In this document: piece after piece, positions 1 through 64,000 of the stretch
Numbering within the stretch: position 1 is the first letter of the stretch
Layout: each line of letters opens with the position of its first letter
NCBI GenBank assembly: GCA_002049455.2
Contig: KV918783.1
Location: 372,001 to 436,000, forward strand
Source of the DNA: Porphyra umbilicalis
Taxonomy: Eukaryota > Rhodophyta > Bangiophyceae > Bangiales > Bangiaceae
Direction: 5' to 3'
DNA: 64,000 bases
The notes under the pieces: generated by a model
The model's database searches: none
Told to the model about the DNA's origin: nothing
What the model saw: only the letters and a program-made list of their open reading frames with translations
Program-made: the position numbers and the translations under genes

Positions 1-1891
1 TCGTGGCGGTGACCACCGGGTGCCGCCTTCCCGCCGCCCGGTGGGGAAAAGGGGTGGACGGCCGCACCGGCGGTGGCGCCGGCGCTCGGCACCACCCGCA
101 CCGCGTCGCCGCCGGCGAGGTCGGCCATGGGCCACCGTGCCGCCAGGCGCCAGCTCCGCCGTGGCGGCGGCGGGAAAGCGAGCGGGCGCGTCGGCGGTCG
201 GCCGCGGCGACGGCACGTTGGGCGTCGGCGGCGGCAACGCGCCGTCGGCGGTTGGCAACGGGTCGTCGGCGTCGCCCGTTGGCGACGGGAGGGGCCAGCC
301 GTCCATGCACAGCACGACGGGCGCGGGTGGGGCGGGCATGCTCGACACGACTGCCGATGGCGCGGGCGCGGCGTCGACATCCGGCGTGGCTGACGGCGCC
401 TTGCAGACGTAACCGCACGGCGGCGGCCGCTCGTCGGCACGCCGTGACGGCCGCCCCGGTGGCGGCGTGGCGACCGTCCAGCGTCCTGGCGGCGGGGGGG
501 TTGGGGCGACGATGCCGCCCGACCGCCACCGCCTTGAGCGTCGTGCGGCGGGCGCCGAGCACCCCGCACCGCCGTGTCGCCCGCACGGGCCGCCAAGGGC
601 GCTGGCACCGCCGCCCCGTGTCGCCGGTGTGCACGCGCGTTGGGTGCGCCCGACGGGCCTTGTCAGTCCCCGCGCGGCGGCCCGTCGCCACGACCGCCGC
701 GGCGACGCGGCGAGGCTCCTTGCCCCCCCGACGCGGGTGGTGCCCGCGCCGGGCAGCACCACCCCGTTGCGGGCGCCCCCCGCGCGTTGCCCGCCCCCGG
801 CGGCCGTCGGGCCGTCGCCGCGGATCAAGGCAGCGGCGCGGCGGCGCGGCGTGGCGCGTACCGCGGTGGCCCCGCGGGCGTGGCGGCTGACGTTGGTGGC
901 GACGATCAGCGGCGCGTGCGCCGCCGACGCCCGCACGGCCGTGGGGCTGGGGGGGGCCTCGGGGCGGGGCACTAACGACGGGGCGGGCGTGGCGGATTTG
1001 GCGGTAACGGGGGGCAGCGCCGCCCCCCGGTGGGGGCCACCCCCGCGCCTGCCCCGGCGCGCGTGGCTGCCCAGGCGCCCGTCCCTGCGCCCGCACCTGC
1101 GCCGGCGACCGTCGTCGGCGGCGACTTGTGCGACGGTGACGGCGCCGTCTGCGCCGCGGGCTGTGTTTCCCGCTCTGGTGGCGGCAATGGGGTTGGCGGG
1201 GGGTCTGGCGCGACCTGCGGCGACCGTGTCCCAGCCACGCGCGGCATGGGATGTCGACGAGGTGCTGTGCTGGGGCGGTTACTACGATGACGGCAGGTCT
1301 TGCCGGCCCGACCTGTACCCAGCCCAGAGACAGACGCTGTGGAGAGAGGGGGAGGGGGGGATATGCGGGGGCGGGGCGGGGGGTGCTCGAAGTGGGAGAG
1401 GCGGAGCTCTCACTTTCTTGTGCGTGTTTTTCGCCTTGCGCCTCGCTCCGAATTTCTCGCCTGTCAGTCTGGCTGGAAGCGGGGCCGCGCGCGGTCGATC
1501 GGGACACGGGTAAAAATGCCCAGAACCAGCCGACAGAGTGCACGCAGGCGGCGGCTCGTCGTCTGCCGTCACACTCTGAGAGCTCCACCTGTGCCCTGCC
1601 GCTGGAGCTAAACACCGCTGCGTTGCAAGTTGCGCCATTTGTTTACAACAAAGCTGCCCGCGGGCGGCGACGCGTCGATAAAGATGGACGGATATTGAAA
1701 GGGGACAGGGCCGCACGAGGTGAGCGACGAGCAGTTCGTTTCTCTACCACTATGAATGAAACTACGATGGAAACAGGCAGGGCAGCGCCTTAGCCGCCGT
1801 CGCCGACGACTCATACGACTCAAATTCAGTGCACCCGCGACGGTCATAGGCATCTGAAAGGACCGCAGTCGCTCAGCCGCTCTGACGTCGG
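1..1891. other. GC-rich low-complexity block, no confident gene
   Basis: Very GC-rich sequence with long open frames on both strands, translating mainly to Arg, Ala, Pro and Gly. No frame shows a recognisable motif, so the openness is best explained by the scarcity of AT-rich stop codons. From about 1330 the composition changes to G-runs and then to ordinary mixed sequence. I see no gene to support here. Confidence 0.6.
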
Positions 1892-2548
1892 CTACGCTGA
1901 GGGAGCCAATGGCGGCGGCAGGACGTGTTGCATCAGCAAGGCCAGCCCACGGGCGGACCATATAGCCGTCACCACCCACGTGTAAAACAGCGCATTGGCG
2001 CCCACCTCCCAAGCGGCCATCGGCCGCCTAAACACAAAGGTCGAGCACGCCCAGAAGGTCAGCGCCAAGCCAGCCACTTGACGCACGAGCGTAGAAGCCA
2101 AAGACAACAGCACAGTCGATGTCCCCTCCCACAGTCCGTCAGCATTGGCAAGACAGCAGGTCACTGCAAACCGCCGTTGCAGCTGCGCCAACCGACGTGG
2201 TGCCAACACTTCCGATGCTTGATAGGCTCGCCACCCGCACGTGAGCACATCGGAGATGGCCAACAGCGTCGCCCCAAACAACAAAACAACCGCATACTCT
2301 GCCACGCTTCCGTCGCGCCACGCTGGAAAGATCTTGTCCAGCAAGCTGCGCACGCCCGGAAAGAACAGCACCGCGACTATACACAGCGGACGCAGGAACA
2401 GCATCTCCACGGCGGCGTAGCGCGCAGCAATGCCGACGCCGAGCCGAGCGTGCGTGAGCGTCAGGGTCGGGGGGGGGTGCCAGGGGTAGTCATGCAGCAG
2501 GCGCACGGCAAACTCGAAGGCAAGGATAGTCCGGGTGGTGGCTTCCAT
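1892..2548 (-). CDS. small multi-pass membrane protein, unknown function
   Basis: From the ATG at 2548 this frame encodes about 218 residues with a membrane-protein pattern: hydrophobic segments near residues 46-66, 80-100, 140-168 and 180-205, separated by short Arg-rich loops. An acidic/aromatic start and a Pro-rich end (LPPPLAPSA) flank them. The frame is open further upstream to an ATG at 2893, but that extension is Arg/Ser-rich and less protein-like, so I prefer 2548. I do not recognise the family. Unlike most of the window it shows no transposon motif, so it may be a host gene. The reverse-frame ORF over the same bases has no hydrophobic pattern. Confidence 0.5.
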   Translation of the reverse strand: MEATTRTILAFEFAVRLLHDYPWHPPPTLTLTHARLGVGIAARYAAVEMLFLRPLCIVAVLFFPGVRSLLDKIFPAWRDGSVAEYAVVLLFGATLLAISDVLTCGWRAYQASEVLAPRRLAQLQRRFAVTCCLANADGLWEGTSTVLLSLASTLVRQVAGLALTFWACSTFVFRRPMAAWEVGANALFYTWVVTAIWSARGLALLMQHVLPPPLAPSA

Positions 2549-3000
2549 AGTGGTCGCGTGGTAGTGAAGGGAGGGAGGTACGAGAGTACCTCGACTGTCA
2601 ATCACGTTGAGAGCCGCGCCGCGAGCAAGGCAGAAGCGCGACTGCGCCCCCGTCAAGAGGTGCCGTTGGATCGAACGTGAGAGGGAACGTCGACGGATAC
2701 GATCCAACTCTCTTTCTGGTGCCATTCGTTCCTCCGTTTGCGCACACACAGCATCATCTTGTCTGTGCCTGAATCGCCCGAATCGAGCACGACACACGTC
2801 CACCACCCGGTGAGGCGCGCTGGACGATTGGTGCACAGCAGTGCACTCATCTCTCCGGCTGGTGAGAGGATTGTGCGACGCGGGCAGCCACAATTTGTCA
2901 GGAGGTCCCGGAACACCACTCTAAGCCAGGTGGCCTCCTGGAGATGGGCGGCCCAGCAATGCCAGTGTGTGATGAGTCTGACGTCACAACAAAAAGTATC

Positions 3001-3062
3001 AACGAGCAGCTCGACCTTCGGAAAGGCAGAATTCTGCCTTCCCGAAGGTCGAGCTGCTCGTT
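3001..3062. repeat. 62-bp near-perfect palindrome
   Basis: The sequence is self-complementary around an EcoRI-like GAATTC centre (axis 3031.5). Only one base pair of 31 is mismatched (3022 against 3041). It lies 16 bp outside the left arm of the larger foldback and could extrude as a cruciform or be the remnant of a small inverted-repeat insertion. Confidence 0.9.
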
Positions 3063-3078
3063 TAACATGATCGTCATG

Positions 3079-3924
3079 TCATGACTTTTTCCAATCGAGA
3101 CCTCATAGAGGCCTCATTTGCGATGAGGTTGGCATCGCTCAGGATATGATTTCCTGCAGGGTTTCTCGATGGACATTGTTGGGGTTTGCGATGGGCTGAA
3201 TTGGGTGGCCACAAGCGCCCAGACCGTCGACCTATAGGATGCGTGGAAGAGCAGTTACTTTCGCTGAGTTGATTTGAGAAACTCCTACGAACTAAAATAA
3301 ATACAATGGGACGACCACCGTCGTCCCGCCACCTCCTTCGACATCTTGCCGGTCTGTGACTCCTGGCCGAGCTCGAGCTTGGGCGAACTGAAGTGGAGAC
3401 AATGTGTGGAGCGTGCGCGCGGGCGAATAACGTCTGCATACCGAGTGTTCGAGACAATGACTGTGCTTTCAATGGTTTTTTCGCTCTCTCATCGACGTGC
3501 GACTGTCTCTATGTACACTTCTGCGGTTGATGTCATCGGCCCGACGAGCTGTTGCAGACGCCAAGTCAGATGCCGCCGGGGATGCTTCTTGCGAAGAAGA
3601 CGTGGTCACGACGACGGTGAGACGAAGAACTTGTAAAGCTAAGTTCATCATCATTCGTGCAAGAATGCTTGGATTTTCTATTGACAGAACGTTGGTCGAC
3701 ACGTCAAGACACTTCGGAATCAACTGCCCAATCAGATGGCTGCATCTAGTTTAATGACAGAACAGTCAGACCCTCGAAAGTTGACAGGACCTCATCGCGT
3801 CAATGACTTCGATGGGATGACCGATGGACAGGAAAAAGCCCATCGACGGTCTTTTTTCGCCCATCGAACGTCCATCGAGAGCTCGATGGGTCCGCGATGG
3901 GAGAATGTCCAGAGCGGACGATGT
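3079..3924 (+). repeat. left arm of long foldback element
   Basis: This arm of about 850 bp reappears in reverse complement at 4114-4966 with the axis near 4019 and only scattered mismatches and small indels, for example a few extra bases near 4909. The outer end begins GTCATGAC followed by a T-run. Near the inner end are shorter internal inverted copies of a CCATCGA-containing motif. The structure is that of a foldback or long-terminal-inverted-repeat element. ORFs in the arms are mirror images of each other and carry no known domain. Confidence 0.9.
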
Positions 3925-4113
3925 TTACAAGCCGCGCGCGGGCGAGCCTGCGCGTCAGCTTGGCCTCGTGCGAGGCGTGAGGCCCTGCACGAGGGCTTCC
4001 CCGGCGGATGGCCTTCACCCGTTGGAGTGCAAACCCGTGTTTTTGACTCGTGTCAAGGAGCATATTCATCACACTTTTTTCCTCGCAATATTTGCGAGCC
4101 GCGCAACAATCGC
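3925..4113. repeat. foldback loop containing a copy of the downstream promoter-side sequence
   Basis: The unpaired loop of about 190 bp contains, at 3940-4057, a 118-bp sequence that recurs in the same orientation at 5008-5125 with about a dozen differences. The second copy lies directly upstream of the TATA box of the secreted-protein gene. Hence the loop holds either captured or duplicated 5' flanking DNA. Confidence 0.85.
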
Positions 4114-4966
4114 CAATCGTCCGCTCTGGACATTCTCCCATCGCGGACCCATCGAGCTCTCGATGGACGTTCGATGGGCGAAAAAAGACCGTCGATGGGC
4201 TTTTTCCTGTCCATCGGTCATCCCATCGAAGTCATTGACGCGATGAGGTCCTGTCAACTTTCGAGGGTCTGACTGTTCTGTCATTAAACTAGATGCAGCC
4301 ATCTGATTGGGCAGTTGATTCCGAAGTGTCTTGACGTGTCGACCAACGTTCTGTCAATAGAAAATCCAAGCATTCTTGCACGAATGATGATGAACTTAGC
4401 TTTGCAAGTTCTTCGTCTCACCGTCGTCGTGACCACGTCTTCTTCGCAAGAAGCATCCCCGGCGGCATCTGACTTGGCGTCTGCAACAGCTCGTCGGGCC
4501 GATGACATCAACCGCAGAAGTGTACATAGAGACAGTCGCACGTCGATGAGAGAGCGAAAAAACCATTGAAAGCACAGTCATTGTCTCGAACACTCGGTAT
4601 GCAGACGTTATTCGCCCGCGCGCACGCTCCACACATTGTCTCCACTTCAGTTCGCCCAAGCTCGAGCTCGGCCAGGAGTCACAGACCGGCAAGATGTCGA
4701 AGGAGGTGGCGGGACGACGGTGGTCGTCCCATTGTATTTATTTTAGTTCGTAGGAGTTTCTCAAATCAACTCAGCGAAAGTAACTGCTCTTCCACGCATC
4801 CTATAGGTCGACGGTCTGGGCGCTCGTGGCCACCCAATTCAGCCCGTCGCAAAGCCCAACAATGTCCATCGAGCAACCCTGCAGGATATCATATCCTGAG
4901 CGATGCTATTAATAACCTCATCGCAAATGAGGCCTCGATGGGGTCTCGATTGGAAAAAGTCATGAC
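4114..4966 (-). repeat. right arm of long foldback element
   Basis: Reverse complement of 3079-3924, ending in the same GTCATGAC octamer. Sequence outside both ends is only weakly similar and no target-site duplication is evident. The arms are still very similar, which suggests either recent formation or ongoing homogenisation. Confidence 0.9.
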
Positions 4967-5007
4967 GGGATGAAGATGGGGCACTGGAGAGCGCCCCCGG
5001 TGAGGTC

Positions 5008-5125
5008 GGGCGAGCCTGCGCGTCAGCTTGGCCTCGTGCGAGGCGTCAGGCCCTGCACGAGGGCTTCCCCGGCGGGTAGCCTTCACCCGTCGAAGTGCGA
5101 ACCCGTGTTGCCGACTTGTGTCAAG
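5008..5125 (+). repeat. 118-bp direct repeat of the foldback loop
   Basis: Direct copy of 3940-4057, the same length and starting with the same GGGCGAGCCTGCGCG. It lies 107 bp upstream of the TATA box at 5233, so it may be part of the ancestral 5' flank of the secreted-protein gene. Confidence 0.85.
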
Positions 5126-5232
5126 AACCGTAGTTCGTCACCCGTTTTCCCTGCCGTCGACCATGCCAGAGAGACTTAGAGAGACTCAGGGAAACGCGCG
5201 CGCGTGTGCATCAGCGCCACGCGGCGCAGCAG

Positions 5233-5240
5233 TATAAAAA
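5233..5240 (+). promoter_or_regulatory. TATA box of the secreted-protein gene
   Basis: TATAAAAA in an otherwise GC-rich flank, about 123 bp upstream of the ATG at 5363. Spacing and orientation suit a core promoter with a leader of roughly 90-100 nt. No other strong AT-rich element lies between the foldback and the gene. Confidence 0.6.
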
Positions 5241-5362
5241 CAGAGGTTGTTGGGCTGAGAACGGGCGGGTCTGGTTGTTACCACACATCCCACCGCTACA
5301 ACTCACCCTGACCAAGAGTCGAGGTTTGGCACGTCCTGCTGAAGACTCAAGCGCACGACGTC

Positions 5363-6349
5363 ATGGGCACGCAAGCCCCCCTTCGTGGGCTGTTGTGTCT
5401 GGCGGCCGTCTGCATCATCTTTGCCGTGCGCTCGGGGCTTCCAACTGAGGCCGCCCTCCTGGACGCTCCGACCTTGTCGCCAAAGTTTCATCCACAGTCT
5501 ATCGGCGTCGCCATCGACCAGGCAACCCTGAACACTACAGAGCACAACATCGTCATCGACGTCGTTATCTACGTCGGGCATGCCATCTTGAGCGGGGAGA
5601 TCCACCGACGGGGCGTGTTGGTCGGTCGAGCGGTGATTCGCCTAACCCGCGATGGAGAGTACCGGCTGCAGCAGTGGGAAAACGCCATGGCGGCACCACG
5701 GACCTTCAACACCTGGGTAACTCAGCGATATGAGCAGATTATTGGTTTGTTTCGCCCCGGCGCCCCAGTGGGGCTCCCTGCAGGTGCGGTGAACCTGGGT
5801 GCCGCCGGGGTGATCCTACCTCCAGGGGTCCAACCACGCGCGCCGGACCTGGTCGCTGTCATCGCTGGTGGTTTGGGCCCGCCGGCGACTTTCCGCAAGC
5901 AAGAAGACATTGGCAACATCACGGCATCGACTGTACAAACTTCCCGGCAAGGGGCCTCACCATCTGGATACTGGTGCATGCAGGAGGCCATCTTTCAATA
6001 TGCTGGCTACGACTATGACCGGTTTCCAAACGCGCCTGCCAAGGAGGACGAGTGGGTGTTGGAGAATACGGCAGCGGTGTTCAAGTGGAGCGCGGTCAAC
6101 CACTCACCGACGTGTTGGCGGGCAAAGCTCCCATTGTCGACGCCCAAGCCGACGCCCAAACCGACGCCCAAACCGACGCCCAAGCCCACGCCCAAACCAA
6201 CGTCCAAACCGGCGCCCAAGCCGGAGGAGTGCAAGAAGGGCAGATGCTGCTTCATCTGCCCGGTCCAGTGCCTCTCCAATTGCGACGGTGGCCGCCCCAT
6301 TTTTGCGATGCCACTCGGTCGCGTGTTTGACGGCGAAGCATTGATCTGA
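5363..6349 (+). CDS. secreted protein with PKPT linker and Cys-rich tail
   Basis: A 328-residue protein. Residues 1-30 form a clear signal peptide with hydrophobic core LLCLAAVCIIFAV. The middle, residues 35-258, is a globular-looking region of unknown family with sites for N-glycosylation (NTT near 57, NIT near 185, NHS near 246) and a GYWCMQEAIFQYAGYDYDRF stretch. Residues 260-288 are a PKPT tandem repeat typical of extracellular or cell-wall linkers. Residues 290-307 hold six cysteines (C-x4-CC-x2-C-x3-C-x3-C), a likely disulphide knot. The TATA box upstream and balanced codon use favour a real, expressed host gene. It is probably exported or cell-wall associated. The function is not known to me; the cysteine pattern alone does not identify a binding module. 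Confidence 0.8.
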   Translation: MGTQAPLRGLLCLAAVCIIFAVRSGLPTEAALLDAPTLSPKFHPQSIGVAIDQATLNTTEHNIVIDVVIYVGHAILSGEIHRRGVLVGRAVIRLTRDGEYRLQQWENAMAAPRTFNTWVTQRYEQIIGLFRPGAPVGLPAGAVNLGAAGVILPPGVQPRAPDLVAVIAGGLGPPATFRKQEDIGNITASTVQTSRQGASPSGYWCMQEAIFQYAGYDYDRFPNAPAKEDEWVLENTAAVFKWSAVNHSPTCWRAKLPLSTPKPTPKPTPKPTPKPTPKPTSKPAPKPEECKKGRCCFICPVQCLSNCDGGRPIFAMPLGRVFDGEALI

Positions 6350-7116
6350 CGGGAGAGCGTAAGAGCATCCCTGGCCATTGGGACAGGGGGCTGCCAAGGT
6401 GTAGTGTCACCAATATGTACTTGGAATCAGAACTTGTGCCACCGGTTCGTGGAGCGGTGCTGTGAGAACAGAGCCACCAATGTCGGATTCCGCAAAGTTT
6501 GCAGCCACGTGGCTAACAGAGCGCGACGTGGCAGTCCTAAGCAGAAAATACCGCTTCCAGCAAAGCCGGCTGTGCGGAACCGTCCGCAAACGCGAGGTAT
6601 CCAATGAAAAGGGCAAGATAAGTCCACTCGAATAATATATTGGGGGGTACGGAGCTGTTCGGTAATCTGGGGCCGGCGTCCGCTTGGAAGGCCTGTATGC
6701 GCGCGATCTCGCCATTTTACCGACGCCATCCGAACCATTTAGAGCGAATCTGTGCCGTGTCACGACCAAACTGGCGACGTCGACGACCGCAGCGGTCACC
6801 ACGTGTGTCCCGTTTGATCCCAGATCTATCCCACCGTAGGATTTTCTGCAAGACGGGAAATCGCAGCCTTGACTGGGTCCGGTCAAGGTGCTGCCCAAGG
6901 TCACTTCTGCGATCCGATTGGTCCAGCACAAGCGCATCTCACACAACGTCAAAGCACCTCCTGTGTGGGTCAGGGTCTCCAGGGTACAGTACCCCCATGT
7001 CAGAACCCGTGTGGGGTGGCTCTCACAGCGCCTGTCTGCGGGGGGGCCCAGATCCACCGCTCTGCGGCCCCCCACTGCACCGCTTCCGGCACCGCCGCGG
7101 CCAGAACCTTGGTAAT
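6350..7116. other. intergenic, no gene recognised
   Basis: Mixed-composition DNA with only short or overlapping ORFs. A stretch near 6615-6640 (AAGTCCACTCGAATAATAT) resembles 9711-9729 in the left subterminal region of the Harbinger element, so part of this interval may be a degraded relative of that end. Nothing else is supportable. Confidence 0.4.
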
Positions 7117-7145
7117 ACTAGCATTGATCAGGGTCCATCAAAGCT
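7117..7145 (+). repeat. left copy of a 29-bp inverted repeat (pairs with 9514-9542)
   Basis: ACTAGCATTGATCAGGGT followed by a TCAAAGCT end occurs here and as its reverse complement at 9514-9542, with two mismatches. The pair bounds 2.4 kb that contain the two simple-sequence blocks. It could mark a non-autonomous element; no convincing target duplication is visible. Confidence 0.7.
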
Positions 7146-7270
7146 GCATCAAAGCTATCTAGAATATTTAAGTGGACCGGGAGAGTAAACGCAGTGGCAG
7201 CTTCCTTGACCAATGAGAGCCTTTGATTTCATATATATGCACCCTCGTTTTCAGCCCCGCTGCGGGGGGG

Positions 7271-7316
7271 ACTGGACCATCCAGGCGCACGTCGACGTGC
7301 GCCTGGATGGTCCAGT
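7271..7316. repeat. 46-bp perfect palindrome
   Basis: Perfectly self-complementary sequence centred on GTCGAC at 7293.5, flanked on the left by a G-run. It lies 125 bp inside the left inverted repeat at 7117. Confidence 0.95.
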
Positions 7317-7339
7317 GACGCGTCAGGGTACAGTACGAA

Positions 7340-7890
7340 GAAAGGCACTCCCCCCCTGCCGCCTGCCCCCCCCGTTGCCGCCCCCCCGCCCCCCCGCCGC
7401 CCGCCCCCCCCGCCGCCCGCCCCCCCCGCCGCCTGCCCCCTCCGTTGCCGCCTGCAACCCGCGGCGCTGCTTCCCCCCCCCCGGCTGCAACCGCTGCCTG
7501 TCAGGGCCGCCCAGCCCCCTGCTTGCGGCGCCCGCCTGGCCTGGCCTGGCCTGGCCTGGCCACCGCCACCGCCGCGGCCGCCGCCGCTGCCGCCGTCGCT
7601 ACTCCCTGCTGTCGGTTGCCTCTGTCAGTAGCCTCTCTCCCCAGCTTCCGCCGCTGCTCGGCCGCTGGCGCAGCCGGTGTGCCACTTCCACGTCACTACC
7701 GCTTCCCGGCCGCCGCCCGGTCGCCCCCGCTGCTGCATCCTTCCCCCTGCTGCCTCTAGCTTCAGCGCCCGTCATCCCCGCCGCCGCCACTCCGCGGTCG
7801 CCACTGTCGCCAGCCCCCTCCTCCCCTTCAGCTGCTGCCTGGCCGCCGCCGCTTCCCGGGTGCTGCTCCTCCCGCTCGCTGTTGCTGCTC
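7340..7890. repeat. C/T-rich simple-sequence block
   Basis: The plus strand is dominated by C and T (runs such as CCCCCCCGCCCCCCCGCC and four GCCTG repeats near 7538-7559). Translations are Pro/Ser/Ala low complexity in every frame. I treat it as non-coding low-complexity DNA. Confidence 0.75.
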
Positions 7891-8482
7891 CTGTTGACTA
7901 CCATCTGCGTTGGGGGTTGTATTACTTTGTGTGCTTGCTGAGGGACCTGGGGGGTGTAGGGACCGACTCTCAGATGCTGGGCAGCAGGTTGTGGGCTGCG
8001 GGAGGTTGGGAGGCTCTTGTCAGATTCTGTCATGTTGAGGGGTAAAAATGAACACGAAGAAGTCGTCTGTGCGCTTAGCCACCTATACCACTGTTCATAG
8101 CGCAGTCGATAGACCCAGGAACGACGGAGCAAAAAATTGGCGTTACTCATGTATTCTAAAGAAGTGTCATCCGCACCCCCCGCCTGGACCGATTTGGGGT
8201 CCCTGGGAGAGCAATCTGGATCGGACCTACGTTGGTTCGCACGACATGTCATAGTGACACATGGGTCTTGTACCTTTTTCTCTCAGTCCTGTCTGGACTT
8301 ATTGAGGGTGCTGGGAACGTTGATGGTACTGGCTAAGGTCGCAAACACTTCCTTCCTGTTGTTTTCTATACCCCAAAAACACCACATGAGAGGTCACACA
8401 GCATCCTACCAGGAGCCCACCGCAGCAGCGCCACGCTTCCTCGACGAGACCAGACACACCCACCAGCAACTCCGCACACCCC

Positions 8483-9424
8483 TTGGTAACAGACACAGCA
8501 TCTACCGTGGCAGGCGCCTCCCCACCACCACCAGGACCGCCCCTGTCGCCACGGCACGGGGCCATCGCTGCCGCCGACGGGCCTGCAACACACGTCCCCG
8601 CGTGGCGGCGCATGGGTGGCGCGCCCCAGGCATGCCGCAGCGGCGACCGCTGCCGCGGCGACGGCGACGGCAGCCAGAGCGACGGCAGAGGCGGCGGAGG
8701 CAGCAGCAACGGGGCGGCGGTGGCAGGGGTGGCAACGGGGGCAGCGGCGACGTCACCCCCACCACGACTGCAGCGGCAGCCCGCGCGACAACCGGGGCGG
8801 TGGCGACAGGAAGGCGCCGCAGCGGCGGCCGAGCCGCGGTTGCGGCGGCGGCGGCGGGAGCGGTGCCGGTGGCGGGCGCAGCGCCGCAGCGGCGGCCGAG
8901 CCACGGCGGTGTGGGAGGCGGCGGCGGCCGCCACGGTGACGCACAGGCGTGCGGCGGCGGCGGCGGCAGCGGCGGCGGCGGCGGCGGAGGCGGCGGCGGC
9001 GGCGGCGGCGGCGACGGCGGCGGCTGCGACAGTGCCCGTGCCGGGGGCGGGCGCGGCTCCGCAGCGGCGGCCGAGCCACGGTGGCGTGGGAGGCGGCGGT
9101 GGTGGTGGCGGGGGTGAGCGTGGCACCGAAGCGGCGGCCCAGCCGCGGCGGCGGCGGCAGCGTCGGGGGCGGGGGCGGGGGCGGCGCCGCAGCGGCGGCT
9201 GCCGTCTCGGCGACGGCGACGGCAACGGCACCCAGAGCGATGGCCAAGGAGACAGTAGCGGTGGGGGTGGCGGCAGGGGTGATGGGGTCGGCGGGGGCGG
9301 CGGGCGTAGCGGAGGTGGTGGGGGTGGCGGGGGGGGAGGGAGTGGTGGCGAGGGTGGACGGAGCGGCTGGTCGGGCTGCGGCTCCCAGGGGGGTAATTGG
9401 GCAGGGTCCCGAAAACGGCTGTGA
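8483..9424. repeat. GGC/GCC triplet-rich block
   Basis: Dense (GGC)n and (GCN)n DNA, purest at 8945-9030, where long runs of GGC triplets occur. It is open in five frames, giving poly-Gly, poly-Ala, poly-Arg or poly-Pro strings depending on frame. Openness in most frames is a composition effect and not evidence of a gene. Confidence 0.8.
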
Positions 9425-9513
9425 GCGCCGCCAGACGGCCCGACAGACTGGGCCTCGAAGGCGCCATGACGTGTCAATTACAGCCAATCAGATGCCTGCG
9501 TCAGACTGGCCTC

Positions 9514-9542
9514 AGCTTTGACGCACCCTGATCAATGCTAGT
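9514..9542 (-). repeat. right copy of the 29-bp inverted repeat; overlaps the Harbinger end
   Basis: Reverse complement of 7117-7145. Its last bases (CTAGT) overlap the first bases of the Harbinger terminal repeat at 9538, so two different terminal sequences abut with no spacer. Confidence 0.7.
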
Positions 9543-9585
9543 GTCTATTCCCCTGAGAGCACACCCAACAACGTCGGTTGCGAAC
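9538..9585 (+). repeat. left terminal inverted repeat of the Harbinger element
   Basis: A 48-bp terminal repeat. Apart from one substitution (CTGAG against CTCAG in the reverse complement of the right end) it matches 26250-26285 joined to 26509-26520. Confidence 0.85.
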
Positions 9586-10644
9586 CGCTTTTGCGTATTA
9601 TTCGTTAAACGTGGCATATTTGCCAGTTATGGGCAGAGGTATGGGAAAACCGGTCATCCCACCAACGTCGCGAACCAGATCTGCGAACCGAGCTACTGGT
9701 GGGCCAGATATAAGTCCAACCGGATAATATGGCGCTGGTTCGCAGGAGGTTCGCATTTTTCCATCGGCCGACCATACCACTGACGTTTGGGCAGACGTTT
9801 GTGCATTTCCGAACGTTTTGCGAACCGAATCTGTCTACAATTGTGTCTAAACGGGGGTCAAACACCCAAATCGGGACGATCGCAGACAAACACACGTTGC
9901 GTTGACGATCGCACAGGCGTCTCGAGCTCTGATATTCATGAGCATGCGGTCGCGAGTGGCCGCAGATTCCGTTCGAGGCGCAGGCGGCGCTCATTGCCGG
10001 GCCCTGTGGGGGGGGGGCCGGCGGGACACCGTTTTTTCCTGGTGGACATCCGCCGCCACGCGCGATTCTGGGTCGGCCCCCCCACGGCTGAACGGTTTGA
10101 TTAGGGGGGGGGGGCCGCCTAGAGGCACTGTCGCATGGGTTGGCGCGCGGCCCCAATCGGTCGTCCAGCGGAATTCTTTGGCGGGGTGGCCCCCAGTTGA
10201 CGCGCTGCTGGTGCCACCAACCTGCGCTTGGAGCCAATCGGGGGGGGTTCCGCGCAGCGCAACATTGTGTGGCCGGCATGTGCCTGTCCGCGCGCAGCCG
10301 CACCCGCGGGAATGGGCCGTGCATGGAGGTTTTCAGGCAGCGCCGCGCAGCCCACATTATTGGTCACGCGGCCGCCCGGGACCTGCCAATCGCGATTTCT
10401 GTGGGGGGGGGCGCGGAGCAACAGATCGGCGCGGTGCGGCCGCCACCAGCGGCACGTCGACCACACCGTCGTCGTCGGGGGCAGCGCGATTGCGGCACCG
10501 CCGTCGTCGGCGTCGTCCATCCCGTTTCTCCGTTCTGCCCGTCTCCTTCGCCGGCGCAGCGGCCGTGAGCGGCCGTGTTGACGGCCGCCTTTGCGGCCGC
10601 TTCTGCGGCCGCTCTAGCTCTCGTCACGTCGGCTGCACTGGTGG
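9586..10644. promoter_or_regulatory. left subterminal region with TGCGAACC motifs
   Basis: Non-coding kilobase between the terminal repeat and the transposase. The motif TGCGAACC or its complement occurs at 9579-9586, 9682-9689, 9737-9744, 9748-9755 and 9819-9826, with a close variant at 9670-9676. Clustered subterminal motifs in DNA transposons usually bind transposase or the accessory Myb-like protein; here that role is inferred. Overlapping ORFs in 9902-10640 have no known domain. Confidence 0.6.
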
Positions 10645-12999
10645 ATGGAGATGGACGCGTCCACTGATGATGGGTCTGGGTCGTCGAGCGATGACGGCCG
10701 CGGGCAGTCGGAGGGCTCCGCGGACGAGCTGCTTGCGGCCGTCATCGGAGCGCGATCTCTGTTCCTAATGCGCCGTCACCGCAGGAATGCGGCGCAGCGA
10801 GCGCGCAGACGGCATTTTGTCGGGTCTGTGGCCGGGCGGCGTCCCAACCGGCCACGTGATTTCGACCATGGTATGCGCGGCATCATGCGGGATTATTTTG
10901 GTGTGGATGGGCAGCCGCCTGTGTATGGAGAAGAGACGTTTGAGCGTCGCTTCCGTGTGCCACGGTCTGATTTTATGCGCATTTATGAGGCCATCCGGGA
11001 CCGGCCATTTTGGCGGCAGAGCATCAATGCGACGGGGCGGCCACAAGCTTATGCTCTGCAGAAGCTGGTGGCCGCCTTCCGTGTCCTCGCGTACGGGGAG
11101 TCGTATGATCGTGCGGATGAGTATGTCCGGCTGTCCAAGTCTACAATTGAGGTGGCCACGAAGAAGCTGATTGAGTTTATTGTTGAGGAGTGGGAGCCCG
11201 TCTACCTGCGGCCTCCTAACGACGAGGAGGTCAAGCGCATGCTGGAGCGCAACGCAGCACGGGGCATGTCGGGATGCATCGGCAGCCTCGATTGCTCGCA
11301 CTGGGAGTGGGCCGCGTGCCCAAAGGGGCTTGCTGGGCAGTATCAGAACCGCAAGAAGCGGCGCTCCATTGTCATGGAGACGGTTTGTGATGAGGACCTT
11401 TACATCTGGCATTTCTGTATCGGGGCGCCGGGGAGCCTCAATGACCTCAACGTGTTACGTATCTCACCGTTGTATTTTGATGTGGTGGAGGGTGTGTGGC
11501 CGCCGAAGTCTTTCTCTTTCTGTGTGAATGGTCGTTCTCGTCGTTTGTTGTATTATCTTACTGACGGTGTTTATCCCAAGTATCCATTTTTTGTGTCTCC
11601 GTACCCCAACCCCATCACACCCGCAGAAAAATGTTTCAACCGGCTCCAGGAAGCGCTGCGCAAGGATGTCGAGCGGCTCTACGGGGTTATGACCGCGAGA
11701 TTCCACATTCTTCTACACCCTGGCCGATTTGGCTCTGTAGAGCAGATGATGCTTGCCGGCAAGGCGGCCGCCATTCTGCACAACATGGTCGTTGAACAGA
11801 GGCGTGGCCGGTATGTCGCTCATGAGCGTATGGCAGCGGCGGCGGCCGCAAGGGATGGGGAACCTGCGGCCGCCGCCGATGATGGCCATGCCGTTGGCGC
11901 AGGCGACGTCGGCTGGGCTGGCAATACGGGAGCAGGTGTGGCGGCCGCCGGCGATGTCGAATCGGCGGCGGCCGCCGGCGGAGACCCCTTCGCCGGCGCA
12001 GTTGGGCAGGGAGGAGCTGGTGCCGATGACGCCGCTGCCGCGGCCGCCGGCCTGGGCGCCGCGGCGGCGGCCGCCGGCGATCGATCGCCAGCGGGCATCG
12101 GCGGTGGCGGAGCAGATGATGGAGCAGGCGCCACCGCTGCGGCCGCCGGTCTGGTCGGCCCGGCGGCGGCCGCCGGCGGTGGCTCGCCAGCGGGTGTGCG
12201 TGGCGGAGAAGGAGCTGGAAGAGCGGGCGCCGCCGCCGCGGCCGCCAACTTTGGTGGCTCGGCGGCCGCCGCCGGCGGCGACTCGCCAGCGGGCGGGCGC
12301 GGAGGTGACGGAGCTGGTGGTGCGGGCGCCGGCGCCGCGGCCGCCGTCTTTGGTGGCTCGGCGGCCGCCGCCGGCGGCGACTCGCCAGCGGGCGTGCGTG
12401 GCGGAGAAGGAGCTGGTGGTGCGGCCGCCGCCGCCGCGGCCGCCGACTTTGTTGGATCGGCAGCCGCCGCTGGCGGCAACTCGCCAGCGGGCGTGCGTGG
12501 GGGAGACGGCGCTGGTCGTGCGGGCGCCACCGCCGCGGCCGCCGACTTTGGTGGCTCGGCGGCCGCCGCCGGCGGGGACTCGCCAGCGGGCGCGCGCGGA
12601 GGTGACGCAGCTGGTGGTGCGGGCGCCGCCGCCGCGGCCGCCGGCTTTGGTGGCTCGGCGGCCGCCGCTGGCGGCGTCTCGCCAACGGGCGTGCGTGGAG
12701 GAGAGGGCGCTGGTCGTGCGGGCGCCACCGCCGCGGCCGCCGACTTTGGTGGCTCGGCGGCCGCCGCCGGCGGCGCCTCGCCATCATGCGGGGGGGACGT
12801 CGGATGTGTGGATGGTGCGGGCGCCGCCGCCGCGGCCGCCAACTTTGGTGTCTTGGCGGCCGCCGCTGGCGGCAACTCGCCAGCGGGCGTGCGCGGGGGA
12901 GACGGCGCTGGGGGTGCGGGCGCCACCGCCGCGGCCGCCGACTTTGGTGGCTCGGCGGCCGCCGCCGGCGGCGACTCGCCAGCGGGCGTGCGGGGTTGA
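10645..12999 (+). CDS. PIF/Harbinger transposase (DDE) with Ala/Gly repeat tail, cut by TGA
   Basis: Residues 1-400 are a clear plant-transposon-type (Harbinger) transposase: an acidic Ser/Asp-rich start, an N-terminal helical region, then the DDE core with D216 in GSLDCSHWEW, D307 in LTDGVYPKY and E343 in QEALRKDVER. The family signatures GQYQNRKK, SIVMETV, GSLNDLNVL and ILHNMVVEQ are present. The protein should excise and reinsert the element, in partnership with the Myb-like protein. From about residue 400 it becomes a 33-residue Ala/Gly tandem repeat, unusual for the family. This frame stops at a TGA (12997-12999) inside one repeat unit. The same frame continues through 14168 and resumes beyond the copia insertion to 20759, so the intact gene was longer. 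The core looks catalytically complete. Confidence 0.9.
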   Translation: MEMDASTDDGSGSSSDDGRGQSEGSADELLAAVIGARSLFLMRRHRRNAAQRARRRHFVGSVAGRRPNRPRDFDHGMRGIMRDYFGVDGQPPVYGEETFERRFRVPRSDFMRIYEAIRDRPFWRQSINATGRPQAYALQKLVAAFRVLAYGESYDRADEYVRLSKSTIEVATKKLIEFIVEEWEPVYLRPPNDEEVKRMLERNAARGMSGCIGSLDCSHWEWAACPKGLAGQYQNRKKRRSIVMETVCDEDLYIWHFCIGAPGSLNDLNVLRISPLYFDVVEGVWPPKSFSFCVNGRSRRLLYYLTDGVYPKYPFFVSPYPNPITPAEKCFNRLQEALRKDVERLYGVMTARFHILLHPGRFGSVEQMMLAGKAAAILHNMVVEQRRGRYVAHERMAAAAAARDGEPAAAADDGHAVGAGDVGWAGNTGAGVAAAGDVESAAAAGGDPFAGAVGQGGAGADDAAAAAAGLGAAAAAAGDRSPAGIGGGGADDGAGATAAAAGLVGPAAAAGGGSPAGVRGGEGAGRAGAAAAAANFGGSAAAAGGDSPAGGRGGDGAGGAGAGAAAAVFGGSAAAAGGDSPAGVRGGEGAGGAAAAAAAADFVGSAAAAGGNSPAGVRGGDGAGRAGATAAAADFGGSAAAAGGDSPAGARGGDAAGGAGAAAAAAGFGGSAAAAGGVSPTGVRGGEGAGRAGATAAAADFGGSAAAAGGASPSCGGDVGCVDGAGAAAAAANFGVLAAAAGGNSPAGVRGGDGAGGAGATAAAADFGGSAAAAGGDSPAGVRG

Positions 13000-14168
13000 G
13001 AAGGAGCTGGTGGAGCAGGCAGCGCCGCCGCGGCCGCCAACTTTGGTGGCTCGGCGGCCGCCGCTGGCGGCGTCTCGCCAACGGGCGTGCGTGGAGGAGA
13101 GGGCGCTGGTCGTGCGGGCGTCACCGCCGCGGCCGCCGACTTTGGTGGCTCGGCGGCCGCCGCCGGCGGCGCCTCGCCATCATGCGGGGGGGACGTCGGA
13201 TGTGTGGATGGTGCGGGCGCCGCCGCCGCGGCCGCCAACTTTGGTGTCTTGGCGGCCGCCGCTGGCGGCAACTCGCCAGCGGGCGTGCGTGGGGGAGACG
13301 GCGCTGGGGGTGCGGGCGCCACCGCCGCGGCCGCCGACTTTGGTGGCTCGGCGGCCGCCGCCGGCGGCGACTCGCCAGCGGGCGTGCGGGGTGGAGAAGG
13401 AGCTGGTGGAGCAGGCAGCGCCGCCGCGGCCGCCAACTTTGGTGGCTCGGCGGCCGCCGCTGGCGGCGTCTCGCCAACGGGCGTGCGTGGAGGAGAGGGC
13501 GCTGGTCGTGCGGGCGCCACCGCCGCGGCCGCCGACTTTGGTGGCTCGGCGGCCGCCGCCGGCGGCGCCTCGCCATCATGCGGGGGGGACGTCGGATGTG
13601 TGGATGGTGCGGGCGCCGCCGCCGAGGCCGCCAACTTTGGTGTCTTGGCGGCCGCCGCTGGCGGCAACTCGCCAGCGGGCGTGCGTGGGGGAGACGGCGC
13701 TGGGGGTGCGGGCGCCACCGCCGCGGCCGCCGACTTTGGTGGCTCGGCGGCCGCCGCCGGCGGCGACTCGCCAGCGGGCGTGCGGGGTTGAGAAGGAGCT
13801 GGTGGAGCAGGCAGCGCCGCCGCGGCCGCCAACTTTGGTGGCTCGGCGGCCGCCGCTGGCGGCGTCTCGCCAACGGGCGTGCGTGGAGGAGAGGGCGCTG
13901 GTCGTGCGGGCGCCACCGCCGCGGCCGCCGGCTTTGGTGGCTTGGCGGCCGCCGCTGGCGGCGACTCGCCAGCGGGCGTGCGTTCAAATGATGCAGCTCG
14001 TGGTGCGGGCGCCGCCGCCGCGGCCGCCAATTTTGGTGGCTCGGCGGCCGCCGCTGGCAGCCACTCGCCAGCGGGCGTGCGTGGAGGAGATGCAGCTGGT
14101 GGTGCAGGCGCCACCGCCGCGGCCGCCAACTTTGGTGGCTCGGCGGCCGCCGCCGGCGGCGACTTGCC
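12190..14168 (+). repeat. 99-bp tandem repeats grouped in 396-bp higher-order units
   Basis: Units of about 99 bp (33 codons, consensus GGSAAAAGGDSPAGVRGGEG plus a GAAAAAAADF-type end) are stacked through the transposase tail. From about 12600 to 13790 they form a higher-order repeat: the segment beginning CCATCATGCGGGG recurs at 12781, 13177 and 13573, exactly 396 bp (four units) apart. Two of the three copies carry GGTTGAG (in-frame TGA), while the middle one has GGTGGAG (Trp). Because unit length is a multiple of three, long overlapping frames are open on both strands. Confidence 0.9.
13000..14168 (+). pseudogene. continuation of transposase repeat tail beyond the first TGA
   Basis: Same reading frame as the transposase: open from 13087 to 13791, where a second TGA in the equivalent repeat position closes it, then open again from 13879 until the copia LTR begins at 14169. 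It consists only of 33-residue Ala/Gly units. It was coding before the two nonsense changes and the copia insertion. Confidence 0.75.
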
Positions 14169-14590
14169 TGTGAAGCGAGAGGTAGATAGGTGGCTGCGTT
14201 GGTTTACTTGAATGGCGGCTGCGGGCCCACTAGGACCGCCTGATATACCCCAGGCGACCCCTCTGCCAGTCCCAGAGACGACCTTCTCTCAGTGCTCCCC
14301 CAGGCACTTCCACTCTCCGCGTGTGCAGGGCCTGCGGCGCACCTCCCAAAGCGGAGCATGCGCCTCCCCGGTGGTAAGCCGCCCACCGCCGCACAATCCA
14401 GTCACCACGCCACGCACAATCCCCCCCCGAGCTCACCACGAGAAGGGGGGAGCTCACCAAGAGATACACAAATCAAGTACAAACAAGTACAAGTCATACA
14501 CAATGGAATGCCAACAAGTACACGAGCTTGAGTCACCAAGAGCCCCCGTGTAAGTATAGCTCCAATGGAATTCCCGAGCAGATCTCAACA
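14169..14590 (-). repeat. copia LTR, 3' copy relative to the polyprotein
   Basis: A 422-bp LTR beginning TGTGAAGCGAGAGGTAGATA and ending CTCAACA. It differs from the other LTR at a few single bases, one C-run length and the GAGCAGAT/GAAAAGAG stretch near the end. Confidence 0.92.
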
Positions 14591-14633
14591 CTCCCCCAAT
14601 TACATTGGAGTGAATGTAAGTCCACCGGATCGG

Positions 14634-14995
14634 ACGGTATCGATACCGTCCCAAGCACTCTGCGCGATTTTTCTTCGGGACGGTACCGTTACCGTCCACA
14701 AGAAAAAATCGCCGTTAGTGCAAAAAACAAAAGGGGCTCAGTCGACCACCGCCGACTCGCACAGCAACATGACATACCGCAGCCGACCGTCCGGCCACCA
14801 CAACCGGCCCAAACCGCCCCAAGCACTCCGCGCAATTTTTCTTCGGGACGGTAACGATACCGTCCACTAGAAAAAATCGCCGTTAGTGCAAAACAGAAAA
14901 GGGGCTCAGTCGACCACCGCCGACTCGCACAGCAACATGACATACCCCAGCCGACCGTCCGGCCACCACAACCGGCCCAAACCGCCGCAAAGCCG
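14634..14995. repeat. tandem duplication of about 165 bp in copia 3' untranslated region
   Basis: Two adjacent copies of a segment that contains the small palindrome-like GGGACGGTA...TACCGTCC, then AAAAAATCGCCGTTAGTGCAAAA and a block ending in CCGGCCCAAACCGCC. A perfect 18-bp palindrome, GACGGTATCGATACCGTC, precedes the first copy. It lies between the polyprotein stop and the 3' LTR and may be a structured RNA or packaging region. Confidence 0.75.
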
Positions 14996-15069
14996 ATGCC
15001 AAACGCAAAGGGCACGCGGCCTGTCACCTGTGTGGCTCCGCCACAGACCTCCGACGACCACGGAGGGGC

Positions 15070-18000
15070 TCAGCATGTGGAAGCACGACGTGGGGCCGGC
15101 GTAGCGCCAAGCCCCAAGGTGCCCAGATCCGAGCCAACGCCGATGAAGCGGCGAAACAGGATGAAAGCCGGGGCCGGCAGCGGCTTCGTCAGCCCGTCTG
15201 CCGGCATGTCCACGCTAGGGAGGAAGTAGAACGTCACCTCCCCGCGCGCCACGTAGTCACGCACCATGTGGTACGCGACGTCCACGTGTTTGGTACGCCC
15301 GGTGGCTTCGGGGTTGTTGACCAAGGCGAGGCAAGCCTGGTTGTCTTCCCCCATCGGCACGGCCCCGCCATCGACCCCCAGCGCTGACAGCAGCTTGCGT
15401 AGCCACAGCGCCTCCTTGGCTGCCATCGCGGCGGCCACGTACTCCGCTTCGGCCGTCGAGGTTGCCACCGTCGATTGGCGCTTGCTTGCCCACGCGATGG
15501 GCCCGCCATTGAGGGTGAAGACGAAGCCTGTCGTGGACCGACGGCCGTCAACGTCGCCCGCCCAGTCGGCGTTGGCAAACCCCTGCAGCGGCTCGCTGCC
15601 GCCGTAAACCACCCCAAGGCGGGTTGTCCCGCGCAGGTAGCGCAATACCCCCTTTGCCGCGCGCATGTGGTCCTGCTCAGGGCAAGACATGAAGCGCGAC
15701 AGCACCCCCACGGCAAAGGCGATGTCCGGCCTTGTCGTGGTGGACAGGTAGAGGAGGGAGCCGACCAACTCGGCGTACCGGTTACCCTCCGGCAGCAGGT
15801 CCTCGCCCGTCTTAGTCAGCTTGACCCCTGACGCCATTGGCGCCTTGTTCGGGGTGGAGGTCTCCATCCCAAACGCCTCCAGCAGCGTCGCCGTGTGCCC
15901 CGGGTTGCTCAGAGTGAGCGTCTTCGCCGCACGGTCACGCATGACCTTCATGCCAATAAAGTCGTTGACCTCCCCCATGTCGCGTACTTCAAACTTCGCC
16001 GACACGAAGCGCTTGACGGCAGCAACCCCAGCCAGCTTCTCGCCCGCCACGATAAGGTCGTCGACGTACACGAGAATGAAGACGCGCCCGTGCACAGGGT
16101 GGCACCACTCGTAGAGGCACGGGTCCACCTTGGACCGCACTGCACCGATCTCCTTGAGCTCCTTGTCGAGCTTGATGCCCCACAGCCGCCCAGCCTGCTT
16201 TGTCCCGTAGAGCGCAAGGTTAAGCCGACACATGTCCTCCACGCCCTCCGGCTCGATACCGTCAGGCAGTTTAATGTACATCTCCTTGTCCATTTTGGCG
16301 TTGAGGAAGGCTGTCTTGACGTCGACATGGTGAACCTCCCAGCCCGTGGCTGCGGCCACAGCAAAGAGGGCCCGTGTGGTAGCCGCGTTGGGCACCGGCG
16401 CCCACGTCTCGTCAAAGTCTCGCCCCGGCACTTGGTTGAAGCCTTGGGCCACGAGTCGGGCCTTGTAGCGCGTCATCTTGCCCTCCGCGTCGTGCTTGAT
16501 GTCGAACACGAATCGCGTCTTGATGGCCTTTTGCTTCTTGTTGTTCACCTTAATCTTGGACCAGGTGCCAAGCTTCTTGTGTGCTGCCACTTCTTCCTTG
16601 ATGGCCTGCTTCCACCGCGGCCAATCAGGACGAGCACGCGCCTCCTTCTCGTTCACAGGGGGCTTGTGCAGGTCGCAACCCGCTTCAGCCGAGGACTTGG
16701 TACCGCTTGCCAGGTACGCCTTGGGTTCCTTCTCCCACCATGTTACCTTGGGAGCTGGCTTTCGCTTCGAGCGACGAGGCCCAGGTGCGGCGCTGTCACA
16801 GGTAGCAGGTCCTTGACCGACCGCCGGTATCGAGCCGTCGGGGCCGTCATCGTCTTCCTCCTCGCTATCTTCAGAAAGGGAGGGAGCACTGCCTTCGTCA
16901 TCGCTGTCGGAGGTGTCGTCGGGGGCATACTCGTCCTCTCGCCCGCGTTCAGCGTCGAGCATGTCCATTGCCCCTTCCGTGGCGTCCTCCTTGTCGCCGT
17001 CGTAGTCCGCGGTCAGCCGGGGACCAGCGCTTGACCCGACTGCCGACGCCTCGACCTTAGCCGGGTTCTCCTCCATCAGCACGTCTCGACGCTCAAAGAC
17101 TTGGTTCGTCTCGTCCTCGAGGATGCGGTAGGCCTTGCCACCGACCGTGTAGCCGACAAAGCGGCCGACGTCGGTCCTTGGCTCCAGCTTGCGTTGCTGC
17201 TTCTTGGGCTTGAGCGCCCACGCCCGACTCCCCCAAACGCGGAATCCCGCGACGTTGGGGCGTCGACCCGTTAGAGCCTCCAGCGGTGTCACGTCCAGCC
17301 CCGCTTTGGGGGACCGGTTGAGCACATGGACGACGGAGGCCAACGCCTCAGCCCACAGCTCTTCCTCCGCTCCGGCATCGAGCAGAGCAGCACGCACGCG
17401 CTCCATCAGCGTGCGGTTCACCCGCTCCGCTTTGCCGTTCTGCTGTGACTTGTACGGCTCTGTCATCTCCGACGTGATGCCCTTGTCCTCGTACCATGCC
17501 TTGAGGTCGTTGGTGACGTACTCCTTGGCACCGTCATGACGGACGCGCTTGACCTTGACTCCCGTCAGCGTCTCAAGCTGCTTGATACGCGTCTTGAGAA
17601 CCTGCGGTGCCATCCCTTTCGTCTTGATAGGCGTTGCCGTGATGAACCCCGTGGAGTCCTCCAGCGCCGTCATAAAGTAGATGGAACCACCCAGCGACTC
17701 CGTGAGTGGGCCACCAATGTCGGTGTGCACCAGCTCGCACTTGGTCGTCGCTGTAGATGAGCGGGGGCTCGGCGCCTGAACCATCTTGCCGTCCACACAC
17801 GGCACACACACAGTGCCAATGACGCGCTTGGCGTCTGCCACTGACGACGGCATGCCGTCGACCATTGTGGCCGCCCGCTTGAGGTTGTCTAACCCCAAGT
17901 GGTTGAACCGACGGTGCCACAGCTCCGCCTCCCCGGCTATGCGCGTGGATGCCGCGTTAGCCGACGCCTGGACCGGCGTCACCTTGAGCACATACTGCTC

Positions 18001-19401
18001 CAGGTCGTTCACCTTGCCGACCACCGACGCCTTGTCGAGCACCCCGCTCAAGCGTACAGCATCCCCGTCGCTAAGAATGTAGCAGGCGTTGTCGACAAAC
18101 ACCACCGCACCTCGATTGCGGTCGACTGCTCGAACCGACAGCAGGTTGCTAGTCAGGTCCGGAACGAGCATAGCCTCCCCGAGCACCATGCGCGTCTTGG
18201 TGTTTCCTTTGCCAACGTCCATGGAGACGTGGCCGTGCCCCTTGATGGGCACCTTATCGCCGTTGGCCAAGGTGACCTCGGCCCCGCTTCCCGCCGTCCG
18301 GACGGTGAAGCCCTTATCCCCGGCGGCCATGTGGTTGGTTGCGCCAGAGTCGAGCACCCAGGTTGACAACCCGCGTGTGCTCCCGTGAGCCTTGCTGCTC
18401 CCGGCATTGCCGGTGGAAGCAGTGTAGGCCCGAGCGGCACCCGCGTGGGGCCCGCCGCCTTGGCCGCCTTCACGACCACCACCGCCGGGCTTGCCCTTGC
18501 CCTTGGCCTCATCCGCCTTCTTCTTGTAGCAGTCGCGCTGCATGTGCCCTTTCTTGTTGCAGTAGAAGCACACGACCGACTTCTTGTCAAACGACTTCTT
18601 GTGCGCCGCTGCAGCAAAAGCTTGTGACTTGACACTGCCAGAAGGCTTCGACGCGGCGACGGTAATGCTCCGCTGCTCCACTTGCAGCAGCTTAGCCGTA
18701 ACGTCCGACATGACGAGCTTGGTGTCCATGTTCTCCAAGACCGTCCTGAGCATCCCGTACTCTGACGGAAGCCCCGACAAGACACGCAGTGCGAGCGTGT
18801 TGTCGTCCACCGGGTTTCCGAGCATGGCAAGCTCGTCCCGGATCATCTTGGCGCGCGACGCAAACTTGATGATGTTTTCGTCGTCGCCCTTCTTCAGGCT
18901 GCTCAGCTCGTCCATGAGCCGCAGCAGCTGCGCATTGTCACGTGCCTCGAACATGACCTTGAGCGCGTCCCACGCCTCCTTGGCCGTGTCAACCGACGTG
19001 ACCGTGTTGAGATGCACGGGCTTGACCGACATCTGGATGGTCGCCAGCGCCGCCTCGTTCATGGCGTCCCACGCTTCGACCACCGGGTCGGACTTCTTGT
19101 CGTCCGAACCAGAAGCAGGGCGGTCCGTCACGACGGCCGTCCACAGCTTCTCTTTCTTGAGCTGCGCACGCTGGTACGCCGCCCACACCTTGTAATCGTC
19201 GTCCAGCTGCGCGAACCGTGGGCCGCTAAGGCGGCCGTAGTCCGACATGTTGACGACAGCGGCGCAACCAAGCACCGCACTGACGACGTCGAAGGCGGTA
19301 TCGGCCCGCGCGACGCCGGAACACACCGCAACCCGAGCAACGTCGTCCGACCAGCGACCGCAGGGAAGACGACGATGACCACCAGCGACAGCTGGGCCCA
19401 T
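15070..19401 (-). CDS. copia gag-pol polyprotein (1443 aa, intact)
   Basis: A single open frame in copia order. Gag occupies residues 60-245 (UBN2/gag-polypeptide type, AWDALKVMFEARDNAQLLRL). The zinc knuckle CFYCNKKGHMQRDC is at 278-291, and the aspartic protease DSGATNH at 351-357. The integrase zinc site follows (H...H near 496-500, CVPC near 532-535), and the core has D561, D623 and E659. An acidic spacer covers 790-870. Reverse transcriptase lies at about 955-1190 with YVDD at 1112-1115, and RNase H at about 1270-1400 (NADWAGD, STAEAEYVA). The first ATG lies 4 bases from the 5' LTR. A second Met at residue 52 (19248) directly precedes gag-like sequence and is the likelier start. All catalytic residues are present, so the element may be autonomous. 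Confidence 0.95.
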   Translation of the reverse strand: MGPAVAGGHRRLPCGRWSDDVARVAVCSGVARADTAFDVVSAVLGCAAVVNMSDYGRLSGPRFAQLDDDYKVWAAYQRAQLKKEKLWTAVVTDRPASGSDDKKSDPVVEAWDAMNEAALATIQMSVKPVHLNTVTSVDTAKEAWDALKVMFEARDNAQLLRLMDELSSLKKGDDENIIKFASRAKMIRDELAMLGNPVDDNTLALRVLSGLPSEYGMLRTVLENMDTKLVMSDVTAKLLQVEQRSITVAASKPSGSVKSQAFAAAAHKKSFDKKSVVCFYCNKKGHMQRDCYKKKADEAKGKGKPGGGGREGGQGGGPHAGAARAYTASTGNAGSSKAHGSTRGLSTWVLDSGATNHMAAGDKGFTVRTAGSGAEVTLANGDKVPIKGHGHVSMDVGKGNTKTRMVLGEAMLVPDLTSNLLSVRAVDRNRGAVVFVDNACYILSDGDAVRLSGVLDKASVVGKVNDLEQYVLKVTPVQASANAASTRIAGEAELWHRRFNHLGLDNLKRAATMVDGMPSSVADAKRVIGTVCVPCVDGKMVQAPSPRSSTATTKCELVHTDIGGPLTESLGGSIYFMTALEDSTGFITATPIKTKGMAPQVLKTRIKQLETLTGVKVKRVRHDGAKEYVTNDLKAWYEDKGITSEMTEPYKSQQNGKAERVNRTLMERVRAALLDAGAEEELWAEALASVVHVLNRSPKAGLDVTPLEALTGRRPNVAGFRVWGSRAWALKPKKQQRKLEPRTDVGRFVGYTVGGKAYRILEDETNQVFERRDVLMEENPAKVEASAVGSSAGPRLTADYDGDKEDATEGAMDMLDAERGREDEYAPDDTSDSDDEGSAPSLSEDSEEEDDDGPDGSIPAVGQGPATCDSAAPGPRRSKRKPAPKVTWWEKEPKAYLASGTKSSAEAGCDLHKPPVNEKEARARPDWPRWKQAIKEEVAAHKKLGTWSKIKVNNKKQKAIKTRFVFDIKHDAEGKMTRYKARLVAQGFNQVPGRDFDETWAPVPNAATTRALFAVAAATGWEVHHVDVKTAFLNAKMDKEMYIKLPDGIEPEGVEDMCRLNLALYGTKQAGRLWGIKLDKELKEIGAVRSKVDPCLYEWCHPVHGRVFILVYVDDLIVAGEKLAGVAAVKRFVSAKFEVRDMGEVNDFIGMKVMRDRAAKTLTLSNPGHTATLLEAFGMETSTPNKAPMASGVKLTKTGEDLLPEGNRYAELVGSLLYLSTTTRPDIAFAVGVLSRFMSCPEQDHMRAAKGVLRYLRGTTRLGVVYGGSEPLQGFANADWAGDVDGRRSTTGFVFTLNGGPIAWASKRQSTVATSTAEAEYVAAAMAAKEALWLRKLLSALGVDGGAVPMGEDNQACLALVNNPEATGRTKHVDVAYHMVRDYVARGEVTFYFLPSVDMPADGLTKPLPAPAFILFRRFIGVGSDLGTLGLGATPAPRRASTC

Positions 19402-19405
19402 AACC

Positions 19406-19826
19406 TGTGAAGCGAGAGGTAGATAGGTGGATGCGTTGGTTTACTTGGATGGCGGCTGTGGGCCCACTAGGACCGCCTGATATACCCCAGGCGACCCCTC
19501 TGCCAGTCCCAGAGACGACCCTCTCTCAGTGCTCCCCCAGGCACTTCCACTCTCCGCGTGTGCAGGGCCTGCGGCGCACCTCCCAAAGCGGAGCATGCGC
19601 CTCCCCGGTGGTAAGCCGCCCACCGCCGCACAATCCAGTCACCACGCCACGCACAATCCCCCCCGAGCTCACCACGAGAAGGGGGGAGCTCACCAAGAGA
19701 TACACAAATCAAGTACAAACAAGTACAAGTCATACACAATGGAATGCCAACAAGTACACGAGCTTGAGTCACCAAGAGCCCCCGTGTAAGTATAGCTCCA
19801 ATGGAATTCCCGAAAAGAGCTCAACA
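19406..19826 (-). repeat. copia LTR, 5' copy relative to the polyprotein
   Basis: A 421-bp LTR, near-identical to 14169-14590 and in the same orientation. Transcription of the polyprotein should start within it on the minus strand. Confidence 0.92.
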
Positions 19827-20759
19827 TCGCCAGCGGGCGGGCGCGGAGGTGACAGAGCTGGTGGTGCGGGCGCCGCCGCCGCGGCCGCCGGCTTCGGTGG
19901 CTCGGCGGCCGCCGCTGGCGGCGACTCGCCAGCGGGCGTGCGTGGAGGAGAGGGCGCTGGTCGTGCGGGCGCCGCCGCCGCGGCCGCCAACTTTGGTGAC
20001 TGGGCGGCCGCCGCCGGCGGCGGCTCGCCAGCGGGCGTGCGTGGAGGAGATGCAGCTGGTCGTGCGGGAGCCGCCGCCGCGGCCACCCACTTTGGTGACT
20101 CGGCGGCCGCCGCCGGCGGCGACTCGCCAGCGGGCGGGCACGGAGGTGACGGAGCTGGTGGTGCGGGCGCCGCCGCCGCGGCCGCCGTCTTTGGCGGCTC
20201 GGCGGCCGCCGCCGGCGGCGACTCGCCAGCGGGCGTGCGTGGCGGAGAAGGAGCTGGTGGTGCGGCCGCCGCCGCCGCGGCCGCCGTCTTCGGTGGCTCG
20301 GCGGCCGCCGCCGGCGGCGACTCGCCAGCGGGCGTGCGTGGAGGCGAGGGCGCTGGTGGTGCGGGCGCCGCCGCCGCGGCCGCCGACTTTAATGGTTCGG
20401 CGGCCGCCGCTGGCGGCCACTTGCCGGCGGGCGTGCGTGTCGGGGAGGGAGCTGGTGGTGCGGGCGCCGCCGCCGCGGCCGCCGGCGTTTTCGGTCCGCG
20501 TGCGGTTGCGGGAGGTGGCTCCACAGCCGCAGGACCGGCCGCTGATGCGGCCGCCGCGGCGGCCGCAGCTCCCCGTTTGGCGGCTTTGCCGCACGCTCCC
20601 GTGGTTTTGGGCGGCGCGGACCCCCCGCCGGGTTCTTTTCTGTTCCAGTTGCGGGCGCGCCAGACCGCCACGGATAGAGCAGAGTTCTTCTGTCTCCGCG
20701 ACGACCTGGCGGCCCATATCTTTGATGATCGCGGGTCCCTTCTGGAGCCGTATTTGTAG
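19827..20759 (+). pseudogene. 3' end of the Harbinger transposase gene, separated by copia
   Basis: Beyond the LTR the Ala/Gly 33-residue repeats resume in the same frame and run to about 20500. A non-repetitive tail of about 85 residues follows (ends ARQTATDRAEFFCLRDDL, then HIFDDRGSLLEPYL) with a stop at 20757-20759. This unique acidic/aromatic tail is presumably the true C terminus. Poly-T stretches follow at 20769 and 20790. Confidence 0.75.
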
Positions 20760-21161
20760 CGTTCAATGGTTTTTTTTTGCCATCATGGCTTTTTTTTTTC
20801 CTCACACATTGGCACGTCGGCGGACGCCACCACGCCGACCCGGGATAGGAAAGACGCTTGGACGGCCTCCGTTCTATCTAGGAAGACGGACGAGGCCGCC
20901 GCTCTGTATGGCGTAGGCGGATGTCCACCAGTGGCTTATACTTTCAAGCTGCAGCATGACTGGTGTACAAGTGAGAGGATTTTGCCGTGCTCGCTTCTCG
21001 GACGGAGTCGCAGGGTAGGACAGAGTCGGTGTGTAGGAAAAAAAACCCCGGCGAAGGGGAAAAAAAAACCGTGTATGATTGTCGTACAATAGTCGATGCA
21101 GTAGTCGAGCACTCCACACGCGCAGAGACCCCACCGACACAAATATTAACAGAGATACAAC
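20760..21161. other. intergenic gap between convergent Harbinger genes
   Basis: About 400 bp with T-runs near 20769 and 20790 and A-runs near 21038 and 21060, the latter read as T-runs on the opposite strand. Both genes end here, so these runs are plausible 3' processing or termination surroundings. No ORF is supportable. Confidence 0.5.
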
Positions 21162-23021
21162 TCAAGCCAAGTCACCATCCGCGCAATCGCTGCCACTGGT
21201 ACCACAGGCAGCGTCCTCCTCGTCGTTGCCCGATTCGCCAGCGGCCGCATTATGCGGCCGCGGCGTCATGGAACGGCTTGGACCCGATACGGTGTTCCTG
21301 GCCGCCGTGAAGCGGGCCTGCTTGGTCTGCAACGAGTTCCAGCCTCGCCCCTTCCTCCGCTTGACCGAGCCGATACCGGCCGAGGCCGCAGCGCGGCGGG
21401 CAACGGCCGCGCTTGCGGCCGCGGCTGGTGATGCGCCGGTACGCGGCGACGCGTCGACGCCGTCACTCGGAGAAGATGAAGACGGAGGCAATGCGGCCGC
21501 ACTCGCGGCCGCGCCAGACGCCAGGGACCCGACTGTGTTGTCAGCGGCCGGCGCCAACGCGGCCGCTTCGCCGCCGTTCACAGCCACGCCGCCAGGAGTA
21601 CAGGGCGCTCCACCAGACCCGGGAGACGCGGCCGCACCACCACTTGGAGAAACTGCAGATGCTGGCGATGCGGCCGCACTTGGAGCCCTACCTGCGGCCG
21701 CACCCGCCGCCGCCTCAGCGGCCGCGGTAGCGGCCGCAGAGGTGCCCGACATAGACGGCGCAGTTGTTGTCGAGCGCGAAGCGACCCGTGCCTCCGCGGC
21801 CTTGGCCTTGCGCAGTCTGGCGTTGGAGAGCAGAAGCCGCCGCTCCATCTCGTTCTTGCGCCACTGCTCCGCCTCACCAGTCTCACGCACGTCCTTGGCC
21901 TTCCAAAAGTCAATGTCGGCGCGCTCGATGGCCGTCTCAGATAAGGACTTGAGGGCGGCCGCCGTCGTGGCGGCCTCCCTTTGGATAGCAATGTCAGTCG
22001 AGGCCGCCGCTTTGGCGGCCTTCGTACCGATAGGCCGCTCTTGGAAGAGGCCGCGCCGCCTACCGACCGTGGAGCTCGAGTCGTCGTCCGAAATGTCCTC
22101 GACGCCCCCGCCTGGCACAGGACGGCGGCCGCGAGCGGCGGCCGCCGTGGCGGCCGCCCCCGACGCGCCGCTGAACTTGTCCAACTTGCGCATGACCGTC
22201 CAACACTTGACCCAATCGGCTCCTCTCGTGCCGCCCTTCTTCACCACCAAGACCGGCGCGTCCCCGTCGTTGTCGTCCGCTTGCACGGCCTCATACAGGT
22301 TCTCGGCGTCAAAGTGCGCGGTGGCCATGCGTATCAGGTCCTCGTCTGTCAAATTGCCCGTCATCTGGCGACGCCCGACGGCCACCATAGAGGATGAAAA
22401 GCGTTGAAAGTTCTTGAAAACTGAATAGCGCAGTTCGCGGTCGATTGCAGTGTCCGTGCGCGCCCTGCGTCCAGGGCCCATCGGGCAATGGGACTTGTAC
22501 CCGTTGACGATTGCAGCGGCAAAGGTTGCTCGGCTCAGGTCGGTACCGACCACCGGGTCTTGCGCCACCGCCAACCAGGCCTGGCAGAGAGCTACTCGCT
22601 CTGCCTCGGTCCATCCTCGGCCGCGTCCTCTGCCCCTGGCGGTGGGGGACTCGTTGTCGCCAGCGGCGACGGCGTCGGCTGTCGCAGCGGCCGCTGAGGA
22701 GGAAGGGGGACCGCCACCGTCCCCGCCTCCACCGGCGGCCGCTGCACCCCCTCCATGTCCGTCCCCGCCTGGGCCGGCGGTGGGTGCACGCCCTCCATCG
22801 CCGACTCCGCTTCCGCCGCCGCGGCCGCCGTCGGCGGCCGCGGCTCCGGCTGTGTTGCCAGATCCACTCCCGTGAGCGGCCGCTGAGGCGGCCGCTCCGT
22901 GACCTGATCGGCTGGGCCACGTGACGCCGCGGGACTCTGCGTCGCCGCCATCGCCTCGTGTAGCGTCAGAGGCCGGGAGACCGGCGGTGGCTGCAGCGAC
23001 AGCCTGTTCAGCCCCGCGCAC
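21162..23021 (-). CDS. Harbinger accessory Myb/SANT-like protein
   Basis: The 619-residue frame carries one Myb/SANT-like domain from about residue 137 (GWTEAERVALCQAWLAVAQD, then GTDLSRATFAAAIVNGYKSH), a layout known from Myb-like proteins of PIF/Harbinger elements and from NAM-associated proteins. A charged helical part follows (ATAHFDAENLYEAV, ERADIDFWKAKDVRETGEAE, EMERRLLLSNARLRKAKAAE), likely a coiled coil for dimerisation or transposase contact. The expected role is binding the element ends and bringing in the transposase. Residues 1-130 are Gly/Ala-rich and may not be the real start: the overlapping minus frame 22592-24760 looks more protein-like there, so a splice or frameshift near 22640 may join the two. 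Confidence 0.8.
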   Translation of the reverse strand: MRGAEQAVAAATAGLPASDATRGDGGDAESRGVTWPSRSGHGAAASAAAHGSGSGNTAGAAAADGGRGGGSGVGDGGRAPTAGPGGDGHGGGAAAAGGGGDGGGPPSSSAAAATADAVAAGDNESPTARGRGRGRGWTEAERVALCQAWLAVAQDPVVGTDLSRATFAAAIVNGYKSHCPMGPGRRARTDTAIDRELRYSVFKNFQRFSSSMVAVGRRQMTGNLTDEDLIRMATAHFDAENLYEAVQADDNDGDAPVLVVKKGGTRGADWVKCWTVMRKLDKFSGASGAAATAAAARGRRPVPGGGVEDISDDDSSSTVGRRRGLFQERPIGTKAAKAAASTDIAIQREAATTAAALKSLSETAIERADIDFWKAKDVRETGEAEQWRKNEMERRLLLSNARLRKAKAAEARVASRSTTTAPSMSGTSAAATAAAEAAAGAAAGRAPSAAASPASAVSPSGGAAASPGSGGAPCTPGGVAVNGGEAAALAPAADNTVGSLASGAAASAAALPPSSSSPSDGVDASPRTGASPAAAASAAVARRAAASAGIGSVKRRKGRGWNSLQTKQARFTAARNTVSGPSRSMTPRPHNAAAGESGNDEEDAACGTSGSDCADGDLA

Positions 23022-24760
23022 CTCTGCAACCCCTGCTCCGCGGCCGCCGGGAGGGCAGCGCCCTCCGAGTGCTCCGCGCCTGCCCGCCCCGCGGCCGCGG
23101 ACTGCAAACCCGGCATCGGCGTCGACGGTAGCGTCTCCGACGCCGCGTTCACCGTATCCGCTGGCGCCGATTGGTCCGCCGAGTGCATGTCCACGTCCGC
23201 GGCCTCGCCCAAGCCCCGATTACCCCCCCGCGACGAGGTTGTATCCGCGGCCTGCGACGCTGCAGCTTGGAGGGGCCTCGAAATCTCCGTCAGCGCGTCG
23301 GTCTGCGGCCGTGGCGGCGGCGTCGGGGGCCGCCCGATCGGCGGCCCCGCCGGCCGCGGCCGAGGAGGCGGCAGGTGACCTTGTCTCATCTGCTGCCGCC
23401 CGTGCCGCCGCGACTCCCACCAATTGCTCTCCTGCAGGCAGTCCGGACTGCCCTCCCGCAGCAGCCATTGCGCAGTCCGGTCCCCGTTGTGCGCTCTGCG
23501 GGCAAGCTCCTGCAGCTCCCGCAATTCCCCCGCGTCCACCGGTGGAGTTGGTGGCCGCGCTCGCTCCGAGAGACTTGGCGGACTGGATGTTCCGACAGGT
23601 GGCCACGTCGGCGCAGGTGGTCCTTGACGCGGCGGGCTTGGGGGACTCGGCGGCCGCTGGGGCGACGGCCGCCGGGTTGCAGAGGGTGGACCTTGACCAA
23701 GTGGGCTTGGCGGCCGCGCCGGGGGCGGCCGCCAGGCGGACCCAGATGCGCCTTGACAAGGGGGGCTCCCCAGACCCGATGATGACGGCCGGACTTGGTC
23801 ACGGGGCGCACTTGCTCGAGGTGGGCTCGCCGGTGGCTGCCAGCCTCGCGACGGCTGGCATGCGCGAGTGGAACTCGGCGGCCGCTGCGGCGACGGCCGC
23901 CAATCGGGGGGACGCAGGCCTTGACGGCGCGGGCTCGGCGGCCGCTGCGGCGGCGGCCGCCAATCGGGGGGACGCAGGCCTTGACGGGGCGGGCTCGGCA
24001 GCCGCTGCGGCGGCGGCCGCCAATCGGGGGGACGCAGGCCTTGACGGCGCGGGCTCGGCGGCCGCTGCGGCGACGGCCGCCAATCGGGGGGACGCAGGCC
24101 TTGACGAAGCGGGCTCGGCGGCCGCTGCGGCGGCGGCCGCCAATCGGGGGGACGCAGGCCTTGACGAAGCGGGCTCGGCGGCCGCTGCGGCGGCGGCCGC
24201 CAATCGGGGGGACGCAGGCCTTGACGAAGCGGGCTCGGCGGCCGCTGCGGCGGCGGCCGCCAATCGGGGGCACGCAGGCCTTGACGAAGCGGGCTCGGCG
24301 GCCGCTGCGGCGGCGGCCGCCAATCGGGGGGACGCGGGTCTTGACGATGCGGGCTCGGCGGTCCTGACGGCAGTGGACCGAGGCAAGGAGGGTGTACAGG
24401 TTGAGGTGGTGGCGCCTCGGCCCCAGATGCTCGTGGTGGAGCCTCTGATATGGGCCGAGTGCGCGCCGCCCACGGACACGGGCAGGATGGCGCGCACAGG
24501 GGATGATCGTCACCGACGCCCAGCGTGCGTCGGCACATACGGCAGAACTGCCGCAGACCGCGCCGGCGCTCCGTTTTTGAGATCGGACGCGGCGCGGGAA
24601 GAACAATGCTGCCGCAACGGCCGGTCCTCGCACAGTCCGACGCCTCGTGGGCAGGGAGCGAAAGGCGGCCGCTTCTGCACAGAGCGGCCGCCAAAAAGGT
24701 GAGGCAGCCCGCCTTCCGCCGCACCCTCGTCCAAAAACGGTCGGGACCAGCGGCGGGCAC
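22592..24760 (-). CDS. possible N-terminal part of the Myb-like gene, Pro-rich with Cys cluster
   Basis: This 722-residue minus frame overlaps the Myb-like frame at its 3' end. Near residue 70 it has a zinc-ligand-like cluster FCRMCRRTLGVGDDHPLC (C-x2-C, then H-x2-C). A 20-residue Pro/Arg repeat follows (PPDWRPPPQRPPSPLRQGLR), then non-repetitive stretches with normal acidic and aliphatic content (ADVDMHSADQSAPADTVNAA; MEGVHPPPAQAGTDMEGVQ). Those stretches argue that this frame is or was coding, though frames on both strands are open across the repeats. It may be the 5' part of the accessory gene or a third element gene. Confidence is limited. Confidence 0.4.
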   Translation of the reverse strand: MPAAGPDRFWTRVRRKAGCLTFLAAALCRSGRLSLPAHEASDCARTGRCGSIVLPAPRPISKTERRRGLRQFCRMCRRTLGVGDDHPLCAPSCPCPWAARTRPISEAPPRASGAEAPPPQPVHPPCLGPLPSGPPSPHRQDPRPPDWRPPPQRPPSPLRQGLRAPDWRPPPQRPPSPLRQGLRPPDWRPPPQRPPSPLRQGLRPPDWRPPPQRPPSPLRQGLRPPDWRPSPQRPPSPRRQGLRPPDWRPPPQRLPSPPRQGLRPPDWRPPPQRPPSPRRQGLRPPDWRPSPQRPPSSTRACQPSRGWQPPASPPRASAPRDQVRPSSSGLGSPPCQGASGSAWRPPPARPPSPLGQGPPSATRRPSPQRPPSPPSPPRQGPPAPTWPPVGTSSPPSLSERARPPTPPVDAGELRELQELARRAHNGDRTAQWLLREGSPDCLQESNWWESRRHGRQQMRQGHLPPPRPRPAGPPIGRPPTPPPRPQTDALTEISRPLQAAASQAADTTSSRGGNRGLGEAADVDMHSADQSAPADTVNAASETLPSTPMPGLQSAAAGRAGAEHSEGAALPAAAEQGLQRCAGLNRLSLQPPPVSRPLTLHEAMAATQSPAASRGPADQVTERPPQRPLTGVDLATQPEPRPPTAAAAAEAESAMEGVHPPPAQAGTDMEGVQRPPVEAGTVAVPLPPQRPLRQPTPSPLATTSPPPPGAEDAAEDGPRQSE
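23872..24367. repeat. 60-bp tandem repeat, eight copies
   Basis: Eight head-to-tail 60-bp units (for example GCCGCTGCGGCGGCGGCCGC, CAATCGGGGG, ACGCAGGCCTTGACGAAGCG) with a few substitutions. Unit length is a multiple of three, so three frames read 20-residue repeats. Each unit contains one GCGGCCGC. Confidence 0.95.
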
Positions 24761-25690
24761 AGAGAAAGACGGCCGTCAAGAGCAGCGCACACGCGCACAC
24801 GGTGCCGCCGCGGCCGCCAACGACAACGGCGGCCGCGAAAAAGCGCGCGGACACGCACGTCCTCCCTCCCGTGATGCAACGCGGCCGCCAACGACAACGG
24901 CGGCCGCTACAAAGCCCGCGCGCTCGACGTCTCCTCTCCCGCGCTGCAACGGCGGCCGCTGGCGACGATGGCGGCCGCACGCACGTACGCGGATGCACAA
25001 TGCTCCTCTCTCGGCGCCGAACGGGTCACGGCCCCGGTGCGGTTGCCCCCGGCGCTGCCACCCCGCCCACAAATGGTCCACAAACAGAGTCTGCCCCCAA
25101 CGCAAGCGACCGTTCGAGACGATGCGCGGCGCCCCCACCCTGCCACTACCTAGACGATGACAGAGGGGCCCGCAGGGCTTCACCGCGGCCGTTCTCGACG
25201 GTCTCGCAGGTGGCACAACCCCACCGTACGCCCCAAAAACAGGCGGCCGCCCTCGATTGCCCCCTCGCTCGGGGGGAATCGGGCGGCCGCCTTTCTTGCC
25301 TGTCACGCTCAGGGGCCCTGCAGGCCACGCCAAGCGTGGCACGCGTGGCCCGCAGGCCTCGCTCAAACGCCACAGAGCTCCCTGCGCGACATGTGGCGCC
25401 CAGTCGGCCGTTCACGGTGGACGGCCAATCGAGGGTGTGGCCGGGGAGGTGCACAGCGAGAGTGCGTCTGACCAATGAGCATGCGGATCGCTGACACGAA
25501 AATCGGAGGGGGTCGCACGATTCTGCGGCTCCGCAAGGGACGCGATCGTGCGTGGCCCCTGCCGCGTCTCGGCAGCCTTGCAGGCCGGGCCGCCCGACCG
25601 CCGCAGGCGGCCGCGTGGGAGCCCGCCCTGCGTCACGGTGACCGGCGGACACCACGCGGCCGCCTCACAGGCGCTTCAGAACAGAATGCT
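24761..25690. other. GCGGCCGC-studded non-coding part of the Harbinger element
   Basis: GC-rich DNA upstream of the accessory gene. GCGGCCGC recurs roughly every 60-150 bp (for example around 24813, 24830, 24881, 24899, 24952, 24970, 25244, 25282, 25608 and 25658). Overlapping ORFs on both strands show no domain. It may be promoter or leader of the minus-strand gene. Confidence 0.5.
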
Positions 25691-26249
25691 CCAGTGTCGA
25701 TCGAGGCGAAAGCGCCACCAGATTGCACGCATGCTGTACGTCTGCCGGCTGAACGGACCAATGAGAGACCTACAAATCACTGCTGTCAGTCGCGAGATGC
25801 GACAGCGCCGCGAGATGATGCGAGATGCTGCCAACGTGTCTCCGACATTTGTGCGTTTGACCTCGTCGTGTCTACTCGATCGGAAGAATTTGCAGCCATT
25901 TGAAGCCTATCGCGCTGCGTGTCTCACTTGACCGGCTTATTTGCTGACGATTGGGGTCCAGATCAGCGTGATCGCGAGGTCGATCGATGGCCTGTTTGCT
26001 TGAAATGTCGCACTGGACTGTCGGAATGTGGACATCTCACGGGAAAGCCGCTCGCAAGCTCCAGTTCGCAGGTCGACAACCCAGCAACGTCACCTTCTCC
26101 GTTTCCCATACACTGCGATCTGCCGACAGAAGAAAACAAGTACTCTGGATCCGAGCGGAGCGGGTTCGCAGAGCCTGCGCATATCGCTGCCGAAACGCTT
26201 TTGGCCACTCATAGGCGCACACGTTGCGCTCTTAAACGGTTCGCAGATC
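25691..26249. promoter_or_regulatory. right subterminal region of the Harbinger element
   Basis: Lower-GC DNA next to the right end. GGTTCGCA occurs at 26163-26170 and 26238-26245, with a variant at 26063-26070, mirroring the TGCGAACC motifs of the left end. No supportable gene. Confidence 0.55.
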
Positions 26250-26520
26250 GTTCGCAACCGACGTTGTTGGGTGTGCTCTGAGGGGATCATTTGATCCTCT
26301 GAGGATCAATTGATCCTCATATGAGGCACCTCAAAAAAGAACCTTCCAGACGTCCGCTCTGTTTTTTTTCGATACAGGCGAACGCAGCGTGCCCGTCTTA
26401 CCCGTCGGACTGTTCAAGGGCACCTGAGGGCACAAAAACGTGCACGGCAAGGAAGAAAGATTCCTTTTTTTCGCGTAAGTAGGATCAATTGATCCTCAAG
26501 ATCATGGGAATAGACACTAG
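26250..26520 (-). repeat. right terminal inverted repeat, split by a 220-bp insertion
   Basis: Positions 26250-26285 and 26509-26520 together are the reverse complement of 9538-9585. The break falls between GAGGGG and AATAGACACTAG. Deleting 26286-26508 restores a continuous repeat that differs from the left end by one base. Confidence 0.85.
26286..26505. mobile_element. 220-bp MITE-like insertion within the right terminal repeat
   Basis: Flanked by GGG (26283-26285 and 26506-26508), a possible 3-bp target duplication. Its ends are imperfect inverted repeats built on GAGGATCAATTGATCCT, present near 26300-26317 and 26481-26497. It has no coding capacity and is AT-richer than its host element. 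Confidence 0.65.
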
Positions 26521-27737
26521 AGTTTCCTGTCTTGGCGGCCAGCGTCCCATGTGTTGGGAAGGTAACTGGTGCTACCAGCCAATGGGAGCGTCCCCTTAGC
26601 ACTATTAGCGCCAGCCAATAGATTCAGCTCGTTTCATGCGCATCGGTGTTTGATTGGACCGCAAGACGTCGCACCAGAGCCGCACATGAAAAACACGTAT
26701 GCGAGACGTAGCCCCCATTGAGCATGAGTTTAATCACTATTGGCTTCCAACTTGAACCACAACCACTAATAATATGATTCGTTGGGCAGATCTCACTCAA
26801 AGGAAACTGGCGTCCGTGAGAATAGCTCGGCTGGACGAAATTGCAGCGCGAAGGAACGTCTCAGTGCACGTCTATCGGTTCCCAAAATCGCCAGATTACT
26901 GTTCTTGACACTGGTACCAGTTCTCAGCAACTCCGTCGTGAGTGGGAAGTCCACAGTGTTTACATATGAAATCGGGTTCCTGGGGATGCTCCGGAACCGC
27001 CTATAGCGCAGTTCACGCGTTTTTTATAAAACAAACAAAGAGTTCTTGAGCAGTCTGAGTCATTCCACTAAACTCATGAGCTCATCGGCTGTCCCACGAC
27101 GCTTTGTGCAGCTCAAACGGAGCACTCCTGGACCAGAAAAGCCCATTTTTTACCCCGGGAAAAAAGCAGCGAAAAGTACATGGCTGGATGGCTGTAATTC
27201 GGCGTTCACAAAGTCCTTGGGGAGTGATTCTGAGCGGAGCGTCTCGCTCCCCGGTCACCACCAGGATCGCGGTCCAGAGGTCACCCCGACGCATCCCGGA
27301 GCTCCGTAGTGGCCGTGTGGGTCGGTTTCTCGGGCAAGGTCGACAAAGAGGTGTGATCAGGACATCTGCAGATGCCTCAGGCTATAGAGCATCTCAGCTG
27401 AGATGCTTCATAGCCCGAGGTTCGCGGTCGCGTTGTTCTGTGCGGGGTTCTTAGGGCTATCCATCACCCCCCGCACCCCCAGGCCTTGAAGCCATCACAG
27501 CGCAAGTCTGTACCAGTGCCGTAGGTACCAGCACAGCCTTACACATCATATTTTCATCCAGCTGATAGACCCTGCACCCCCTGCAGCCATCCCCTCCCCT
27601 CCCATCCGCCCCCCTTTCTTCCCCACGCGTTCACCCTCCGTTCCATCGGCTGTCCTCGGCCTGCAGTCTTTCCCCCCCCCCTTCCCTCCTGCTTTGTCCT
27701 GGCCCCCTGCTCAAATGCTGGTTTTCAGCAACCCTCT
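26521..27737. other. intergenic, no gene recognised
   Basis: Moderate-GC sequence right of the Harbinger element with two AGCCAAT motifs near 26578 and 26612, a 46-bp near-palindrome at 27375-27420 and C-rich stretches near 27590-27690. Short ORFs lack recognisable features. Confidence 0.4.
27375..27420. repeat. 46-bp near-palindrome
   Basis: Self-complementary around CAGCTG (axis 27397.5), with mismatches only in the outer third. A third example of the medium-length palindromes scattered in this window. Confidence 0.8.
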
Positions 27738-28121
27738 GTGTCTCCTGGCGCTACCAGAGGTACTCCAACAACTCATGTGCCCCTCCTCTGCGAAGCGTCC
27801 TGTGCTGCAAAGGCTCCTTGCGCGGTCCACAAGCACCTTCGTGTGGTGGAAGGCGACACCAGGATAGAAGTAGGGGCTCCCCGATGGCCAAATACTCCGT
27901 TCTCAAATGAGCATAATTGCTGTAATGTGCGATTCCGACCCGTTCTTGTACAAGAAATCATTGTGTCAGGCGCAGCACGGCCGGGTGACGGCAGCGGCTG
28001 CAGCGGGCCCACTGTCTGTCCGTCCGTGCTGGTCGAAGACGTGAAGCTTGCCCTGCTGGATGAAAAGAGCCACACACACCCTGCCGACGAGCTTAAAAAA
28101 GTAGTAACTACACAATGCTAA
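27738..28121 (+). CDS. hypothetical 127-aa ORF
   Basis: An open frame of normal residue composition with six cysteines and segments such as RPVLVQEIIVSGAARPGDG and SVLVEDVKLALLDEKS. It lies in ordinary-GC DNA, where openness is more meaningful than in the GC-rich blocks. No known family is recognised and no neighbour suggests a role. It could be a fragment of a transposon gene. The AT-rich stretch at 28200-28280 follows it. Confidence 0.25.
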   Translation: MSPGATRGTPTTHVPLLCEASCAAKAPCAVHKHLRVVEGDTRIEVGAPRWPNTPFSNEHNCCNVRFRPVLVQEIIVSGAARPGDGSGCSGPTVCPSVLVEDVKLALLDEKSHTHPADELKKVVTTQC

Positions 28122-28599
28122 AAAAGAACTTCGCCTGCTGTCAAATCAAGTCTGCCCCTGTCTTCCCCGATGTCTTGGATGCACCTTTCCGCACCGGAAC
28201 TATTCGTCACCATTTTCGAACTCACCAAAAATATTATAAATATACTGAAAGCTCATTGAGATTAACTTTGATAAAAAAGTGGTGCTAGGAATACATGGGG
28301 GCTACTCATATTTTGAAGTTAGTTCCGACCACGTGTGGCCCCTTTGTGGGCCATTCGAGGCCCCATTCAAAGCTTTTCTGGGTCTTATTCAAACATGTTT
28401 CCGCGTCCCCAACACATGGGGAGGGGGCCGCCGCCGCCGGCACCGACGTCGGCGCCACACCGGCCCCGGGTGCCCGCTCGCCGTCGTCGCGCTGCGGCGC
28501 GGCGTTGCGTCTCGGCCTCCCGCTCCCTGATGCCACACCGCCCCCACTCCCCACTGCCGCATCTCCCCTGTTTTCTGGGGCAACCGGACGTCGGGGCGG

Positions 28600-29015
28600 C
28601 GGCCGGCGGCCGTTTTCCCGGCCGGGGGTGGGCGCGGCACGCTGCTGCTGGGCTGGCGACTGGCGCCTCCCCGCTCCCCTGCCTCCTCCCCTCGCCCCGC
28701 TTTCCCAACCTGTTCTTCCTCACACTCCCCCCCCCACCCCCCGGCACCGGGGCGGCCGCCGGCGGCGGTTGCCACTGCCCGGGGCGGGCGGCGGCGGGCT
28801 GCTGCTGGCCTGGCGGCTGGTGGCTCCCCGCTCTCCCGCCTCCTCCCCTCGCCCCGCTTTCCTAGCTGCTGCTCCTTCCGCTCCCCCCGCCGCCCCCTCG
28901 GCGTCGGGGCGGCCGCCGGGGGCAGTTGCCACGACAGGAGGCGGGCGGCGGCGCGCCGCTGCTCGACTGGCGGCTCCACGCTCCCCGCCTCCCCACCACT
29001 TTGCGGCTGCTCGTG
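28600..29015. repeat. imperfect GC-rich repeats of about 150 bp, three copies
   Basis: Three diverged copies share CTGCTGCTGG, a GGCGACTGG/GGCGGCTGG core and GCCTCCTCCCCTCGCCCCGC, beginning near 28640, 28795 and 28950. They lie directly upstream of the KDZ-like gene. Frames through them translate to Pro/Arg/Ala low complexity. Confidence 0.6.
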
Positions 29016-29062
29016 GGATTTCTCCACTGCTATGTCGCGGTCGATTCCTGCCATGAGCGGCC

Positions 29063-30154
29063 ATGGCGCCCCCGCTGGGCTCCTACGCCACCGGGATTTG
29101 CCGGTCGGGCCCATCACCGCCACGCCAGCGGCGGTTTTTTGCAACCTCCGGCTCGCCTGTACACCCGCGGTTTCCTCCGACGTTGCACCATGGGGACCCC
29201 CTGTCGCTTGGCGCAATGCATTGTTTAATGGTGAGGATGGAGAAACCTGTGGAGTACACCGGCGTATGGTCCTCTACGGACACCCCGGTGGGCGGGCTAC
29301 CAATGGGGGACGACGGCGACGGCTCAAGCGGCGCGGCAGCGCCCGAGATGGGGCAGCGGCGACGTGGCGGCGTGCACGGCCTGGGGGGTCGCCGAAAGCG
29401 GACCGGTCGCAACACCCTGGACAAGCTCGAGGAAGGCTACCTGCGCGCCCTGGCGTCGACGCTGTCCGACTACGGGCTCGATCGTTGGATCTTCGAATAC
29501 TTCCAGGGGTCCATCCTGCCGCACTACACGTCCGCGCTTGAGAGCTTTGTGCAAGGGGCGCACGACGGCGCCTTCCGTGGGGAGGTGTGGCACATGGAGG
29601 CCTTTGTCGGCGCCGTCGCGCGGTTCAACAAGAATGATCAACCAAAGTCGGGCAACCGGGAGGGAGTGAGCTGTTGGGTCGCATCGCATGGGAACATTGC
29701 CTGCACGTGCATGGGAAGCACCAAGTACGAGGCCGGCTTAGATCCCAAGGCGGTTACCGTCCCGCACTCGCGGTGCTCGCACGCTTCCGCGTTCTTGCGC
29801 GCCGTCACCACCCTCGCCGACGCCTCGGGTGAGCCGCCTCGGTCGCTGCTTATGTACTTTGGGGAGCGCTTTCAAGAGCCGGGCGTGCGACCGGCCGTGT
29901 CGGTCGGTCGCGCCAAGACGCTGGCCGGTGGCAAGACAAACTACCTGGACGAGATTGAGGTGTACGACACGGGCAACCTGCCGGTGGCGATTGTAGTGTC
30001 TGGCACAGGGCTGCGGCGAGTGCCGGCGCGGATCAAGTGCGCGCGCGATGCCACGCGGTGCTGCTACTTCGACTTGTCCCGGTCAACGTCGTGCTCCCAC
30101 GTCCTGCAGACGCGGGCACTACGGCAGAGCGATGCTACGCGGCGGCCGAAGCGC
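29063..30154 (+). CDS. KDZ-like transposase, N-terminal piece
   Basis: Reads from a possible ATG at 29063 or a later Met at 29216 to the hairpin at 30155; the frame itself stays open to 30274. It contains two CxC...CxH clusters: CTC...RCSH about 30 residues apart (near residue 215-245) and CC...CSH near 330-345, resembling SWIM/CxC zinc-binding modules used for DNA contact. Before these lies a helical region (LDKLEEGYLRALASTLSDYG). The preceding 50 residues are Pro/Arg-rich and probably not coding, which favours the start at 29216. Confidence 0.6.
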
Positions 30155-30188
30155 GTCCCTGCTCGGGCGCGCCCGCCCGAGCAGGGAC
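30155..30188. repeat. perfect 15-bp hairpin at a gene break
   Basis: Arms 30155-30169 and 30174-30188 are exact reverse complements (GTCCCTGCTCGGGCG) around a 4-nt loop. The reading frame of the KDZ-like gene changes across it, so it is either a small insertion that broke the gene or a template on which indels arose. Confidence 0.9.
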
Positions 30189-31233
30189 AGGCGACTCCAA
30201 GCCGCAGTACACCTCTGTGTCGCAGCGGCGAATATCCGCCTTCAATTGCAAGCGGAGAATCCTCGTGGACGTGAAAGTTTTTGATCACGCGCGGCGGAAG
30301 CAGCCGTACACCATCCCGGCGCCCACGCAATGCTGCAAGTGCGGGGCGGCGAGGGGCGCCGCCGAGTCCAAGCCGGCGCCCGAGGGCACAATGTTGTCGC
30401 ACATGGGCTTTGTCACCATGATCCTGGACGGCTACAAGTGCACCTGTTGCATGGTGTGGGTTTGCGCGGACGGCCGGGAGGAGGGCATCGTGATCCTGTC
30501 GCCCGCCACGGAGGCAACGGCGTCCCTGGTCCGCCACTTTTGCCAAGATGTGTCGCTGGAGGGCGACCCCTTCACCAAGGTTTTCCGCAGTTGGTGGGTC
30601 CTAGCCAAGGGGCGGTCGGCGGCGGGGGTGATGCGGTCGGTCTCCGCGTCGCGGAGCCGCCGAACCATCTTGCGGTTGATGTCGACCGGGCTGGCGCTGA
30701 TGGGAAAAAACCCGCCCGACTGGCCCTTCAACTGTGGGGACTGCTGCGACGGCGAGCGGTTTCGCGTCGTCACGGTGGATGGGATCTGGGTCGGCTACCT
30801 GAAGCGGCTGGTTGCCAACTACGACAAGGCGTACAGCGAGGGGTGCGCGCCGGACAAGGAGCTGCTGCAAGTCGCCAGCCTCATCACCAGCGAGTGGGTC
30901 CGTCGATTCTTGCGGCTCTGCCTCAACCACCCTAAGGAGGCCGTCGCCGTCACGGACGACCAGCGCAAGACGGCGTGCGTGGCACTTTCCATCCTCTGCC
31001 TCGTCGCCGTCTCGCCGTCGTTTGTGTCGAGCACCCGTGTGTGCACCGCACCCGTCTCGGTCCGTGTCCGGGCCATGCTGTCGGAGCTGTGGCACCTGCC
31101 AACCTGCTCGGTCAGCTTGGCCAAGGGGCATCTCGCCGCCACCACCAAGGTTATCACGGCAGCGGTTGCGGCGCAACGGCCAGTGGCAGACACCTCGGCG
31201 GAGCTGCAGCTTCAAGCGTCTCTGCGCCAGTGA
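30189..31233 (+). CDS. KDZ-like transposase, middle piece with Cys clusters, ends at TGA
   Basis: Protein-like from about DSKPQYTSVSQRRISAFNCK. It has CCKC near the start, then GYKCTCCMVWVC, and later FNCGDCCDGERFRVVTVDGIW, a cysteine cluster followed by an aspartate as in CxC modules of KDZ transposases. It ends at TGA 31231-31233, but the same frame stays open beyond, so the stop is probably a nonsense change. Confidence 0.6.
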
Positions 31234-31720
31234 CTGGCGACACCCCGGCCAGCAAACCGCAATGGGCCTATGGGCATCCCTCCCGCCGGTGCTGTGCACG
31301 TGTCGGCCGCCGCCGTGCCCTTTTCTGCTGCCGGTGATCTGGGTGCTGGTGTTGGCCAGGTGCCACCCGCCGTCGTGCCCCAAGTTCCCTTCGGAGCAGG
31401 CGTTGTCCCCGTCTTCTCAACCAATTCGATTGACGGGTGGTTGTCATCGACGCGGGCGCTGCCCGACAACATGGCGCAGGGGCTCCTCTCGCTGGTCGTC
31501 GCAATCGTGGTTGACCCCGCCGTGTCGCCGTTTAAGCCACAGCATGTGGCGCCGCTACGTCGCCTCGCGGCCATTCTCCGGTTATCGTCCGCGGCGGCAG
31601 ACATCGTATCGCTGAAGTCCGCCGCCACTGCCGACCCGGAGGCAGTCGTCCCTCCGGGGGTGAATTCCTCGGTGGTGGTGCTGCTCCGGGAGGTCACGAT
31701 GCTGCTCGTGTTCCTGACGT
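31234..31720 (+). CDS. KDZ-like transposase, linker piece after the TGA
   Basis: Same frame as the middle piece. Ala/Val/Pro-rich at first, then helical (TRALPDNMAQGLLSLVVAIV; HVAPLRRLAAILRLSSAAAD). It runs as REVTMLLVFL to about 31715, where protein-like sequence shifts to the next frame (LGVLGTRLPAVARGVADSLD). Confidence 0.55.
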
Positions 31721-32686
31721 CTGGGCGTACTCGGCACTCGGCTCCCAGCCGTGGCACGCGGCGTCGCGGACAGCTTGGACGACGTTTGCGCCACCGTCGA
31801 GGCGTACCACGCCGGTAGGATGCCAGAGATTGGCTCCGCGGCGGCCGTCCAGGGGACGTGGTCGGGAGTCGGTAAGACGCCCGCGGAGATGCGCGCCTTC
31901 TTTGTTTCTGTCTTCCCACACGCGACCGACGACCCGATGCTGACCGGTATGTTCTTCCCTGGGCGGTTTCAGTGCCGTGCGTCCGCGTTTGCGACGCAGA
32001 AGAAGCCCGACACGGGGACGTGCACCAAGAACTACCAAACCGCCCGCAAGTCGTTTACCCCCGGTGTTTTTATCATTTGCTCGGCATGCTCTCACTCGCG
32101 TGTGCTCGGCTTTGTTATTTTGGACCAACGGGAGGGCCCGCCCGCTTTGCTCAACGCCATCATCACCCGCTTTCCCGTTCTCCCCGAGTACATAGTGTAT
32201 GACTTTGGATGCGGGGCGGTGCGGAGCGCATTGAGCAAGCTGCCTCGGGTGCTGGCTGCTTCCACTGTAACGAGCGACCAGGTCCATTTTGTCCATCATG
32301 ATTGTAGCGTTGCTTTTGACCCCCGCTCGCTCGGGACGTTGACGAAGGCCAATACTGTCGCACATGAGCAGCGGAACTGGGCTATCAAGCTCCTGGCCCG
32401 TGTGCTCCGAGCGAGTGGGCAGGGCGATTACACCCGTGTGCTTGCCTACCATATGTTTGTGCACAATGTCAGAGCGCATGCCCGGTCGGCTGCCGTGGCA
32501 GCTTTGCCTGATGTGTATGACTTTGGCCGTTTCTATTTCTCGAGAGAGGCATGTCTCTGTGGGTGTGGGCATGTGGAGGCTGTTCCCTTTGGCGAGGAGC
32601 TGGCTGTCTCGTCCTCGGAGGATGAGGAGGATGTCCCAGTGATAGGCTCCTCCTCCTCCTCGAGTGACGAAGGGGGCAGCGAATAA
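31717..32686 (+). CDS. KDZ-like transposase, catalytic C-terminal piece
   Basis: Contains the most conserved part: FIICSACSHSRVLGFVIL, LLNAIITRFPVLPEYIVYDF, GC, then DQVHFVHHDCSVAFDP and NTVAHEQRNWAIKLL, consistent with a DDE-type fold whose candidate acidic residues are D in IVYDFGC and E in AHEQRN. The tail (SSSEDEEDVPVIGSSSSSSD) is acidic. The stop TAA at 32684-32686 overlaps AATAAA at 32682-32687. Confidence 0.65.
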
Positions 32687-32687
32687 A
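32682..32687 (+). terminator. AATAAA overlapping the stop codon
   Basis: Canonical polyadenylation hexamer that shares bases with the TAA stop of the KDZ-like gene. Use of the site is inferred from position only. Confidence 0.4.
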
Positions 32688-32749
32688 TGAACTATCCTCT
32701 ACATTCTTACTCTGCCGGACATTGACATTTTCTCATCGGATGCGGTGCC

Positions 32750-33454
32750 AGAAAAGGACTGAAGTCACCCATGACCATAGGATTTCAATGTGAAATTGAC
32801 TTCGAAAGAGAAGCGGATTGCGGTGGTCCCGGCCGGTAGGGGCAGCCGCCCGGTCGCCACGCTGCCGCGCCGTCGCCTGCCGTGGCACCCTTAATGGGTG
32901 CCCTGGTGCCCACGTAGCAGCCGCTGACCATCGTTTACTTGCAGAGCACGCTGCGTACAGGACAGAGCGGGAAGCCCGCGCCGACGGCGACGACGCGGCC
33001 TGCCGCGGCGACAGGGGCGGCACGGGCAGCGGCACGCCGGCGGAGACGGCCGGGCGGGCGCCGGCGGCAACGCCCCCGCCGGGCCGCTGGGCAACCTCTA
33101 CCCCCCCCCCCACCGCGATCACCTGGAGGGTCGCGCCGCCCCCCGAGCGCGTCGCCCGCTCGGGCGGCGGCTCGACCGTTGGGGGGGGGCACGGCAGCGG
33201 CAGCCGCGACGCCGGCTGGCGCGGCCGCGACGGGCCGCCCATCGCCGCCACCCCGACGTTGAGGGAGGGAGGGAGACCGCGTGGCGTCGGCGCTGGCGGA
33301 TCGTCCCGCATGACCTCCCCTACGCACGACGGGGAGAGCGCGGACCGGGTCACCCACTCTTCGCCGCTGTCAGTGGGCGCCTTGGACCGCGAGCTCGTCG
33401 TGGCGGCGGGCGGCAGCGGCAGCGGGCCGGTGTCGGCGAGGGTGGACGAGGGCG
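32750..33454. other. GC-rich interval, no confident gene
   Basis: Open frames on both strands (for example 32818-33516 plus and 32935-33357 minus) are Arg/Gly/Ala-rich without motifs. It is joined at about 33455 to the 3' fragment of another transposon. Confidence 0.45.
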
Positions 33455-34275
33455 GCTCGCAGGCGCGCCGCGGCGTTCACGCGGGCGATGGCACTCGCGC
33501 GGAAAGCGGATTCTGACGTACTGGCGTTCTCATCGCCGTCGCGAAAGGCGGCCAGGGCTGGAGCGCGCAAGGCGACGAAGCTTGGCGACGTGCGACGACG
33601 CTAGAACAAGCCACTGTTGCCGGCGTGCGTGGCCGAGAACCGCAAAGCTGAGAAGAAGCGCAAGCAGTGGGCTGCTGGGATATCTGAAGAGGCGGGCACG
33701 ACTGTTGGTGCGTACCTCGAGCGAGAGCACAGAAAGGGTGCACATGCTTAAATATTTGTTGTCCTCGTCTTCGTTCCACATCGCTCGACACATTGAAAAC
33801 CTTATGCTGGTGAGCGTCTGCAAAAGCCATGAAAGTTTACAGATGCAGCGCTGACATCAGTCCCGTTACAGTGGGTATGACGAGTCATAATCATGACACA
33901 GAACGTGCTTATGAGCATTTCCCGCTCTTGAGCTGTCACGTATACTCAGAAGCTGGTGCCATGGACCTATAATTTTTGTGGGCACCGTGGATGTCCATGC
34001 GGTAGCGATTCATGAAAGAACAGTCACAGCGCCAGAGAATGAGCCAAAGAACACCTCAAGCGGACAAGCAGAGCCAGAGATATGCTCGATTGTCTCCAGA
34101 CTGCCCGATATTCACATCAGCAAATATGGTCGGGGGGGTCTACCAGCGTTATGGACCGCTCCCAGCATGTAAGTATGCATATTTCTGGACATATAAGACG
34201 TGTAGAGGCAGAATCTAAAGTCTGTTAATGAATCCGACCACTTCCCGCGAGATGCCGGTCTCATGTATGCTCACG
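33455..34275 (+). mobile_element. 3' fragment of a transposon also present at 52.6-53.4 kb
   Basis: From GCGCGCCGCGGCG near 33463 this stretch matches 52575-53391 in the same orientation, offset 19.1 kb, with many substitutions and small indels, up to GATGCCGGTCTCATGTATGC at 34251-34270. It covers only the C-terminal coding end (KRKQWAAGISEE, YLEREHRKGAHA) and the 3' untranslated part. No tandem arrangement or terminal repeat is visible. Confidence 0.8.
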
Positions 34276-35244
34276 GTAATCCCACAAATAACGCTCTGAG
34301 TGTGGGAGCCACGAATGACTGTCAGTACCAAAGAAGCCGCAGTTGAGCAGCACTGCATCGACAGGATGAGGGATCGATCATCAACCGCGGCAACGCCGAT
34401 TGCAAGGGACTTTTGAGAACGGTTCGAGCGTGCGGACGTCGTTGGCGGCAGGCTTCTTCCCTTGGAAATAGAAATAGGGTTGGTAGTTGTCGGACGTGGC
34501 GTGCTCCATCGGTCGTGGAACGTGGTTCCGGATGCAACTCTCCATAGCATGATACATGATAGAGCAACCACGGGCACTACCTCTACGCTCCTTCTGTCTT
34601 AGTACGTGCTCAATCCTGAATTCATGTAGGCGCTTAAGACGCTTTGGGGCGCCTTTCCGTGCACTCAGGGCGCTTTCGGGCTCTGAGTGGAGCTGGATGA
34701 GACCGCGCCCCTAAAACTGGGGCGCGTTTAGCAACCCTATACGTAAACATCTGAAGAGCGTCACCGCCAAAGTGGACCCCACAAAATACAATGAATAGCT
34801 CAACCACATGTCAACATTCAAGTTGTGGTAGTGGAGATCACTTCTTCCCATCCGTGCAGGTTCATTCCTCGCCCATTCAAGGACTCCATTGTATAGCTGT
34901 CAACAAAACGGCCGCGTATGGAAGAATGCACGAATTTTCCATGTGGCAGGCACAGGGGCCGTCAGGGCCACTTTCTTGCAAGTGGAGGATGTTCTGGACG
35001 GAGATAATGTGCGAGTCGTGCCTGCCGGTCGTTTTTTTTTTAGACGGCGGCGTGGCGGGCAGCCTTTGGAGCTGTGACCGGTGGCCGGTTAACAGGCCCC
35101 GGCGACCGCCACACACTGGCCACGACCTACGTTCCGCTGGTGGTGGCAAAGACGGACGCGTTGACGGATGCCCTCATCCGGCCGGCTCTATCAACGGCTG
35201 TGTCGATGGAAAGCACCATAGTCTACTGTCGAGGCGTTTAAAAC
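34276..35244. other. intergenic with a short GGGGCGC/GCGCTTT repeat cluster
   Basis: Near 34630-34735 short GCGCTTT, GGGGCGC and their complements recur, able to pair locally. The remainder holds only small ORFs, although the 3' end may include a frame-shifted N-terminal portion of the hAT-like fragment that follows. Confidence 0.4.
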
Positions 35245-35832
35245 TTGTTGTCCTACTCACCTCTTGTGCTCCTTTACGACACGGCGCGATCGGGTTTGAC
35301 GTCAGCCACGGGGGCTATCGTTCTAAAGGCCATGAAGGACTCGCTGCAAGAGCCTATTTTGGCTGTCGCTGGTCTTGGGGGCAGCACAGGTGGCGGCTCG
35401 GTGGCACAACGCCCGCAGTGGCGCGGCCTGTTTGAGGAGCGTGTGACAGCTGTCATTACGGATTCGCCTAGTGCGATGGTGCGCATGTGCAACATTGGTG
35501 TGAGAGACGGCACTTTGTTATTCGGGTATTGGTCCGTCGCGCATGCCGGCAACCTGGTTGCCCAGGATGATGCCGAACTTGAGCCTTTTGCGTTCGCGCA
35601 GCGGCGCTCGCTGAGAGCTAGCGTCTTTTTTATGCGCTGCGTGCGCGCACGCACGGAGCACGAGCGCACAGTGGCAACTAAGGCGGTTTCTGGGCAGCCG
35701 CCTATTCCTTCCATGCAGCTTGACAGCCCCACGCGGTGGGCGGGGGAGACCGTTGCAGTGGCTGCTGTATGGGCTAATTTCATAACCAAACAGCACCCTG
35801 TTTTCCAATACCCTCTTGACGCCCTCGTTTGA
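35245..35832 (+). pseudogene. hAT-like (DUF659-type) transposase fragment
   Basis: A 195-residue frame with the hAT/DUF659 layout: VTAVITDSPSAMVRMCNIGV (the TD.A.NM region), then VAHAGNLVAQDDAEL (the C.AH.LNL...D region, here lacking the Cys), then FFMRCVRARTEHE and a DSPTRWAGE element matching the usual P..TRW. It lacks the N-terminal BED finger and the C-terminal dimerisation domain. A protein-like frame (FDNPSSVVLTLEAPSLDAIG) continues after a shift near 35825. It is a decayed fragment. Confidence 0.6.
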
Positions 35833-35945
35833 CAACCCCAGCAGTGTGGTGCTGACGCTGGAAGCCCCAAGCCTAGACGCCATTGGCCGGGCTTTACAGC
35901 ACACACTCGGACCCACACCTCGGGATGGCCCTCAAAGTCCTCTCG

Positions 35946-36296
35946 TCACGCGTTCCTTGGTGCCTCCTCCTCATCCGCAGAGTCTCCATCGTCGTCCTTG
36001 CCAGACTCCTCTTCTTCTCCGTCTTCCTCGTCGTCGACGTCATTGACGCTCGCCGACCTCGTGCCACCGCGACCGCCGGGAGGTGGACGGCCCGTTCCCC
36101 CCTCCGGCTGCTCTCGGCGGCGAGATGTAGAGCCAGCTAGCTCGGCGTCCCACGTCGACTCACCCCCCAGTGACACGCCGAGTACCTGCGAGGCCGCCAC
36201 GTTCTCGTCGACGTACTTCTTCACCCATACAGACACGAGGGACAGGAGGTTGGTATTGGAGACGGTGAGGCGACGCGACATGAGCTGCTCTGCCAC
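35946..36296 (-). CDS. hypothetical ORF with acidic tail
   Basis: 116 residues: a helical start (LLSLVSVWVKKYVDENVAAS) and a strongly acidic tail (VNDVDDEEDGEEEESGKDDD). It lies just beyond the truncated gypsy element on the same strand and might belong with the foreign C-terminal sequence fused to the integrase at 36653-37015. No family recognised. Confidence 0.35.
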   Translation of the reverse strand: MAEQLMSRRLTVSNTNLLSLVSVWVKKYVDENVAASQVLGVSLGGESTWDAELAGSTSRRREQPEGGTGRPPPGGRGGTRSASVNDVDDEEDGEEEESGKDDDGDSADEEEAPRNA

Positions 36297-36652
36297 GTCG
36301 GCCGGGGATGTGGTATTGATAACGTTAATTCAATTACGAGTGTACAGAGACCGACCGTAGCCAAGCAATAAAGCGAGTTCTATCGCCGTCGCGGCGAGGA
36401 AGAAGACCTCTTGTTGAAGGGCATCCGATGGGGAGCCGGGTGGTGCCTACGACGGCGACCCCGGACCCATGGGAGTTTAATACAAACGACGGCACCGGTC
36501 GATCGACCATCCGATCAGTCGATCGTAATGAGTGCCGGCAAACAGATAGGACAGGCAAGCAAACAAGAAAATGAACAATGCGGAAGTATCCGCCCAAAGG
36601 GCTTGCCACAAGCCGAGTCACACAAATCCGTGGATTCAGCCAGTCAAGGGGG

Positions 36653-39565
36653 CTACTCGTGGCCAATTGCCAATTGGGAGCAGAGATATGCTACAGGGGA
36701 CACCACGCCGCAGGTGATGTTCATTCCGATCAGGAAGTTGTCGTTGGCCGCGTCCACAAACTGCTGCTCGATGTGGGGAAACGCCGCCGCCTGCTCCCGC
36801 AGCGCACCCCGAAACACCTTGCGTGCTAGTTGTTCCGCCGTCAGCCCGCTGATGGCAGGGCATTCGAAGACAACAGCCTTATCATACTTGGTGCTCTCCC
36901 GCACCTTCCACGACAAGTGGAACGGAGCCGCCGCTGCGGCAACAGGAGCGGCAACGTAAGCAGCCGGCACACCCCCCCCGCCTCTCCCACCCAGGCCAGC
37001 AAGAGCTGTGGCACGTGGCCCAATTCGCCGTAAGGCGACGCAATTGGGTAGCTTGGCGAAGCGGTCGGTGATAACCAAGATGAAGCGATTGCCCTTCTTG
37101 GAGGCCGGGATGGGCCCAAAGATGTCAACGGACAGCTCCGTAAGAGGCTCGGTAGCCTGGAACGGGGTCAAGGCTGTGGTGTGTCGCCGCAAGGCGAGGC
37201 GATTTTGCGCACACGTTGTGCATTTGGTGATGGTCGAATGAATATCCGTCACCATTGAAGGCCAGTAGTATGCCTTACGCATTGTGTAATACATCCAGTT
37301 CATACCAGGATGGGCGGCCACGGTCGCGTGGTGCTCGAGGGTCAACACGCGTTCGCGTAGAGACTTTGGAATAACCAATTTATTGCCGTAAGGCGCACGG
37401 CGGTACAGAGCGTGATGCTCATCGCGGAAGAAGGCCTTGGCCGTTCCGCGCTCCACGCGAGTGGACATCTCGACGCAGAAGCCGTCTGTTTGTTGTGCTT
37501 CGATAACATCGTCGAGCTCCACCGGTTCCGGTGTGTCGGTACCCGTGTACCTCCCCGTTCGTAAGCCGTTGGCCGTCTCGGCCAATGCCAGACAAGGTAT
37601 ATCATCATGGATATATTCTGGCGGCGCTACTGTAGAGGCGCGCGACAGAAAGTCAGGCAAGTGGTTCGATGCACCTGGCTTATAAACCATATCGAATGTG
37701 TTGTCGGAGAGGCGAAGACGCCATCGCATCAAGCGTCCGCTTGAGTCGGTCGTGCTGTAGATCCAGCTAAGTGCTTGGTGATCCGTTCGGATGAGGAACC
37801 GTTGCCCATCGAGGAAGTGCCTCAACTTGAGGACAGCCCACACGACGCCGATGCATTCTCGCTCCGTTGTGGAGTAGTTTTGCTCTGCAGAAGTGAGTCC
37901 TCGGCTCCAATATCCGACAGGATGAAGCAGTTTGCCCGGCTCCTCCTGGAGGAGAGTACAACCAACTTGTTCGGCGCATGCGTCAACGTCAACGACGAGC
38001 TTCCGATTGGCCTTCGGCAAGGCAAGTACCGGTGGGCACAACAGTGCGTTGCGAAGGTCTTCGAATGCGGAGATGGCCACGTACGTCGGTGGTGGTAGAT
38101 CCGGTGGAATCTCGGCCCTAGTCAGGGCGTTCAGGGGCTTTGCTAGTTTGGCAAAGTCCTTGACGAAACGTCGATAGACGTTGCACATGCCCAAGAAGCT
38201 TTTCAGCTGGGTCTTCGTGGTTGGGAACTTGGCATGCTTCAGAGCATCCACGTTTTTGTTGTGCACGTGCAGTTGCCCGGGGCGGACAATGTGTCCGAGG
38301 TACTCGACCTCATCGGAGAACCACGTGCACTTTTCCAAGTTGAGGGTAACCCCGGCTTCGCGGAGACGGTGAAGAACCGTGTCAACGTCTTTGACGTGTT
38401 GTTCCGCGTTTGCGGAGAAGATGATTACATCGTCTAAGTAGGAAAGGCATATCTGCCACTTCAAGCCCGAGAAGATAATATCCAACGCGCGCTGAAAGGT
38501 AGCGGGTGGGTTCGTCAAGCCGAACGGCATGGATAACCAGTGGTATATACCACAGTGCGTCATGAACGCCGTCTTCTCTTGGTCGTCCTTGCGTAGGGGT
38601 ACTTGCCAGTACCCCGCGGTGCAGTCGAGAGACGTGAACTCCTGGGCATCTCCCAAGGAGTCGAGGCAGTCCTCCATGCGAGGCAAGGGATAAGCATCCT
38701 TCTTGGTGATGTTGTTTAACCGACGATAGTCGACACAGAATCGGGCTTTGCCGTTCTTCTTTGGTACAATTACCACGGGGCTTGCCCAAGCACTATGGCT
38801 AGGGACAATGACGTTGAGCTTCAACATCTTGTTGATCTGATCAGCGATGATCTGCCGTTTGAACGGCCCGGTGCGGTAGGGTTGGGCCCGTATGGGCAGA
38901 GCGTCGGGAGGAGTGACGATGGCGTGCTCCGTAGCATGGATGACGCCAAGGATTCCATCCCACATAGACGAATGCGTCTTAAGCATGTCACGAATCTGCT
39001 TGTGCAGGTACTCGGGTGCCTCACTGAGGCCGAGGTCCTCGAGTGGGTCACGACTCGCGTCGTCCGATGAGTTATCGGTTCCACCCTTTGGGGTGTTGTC
39101 ATCCAAGACGGTGGAAAGCATCGGCCCTTGGTAGGGTTCTGCGAACCCCAAGGTTGAGTTCTTGCGAACAATGACTTGGTCCTTGCCGAAGTTGCATAAC
39201 TTGACCAGGAATGGTTCGTCCGGTTTGACGATGGCGATAACGCGGGCGACTGCCATGGACTTGTGTCGGCACAACCGAATGTTCGGTGTGATGGTAACCA
39301 TACCAGGGGTGTCGCACGTGGCCATGATCCACGCCTCCTTGTGTCCGTTGACACGCACCTGTTTGCAGGCTCGAACCCGAGGGGGTTTATCTTGCCAGTG
39401 GCGGTCCCACGCGCTGTCGTTAAGACAAGCTAAGATCGGCGTTGGCCGAGGTTGTTCTTCCGTGCAGCGCACGTGCTCTTGCCAGACGATCTTGCGCAAG
39501 CGCGACAAGATGCCCTCGACGTTTTGTTCAATGAACTCGGTGCCAAGAATGCACGGGACTGACAA
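36653..39565 (-). CDS. gypsy pol: RT, RNase H, truncated integrase fused to foreign sequence
   Basis: A 970-residue frame of a Ty3/gypsy polyprotein. RT runs from about residue 195 to 420 (WASPVVIVPKKNGKARFCVD, FTSLDCTAGYWQVPL, active site YLDD), followed by RNase H (LVVDVDACAEQVGCTLLQEE, RTDHQALSWIY). Then come the integrase zinc site (HH...H, CTTC) and the first catalytic D in LSVDIFGPIPASKKG. After CVALRRI (about 37015) gypsy similarity ends. The frame runs on in Ala/Gly sequence and then a different protein (YDKAVVFECPAISGLTAEQL; AAAFPHIEQQFVDAANDNFL) to the stop. The second D and the E of the integrase, and the 3' LTR, are missing, so the element is dead. The ATG at 39565 is not the real start: the same frame continues upstream past one TGA. 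Confidence 0.85.
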   Translation of the reverse strand: MSVPCILGTEFIEQNVEGILSRLRKIVWQEHVRCTEEQPRPTPILACLNDSAWDRHWQDKPPRVRACKQVRVNGHKEAWIMATCDTPGMVTITPNIRLCRHKSMAVARVIAIVKPDEPFLVKLCNFGKDQVIVRKNSTLGFAEPYQGPMLSTVLDDNTPKGGTDNSSDDASRDPLEDLGLSEAPEYLHKQIRDMLKTHSSMWDGILGVIHATEHAIVTPPDALPIRAQPYRTGPFKRQIIADQINKMLKLNVIVPSHSAWASPVVIVPKKNGKARFCVDYRRLNNITKKDAYPLPRMEDCLDSLGDAQEFTSLDCTAGYWQVPLRKDDQEKTAFMTHCGIYHWLSMPFGLTNPPATFQRALDIIFSGLKWQICLSYLDDVIIFSANAEQHVKDVDTVLHRLREAGVTLNLEKCTWFSDEVEYLGHIVRPGQLHVHNKNVDALKHAKFPTTKTQLKSFLGMCNVYRRFVKDFAKLAKPLNALTRAEIPPDLPPPTYVAISAFEDLRNALLCPPVLALPKANRKLVVDVDACAEQVGCTLLQEEPGKLLHPVGYWSRGLTSAEQNYSTTERECIGVVWAVLKLRHFLDGQRFLIRTDHQALSWIYSTTDSSGRLMRWRLRLSDNTFDMVYKPGASNHLPDFLSRASTVAPPEYIHDDIPCLALAETANGLRTGRYTGTDTPEPVELDDVIEAQQTDGFCVEMSTRVERGTAKAFFRDEHHALYRRAPYGNKLVIPKSLRERVLTLEHHATVAAHPGMNWMYYTMRKAYYWPSMVTDIHSTITKCTTCAQNRLALRRHTTALTPFQATEPLTELSVDIFGPIPASKKGNRFILVITDRFAKLPNCVALRRIGPRATALAGLGGRGGGGVPAAYVAAPVAAAAAPFHLSWKVRESTKYDKAVVFECPAISGLTAEQLARKVFRGALREQAAAFPHIEQQFVDAANDNFLIGMNITCGVVSPVAYLCSQLAIGHE

Positions 39566-39583
39566 GTTGTCGGAAACGAGGAA

Positions 39584-39898
39584 TCAGTCAAATTGACGCA
39601 CACCTCCGGTGTCTACATACAGATGTATGGCATACTTCGTCACAAGACGATTGTTGTTTGCATCTCGGATGCGCGGAAGCGTGGTCAACTCTTCGGCGTA
39701 AGCCATCCAGTTCGAAGGGAGAACACTAGTTCGAACTATGTTCACCCCGGCGCCCGTGACTAAGACAGGGCGGCAACTTCGCATTACGCGCAGGCATGGG
39801 CCTAACGTGGCTGCGATCTTGTAGTGCCGAAGGGCACGACGTAAGAGGCTTGTCACCGTACGCTTTCGCGTTCCGCCGGGCAACCCCAAGTCGGGCAC
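39584..39898 (-). pseudogene. gypsy protease segment, closed by in-frame TGA
   Basis: Same frame as pol, separated only by the TGA at 39584-39586 (RQFD stop FLVSDNLSVPCILGTEF). It contains VLVTGAGVNIVRTSVLP, the position of the retroviral-type aspartic protease, but the catalytic Asp of the usual DTG/DSG is not seen (VTG). Either the site has been lost or the family uses a variant. The nonsense codon and the missing Asp both point to decay. Confidence 0.6.
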
Positions 39899-39903
39899 CC
39901 GGC

Positions 39904-40760
39904 CTAGACGTTTTTCGAGTCGTCCACGGCGTCGGCCGGATGCTCGATCTCGTCTTCTTCGACGTTACCGTCGGCAAGGGCATGACCGCCGATAGGCGGT
40001 TGCCGACGCTCGCGAGGGCGATAAGGCTCGGGAATCTGTGCGGCGAAGTTCCCCGGCTTGTTACAGTTATAACAGATGTCAGCCCGATTGGCTTGAGAGA
40101 CGGCGGCCCAAGGGGGCGGCGGGGTGCGAACCGGTGTGAACGGTCGTTCCGTCGTCGCCCGCTGGTCTTGTGTCTCGTAAGCGACTTTGATCGCCGTTGG
40201 GCGGGTCATCTTGAATTGCAAACGCAACTTGTTCGTACCGTCCCAATACATCTGGGCGGTGGCGACCGTCTCGGACAGGATTCGGTCGGGGAACTGGTCG
40301 TTCAGTACCCGGACGTGCGCTTGTACAAGGTCCGAAAGACCAGTGATGAAGACGTCCTTAACGTCTTGGATGTCGACCAAACCGTTCAGGAGGTCGCATT
40401 GCGTTTCCACGCGATGATCAAAGGCCGTGGGCGCCTCGTTGTCTTGTTGCTTCATCGTGATGATGTCTTGATAGGCGTTAGCCATAGATGCGTGTGTCGC
40501 ATACTTCGAAAGAAGCCAGTTGACGGCATCTCCGTATGTACGGATGGCATAACGCTTACGTCCGAGGGTGCTGTTAAGCGCGCCGGAGAAGGCCATCTTG
40601 GCGTTGCCGGCTAGTCGAAATACCATAAGCGGAAGGGCTTGACCGTGCGTCAGCCCAGCCGCGTCGCACGCGCGGCGAAAGGTCGTCAAGAACGTGAAGA
40701 TGCCCAAGGGCAGGGCTCCCGTGAATCGCACGCAGCGCACGCCCGCTCGTCGGTCTGTGG
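39904..40760 (-). CDS. gypsy gag with degenerate zinc knuckle
   Basis: The reliable part of a longer open frame (to 41895). It starts near VRFTGALPLGIFTFLTTFRR, then gag-like helices (LPLMVFRLAGNAKMAFSGAL, TYGDAVNWLLSKYATHAS, DFVITGLSDLVQAHV-like region) and a zinc-knuckle position reading CYNCNKPGNFAAQIP. The CCHC His and last Cys are replaced by Asn and Ile, so nucleic-acid binding is probably lost. It ends in an acidic tail and overlaps the start of the protease frame by frameshift. Sequence upstream of 40760 in this frame is Arg/Pro-rich and probably not gag. Confidence 0.7.
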
Positions 40761-41309
40761 GCCCAACTGGTGGAGAGTTTCCCCAACCCGCCGGGCCTGG
40801 GGGAAGCACGCTTTGAACTGATCCCGGCAGTCTTGCGCCCGGTCTTGGACGACGGGGACAGCGCGGGCTGCGGCGGGCGAGCCGCCTGGCGACGCCAGGT
40901 CCCGACGGGATTTGGGCAGTGGCGACACCACGTCGCACCTGCGCCCCGCGTACTGCAGCACCCGGAGCAGGGCGGTGCGGAGGGTCTCGGTGGCAGTCGG
41001 GCCGCGCCACCGCGCAATAATACCGCGCAGGTCCTCTGCCAGGGCCCGTGTGGCAGCCGTGATGTCCATGCGTTCCAAGTGCCTTACGGCCGTGGAGAGC
41101 ATGTAGTAGTCGGACGTCTCGTTGATCTCTTTCCCCTTGACTTGCACCTTGGCCGCCGTCTTGACGATTACGTCGAACGCCTCGGGCAACCGGTAGGTCG
41201 CGGCATTGACCTTGCTTGTCCCTTCCGCATGGTGGCACCAAGCGGTGGACAGCAGCGCGCAAGCAAACAGGACCAACAGGCTGGTGCGGTTCCCCATGGT
41301 GCGGCCCAC
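40686..41309 (-). CDS. ORF with signal peptide next to gypsy gag
   Basis: 207 residues in a frame different from gag. A Met at 41297 starts MGNRTSLLVLFACALLSTAW followed by CHHAEG, a convincing signal peptide. An amphipathic helical region follows (ETSDYYMLSTAVRHLERMDI, TAATRALAEDLRGIIARW), then Arg/Cys-rich sequence. It overlaps the gag frame near 40700-40760. It may be a truncated secreted host gene into which gypsy integrated, or the element's own N-terminal part joined to gag by a frame change. Signal-peptide character favours the first. Function unknown. Confidence 0.45.
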   Translation of the reverse strand: MGRTMGNRTSLLVLFACALLSTAWCHHAEGTSKVNAATYRLPEAFDVIVKTAAKVQVKGKEINETSDYYMLSTAVRHLERMDITAATRALAEDLRGIIARWRGPTATETLRTALLRVLQYAGRRCDVVSPLPKSRRDLASPGGSPAAARAVPVVQDRAQDCRDQFKACFPQARRVGETLHQLGPQTDERACAACDSREPCPWASSRS

Positions 41310-41691
41310 AAGGGTCCTCTGGGTGATGCCGGAAGTGGTCTCGGGTTGGCGGAACAGCGGTCGCGGCCGTCGTGGGGTGGTGTGGAAGGTTGGCTCGAAT
41401 GGGGCGGGGGGGTCTGTGGGAGGTTGGGCAGGAACCCGACAGCGCCGGTGAGCACTTCTTTTGTAGCCACAAGCTGCGTTGCGATGGCTCGTTTCCGGGA
41501 GACGGGGGGGCGCGCGGCTCGCACTTCCGTGACGATGCCGAAACGCCCTCCTCGGTGCTCATTGGGTGGTCAGATTGGCGGTGGGTCCGCCACCTCACCG
41601 AAAATGAGCATCTCCGAGGTTCGATGCGACGGGTCCACGGGCGGTTCTTGACATTAGTGACACGGATGGTGGGAGACTGTGGACGACAGGA

Positions 41692-41985
41692 AGCAGCATG
41701 TCCAGCTCCTCGCGCGAGCGCAACGCTCAAACAACGCTCCGCTCCCAGAACGACGCACCGCGCGCTGTGAGCCGCCGTTTTGAACAAAAACGTCACGTCA
41801 AACGCGCACCCAAGTGGGTCCAAGCTTGTGGGAGAATCTGAACCACAAAAACAGCACGTCCAGTTCCTTGCGCGAGTCCAACGATCATACTCCACTCATG
41901 ATACAACGCTCCGCTTCAAGAACGACGCACCGCGCGCAGTGAGCTGCCCGTTTGAACGAGCACGTCACGTCCAATTGTGTTTGAC
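41692..41985. repeat. diverged tandem duplication upstream of the minus-strand ORFs
   Basis: Two copies (about 41692-41805 and 41855-41985) share GTCCAG, CAACGCTCCGCT, AGAACGACGCACCGCGCGC and ACGTCACGTC. Each ends in an ACGTCA (CRE-like) box. They may be promoter-side sequence of the minus-strand genes or solo LTR remnants. Confidence 0.55.
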
Positions 41986-41989
41986 GTGA

Positions 41990-43611
41990 CGTGTTCATCG
42001 CTGAAGGAAACAGCCTCAACGGACCGCCATTCTGTTCAGGCGCCTGTTCCCGAACAAGCCCTCAATAAACGCGATTCTGTTCCAGTCCCGTTCGGACGCA
42101 CGGACCTGGATCGCAAGATTTCGAAAGAAACGGGAGGATCAGCAGAGGAAAGCGGCCGCGACCGCCTTGAATAGCAGCCCAACCAAAAACGGCTTAGTCA
42201 GAAACTATGCAGTCTCTGCATGAAAGTCCTCGCAGCCAGGTTTCAAATTACATGTGCTGATTCGCTGTCGTGCTGACCGTCGGACCAACAGAAAGCGCCT
42301 CCCCGATGCGACCCCACAAAAAAACAATATTCTTTTTATTGAGAGCTAGCAACACACGCCTCAATGTGCCGACCCAAACTGAAGCAGACACATACACGTC
42401 AAAAGTACCATATAGCGACACGTAGTGCCCAAGAGAAGTAACAAAGCACACGCTGGAGAAAGGAGCATGTCAGCGCGTCCGTGGTCACATCGGTCGACTT
42501 GTTCCTCAAGAGAAAAGGCCACGACGCCACGTGCGGGAAAAGGGACAGCTGCGTCACCGTTCCACGGTCTTGTGGCAAAACGTAGTCGGCACGAGTGGAG
42601 AGGGAGGGAGGGGGGGAAGGGGAAGGCATGCGGGGGCGCGGGGGGGATGCATGCGAGCGCGGAGAGGGAGACAGCGAACGTACGGTGGGCGCAGGAGAAG
42701 CGCGCTCGGAGACGACGCATTTACCAAGCGGTTGGGAAGGCAAGGTAGGGGTGATAGGCTACCAGGGAGGGAGAGGGAGAGAGCAAGAGTGAGAGAGGGT
42801 GGGGGAGGAGCGAGGGGTAGCGTGCAGTCAGACAGGTGGCGCTGACGTCCGTCTGACATTCGAGTCGAAGACGGGCACATGTGAGGTGGGTGGCTGCGAG
42901 CGTGAGATGGAAGGCGGGCATGCAGCTGCCAGTCGCACTGAGGTTCCGGTGGGAGATTGCTCAGCCGTCGACCTTGTAGAACACGGACGAAACTACGCAT
43001 TTGTTTCGAGTTGCTCTCAGAAGGCAGACAGTCCTGGACATCTGCCTTTAAGTTTCTGCTGGAAGCCGTCTAAGCTTCTTCATTCTCGTTCTTCTTGGTT
43101 TTTTCGCAAATGTCTGCCGTTATTCGAACGATGTCCTGGCACGTGCCTGGACCTCCCACGAGAGAGGGCAACAGCGGCGTCGAACAGAATCGCACTCTGT
43201 TCGGGCGTTTTTGCCCGAACAGGAGGCGCAACAGATCAGCGCTTGTTTGCATGTTCCCGAACAGGCCATTCTGATCGGCATTCTGTTGGCCTGCACCCTG
43301 CAGCGACGTTGGTTCAAACGGGTCACGCAGAAAGGGACGGCTGCAGCTGTCTACGCTGGATTTAAACGAGGCGCCGGTTGACTGGGACCCCACTCGAAAG
43401 CAGCTTTACGCGTGAGGGCGCCCCATGGGGAAGACGCCCGGTCAAAGACGGGACCTCGGCAGATATGCGGTGCTCGTCGGTGGGTGGCCACGCGGGTCGG
43501 CGCGAGGATGGAGGCCCCCCTCCCCGCCCTCCCACATGACGTGTATCCTTCCCGCCGTGTGGCCAGCTGGCGGCGACCAACCTCCCCGCCTTTTCGCGTT
43601 GCTGTCGCTGA
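41990..43611. other. non-coding interval with CCCGAACA motifs and a purine tract
   Basis: Short motifs GATTCTGTTC and CCCGAACA occur at 42040-42080 and again, partly inverted, at 43180-43280, suggesting a degraded inverted-repeat element between them. Positions 42595-42825 form a strand-asymmetric purine tract (GAGAGGGAGGGAGG type). No ORF here is convincing. Confidence 0.45.
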
Positions 43612-44214
43612 GCCCACGCCGCCGCCCTCCCATCCGTTGCGGTCATTGCCGTCGCGACGTGGGATGGGGCGACGGTTGAGGTGTTCCGAAGCCCCGAATG
43701 GCCACCGGGGTGGACAAACAGCGGGGTAGACCTCAACGAGCTGCGCAACGCGGCCGCCAGCGCATGCCGGGCGGCGGCTGGGCTGCGGGGCCCGGGAGGC
43801 GTCGCGTCGCTGCTCCGCTTTTTGCGCTCCAGGGGCGCCCGCCGGTTGGTGGTCCAGCGTGCTGCCAACGAGTCCCGCCCGCCACTTCCAGCAGCTGCCC
43901 TCCTGTCCTTTTTCGACACCCTCCACACAGGCCTGCGGGGGCTGACCTCCCTCTGCGGCCTGGTGGTCGACGCCGCCATGGTCGACGGGCTCGTGTCGGG
44001 CGTCCGCTTCCCGGCCGCCCTCGAATCGCTGAGCATCACAGAGCTGCGGGTGAACCACCCTGCCGACCGTCGCCCGCCGTTTGGGGGGCAGCACCCACCC
44101 GAGCTGCGCCACCCTCGAGGTGCTCGAAAAGGAGCTGGGTCGCGACGCAACTGCCGTGTTGGGCGCCTTGGGTTCCGGCCTCGGCGGTTTGGGGGGGCTG
44201 TCTCTCTACGATAG
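43612..44214 (+). CDS. LRR-like protein fragment
   Basis: After a stop at 43609-43611 the frame reads AVIAVATWDGATVEVFRSPE, then LRNAAASACRAAAGLRGPGG, VASLLRFLRSRGARRLVVQR, LRGLTSLCGLVVDAAMVDGL and PAALESLSITELRVN. Repeating Leu/Val spacing resembles leucine-rich repeats. The final 50 residues become Arg/Gly-rich and likely leave the coding frame near 44060. No start codon is identifiable (the frame starts after a stop), so it is a fragment or an internal exon. Partner or pathway cannot be inferred. Confidence 0.4.
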   Translation, partial: AHAAALPSVAVIAVATWDGATVEVFRSPEWPPGWTNSGVDLNELRNAAASACRAAAGLRGPGGVASLLRFLRSRGARRLVVQRAANESRPPLPAAALLSFFDTLHTGLRGLTSLCGLVVDAAMVDGLVSGVRFPAALESLSITELRVNHPADRRPPFGGQHPPELRHPRGARKGAGSRRNCRVGRLGFRPRRFGGAVSLR

Positions 44215-45600
44215 GGGTGACGCGGGGTCTGACGTTTCGGCCTGGCGGCGACGATGCACCGAGAGCGGCTGGGGCTTCGGTCAACGGCGAGCCGCGGCCG
44301 GCACGGCACCGGGCGAGCAGGCCGCCGCGATGTGGGTCCAAAACCGTCGGCAACGATTAACAGGCGCGGAGTGCTCCAAGCGGCCTCGGAGCGTGCCACC
44401 CCAACCGGGTGTGTGCCAAGGACAACACGACAGCGGACCAAAGAAAGACAAAACCAGAAACAACACGAAAGAACCCGTGGCGGTGCGCCACCTCCATTCC
44501 CCCAGCGCATCCCGCCGACGAGACGCACCAAGACCCCACGCCGCTGCGGTGCCGCCACCGCCGCCTGCGTCCCACCCCACCAACCCCGCGGGGCGGGGAC
44601 GGCGCGACCAGCGCCGCTGCCGGGCAGCGCCCTCCTCACGCGGCGCACCCCCTCCCTTCGCCTGCAATGCCTGCAACGGATGCACGGGCGCACAACCCCG
44701 CGGCGGCCGAGCCACCGCCGCACCCATACCGCGTGGCGCCCCCCCCGTGGCGGGGCGCTCCACGCGCCGCGTGGCCCCCGCCGGCCCGACACGCCCGCCG
44801 CCCGCAGCGGCCACGCCGGCCGCTCGCGAATGGCGGCGGTAAACGACAGCCGCAGGCGCAGGGGCCGACGCGGCGGCCGACGCGGCCGCCACCCGTCGGC
44901 CGCCCGCCGGCGAGCACCGCACCGGCGCGCCGCCCCCCGCCTGCCAGCCGACCCTCGCGGCGCACGCGGCCGACCGGTCGGTTGCGGAGGGACCAGTGGC
45001 CGCCCACAAAGGTGGGACGGCCACCACGGTGATGGTGTCGGACCCCCCCCCCCTCCGCCTCCGCACCGGCTCGCACCGCCACCGTCGAGCGCACCGGCGG
45101 GCGGGGTGGCAGCCCCGCCGCGGGCCGCCGCCAGCGTCCATCGCGGCCACCCCGCGCCACGTCGTGCGCCGCCCGCCCAGCGGCGGCCGACGGCGGCCGG
45201 CGGCATGGCGACGGCCCGGGCGGCGGCATCGGCAGCAGCCGCGCGGCAGCGGCCGCAGCGGCGCAACAGCGGGCGGCGTCCGGCCGCCGCTCCCCCGTGG
45301 CGTACCAGCGGCGCGACGGCGCCGCCGTCGTCGCCAGCACGCCGACCGTCGGTAGGGGCGCCACCGCCGCCGCGTCGGGCGGTGGTGCCGACCGCCGCCA
45401 CCCGCCGCCGCCGCCACGTCCGCCGCCCGCCGCGCCGCCACCGCTTCCGCCGCCCGCCGCGCCTCCGCCGCGTCCGCCGCCCGCCGCGCCGCCGTCTCGG
45501 GGAGGGGCACCGCGCCGCCGGCGGCAGCGGTGGCGCCACCGCCGCCGTTGCGGACGCCGCAGCGCGCGTAGAGGGGTGTGGAAGCTGTGAATGTGTCAAA
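44215..45600. other. extreme GC block, all-frame open, no confident gene
   Basis: Both strands are open for 400-700 codons in several frames (for example 44254-45639 plus and 43362-45599 minus), all giving Arg/Ala/Pro/Gly strings. No motif distinguishes one frame. Best treated as low-complexity DNA. Confidence 0.6.
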
Positions 45601-46149
45601 GAAGGTTGCGGCTGCGGCTGGCGGCACAGTGCGGTCTAAAGCAGGTTCCCTCGATGGTAAAATTTGGGGTCCAGAGGCTCGTTTGCGGCCTCGAATCGGG
45701 CCTCTTTTGTGCAGGTCAAACAAAAAATCGTGCTATAACTCTGAAGGCGCGTGCGCGAATACACCCTGGCCTGAGAACCTGAAAATGACCAAACTGAGAA
45801 AGATACGTTCACCGCACGTCGCAACCACAACCCACTTGCCCGTCAAGCCCCCCCGCCCTGCCCGCCCTCGCCCGCGGCGCCGCCCGCCCCTGCCTATCCC
45901 CGACGCTTGCCAGCGGACGCGCCCTACGACCCGTCACAGCGCCGCACGGGTTCACACGAGGCTCCCGCACCGCAGCTTGCCACAGCGACCGCAGTGGATC
46001 GCGGTCGCGGCGCCGTCGGCCGCGCCCCAACCGGCCGCCGTCGCGGCCCTTCACGACCCGGGCGTCATGGCGCCGTCGGCCGAGGGCGCCGCCGACGCGG
46101 GCAGCCTGCCGGTCGAGCCCCGCGCGCCCGCCGCGCAGGCGGGTGCGGC

Positions 46150-46430
46150 CCACACCGAACAGCCTGCGCATTGAGCCCCCCGCGCCCACCGTGCAGGGCT
46201 GGTGCCGCCCCGTCAAGCTCCTCATGGCCGCCCTCCGCGCGCGCCTCGTAGCCACTCTCATGCGCCTGTCGGGTGCGTCGCAGGCGCTCGTGCTCGCCGC
46301 CCTCCGCCGTAGAGACGTGCCGGGGCGCGCGGTGCTGGGCGCGTTGGCCGCCCTGGAGCGGGCAGGCGTCGTGCGCCGCACCTGCGTGGCGGTGCCGCCG
46401 CCGCCGCCGCCGCCGCCGCCGCTGCTGCAG
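46150..46430 (+). CDS. possible winged-helix-like fragment within a GC-rich ORF
   Basis: In the plus frame 46143-47384 the part VKLLMAALRARLVATLMRLS, QALVLAALRRRDVPGRAVLG, ALAALERAGVVRR has the helix-helix-helix-then-basic pattern of a winged helix, followed by a VAVPPPPPPPPPLLQ run. The rest of the ORF is Arg/Pro-rich. It could be a fragment of a host gene; the minus strand is also open. Low confidence. Confidence 0.25.
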
Positions 46431-46459
46431 GGCGGGAAGAGGGAGGCGGGCGGAAGCGC

Positions 46460-46927
46460 GCCTCGCGGAGCCCACGCCGCCGTCGTCGCAGCGCGATTCG
46501 GACGACGGGAAGACCTCCCCCCGTCGGCGTCGCCGCGCCCGCCGACGACGACGGGGGCAGACGAAGACGCGCGTCGCGCGCCGGCGGCAAGACGGCCGCC
46601 GATTGAGCCGCGCTTGATCTGGCGGCGCCGCCGCAGAGGACCAAAAGTCTTGCAACGGCGCCGCCGTGCCCCAGCGCCACGCCGGCGGAAGCACCCTGTC
46701 GTTGCCGCCGCCGTCGCCGCCCGCCAGGGGCGGCGCGCCCCCACGCCGAGAACGTTGCGGCCCCCGACTTCCCCCTTTGCCAGGGGGGAAACGCGCATCG
46801 CGGGGACCGCGCCACCGTCATTGCAGCGCGGTTCGGACGACAGGAAGACCTCCCCCCGTCGGCGTCACCGCGCCCGCCGACGACGACGGGGGCAGACGAA
46901 GACGCGCGGCGCGCGCCGGCGGCATGA
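46460..46927. repeat. direct repeat pair of about 130 bp
   Basis: 46460-46592 and 46793-46927 share GCGATTCGGACGAC/GCGGTTCGGACGAC, then GAAGACCTCCCCCCGTCGGC, GTC(G/A)CCGCGCCCGCCGACGA and GGGGGCAGACGAAGACGCGC. They are about 333 bp apart, a multiple of three, so the copies share frames. Confidence 0.8.
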
Positions 46928-47399
46928 GTGTCGCGTATTGCTTAAGGGCCCGGTCACGCGCAGCCAGTACCCCAGCGCGCCTCTCTTGCGACCTCGTCGC
47001 CGTCGATTTGCGACGATGAGCCCAGCAACGCACGCCGCGCGCGACGACGACCACGCGCATTTCCGCGATCGGCTCGGCTGCCAGTCACGAATCAGCATTC
47101 GCCCCGGTCGGGCTGTCCGGCTCAATCCCGGGGGGAGTACAAAGGCCACGTCGGCGACCGCCGACACCCACCACGAGTTGGACCGCGTCGTCGACGCTCT
47201 TGTCGGGCCGGCACCTTTGCATCTGCCACGCCCGGTGGGCGAGGCACCGCGGGCCCGCCGTGCCCGCGTACCTATGAACCCCACGAGGACGGCATGGCTG
47301 CCGACGCCGGGGCCAAAGACCAGTGCCGCCTGCTCATTAGTTGAGATGGCCCGTGAGCCTGGCGTCGTTTTGTACCGTCGTTGACGCCCAGAGGATACC

Positions 47400-49530
47400 C
47401 CCCTTTCGGTTTAGGCGCTCGTTACAATGAGCGCCCGCCCCGGCGGGGCTGTCCGACACCGATCGCACCAGCACCGCACCATATTCAGTTCCATTTCAGG
47501 TAGGAGGTAGGCGGCCACGTCGATGATCGACCATGGTTTCACCAAATCTGGCCGCGTCGACGCCGCCCCGACTCAGTCGCCGGCCCACGGCGAAGGGCGG
47601 ACTGGTCGAGTGTGTCGAAAACCGTCATGGGCGTCGCCCCCCGTCCCTTTTTCAACGGGGCCGACCGTCGCGGCTCTGCCGGCCCAAGCACGCATCGTTC
47701 CGAGCCGGCCCTCCCCCTCTGAGGCGGGGCGCTGGTCACGAATCAGAGGCCGCCCCGCAGGGACGGCTCATTGCTACCCGTTCCGGCGGTGCCGGTTCCG
47801 TCGGATCTATCTCGGGTCGGAGGGAGAGGACAGTGACGCCGATGTCCGCCCGTCGCGCTGCCTAATGCGATCAGTTCAATGAAGCCCTTGATCGGTCGCC
47901 TTCAGCGACTCAGTCGTCGATGCTGCCGACGTGGCGCCGCCGTCGTCGACAACCATCCGTCCTCGGGGATGCCCCGCGTTGACAACGAGCGACAACACCT
48001 CTCAGGGGCGTCACCCGGCGCCGGGACTCTGCCCGCGCCGTCGTCCCCACGACACGGGGACAAACAGGCCTCGTGCGCCGACGCCCGTCAAGGGCGTCAC
48101 CCCACCCGTGTCGTGGGGAAGAGGACAACCACTTCGATGACCGTCAGTTACGGATGCGGATCCGAGTTCGGCGGTGCCGCCGGTGACAACGCGCCGTCGT
48201 CGCAGTCGGTAAAGCGGTTCTCCATGGCTCGTCGTTGTTCTCGCAGCAGCCCCCTTTGTGTCTTGCGCTCGCCTCAATATCTGCTTCCTCTCTCTCTCGC
48301 GTTGCGCGAGACCAGTCGCGTCTTATCTCGCCCGGTCCTTGTCGCAACTTCGTAACGCTGGCTGCCGAGTGCCTCGCATGAGTCCGGATGTTCTCCGAGA
48401 AACTTGACAGGGCCTCATCACCGGGATGGGCTGCCACGAGCAAAGCCCCACCGACAGGTCCGGCGCCGCCGGGGGAAGACACCGATGGTGACGATCCCGC
48501 CAAAAATCTTGGTCTTCATCCGCCTCACGCTCCTCCGTCGATCACCCCGCCGGGAATTCCTGGGAGAGTGCTCCAACACGGAGCACCGCCGCCGTCCGGG
48601 TCGCCAATTCGACGCAGTAACGTAGCCCAGCGCCGAGGACGCCATCTCAATCGTACCGCGGCGCGGTCGGGATGAACTTGTCAGATCCATCGCCGCAACC
48701 GACACAGCTCACCGGCCGAGCACTGCTTGACGTCACACCGACCCTAATGGGAAGTTGCCAACTTCCCATTGCCCGGCGAGCCTTGTTTCTAGGGGCTGTT
48801 TGGAGGCCCCCTGGCGGCCATCGTGGCAAACCGTGCCCGCAGTCACCCGTTCCGGATGATGGGGGGACGAGTCCCGTTGGTCGGCATGTGGCCGGGGTCC
48901 TCGGGGAGGGAGTCCAACTCACCTACCACCGGACGACCGCCGCCAAGCCGGGGCCGACCCTATGCCGAAGACCCGGGTCCCAGGTTGGCCGCGCCAGCGA
49001 GCCGTCGTCTCCCGCCGATGGCGTGGTTGCTTTGGATGCTTGTCAGGCATGCAGGTCTACCAAGCGACATCGTTGAGCGGGGAAGGAGAGGAAGATCCGC
49101 AATCCAAAAAGACAGCAGGAAGCATGGTCCCTCGGGACGTCCTCGCTCGACCGTCAAATTCGCACCCAAGACAACCTCTCTGGGGTCACGCGATCGATGC
49201 ACCAACACGGTTCGTCCCCGGCACCGCGCTAGCAATGCCAGAGTCTTACCCGGAGCGCCAAATGTATTACAATGAATCGCGATCACCTCGGAGAGTAGGG
49301 AAGTACCGGCCGTCCTAGCCGCTCGTGCGTCACCCGCTATGGGCCTCAAGGTCCAGGGCTTCAGGCCGACCGAATCGCCAAGACAAACAGGCGCGGTTTA
49401 GTTGCCGGCGACGACGGTGCCTCCCACCGTCGTGGCCCTTCGTCCCGAAAGTGCGGAAACCGCTGCGCGGGGACCGGGGCCAGTAGTTGGCCCGGACCCG
49501 CGCTGCCAAATACCTACGATGCAGATAATT
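47400..49530. other. intergenic, no gene recognised
   Basis: About 2 kb of moderately GC-rich DNA with only short overlapping ORFs. It contains an inverted repeat of TCCCCACGACACGG type at about 48045/48104 and a perfect 25-bp hairpin at 48746-48770. I see nothing else supportable. Confidence 0.5.
48746..48770. repeat. 25-bp perfect hairpin
   Basis: AATGGGAAGTTG and CAACTTCCCATT flank a single C. No T-run follows, and no gene ends here, so it is not interpreted as a terminator. Confidence 0.9.
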
Positions 49531-50748
49531 CCCTCTAATGCATGACACTACCCAATTTGGATTGACCCGCCCCGCTGTCAGCACATGACAATCCGACGAG
49601 TTCACCCGAACAGATGCGCCGTGAGCGCTCACAATCTGCAGCGGCACGCGGCAAAGGCGACACACCACAGCGCAGCGGGCCCAAAACCGTCGTCAAGAGC
49701 ACGTCGGCGTTTGGGTTTTTTTTGGCGAACAGATAATCTACAAACCACCCTGGGGTTCTGTCAGGGCTGCTTTTTTCCAGAAAGGGCGCCAAAATCATCT
49801 GTTCGCCGTGATAGATGCATCTCCACTCCTAAAAAGAGAGACACAGCATAAGACGTATACACTTCACCCTTCCAGAAAGAGAGAGAGACGGAGAAGCATC
49901 TATGGCCCTGCTAGCAGGCGCAATTTGTGGAGTGAGGAACGATTCCTGTTCTCGCAAACACACATTTGCAAGGACCTCACATGGGATGGCCTCTAAGAGC
50001 CTGTCAATGGGGGTCGATCTTTTCTTGCACAGGAATTCTGTTTCTTGAAACAGGAACACGGGCCTCCAAGAGGACTCAAAACAGGCCAAAACAGACGTGC
50101 TTTTGACGACGGTTCTGGGCTCGCTGCGCAGGTCACACAGCTCCCGCGCACCAGCGCCCACGGCCACGAGTACAACGCTTCTGGCGTAGTACTACAGTTT
50201 CGTGCACGCAGGGCCCCGGTGTTTGGGGCAGAGATACCAGCGGTACCCGCCACAGTCTGCGCGACTCATTCTATCGCAAGTGCAAGCGAACAGCATGTCG
50301 AATGGAGACCAGCCCTCCTCCTTGCGCCCCCCCTCATCCTCACCCTCCTCATCCAGGTTGAGCAGCTGTCCTGGCACCCTCTCCATCCTTGCCACCCGTC
50401 CACGCGGCGGCGATTCCCCCGACGCTCCTCCTCTCCTGTCCGCTCTCTCCCCCGTGCCGTGACGCGACGGCTGGGTCCTCTGTGGGTGCACCGATGCTCC
50501 GTGTATTGCCCCTCGCCACCGCATATCTTGGTGCCGGGACAGTTGACCTCGTGTCGGGGAGGGGCTGCGTAGTGTGCGACGCGTCAGCGCCAACCGTCCA
50601 CGTGTCTGTCGAGCAGAAATCTGCCGCTCAGCTGGCAGTACCTCGCAGGCAGGGTCTTGACGCGAATCTCGTGCCTGTTGCGGCTGCAGCAGAACAGCAA
50701 AACCCTGGGGCGGAGTCTAGCCGCCGCCTGCCGCTAGCCTCGGGTTAA

Positions 50749-52860
50749 TTGGTGCCAAGAACGGCAACCCAGCCTCCGGCAGTTCCCGATTGCCACGCAT
50801 TCCCTGATGGCCTTCTGGCTGGAAATGACGCCAGGGAGGGCGACAAATCGGTCCTGGAAGCAATTTCCAATGCACTTTTATTGCACAGCAAGCGCCTCAA
50901 GATCCGCCCGAAGCTCAAAAACGGGCGCGTGCGTGTTTACAAGAGGCAGCTGTCTCCAAGGAAAGCTTTGGGGAAGACCAGTCACGGCAACAAACGCCGT
51001 GCAACTGCGCGCCGGCTACTTGGCGTGACGCCCGAAAGGGCAGCGCGCACCCAGCGGCGCAGAACGCGCCCGACGAGCGCCTATGTGCGCCTATCCGTTG
51101 CCGAGCAAGTGGGCCTGGTGGCAGCCCTGTATATGAACCACATCGGCTTCAACCGTTGGCGCCTGGCTCTCGGGGGAGCGGTCACAGACCTGACGAGTCT
51201 TTCGGCGCTTCGTGCAGCGCGCCGGGAGCTCTCATCCTCACCTGGGAAGAAGGTCATTGTGACCGGCGCAGGCGCCAACATTGCTTCCCTCACGGCAGCC
51301 CTACAAGAGAGGGTGTCAGCTCTCTGTGCCGCCGGGCGAATTATCTAACGGCCAGTTCGCGGCGCCATGTATGTGGCCCGCGCGCGTGCCGGCGCGGCGG
51401 ATCTGCCAACCCTTCCCGGCGCGCCTCTGCCCTCGGTGCCGGATGTGCAAGTGACACTCGGTCTGGAAAAGGGCGGTGACCCGGGGACGGTGAAAATCGT
51501 CGCGACAATCATCACACAAGCCCACCCCAATAGACCGTCCAAGTTCTTCTTGGCAGGAGCTCTTCCCTGCCAGACGGACGACAACGATGACTTCGCGAAG
51601 ATGTTATAGATGCACCTGCCACAGGTAGACGCTCTACTGCGCGACGGGGTCTGGGTGCGGGGCGTGCGCCAGCCGGTGCGGATTCTTCTTGGCCGTGACT
51701 ACGCGGCGCAGTTTCGGCGTATTGGGCAACAAGGGGGCCAGTGCGACGCAGCCCTGTCTCGGATGCAAGAGCACCAGGGTGCCCATCAAGGCGCAGGCCC
51801 TACTTGACGTGGCTTGTGGTACGCTAAATGATGTTGTGGTCGGTCGGCATCTGCGAGAGGCTACTCACTTTGCCAGTCGTATGGTGGCTGACGGCGCCGC
51901 ACCGAGGCTGGGCGCGCCCGGCACTGCCGAGCACCACTGCTCGGTTGTGAGAAGCCCACTTCTTGCGATCAAACCGGGTCACATTGTGCCAGCTCCCCTG
52001 CACACCACCCAAGGAGTTACTCATCGGTACATGCGGCTGATGATTGAGATGGTCATGGTTTGTCGGAGCGCGAGTGTCGGGGCTGATGCTGGACGGCAGG
52101 CGGCGCCGCCTTTGCCGCGGAGTTGGTCAAGCTCCTGCACGAGAAAGTGCGCGTGCGGCCGACGTCATATCACGACGGGCCGCCTATGGGCCGAGACTGC
52201 TGTAAGATTGGCAAGAACAGCGCACACGTGTGCGACGCGCTGAAAAGGAAGGTCTCGGAGAACCACCTGGCCGCGTATGAGCGGGCGTGATCATTGTGAA
52301 ACCGCGCGCGCAAGACGCTGAACCGCGCAACCAACATCTCTGGGGACGAGGCCGCGCAGTTCCGTGCCGACACCGGGTCTAAGGTTACTCTCTTGAAGGG
52401 CTTCTTTCCATGGCTCTTAATCACTCCCAAATTGCACATTTCCATGTGCCACGCTCCAGACGTTCTGGAGCGTTTTGGTAGTGTTGGGCTGTACGGGGAG
52501 CAGGGCCTGGAGGCCTGGCACGGACGCTACGGCCAGAACGCGGTTGAGTACCCCGGCGCCACGGAGTTCCAGCGCGCCGCGGCGCTCACGCGGGCGATGG
52601 CACTCGCGCGGGAAGCGGGTTCTTACGTACTGGCGTTCTACTCGCCGTCGAGAAAGGCAGCCAGGGCTGGAGCGCGCAAGGCGACGAAGCTTGGCGACAT
52701 GCGACGACGCGAGTACAAGCCACGGTTGCCGGCATGCGTGGCCGAGAATCGCAAAGCTGGAAAGAAGCGCAAGCAGTGGGCTTCTGGAATATCTGAAGAG
52801 GTGGGCACGACTGTTGGTGCGTTCCTCGAGCGAGAGCCAAGAAAGGGTGCACATGCTTAA
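50749..52860 (+). pseudogene. decayed transposon gene of unassigned DDE-like family
   Basis: Successive frames carry the ordered signatures of a widespread but, to me, unnamed invertebrate/protist transposon protein: VTLGLEKGGDPGTVKIVATI (usually hGGDKGg.. K), HPNRPSKFFLAGAL, then GRDYAAQF and VLGNKGASATQPCLGCKS (usually GDY.fL....G.sG..+..C..C). After these come AIKPGHIVPAPLHTTQGVTH (usually I.PP.LHi.LG), and near the end ITPKLHISMCHAPDVLERFG plus LYGEQGLEAWHGRYG (usually PKlH...H, YsEq..E..H). Stops at 50746, 51346 and 51607 and frame changes near 51700 and 52250 break it. The last piece (52393-52860) is intact for 155 residues. The 5' end, before about 50749, is unclear. Confidence 0.6.
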
Positions 52861-53391
52861 AGCAATATTGTCCTCGTTTTCGTTCCACATCGCTCGACAC
52901 CTTCAAAAACCTCATGCTGGTGAGCGTCTGCAGGAAGCCATGGAAGTTGACAGATGTAGCGCTGACATCAGTCCCGTTACAGTGGGTATGTCGAGTCATA
53001 ATCATGACACAGAACGTGCTTGTGAGCAAATCCCGCTCTTGAGCTGTCACGTGTACTCAGAAGCTGGTGCCATTGACGTTTTTTTTTTGCGGGCACCGTG
53101 GATGTTCATGCGGTAGCGAGTGATGAAAGATAAAGCACAGTGCCAGAGAATGAGCCAAAGAACACTTCAAGCGGACAAGCAGAGCCAAAGTTATGCTCGA
53201 TTGTCTCCAGACTGCCCGATATTCCCATCGGCAAATATGGTCGGGGGGGTCTGCTAGCGTTATGGACTGCTTCCAGCAGGTATCCCTACATATTTCTCGA
53301 CAAATGAGACGTGTAGAGGCAGAATCTAAAGTCTGTTAATGAATCCGACCACTTCCCGCGAGATGCCGGTCTCATGTATGCACACGGTACT
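52575..53391 (+). repeat. second copy of the 33.5-34.3 kb sequence
   Basis: 3' coding end and untranslated region of the decayed transposon gene, matching 33455-34275. Both copies stop matching just after CTCATGTATGC, which may be near the element's true 3' end. Confidence 0.8.
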
Positions 53392-53616
53392 CCCTCAACC
53401 ACATTTTCTCTGGTCTTTGATCATGCTCAGGAGTTGACGGTTCGTGCACAAAAGCGCAGAGCGCAAGAAGGTGCCGCGGAGCAGTTCGAGAGCATATCCA
53501 TCCTCGGAGATGTCGCTGGTTTTGTCCTTGTGCTGTGTGCATCTGTTCCGTGTCTGTCGGAGCAGGCTTGACGCCACCTCGATGCATGTCAATTTCTTGC
53601 CCACAATGCTCTGTGG

Positions 53617-54434
53617 TTGACTGTTACGCGCCGGCTCCCACTCGATGCCGCGTGCGAGCCGTTCTCCAACATTCCCATTCAGCAGATGTTTCAGATGGGG
53701 AGGCTGCCGTTTCTTGACCACCCCCTCAAGAAAGAGTGGACGTCCGTTCTCAGGTCGTTGATGAACGCGCGTCAACACCACTTGGTGTCCGACCGCTCGC
53801 GGTTCGCGCCGGCGCAGCTGCCGATGACAGCGCGTCAGCGGTACGCGGCCGTATGGCATTTCAACATCACTTCGCGGGCGCGCGGCTACGGAGTCGGCTT
53901 GCCCACGAAGAACTCCAAGCCCAAGTGTTGCCACGTTCTAAATTACGTGGCATGGTTCAGGTCGCGTGTCGTCAACACGAACCGGGCAGTCGTCTTTTTT
54001 TGAACCCCGAGTATGAGTGGTCTGTCTCTGACGCGCTTAACGACGGTTTGGAAGGTGTTCTTACCGCCCCCATCGCCTGTCTCGACAGGGACGTGGTGCG
54101 TTATCGCACTGCGTGCAGACGCCGGCGCAGCGGGGGGGTGCCCGACGACGAGTCCGCCCCTGACGCGGACGAGGCCGGGATGCCCGAGGACGAGTCGGCC
54201 ACTGGCCGGGCGGAAGCAGAGGTGGCCGACGTCGACCCCGCCACCGCCAGGGCGGAGGCGGAGGTCGACACCCAAACGGCGGACGTCGGGGGGCATGCTG
54301 GTGGTGGCAGTTCGCCACGCCGGCCGCGCAGCACTCGCAAACGGCGTCGCCCGGAGGGCGTCGCCGAAAACGACGGGAGCTGGATAGTGGACATGATGCG
54401 CTCGCTGAATCCCGCGAGTGTGCCTGGCGTTTAA
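53617..54434 (+). CDS. unknown protein, split by a frame change at a poly-T run
   Basis: The first frame (53617-54003) gives 128 residues with normal composition (FSNIPIQQMFQMGRLPFLDH, RYAAVWHFNITSRARGYGVG, NYVAWFRSRVVNTNRAVVFF) and stops in the T-run at 53993-54000. One base over, the sequence continues as LNPEYEWSVSDALNDGLEGV, then an acidic repeat region (DDESAPDADEAGMPEDESAT) and a basic NLS-like RRPRSTRKRRRPEG, to the stop at 54434. Joining the two frames gives about 270 residues. Either the poly-T length is wrong in the assembly or the gene is broken. No family recognised; nuclear location is inferred from the basic stretch. Confidence 0.5.
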
Positions 54435-54639
54435 CAGCAGTTGGCCAGCGGAGCATGCCGGCCTCCCAGCGCAGGATAGCCGACAACACCCGACGGGTCG
54501 CGTTGACTACTGTACCCGGGGAAACCCCGAAACGCCGAGCCACGACAAGAACAGATGCCCCGTTGCCATAGTGGCCGAACCGAAACAGAGCAATTGCGAG
54601 ATGTATACGGACGGAGAGCTGCGGGCGCCCCAACTGTGA
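54430..54639 (-). pseudogene. Harbinger-like transposase HTH fragment
   Basis: The minus strand reads GRPQLSVRIHLAIALFRFGH, YGNGASVLVVARRFGVSPGT and VVNATRRVLSAI, the helix-turn-helix commonly preceding the DDE domain in fungal and oomycete Harbinger-type transposases. The DDE core is absent downstream, where the unknown plus-strand gene ends. It is a truncated remnant unrelated in sequence to the large element at 9.5-26.5 kb. Confidence 0.6.
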
Positions 54640-54649
54640 CAGCTTTACT

Positions 54650-55425
54650 GCTTGTCAGGCCTCGGCACGGGGCCCTCTTTCAGTCACGACGGGGTCAGCC
54701 AATCCAAGGAACCGGTCGGTCAGGATCCACTACAAATCCCGACCATCGTCAAACCCGTTCAGGGCAAATATTTTTCAGTTCCGCATATTTCGAGTCGTTC
54801 CGGTGGCGACCCACTTGTGATCACCCCGTGGCTCACCAACCATAACCGCGATCTCGAGACTTCCCTGGGACTAGTCACACCCCGGGCGGGCCCCCAGTTA
54901 AAGGCCTAATTTTGGGAAAGCCCGGCTTGGACTATTGACCAACGTTACACCGCGCCTCTTACCCCGAGGCGCCGCGTGGGTGTCACGTAGCACCCTTTCC
55001 CCGCCTCTACTCAATGCGGTACTCGAAGCTTCGGCCGTCCTCCGTTGAGACTGGCCCCATGGGCCCTGAGGGGAGGGTTTTCCGAGGGTTCTTTGAGGGT
55101 GTCTGAGGGAGGTTTTCTGAGGGTTCTTTGACGGGGTCTGAGGGGGGTTTCAGGAAGGTCTGAGGGGAACGGACGGGATAAGAGGGCGAGGCGTGAGTGT
55201 TTTCTCGAGGCGTTCCACGCGGGCAAGTAACCTTCCGGTCACACAATTCGTGTTTGTCGCTCGGGGCGTCTCCCCCCGGTCGACGCCGTGCGTTTGTGCT
55301 CTTCGGGGTTTCTGTCCTCGGCGCGTATTCCCCGACAGGACTACCCGGCGATATGGTTGGGCGCGCCTTCTCCCTCACTGGGTGGGGTGGGCTGAGCGTG
55401 TTGCCACACTGACGGCGGGTGAAAA
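54650..55425. other. interval separating two halves of a Harbinger-like N terminus
   Basis: About 780 bp between the HTH fragment and the more N-terminal piece at 55430-55691. It includes degenerate G/T-rich tandem repeats at 55060-55170 (CTGAGGG...TTTTC units with GAGGGTTCTTTGA). It is probably an insertion into the transposase gene, but no terminal repeats or target duplication are visible. Confidence 0.45.
55060..55170. repeat. degenerate tandem repeat, GAGGGTTCTTTGA type
   Basis: Two to three imperfect units of about 45-50 bp containing GAGGGTTCTTTGA and GTCTGAGGG. Confidence 0.7.
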
Positions 55426-55427
55426 AT

Positions 55428-55691
55428 ATCAGTAGCCGTCGAGTCCAAACGAGTCACGAGGTACGCAAATGTGCTAGGCTCCACACGCAGATGCGCAATG
55501 AAGTACGGGGGCGGTAACGAGTGCAACTCCCTGTCCCTCCAGTCTTTACACTGAGGAATCCGGTTGCGGCGGGAAAACATGTAACGGGTCGTCATAAGAC
55601 GAATGAGGCGCTGGCGGGCACGACGCGCAGTCAATGGCGCCCCCAACTCGGAAAACAAACACGGTGTCAGAACGATGCGCGAGTGCCGCAA
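55428..55691 (-). pseudogene. N-terminal fragment of the second Harbinger-like transposase
   Basis: Reads RARQRLIRLMTTRYMFSRRN, YFIAHLRVEPSTFAYLVTRL and DSTATDIFH. The F+..+R+....F..LV..L pattern is the segment normally directly before the HTH of such transposases, here displaced about 0.8 kb from it. Confidence 0.5.
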
Positions 55692-56265
55692 CGCGACAAC
55701 AAAATTCGCGCGCTTCAGCAGCGCCCGGAGGCGACGAATCTACTCGCGCCGCGCAGACACCATCTCTCGGGCGGACTACGGCGCACACAATACGATCCGC
55801 GCTACGTGCCGGGGACGCGAACGGCACGCGCTGTGCAGGGAATACGCACGCTCGCAGCGTGCAAAGCGCAGCTACTCGATGGGACAATGCTTGGCAGGCG
55901 TGCACACGGTGCGTCCTTGACGTCACTGTCCGCGCCGTCGTTGTGGACGTGGCGAGCCTGCTGTGTCGCGTATCGTGACGCGTGGTCAGTGTGCTTGCCC
56001 GAGTTTCGCCGTTCGCGGTCCGTCCGTCTATGTTGCCTCGTGCTGTTGCGCCGACTTTTTCGAATGCCCCCCTGTTGCGGGCACGACCCCCCAGTTGCCG
56101 GTCCCGACGGGGTCCTCGTTGGAACACAAGATTCATATCTCGTGCAGCCTCGTGATCAGAGAATTACCGAGTTAATGTAAGTCAGCATTGCCTCAATAAA
56201 GAGGTATTGTTAAGAGATAGCCCCCCTCGAAAGCATGACGACTACCCCTCCGAAACGGCCCCCCC

Positions 56266-56775
56266 GTGATGCATGCTTCGACCCCTATTGAACTGGCCTA
56301 CTCACGACTGGTCGCAGCGTGTCAATCCCTCGTTGCTGCGCGTTTGCAACGTCCACGCTTGGGTGTTACACTAGGGAGCACGCGGGCCGGCCTCTTCCGG
56401 GAAGCAGGCGACCTTTTGTCAGGGGTTGGCATCCAGGCGATAGACAACACCTTTGACAGCACGGACTGGCGGTCGCGCACCGCGCAAGCAGCCACTGACG
56501 CGACTGTGGCCCCCGCATACGTCGTGAGCCTGCACCTGACACCAACGACGCAGCGGTGCGCCCCAACGTCGGGTGGCGGTGCCGCTTTTCGGGCGCAGCG
56601 CCGCTGTCGCGTTTGCAGGACGAATCGCAGCACACTCGTGTGCTACGAGTGTCGCAATCCGAGCATGGGTGGTGCGATGTTCTTGTGCGGGCCGAAGACG
56701 GGTCGCGACTGCTTCCGGTTCATTCGCATGCTGCACACGACGCCTTGCTTTGACAACGTCTGGGTGGGCGGGTAG
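56266..56775 (+). pseudogene. C-terminal zinc ribbon of a piggyBac-like transposase
   Basis: The last 50 residues of this frame carry RRCRVCRTNRSTLVCYECRN followed by a C-x5-C-F-x-F-x-R-x-L-H end, the pattern of the C-terminal zinc ribbon of piggyBac-type transposases (C-x2-C, R..T...C..C, LC...CF..+H). Upstream sequence (IELAYSRLVAACQSLVAARL) may belong to the end of the catalytic domain, but the catalytic aspartates are not present. A remnant only. Confidence 0.55.
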
Positions 56776-57002
56776 GATGACAGAGGGGGATCGCGACTGC
56801 GCATTCCACGCCGTGAATAAAGGACCTTGCATGTACAGTCACATCCAGATCTGCTCTGCGGTCGGCCGACCTCACCGGAAGCGCAGCCAACGACTGGCTG
56901 TCAGAAGCTGGTTGCAACAAGGATGCAGGGCGGGTGGAGTTGCACAGAATAGGGCCACGAAGCAGTCGTTCGCTTTGCGTCCAGGACCATTCAGACTGCA
57001 CC

Positions 57003-57070
57003 GAATTCATCCCTGCCCTTTGAACACACCGCCCGTCGCTCCTATCGAATGATGGTCAAAAGAAACAAGT
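57003..57070 (+). rRNA. SSU (18S) rRNA 3' exon remnant
   Basis: ATCCCTGCCCTTTGAACACACC and GCCCGTCGCTCCTATCGAAT are the universal 3' region of nuclear SSU rRNA (usual TCCCTGCCCTTTGTACACAC). Helix 44, normally about 90 nt, is cut to a few bases before AACAAGT, the 5' exon end of the S1506 intron. Upstream SSU is absent. It is therefore a pseudogene remnant, not a working rRNA, as far as can be judged. Confidence 0.85.
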
Positions 57071-57486
57071 AATCCTTTTATGTGCAAGCAGCGGGCTTTT
57101 GGGTCAGCTGTGACATTCTCAAATTGCGAGAACACCCGAAACCGGAGAGATACCGCGGCTCCGTGAACACAAACACGGGGTGCACGAGAAAGGTAACGCC
57201 CCTGCGGATGGTAACAACTCTCTCGGATATTTGTTCTTAGAGACAAGACATGGGCAATCCGCAGCCAATCTCTGTTTCCTGGCAGGCATTCTGTCCGGTG
57301 CAGAAGGTCGACAGACTGTAAGGGACGGCGTCTTTTTGCCAAACGGTAGAGCGTGCTTCAGAGACAGTCGGTCCCCTGCGACAGCAATGTTCCGTGAAGG
57401 ACGGTGTCCGCGAAGGCGGTAACCTGAGAGCCACGGAAGTCTCCTGAGGGATGGGTAGCTTCGCAGATATCGAAACGAGCACAACG
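57071..57486 (+). ncRNA. group I intron at SSU position 1506
   Basis: 416 nt between AACAAGT and TTCCGTAGGTG, the exact S1506 site, ending in the expected terminal G. Core elements are visible in order: P (AAATTGCGAGAA, 57121), Q (CAATCCGCAGCC, 57255), R (GACAGACTGTA, 57310) and S (AGAGACAGTCGG, 57360). GACTGT of R and ACAGTC of S form a perfect P7. Bangiales (Porphyra, Bangia) are well known for introns at this site. No homing endonuclease ORF is seen within it. Confidence 0.85.
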
Positions 57487-57517
57487 TTCCGTAGGTGTAC
57501 CTGGAAAAGAATTATTC
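57487..57517 (+). rRNA. SSU rRNA 3' terminus remnant
   Basis: TTCCGTAGGTGTACCTGG followed by AAAAGAATTATT corresponds to the usual TTCCGTAGGTGAACCTGC...GGATCATTA end of 18S rRNA, with several substitutions including the helix 45 loop. Confidence 0.85.
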
Positions 57518-57789
57518 ACAAACTGTTGAGAACACACAGACATGCCAAACGGTTGAGACCCCTCTTTTTCTATAGTAACAACTCGTATATATTGCTTTAT
57601 AAAATCCTTTCTGACCATGCTGCGCAGGCAGTGCCGTTGGCAACTTTAGTTGCCATTGCCCCGTGCGGTGCGGAAAGGACGACTTTCGTAGGTCTTGCTG
57701 TCATCAGAGTGGAGGTGCCAGCAGGGCGGCTGGCACCCTTTCTTTTCACTCAGCTACAGCTGGTAGGATGTAGTGGATAAAACAACCAT
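57518..57789 (+). other. ITS1-like spacer
   Basis: About 270 bp between the SSU end and 5.8S similarity, in the position of ITS1. Not conserved, as expected of a spacer. Confidence 0.6.
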
Positions 57790-57885
57790 ATACGACACAT
57801 ACCGGTGGATATCTCGGTTCTCGTAACGTTGAAGAACGCAGGAAACTGCGATACGTAATGTGAATTGCATGACTTTGATTAAAGC
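57790..57885 (+). rRNA. 5.8S rRNA, degenerate 3' half
   Basis: GGTGGATATCTCGGTTCTCG, then GAAGAACGCAGGAAACTGCG and ATACGTAATGTGAATTGCA match 5.8S rRNA well. After ATTGCA the normal ATCATCGAATCTTTGAACGC is absent and replaced by unrelated sequence, so the molecule is truncated or heavily altered. Confidence 0.8.
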
Positions 57886-58453
57886 CTCAGTTCGTCCACC
57901 CGCCTGCCCGCCGGCTTTGCCGTCGTGATCACAGGTGGATCACGGAGATCTTGTGGAGTCTTCGTTCGTTCGATTTCGCGTTGGCCAAGATCTCTTCGTG
58001 CTGGTCGACCGAGTCCAAGTGCTCATACCGTTTGAGAGAGATAGGCGGCGCGTAAACGTTATGCCGTCTAGTCCTCCATTTCGGAGGGCGACACACCAGG
58101 CTATCGGGACCCTGCCCACTCGCCGTCTTGGTCTCGTGGGAACTTGTACAATTCTACCCAGGCAGCGAGGCATAAAGAAAGTAGCTGCCTGCGGATCTCG
58201 GTTAGTGGCCGAACCACCGAAAAAACTTGTACAGGGAGGCGATGTGCAGTCGAGTCCGTATTTACCTGAATCAACGACGGACCGTCTCAACGACTGCTAA
58301 GGTGTGGGTCGTTTGGATTTCGAAGTTAGAAGGGCTTGAGGTACAATCTTTTCCCACCCGTCAATGGTGCTTGTGTGAAATCCCTCGAGGGGGAACTAGC
58401 ACAAGGGCTGGGGAGTTGCGGAAATGCTTCTCCCCTGGACAGCCGGTAGAAAC
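57886..58453 (+). other. ITS2 position; most of LSU missing
   Basis: About 570 bp where ITS2 and roughly 1.9 kb of LSU should be. No canonical LSU 5' landmark is recognisable. The end (CGGTAGAAACG just before AAGG) would suit the 3' end of another group I intron at L1925/1926, but I cannot find its core. A large deletion in the rDNA copy is the simplest explanation. Confidence 0.45.
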
Positions 58454-58479
58454 GAAGGTCGCCAATAGCCTCGTCATCT
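58454..58479 (+). rRNA. LSU (28S) rRNA fragment upstream of L1949 intron
   Basis: AAGGTCGCCAATAGCCTCGT then CATCT corresponds to the universally conserved AAGGTAGCCAAATGCCTCGT, CATCT, with two to three changes. It ends at the intron with the U expected of a 5' exon. Confidence 0.85.
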
Positions 58480-58826
58480 AAACACTACCTGGTTGAGATA
58501 GTCTGTGTGGAAGGCTTGTGCAGGCTGGTACCCCCCCTTGGAGACTCGACGTCTCACGGGTGCGACATTCCTTGTACAGGGAAACCTTCCAATCTTAGGC
58601 GTGTGTTACCATCCCCGCGGGGAAACTCGCGGCGGGAATGATGACCGGAGCCGATAGTGAGAACCCATACGGCCTATGGAGTGACCCAGTGGTGAGAGGC
58701 TAAGTCGCGCGTGCGATATTGCATCCGTTACAGAGACTGAACGGGAGAGGGCTGGAGGAATTTGTGTGCCTTCGGCTTAAGATTCAGTCCGGGCCCCAGA
58801 AATGGAAATCCTGGGTAATGCACCTG
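58480..58826 (+). ncRNA. group I intron in LSU rRNA at about L1949
   Basis: 347 nt inserted between CATCT and the 3' exon AGCTAGTGACGCGC (usual AATTAGTGACGCGC), ending in the terminal G. R (CAGAGACTGAACGG, 58731) and S (AAGATTCAGTCCGG, 58779) contain GACTGA and TCAGTC, a perfect P7. A Q-like GACCGGAGCC lies at 58643. No ORF inside. Position numbering is derived by counting from the L1925 site in AAGGTAGCC. Confidence 0.8.
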
Positions 58827-59056
58827 AGCTAGTGACGCGCGTCAGTGGATTAACGAGATTCCCACTGTCCCGATCCACTATCTAGCGAATTCACCGCCCA
58901 GGGAACGGGCTTGGACATATCTGCGGGGAAACAAGACCCTCTTGAGCTCGACTATAGTACGACTTTGTGAGACGAGTGAGAAGGGGTAGTTTATATTAGA
59001 GGGGCAACCCAACCATGATATGCCTCTACTCTGAATCTCGTTTTATTTACTCCGCC
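58827..59056 (+). rRNA. LSU (28S) rRNA fragment, diverged
   Basis: Clear LSU landmarks: GGATTAACGAGATTCCCACT, ACTATCTAGCGAA, GGGAACGGGCTTGG, GCGGGGAAACAAGACCCT, TTGAGCTCGACTATAGT, and the CTCTACTCTGA...TTTTATTTACT end of that domain. Substitutions occur at normally invariant positions (for example GCGAATTCACCG for GCGAAACCACAG). Similarity ceases near 59056, before the sarcin-ricin loop. Confidence 0.85.
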
Positions 59057-59532
59057 GAGCAGGAGTGCATGGTCACACCCTTTCTCTGGTATTTAAACTG
59101 GGGCGTGCAAGTCTTTTGAATTGATACAGGCTCTTTTGGGCCATTCGGGACGAGCACCTTCGCGTTTGCCAGACGCGTTTGACGTGTCGCACAGTTCAGC
59201 GAGTTTGGAACGCTGAAAACTCCGCGCGAGTGATTGGACGAGTGCGTCTCTCTAAACTGCAGCACATGGACCCTGGGATGGGAAACTTCGTCCCTCACGA
59301 GCAAACGCAAGAGGCGCTTGCGCCGCTCTGGCAGGACAGGCTGGTACGTTGAGGGATCGCAATGCAGGGTCGCACGAATCGATTCGAGTCGCTGTCATGA
59401 GATGCTGTAGCAGTGCCGCCAGCTCCCGAAATATGCCTCGTGACAGGCGTGCAATCTGATCTGTCAGATCCAATATCGAAGTTTCCGGGTTTTCATCCGC
59501 ACTACAGTGCGACCCCTCACTTGGCCGCCCCG

Positions 59533-59556
59533 CAGTTGTGCCGATCGGCACAACTG
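59533..59556. repeat. 24-bp perfect palindrome upstream of the pogo gene
   Basis: CAGTTGTGCCGATCGGCACAACTG written as one arm and its complement around GATC (axis 59544.5), 290 bp upstream of the transposase start. Possible end structure of the pogo element or an operator-like site; function unknown. Confidence 0.9.
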
Positions 59557-59842
59557 AGGGGGGGGTACGCATCAAGTGGCCCTCTACGGAGGAGAGAATT
59601 CGGCATATATTTACTCTCTTTGGAGACCACATGGGAAAAATTGCCATGTCACTTACTTCGGCAGTAATTGTACTTGGCGATATTTTGTGGACGATTTGTC
59701 GTCGCCGCTCGCCGTCACTCGCCGTCACTCGTCCACCCCCGACGGAACACGCCACCAGCTGCTGACCGACCGCCATGCTGCCTACGGACGCTCCTCATCC
59801 CTCCCCGCCCCCCTGACGCTCTCTAACCTCTGTTTGATTGAC

Positions 59843-61402
59843 ATGGACGACCAGGCGCAAGAAGGCCCTTCCCCCAGACCGTCCCTCATTGCTACTCTTT
59901 TGACCGCCGCCGCCCTGATCCCGCAGGCGTCGGCTGTGCTCTCGGCGCGACCTGGGACAGCGGAGGCGGTCAACGCGGCGGCAAGAGCTGCCCTGGACGC
60001 CGTTCGCCAAGCAGTACAAGGGAGCCCCCTTTTCCCAGCTCTACCCGCACCACCAGCTTCCGGGGCGCCTGGGGTTGCTGCTCTAGGCGCCCCACGTGGG
60101 GCGCCTGAGGTTGCTGCTCCAGGCGCCCCACGCGGGGCGCCTGGGATTGCTGCTCCCGGCGCCCCACGTGGCGAGCGACCGAGGAGGGCAAGTTTGACCA
60201 TCCAGCAGGAGCAGCTGCTCATCACTCCAGTCGACGACAAGGTCCCGCGCGACGTGCTGGCGCAGAGGTATGGCATCTCCAAGAGGACCATCCATAGCGT
60301 GTCTGCGCGGCGGCGTGAGGTGTGGGCCGCCGCAGCTGCAGGAGCCCCCTCGTTTGCGCGCTGCGTCCAGCCATGCCGCTTCCCACTGGTAAACTCCCTC
60401 CTTTTTGAATGGTTTTTGCGTATTCGGACCATGGGGCGCAAGACGATGCCCCTCTCTCGGCTGGCCTTATCCGTCAAGGCCCGCGAGCTGGCGCAGCGCC
60501 ACTACCCTGGCCAGGACTTCTCAGCGTCGAACGGGTTTATCGACCGCTGGGCGAGGCGCCACGGAGTTCGGAGCATCCATCTCCACGGCTCCGGTGGCGG
60601 CGTGGACATTGTGGAAGGGGAAACAAGCATGGCAGAACTACGGGCAAAAATGGTTGGGCTTGACCCAGACTGCATCCTCAACATGGACGAGGCGGCGCTA
60701 TTATACCAACTGGCGCCAACCCGCTCGTACGTGATGGATTGTGATGCTCGGGAGACGCGCGGCACTGCTATGCAGACGGCGAAGGCACGCATCACGCTCA
60801 TCGTTTGCATCAACGCAACGGGCACCTTTAAGTCCATCTCCGCGATTGGGAAGGCGGCCGAGCCGGTTCGCTTTCGTGGGGTGCAACAACTTCCCTTAAG
60901 GTACTACAGTCAAAAGAATGCGTGGATGGACTCCACGGTGTACGCCAAGTGGCTGGTCGACCTCAGTGCGGATTGGGCGGCCTTCACGGCGCAGCGCGGC
61001 ATTTTGGTCATAGACAACGCGTCTGGCCACGACTCGTCGAAAACGAGTGACCGACTGGACATCGAGTGGCTGCCGCCCAATACCACGGCGCTTTTTCAAC
61101 CGGCAGACCAAGGCGCCATCAACGCGGTTAAGTCAACATACAAGCGCGGCATGATGCGGGAGATGCTGGGGACGTTTGACCAGCAATTTGAGGAGCCCCC
61201 CCCGAACGGGACGCCCGGCGGAGGAGGGACGCTCGGGCGAGGCCCGGGTCCCTTGGGGTGGCGGATGGGCGAGCACCGCACGTGCTGGACGCCATGCGCC
61301 ACGTTAAGGAGGCTTTTTCTGGCCTGTCCGCCACTGCCATCATGCGCTGCTGGCTACGCGCCAAGTGCACCCCCCCTGACGTCTCGCGACTCATCCAGCT
61401 GA
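59843..61402 (+). CDS. pogo/Tigger-type transposase (DDE_1), frameshifted near its end
   Basis: From the ATG at 59843 (MDDQAQEGPSP). Residues 1-60 are Ala-rich helical; 73-110 hold GAPRGAPEVAAPGAPRGAPG repeats. A psq-type HTH follows (LTIQQEQLL...GISKRTIHSV, 118-152), then a CENP-B/Tc5-like HTH (183-243, PLSRLALSVKARELAQ...NGFIDRWARRHGV) and a DDE_1 core with D282 in ILNMDEAALL, D391 in ILVIDNASGH and D422 in QPADQGAINAVK. All three catalytic aspartates are present. After EMLGTFDQQFEE the frame crosses a C8 run (61196-61203) and turns to Gly/Pro/Arg; the true C terminus is in the next frame. An earlier Met in this frame (59576) lacks protein-like sequence. Confidence 0.85.
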   Translation: MDDQAQEGPSPRPSLIATLLTAAALIPQASAVLSARPGTAEAVNAAARAALDAVRQAVQGSPLFPALPAPPASGAPGVAALGAPRGAPEVAAPGAPRGAPGIAAPGAPRGERPRRASLTIQQEQLLITPVDDKVPRDVLAQRYGISKRTIHSVSARRREVWAAAAAGAPSFARCVQPCRFPLVNSLLFEWFLRIRTMGRKTMPLSRLALSVKARELAQRHYPGQDFSASNGFIDRWARRHGVRSIHLHGSGGGVDIVEGETSMAELRAKMVGLDPDCILNMDEAALLYQLAPTRSYVMDCDARETRGTAMQTAKARITLIVCINATGTFKSISAIGKAAEPVRFRGVQQLPLRYYSQKNAWMDSTVYAKWLVDLSADWAAFTAQRGILVIDNASGHDSSKTSDRLDIEWLPPNTTALFQPADQGAINAVKSTYKRGMMREMLGTFDQQFEEPPPNGTPGGGGTLGRGPGPLGWRMGEHRTCWTPCATLRRLFLACPPLPSCAAGYAPSAPPLTSRDSSS

Positions 61403-61749
61403 GGCTGGACCAGGCGGTGGCGGCTGCCCGGGAGCCCCCCCCGACAGACGATGCGCAGGCCATAGTTGCATTGCTGCGCAGCGCGAGGAGCCTGGGCCCG
61501 GTCGGCGGTCAGCATGTTGGCGAGGGCGCCAACCGCGCGCATGAGGGCTTCATTCCTGGCAGCCATCCTCGTGCGCTGTCAGTCATTGAGGTGTGGCTTG
61601 GGGATGAAGATAGCGCAGACTCCATTATGTCTATTGTGGACACAGAAATAAACCGACCCCTGGCCAGACGGACCATCACGCCGTGGCCGCATCCCCAACT
61701 CCCGGATGCCTTCTGTTTAATATTGCCCGCGAGAAGAAAAAAAGCATAA
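61198..61749 (+). CDS. displaced C terminus of the pogo-type transposase
   Basis: In the frame one base off, sequence resumes as VLDAMRHVKEAFSGLSATAI and MRCWLRAKCTPPD, the usual region after the third aspartate in pogo-type transposases (D.......W..V...TI..C). It continues to a natural end at 61749. A one-base length error or indel in the C8 run at 61196-61203 would join the two, giving a protein of about 635 residues. Confidence 0.65.
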   Translation, partial: PPERDARRRRDARARPGSLGVADGRAPHVLDAMRHVKEAFSGLSATAIMRCWLRAKCTPPDVSRLIQLRLDQAVAAAREPPPTDDAQAIVALLRSARSLGPVGGQHVGEGANRAHEGFIPGSHPRALSVIEVWLGDEDSADSIMSIVDTEINRPLARRTITPWPHPQLPDAFCLILPARRKKA

Positions 61750-61782
61750 TGGCCACAGAAGGCAAGCCATGTTTGTCTCAAT

Positions 61783-62335
61783 ATGGCATGGGGGGGGGTT
61801 GGGGCGCGGGGGGATGGGGGGCGGGGCGCCCTGCAGCATTCCGCGGCGGCTCGCGGCGGCTCAGAGGGGGGGGGGGCGGGGGACGGGGGGATGAGGGGGG
61901 GTTCAATGCCCCCGTCAATTTGATGCGGGGGGGGGGGGGGGGGGGGGCGGGGTGGATGGGCAGAGCGGGGCGCTGAAGTGGGCGGGGGGGCTGGGGGCAG
62001 GCTGCCCAGTGGCACCCGCCGCGGCGACTTGGCTGGGGGGGTGGCCCTCGGGGACAGAATCTGGGGCGGCGACCCGCAAGGTCTGGCGCATCGAGCCCAG
62101 TGATGCCAATGATGGATGACCAAATTTGGTCGGGTCCTACGCAAGTGCTGGGGGGGGCGAGTCGGGGGGGCTGGCGAGGTAGGGGGGGGGGGGTTCGTTG
62201 AGCGGGGGCGGGTCGGGTTGGCGGGGGGCGCGTTGGGGGGGGGGGGGGTGTGGCGGGCGGGGCGGGGGGGGGGAGGGGGAGGGGGTGGGATAGGGGGGGG
62301 GAGGCTGGGGCGGGCGGGGGTTAGCGGCGTGCCGT
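61783..62335 (+). repeat. G-tract block with quadruplex potential
   Basis: The plus strand holds many G runs of 5-18 bases (for example 61926-61945 and 62223-62240) with short spacers. It follows the transposase stop directly and may be the 3' part of the pogo element. No coding meaning: the apparent Gly-rich ORFs are composition effects. Confidence 0.8.
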
Positions 62336-64000
62336 CCGATGGCACCCGCCGCGGTGACTCGGGGTGAGGAAGGGAGCGGGTGCCACCCGTAAGATCCAGC
62401 GCGTGGCCCCCGCGAGGAGAATGACGGGTGACTGAACCGAGTCGGGACCCGGTCCAGTGTCGGTCGGCAGATGGCGCCGGCCTCTCTCCACGGCTGCGGT
62501 TGGGTGGGTCCAGCATGCATCGTTGCGTGGCGATTGCATATTTACCGTCAAGTGCTTTGTCGTGATCCAGCCAGACTGTCCCCAGAACACCGCCAGCCTG
62601 TCTCCTCCAACCTATTTACGTGGGCCAAGATCCGTTTGGCAATATGGCCCCGGACACTTTTAGGAGGGCCACCTCTTTGGTCTACCCTGGGGCAAGTGAG
62701 GGGTCGCACTGTATGTCCCGTGTCACGTCAAAATAGTTGGTGCTAGCTGACGTGTGTGCGCATTCTAATAATGTGATTCGGGCAAAATCATGTGCCAGTG
62801 CTTCCGCTGTGTGGCGTGAGCATAACATCCGATTCATTGCGGTTGGAAAGGGATTACCTTCGTCGTGCAGCGTACTTGGACTCATGGAATTGCACGCTTC
62901 CTAGAAACAGCGTTACGGATCAGGCGCACATAGCTTGACGGTCTGGAAAGGCTCTGCAGCATGAGAAAGATTCAGTGGAGATGCCGATCTCTCCCTAAAA
63001 GTCCTACGCTGGTCTCCAGATCGCCCATCAGATCGGTTCCGTACAAAAGAAGATGAGAAAGAACCGCAATTGTCTTGATTCGGGATGCAGACGTCTCGCA
63101 ACCGTTCAGCCGAAGCACCCTGCCGGCTTACCCGACGTCGAGCGCACAATTGTGGCAAAGAACGTAGTGTGCCATGACCGTCGGCCAATCCAGCATTGCT
63201 TCTTTCATTCGTGATGCACTTTGCGTCCTCGACGTCTGCAACCGCCACTCCTCCGATATCCGTAAAATGAAATTCGGCTTTCCGCTGCGCGTCGCACTTC
63301 CCATAAGTGGCCCGCTCTGTGTGCTTAGGGGGTTATAACCTCCGTCGGGTGGGTTTGTTGCACATTCCAGTCTCTGCGTGAGCCCAAAGCAGATCAACAG
63401 TCGTCTTTCACACGGTGGAGAGATTGAATAGTCCGGCTATCAATGCGCCAAATTCAATGATCATAACTAGCTCGCCTTGGTCACTAATCGTGAACAGAAC
63501 ACAACCACCGGGCCTGCGGTAAAACGAATCTCTTATAAGCGATTTCTGATGCTGACTTGGTTTTCAGATCGAGAATCATGTTGGCATGGCCGTGGAAGGC
63601 GTGCCCGTCAGAACAGGATTTCCTGCGCATTGAAAATCCGCCATTCCAGCGCATAAGGCACGACATGTTTAAGAAGCCCATACGCTTTTGTTCTAGATCG
63701 CCTGCAGTTCCCCCGAAATGCGCGATTCCAACCCTGCTAAAGATCTGTAGCTGTAGGGGCACTTGATAGAGAAGAGGGAGGCACAAGGACAGCTGCAGGC
63801 GGAGGATGCGCTCCAATACTGCAGCTACCTCGCAAGAGAGCATCAGGAAACTGTACTCGCGGCCTCCATCGCAGAAGATGCTAACAGACTTTTAGATCCA
63901 AACAATTGCCCCGGAAATTGCAATTCAACAGGATGCTCCGCATGTTTGTTACGTGTCCGGCACGGCCGGATGCTGATCCGCTGCCGGCGCGCTCCCATGG
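62336..64000. other. no gene recognised
   Basis: Ordinary-composition DNA. ORFs of 60-120 codons occur on both strands (largest 63484-63843 minus) without motifs or convincing composition. I see no RNA gene, terminal repeat or known domain. Confidence 0.45.

Follow-up and report, generated by a model that had tools for sequence, protein, structure and literature searches.

Pseudogenes of rDNA in eukaryotes are dispersed copies that decay without selection, and S516 introns, as well as S1506 introns, are habitual in Porphyra and the Bangiales. According to PMC2585584, the nuclear SSU rRNA gene of Porphyra carries S1506 introns with degenerate His-Cys genes in their P1 extension, which confirms for Porphyra the statement of a first-pass annotation of the present locus that such introns are typical of Bangiales. 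The SSU site is identical to that filled here, and the P1 extension of a better-kept copy in the same genome (contig C301) sits where the His-Cys genes of Porphyra lie, whereas the copy described below has no P1 and stands in a dead rDNA fragment. For the LSU, the comparison is by position only: Physarales myxomycetes have nuclear LSU group I introns at L1949 (PMC3679873, PMC8395846), in the helix that also holds the L1951 site reported here but two bases off by the present numbering; Mucilago crustacea has a group IE intron at L1926 (PMC8395846), a position shared with a putative intron remnant of our locus; and the 23S rRNA of Coxiella burnetii has a 720-nt L1951 intron with a LAGLIDADG gene (PMC1995217), at an equal position number in a bacterial host. 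The last is the one relevant L1951 case found in the literature, in an open-access-weighted search that is weak evidence of absence. Searching by title and start of abstract, with subscription journals mostly outside the scope, gave no description of nuclear LSU introns of Bangiales, and a mostly open-access search gave none of rDNA pseudogenes combined with a group I intron; both are likewise weak evidence.

The window analysed here is a stretch of 64,000 nucleotides (C23:372001-436000) from a source genome of 83,822,817 bases in 665 contigs. Within it, a decayed fragment of nuclear rDNA spans approximately 56985-59104; it comprises the 3' end of the SSU, ITS1, the 5' half of 5.8S and a short stretch of LSU, together with remnants of group I introns at S1506 and L1951 and the 3' part of a probable third at L1926 (Table 1). 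We consider the block very probably a non-functional, dispersed nuclear copy of the rDNA. It resembles known eukaryotic rDNA pseudogenes in being dispersed, decaying and unselected, but the relics of this genome differ from them in retaining group I introns at a number of sites, with some sites occupied in one copy but vacant in another.

Composition of the rDNA block

Table 1. Features of the rDNA block and its flanks, in window coordinates
Feature	Position	Strand	Basis or remark
Transposon-end relic adjoining SSU fragment	56300..56984		Family also on C147, C69, C171
SSU rRNA fragment near 3' end	56985..57052	+	Start by eye; 88.7% vs C62 SSU over 56991-57052
S1506 group I intron, core and 3' part	57103..57486	+	Aligned with C301 and C171 introns
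SSU 3' terminus	57487..57516	+	TTCCGTAGGTGTACCTGG... vs C301 TTCCGTAGGTGAACCTGCGG
ITS1	57517..57793	+	Collinear with C301, SSU to 5.8S
5.8S rRNA 5' half	57794..57880, end approximate	+	Rfam RF00002; C301 similarity stops at 57875
Probable L1926 group I intron remnant, 3' part	~58030..58454, 5' limit uncertain	+	Aligned with C171 and 3' part of C86 insert
LSU exon, L1926 to L1951	58455..58479	+	AAGGTCGCCAATAGCCTCGTCATCT vs C200 AAGGTAGCCAAATGCCTCGTTATCT
L1951 group I intron	58480..58826	+	Aligned with C200, C86, two C171 copies, C11 3' part
LSU rRNA fragment 3' of L1951	58827..59104	+	81.9% vs C301 (58830-59100)
Piece of another repeat	59314..59502		Also on C125 and C298
Tc5-like transposon inserted in block	59503..62713		21-bp inverted ends at 59503 and 62713
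C171-shared block resumes past transposon	62712..63889		88.8% (62712-63432), 95.1% (63427-63467), 85.2% (63470-63889)

The first-pass annotation had described an rDNA remnant carrying two group I introns, with SSU, 5.8S and LSU in the correct order. The order is kept, and better-preserved copies elsewhere in the genome confirm both the S1506 intron (C301) and the LSU intron (C200), but the third insert at L1926 had been overlooked, ITS2 and the 5' part of the LSU are gone and the LSU runs on to the end given in Table 1. Absent from the block are SSU helix 44, the 3' half of 5.8S, ITS2 and the LSU up to about E. coli position 1926, and stretch 58558-59104, intron included, is 81.9% identical to C200.

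The Rfam models that had been suggested as a check supported the 5.8S (RF00002 at 57794-57925, 59.9 bits), the only match in the window above its gathering score, but left S1506 and the LSU below cut-off and gave no match to the LSU intron. A search of 56401-59700 at a permissive threshold gave 6 matches. Among them, Intron_gpI (RF00028) at 57117-57325 scored 21.5 bits (E 0.017), short of its 50-bit cut-off, and LSU_rRNA_eukarya, starting at 58397, scored 30.7 bits, also short of its own. There was no Intron_gpI match at L1951; weak matches to snoZ168, mir-30 and Proteo-phage-1 were put down to chance.

Intron sequences at S1506, L1951 and L1926

The S1506 and L1951 introns of the window have the R and S elements and the terminal G that had been noted before. 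At S1506, P lies at 57121, Q at 57252, R at 57310, S at 57359 and the terminal G at 57486. Insertion at exact rRNA positions had been proposed for both introns, and the S1506 3' junction is indeed exact (57486/57487), but the 5' junction is lost together with P1 and SSU helix 44, and 57053-57102 is unassigned. Both splice junctions are kept in C301, where the 5' exon is AACAAGGU, ACAACG stands before UUCCGUAGG, and a guide GCCUUGU matching the 5' exon lies about 300 nt downstream. The RF00028 score falls from 65.9 bits in C301, above cut-off, to 35.7 in C171 and 21.5 in the window, the last below the gathering score. A genome-wide PF05551 search found no His-Cys frame in the P1 extension of the C301 intron.

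The LSU intron lies at L1951 and not, as first annotated, at about L1949. Numbered on the 23S rRNA of E. coli MG1655 rrlB, the exon ends at U1951; the insert of C200 is flanked by LSU, with ...GCCTCGTTATCT before it and AATTAGTGACGCG after it, and ends in G, and its 3' junction, CACCUG/AAUUAG, is compatible only with L1951. In P1, exon UCAUCU pairs with intron GGAUGA in C200 and C171, where the window reads GGUUGA; the splice-site pair is U.G in four of the five copies that have letters there and U-A in C86. L1949, the position of the Physarales family, was rejected because junctions and P1 fit 1951. In the window R lies at 58731, S at 58779 and the terminal G at 58826, and R and S read GACUG and CAGUC in 5/6 aligned copies, the window among them, so as to form P7; the pairing is broken in C86. 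For the 5' junction of C200 there were 0 exact matches in a prokaryote genome collection and no match in phage records.

A structure of 65 pairs was drawn by hand from C200 and applied to a six-row alignment that includes C200, which favours the percentage paired: 89.1% of 348 cells were paired, against 30.3-47.3% with the partner slid by 1-3 columns, and three pairs were changed on both sides. Shuffle controls were mixed. Among 500 shuffles, the percentage paired was matched by 11, the number of pairs changed on both sides by 35, the cells changed on both sides by 4, the covariation score by 4, and the count of further pair types by 473. Some copies, that of the window included, have damage in P3 and P9. 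The L1951 intron of C200 scores 22.3 bits against RF00028, below 50, and the window copy has no match; the gathering score is a weak criterion here, since it is also missed by the S516 introns of C62 and C207. Single-strand folding of three intron cores, by a method to which the P3/P7 pseudoknot is inaccessible, was no better than shuffles in all three (z -1.27, -1.02 and -0.34).

The insert upstream of the short LSU exon is probably the 3' part of a group I intron at L1926, a reading that we hold with good confidence from its sequence. The LSU of C86 is broken at L1926, between ...GGCGGGAGTAA and AAGGAAGC, by an insert of about 1.37 kb, whose 3' part aligns with window 58062-58454 and with C171, and the site is empty in C200 (CTCTCTTAAGG). 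An alternative origin of the stretch, from the 3' end of an R2-type element or from some other insert at this site, is unlikely: the 5' part of the C86 insert is unexplained, the remnant has no Rfam group I match, and L1926 is close to the R2 target, but R (TCTCAACGACTGCTAAGG, 58285-58302) and S (GGTACAGTC in C171; 58336-58348 in the window) are able to form P7, there is a terminal G at 58454, and the 3' end of the C86 insert, CGGTAGAAATG, recurs as the 3' end of the S516 introns in C62 and C207. The pairing is between R GACUG and S CAGUC in C171, with S damaged in the window (CAAUC). A guide-like GAGAGAG at 58034-58040 also speaks against an R2-type end, though it is a short match, altered in C171 and only suggestive. 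The missing Rfam match says little, because the S516 introns of C62 and C207 have none either. In C171, the L1926 remnant is split by a 2.7-kb insert with TTGCTGATCCCC inverted ends and a TA duplication (L021 3119-5803).

rDNA copies and intron sites across the genome

Searching the genome with window 56801-59600 gave 44 DNA matches, many of them short repeats. Copies or fragments of rDNA occur on at least 13 contigs (C23, C171, C301, C200, C86, C11, C207, C2, C255, C62, C336, C182 and C6, the last known by BLAST only), with inserts at seven sites, S516, S1506, L1926, L1951, L2437, L2449 and L2584, of which S516, L2437, L2449 and L2584 were placed by eye on the E. coli sequence. No intact unit was seen among the copies examined, and the active array thus lies outside the comparison. 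C301 has a full-length LSU match (2092 bits) but was rejected as an active unit: it lacks the LSU sequence between about helix 59 and L1951, and 8 nt stand in place of 50 nt in the peptidyl-transferase region.

L1926, L2437, L2449 and L2584 each occur in both states, with an insert in one copy and without it in another. In C11, L2437 holds a group I intron with a strong score (99 bits), followed a few bases on, at L2449, by an insert of about 3.9 kb (L022 5249-9193) with a PF05551 match of 36.2 bits; C182 retains the 3' end of an L2449 insert, and both sites are empty in C200 and C255. L2584 is filled in C301 (50.6 bits) and empty in C255, and C11 and C200 have no insert but small deletions there. 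S516 inserts are found in C207 and C62. At L1951, seven places reach the 3' exon, six with intron sequence and one (C301) with the region deleted, and no empty site was found among them.

As a pseudogene the block is ordinary. One genome with rDNA copies of different ages and seven intron sites, several both filled and empty, offers more: together the relics record which introns these rRNA genes carried, and the order of intron gains, intron losses and endonuclease decay could be worked out for one lineage. The inserts at L1926, L1951, L2437, L2449 and L2584 would extend the Bangiales record, which in the literature searched holds SSU introns only. A bolder reading, to which we give little credence, is that the relics form a standing reservoir, in which introns lost from the array survive with their His-Cys endonuclease genes and from which they can return to the active array through homing or conversion. 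Such a return would account for sites that are filled in some copies and empty in others; the open PF05551 frame in the S516 intron of C62 may be cited as an instance of endonuclease survival, and L1951 would be a eukaryotic nuclear site unlisted in the literature searched.

That frame is free of stops over 198 codons (His-Me/His-Cys endonuclease, 58.7 bits), and its intron (L043 3360-4350 = C62:86360-87350) lies in an SSU relic that several inserts interrupt. Another PF05551 frame (48.6 bits) is found on C42 (L055 4327-5037), with 13 bases of the LSU L1926 region (TAAGGTAGCCAAA) about 400 bases upstream; Rfam found no rRNA or intron match nearby. A repeat of 631-632 bp with inverted ends of about 37 bp, on C207 (L025 4543-5173), has several matches inside rDNA relics, but a special link with rDNA was rejected, given more than 40 long matches genome-wide (about 93%).

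Divergence and origin of the block

The block has a duplicate on C171, collinear with window 56300-58448 at 89.6% and with 58447-59504 at 89.4%, the deletions being shared. Between C23 and C171, K80 was 0.095 in the 5' flank (675 sites) and 0.122 in the 3' flank (721 sites), and 0.115 (1467 sites) and 0.110 (902 sites) in the rDNA. The rRNA is thus kept no better than its flanks (0.11 vs 0.10-0.12), indicating that the rDNA of the window is a neutral pseudogene, in keeping with its loss of the essential helix 44, 5.8S 3' half, ITS2 and LSU 5' part.

Age was judged from the majority of C301, C200 and C11 over 271 LSU positions, a reference that favours these three by definition. K80 to it was 0.011 for C301, 0.026 for C200 and 0.007 for C11, 0.142 for each C171 copy and 0.193 for the window, more than for any other of the five copies in this LSU exon comparison. 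Roughly, 0.11 of change would have preceded the duplication, followed by about 0.08 in C23 and about 0.03 in C171, two arms that look unequal. The description of the relic as a dated fossil thus stands in relative terms but gives no absolute date, which is impossible here. The suggested loss of the LSU intron from active rDNA is unsupported: the little-decayed C200 and C11 (3' part) carry L1951, and with an LSU exon K80 of 0.026 and 0.007, against 0.193 in the window, L1951 persisted in rDNA until recently.

Repeats adjoin the rDNA on both sides. The relic on its 5' side is 85-86% identical to C147 and C69, up to 56975 and 56959, respectively, and a frame over this stretch on C69 matches PF13843 (DDE_Tnp_1_7, 59.2 bits), and a frame on C171 has no family match. 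On the 3' side, the repeat piece matches at 72.9% over 59314-59494 and at 78.4% over 59413-59486, and the Tc5-like element has a transposase frame at 59843-61402 (PF03184 and PF03221), its first 98 bp being 97-99% identical on C436, C166, C328 and C146. We propose that part of an rDNA unit moved out of the array at the DNA level, introns included, was then joined to or hit by transposons, lost large parts and decayed, and that the decayed block would have been duplicated within the larger segment shared with C171 before the Tc5-like transposon arrived. The introns would have been spliced from precursor rRNA while the parent unit was active, and would be inert passengers in the window. This account is supported by the shared deletions and similar drift of the two blocks, by the 5.8S score, by the pairing of the L1951 structure and by related introns at corresponding rRNA positions in copies that are better preserved; the Rfam scores, below cut-off for S1506 and L1951 and silent for L1926, the mixed shuffle controls for L1951 and the unequal arms after the duplication run contrary to it.

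From the introns the first-pass annotation concluded that the copy arose from genomic rDNA and not from spliced rRNA; introns by themselves would leave room for an RNA intermediate, because unspliced precursor rRNA also contains introns and ITS1; transfer of genomic DNA is nevertheless the best account of a copy with both. Reverse transcription of such a precursor followed by insertion seems very unlikely to us, as the internal gaps, the repeats joined on both sides and the co-duplication with the flanks fit DNA rearrangement and not RNA copying, and by inspection no insertion signature stood out at the block junctions. A relic assembled wholly or partly in error from array reads is highly improbable: rDNA arrays assemble badly, and the LSU 5' piece of C255 is flanked by runs of N, but the window and C171 stretches contain no N, and a divergence of 11% between C23 and C171 and of 19% from the young LSU exon is impossible for misjoined array reads.

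Elsewhere in the window, long frames of copia-type and gypsy-type retrotransposons occupy 15070-19401 and 36653-39325, respectively, an inverted repeat at 3132-4906 has 791-nt arms that are 99% complementary around a 193-nt spacer, and two arrays of one 99-bp tandem repeat (11887-14265 and 19728-20621), about 5.5 kb apart, have long frames running through them.
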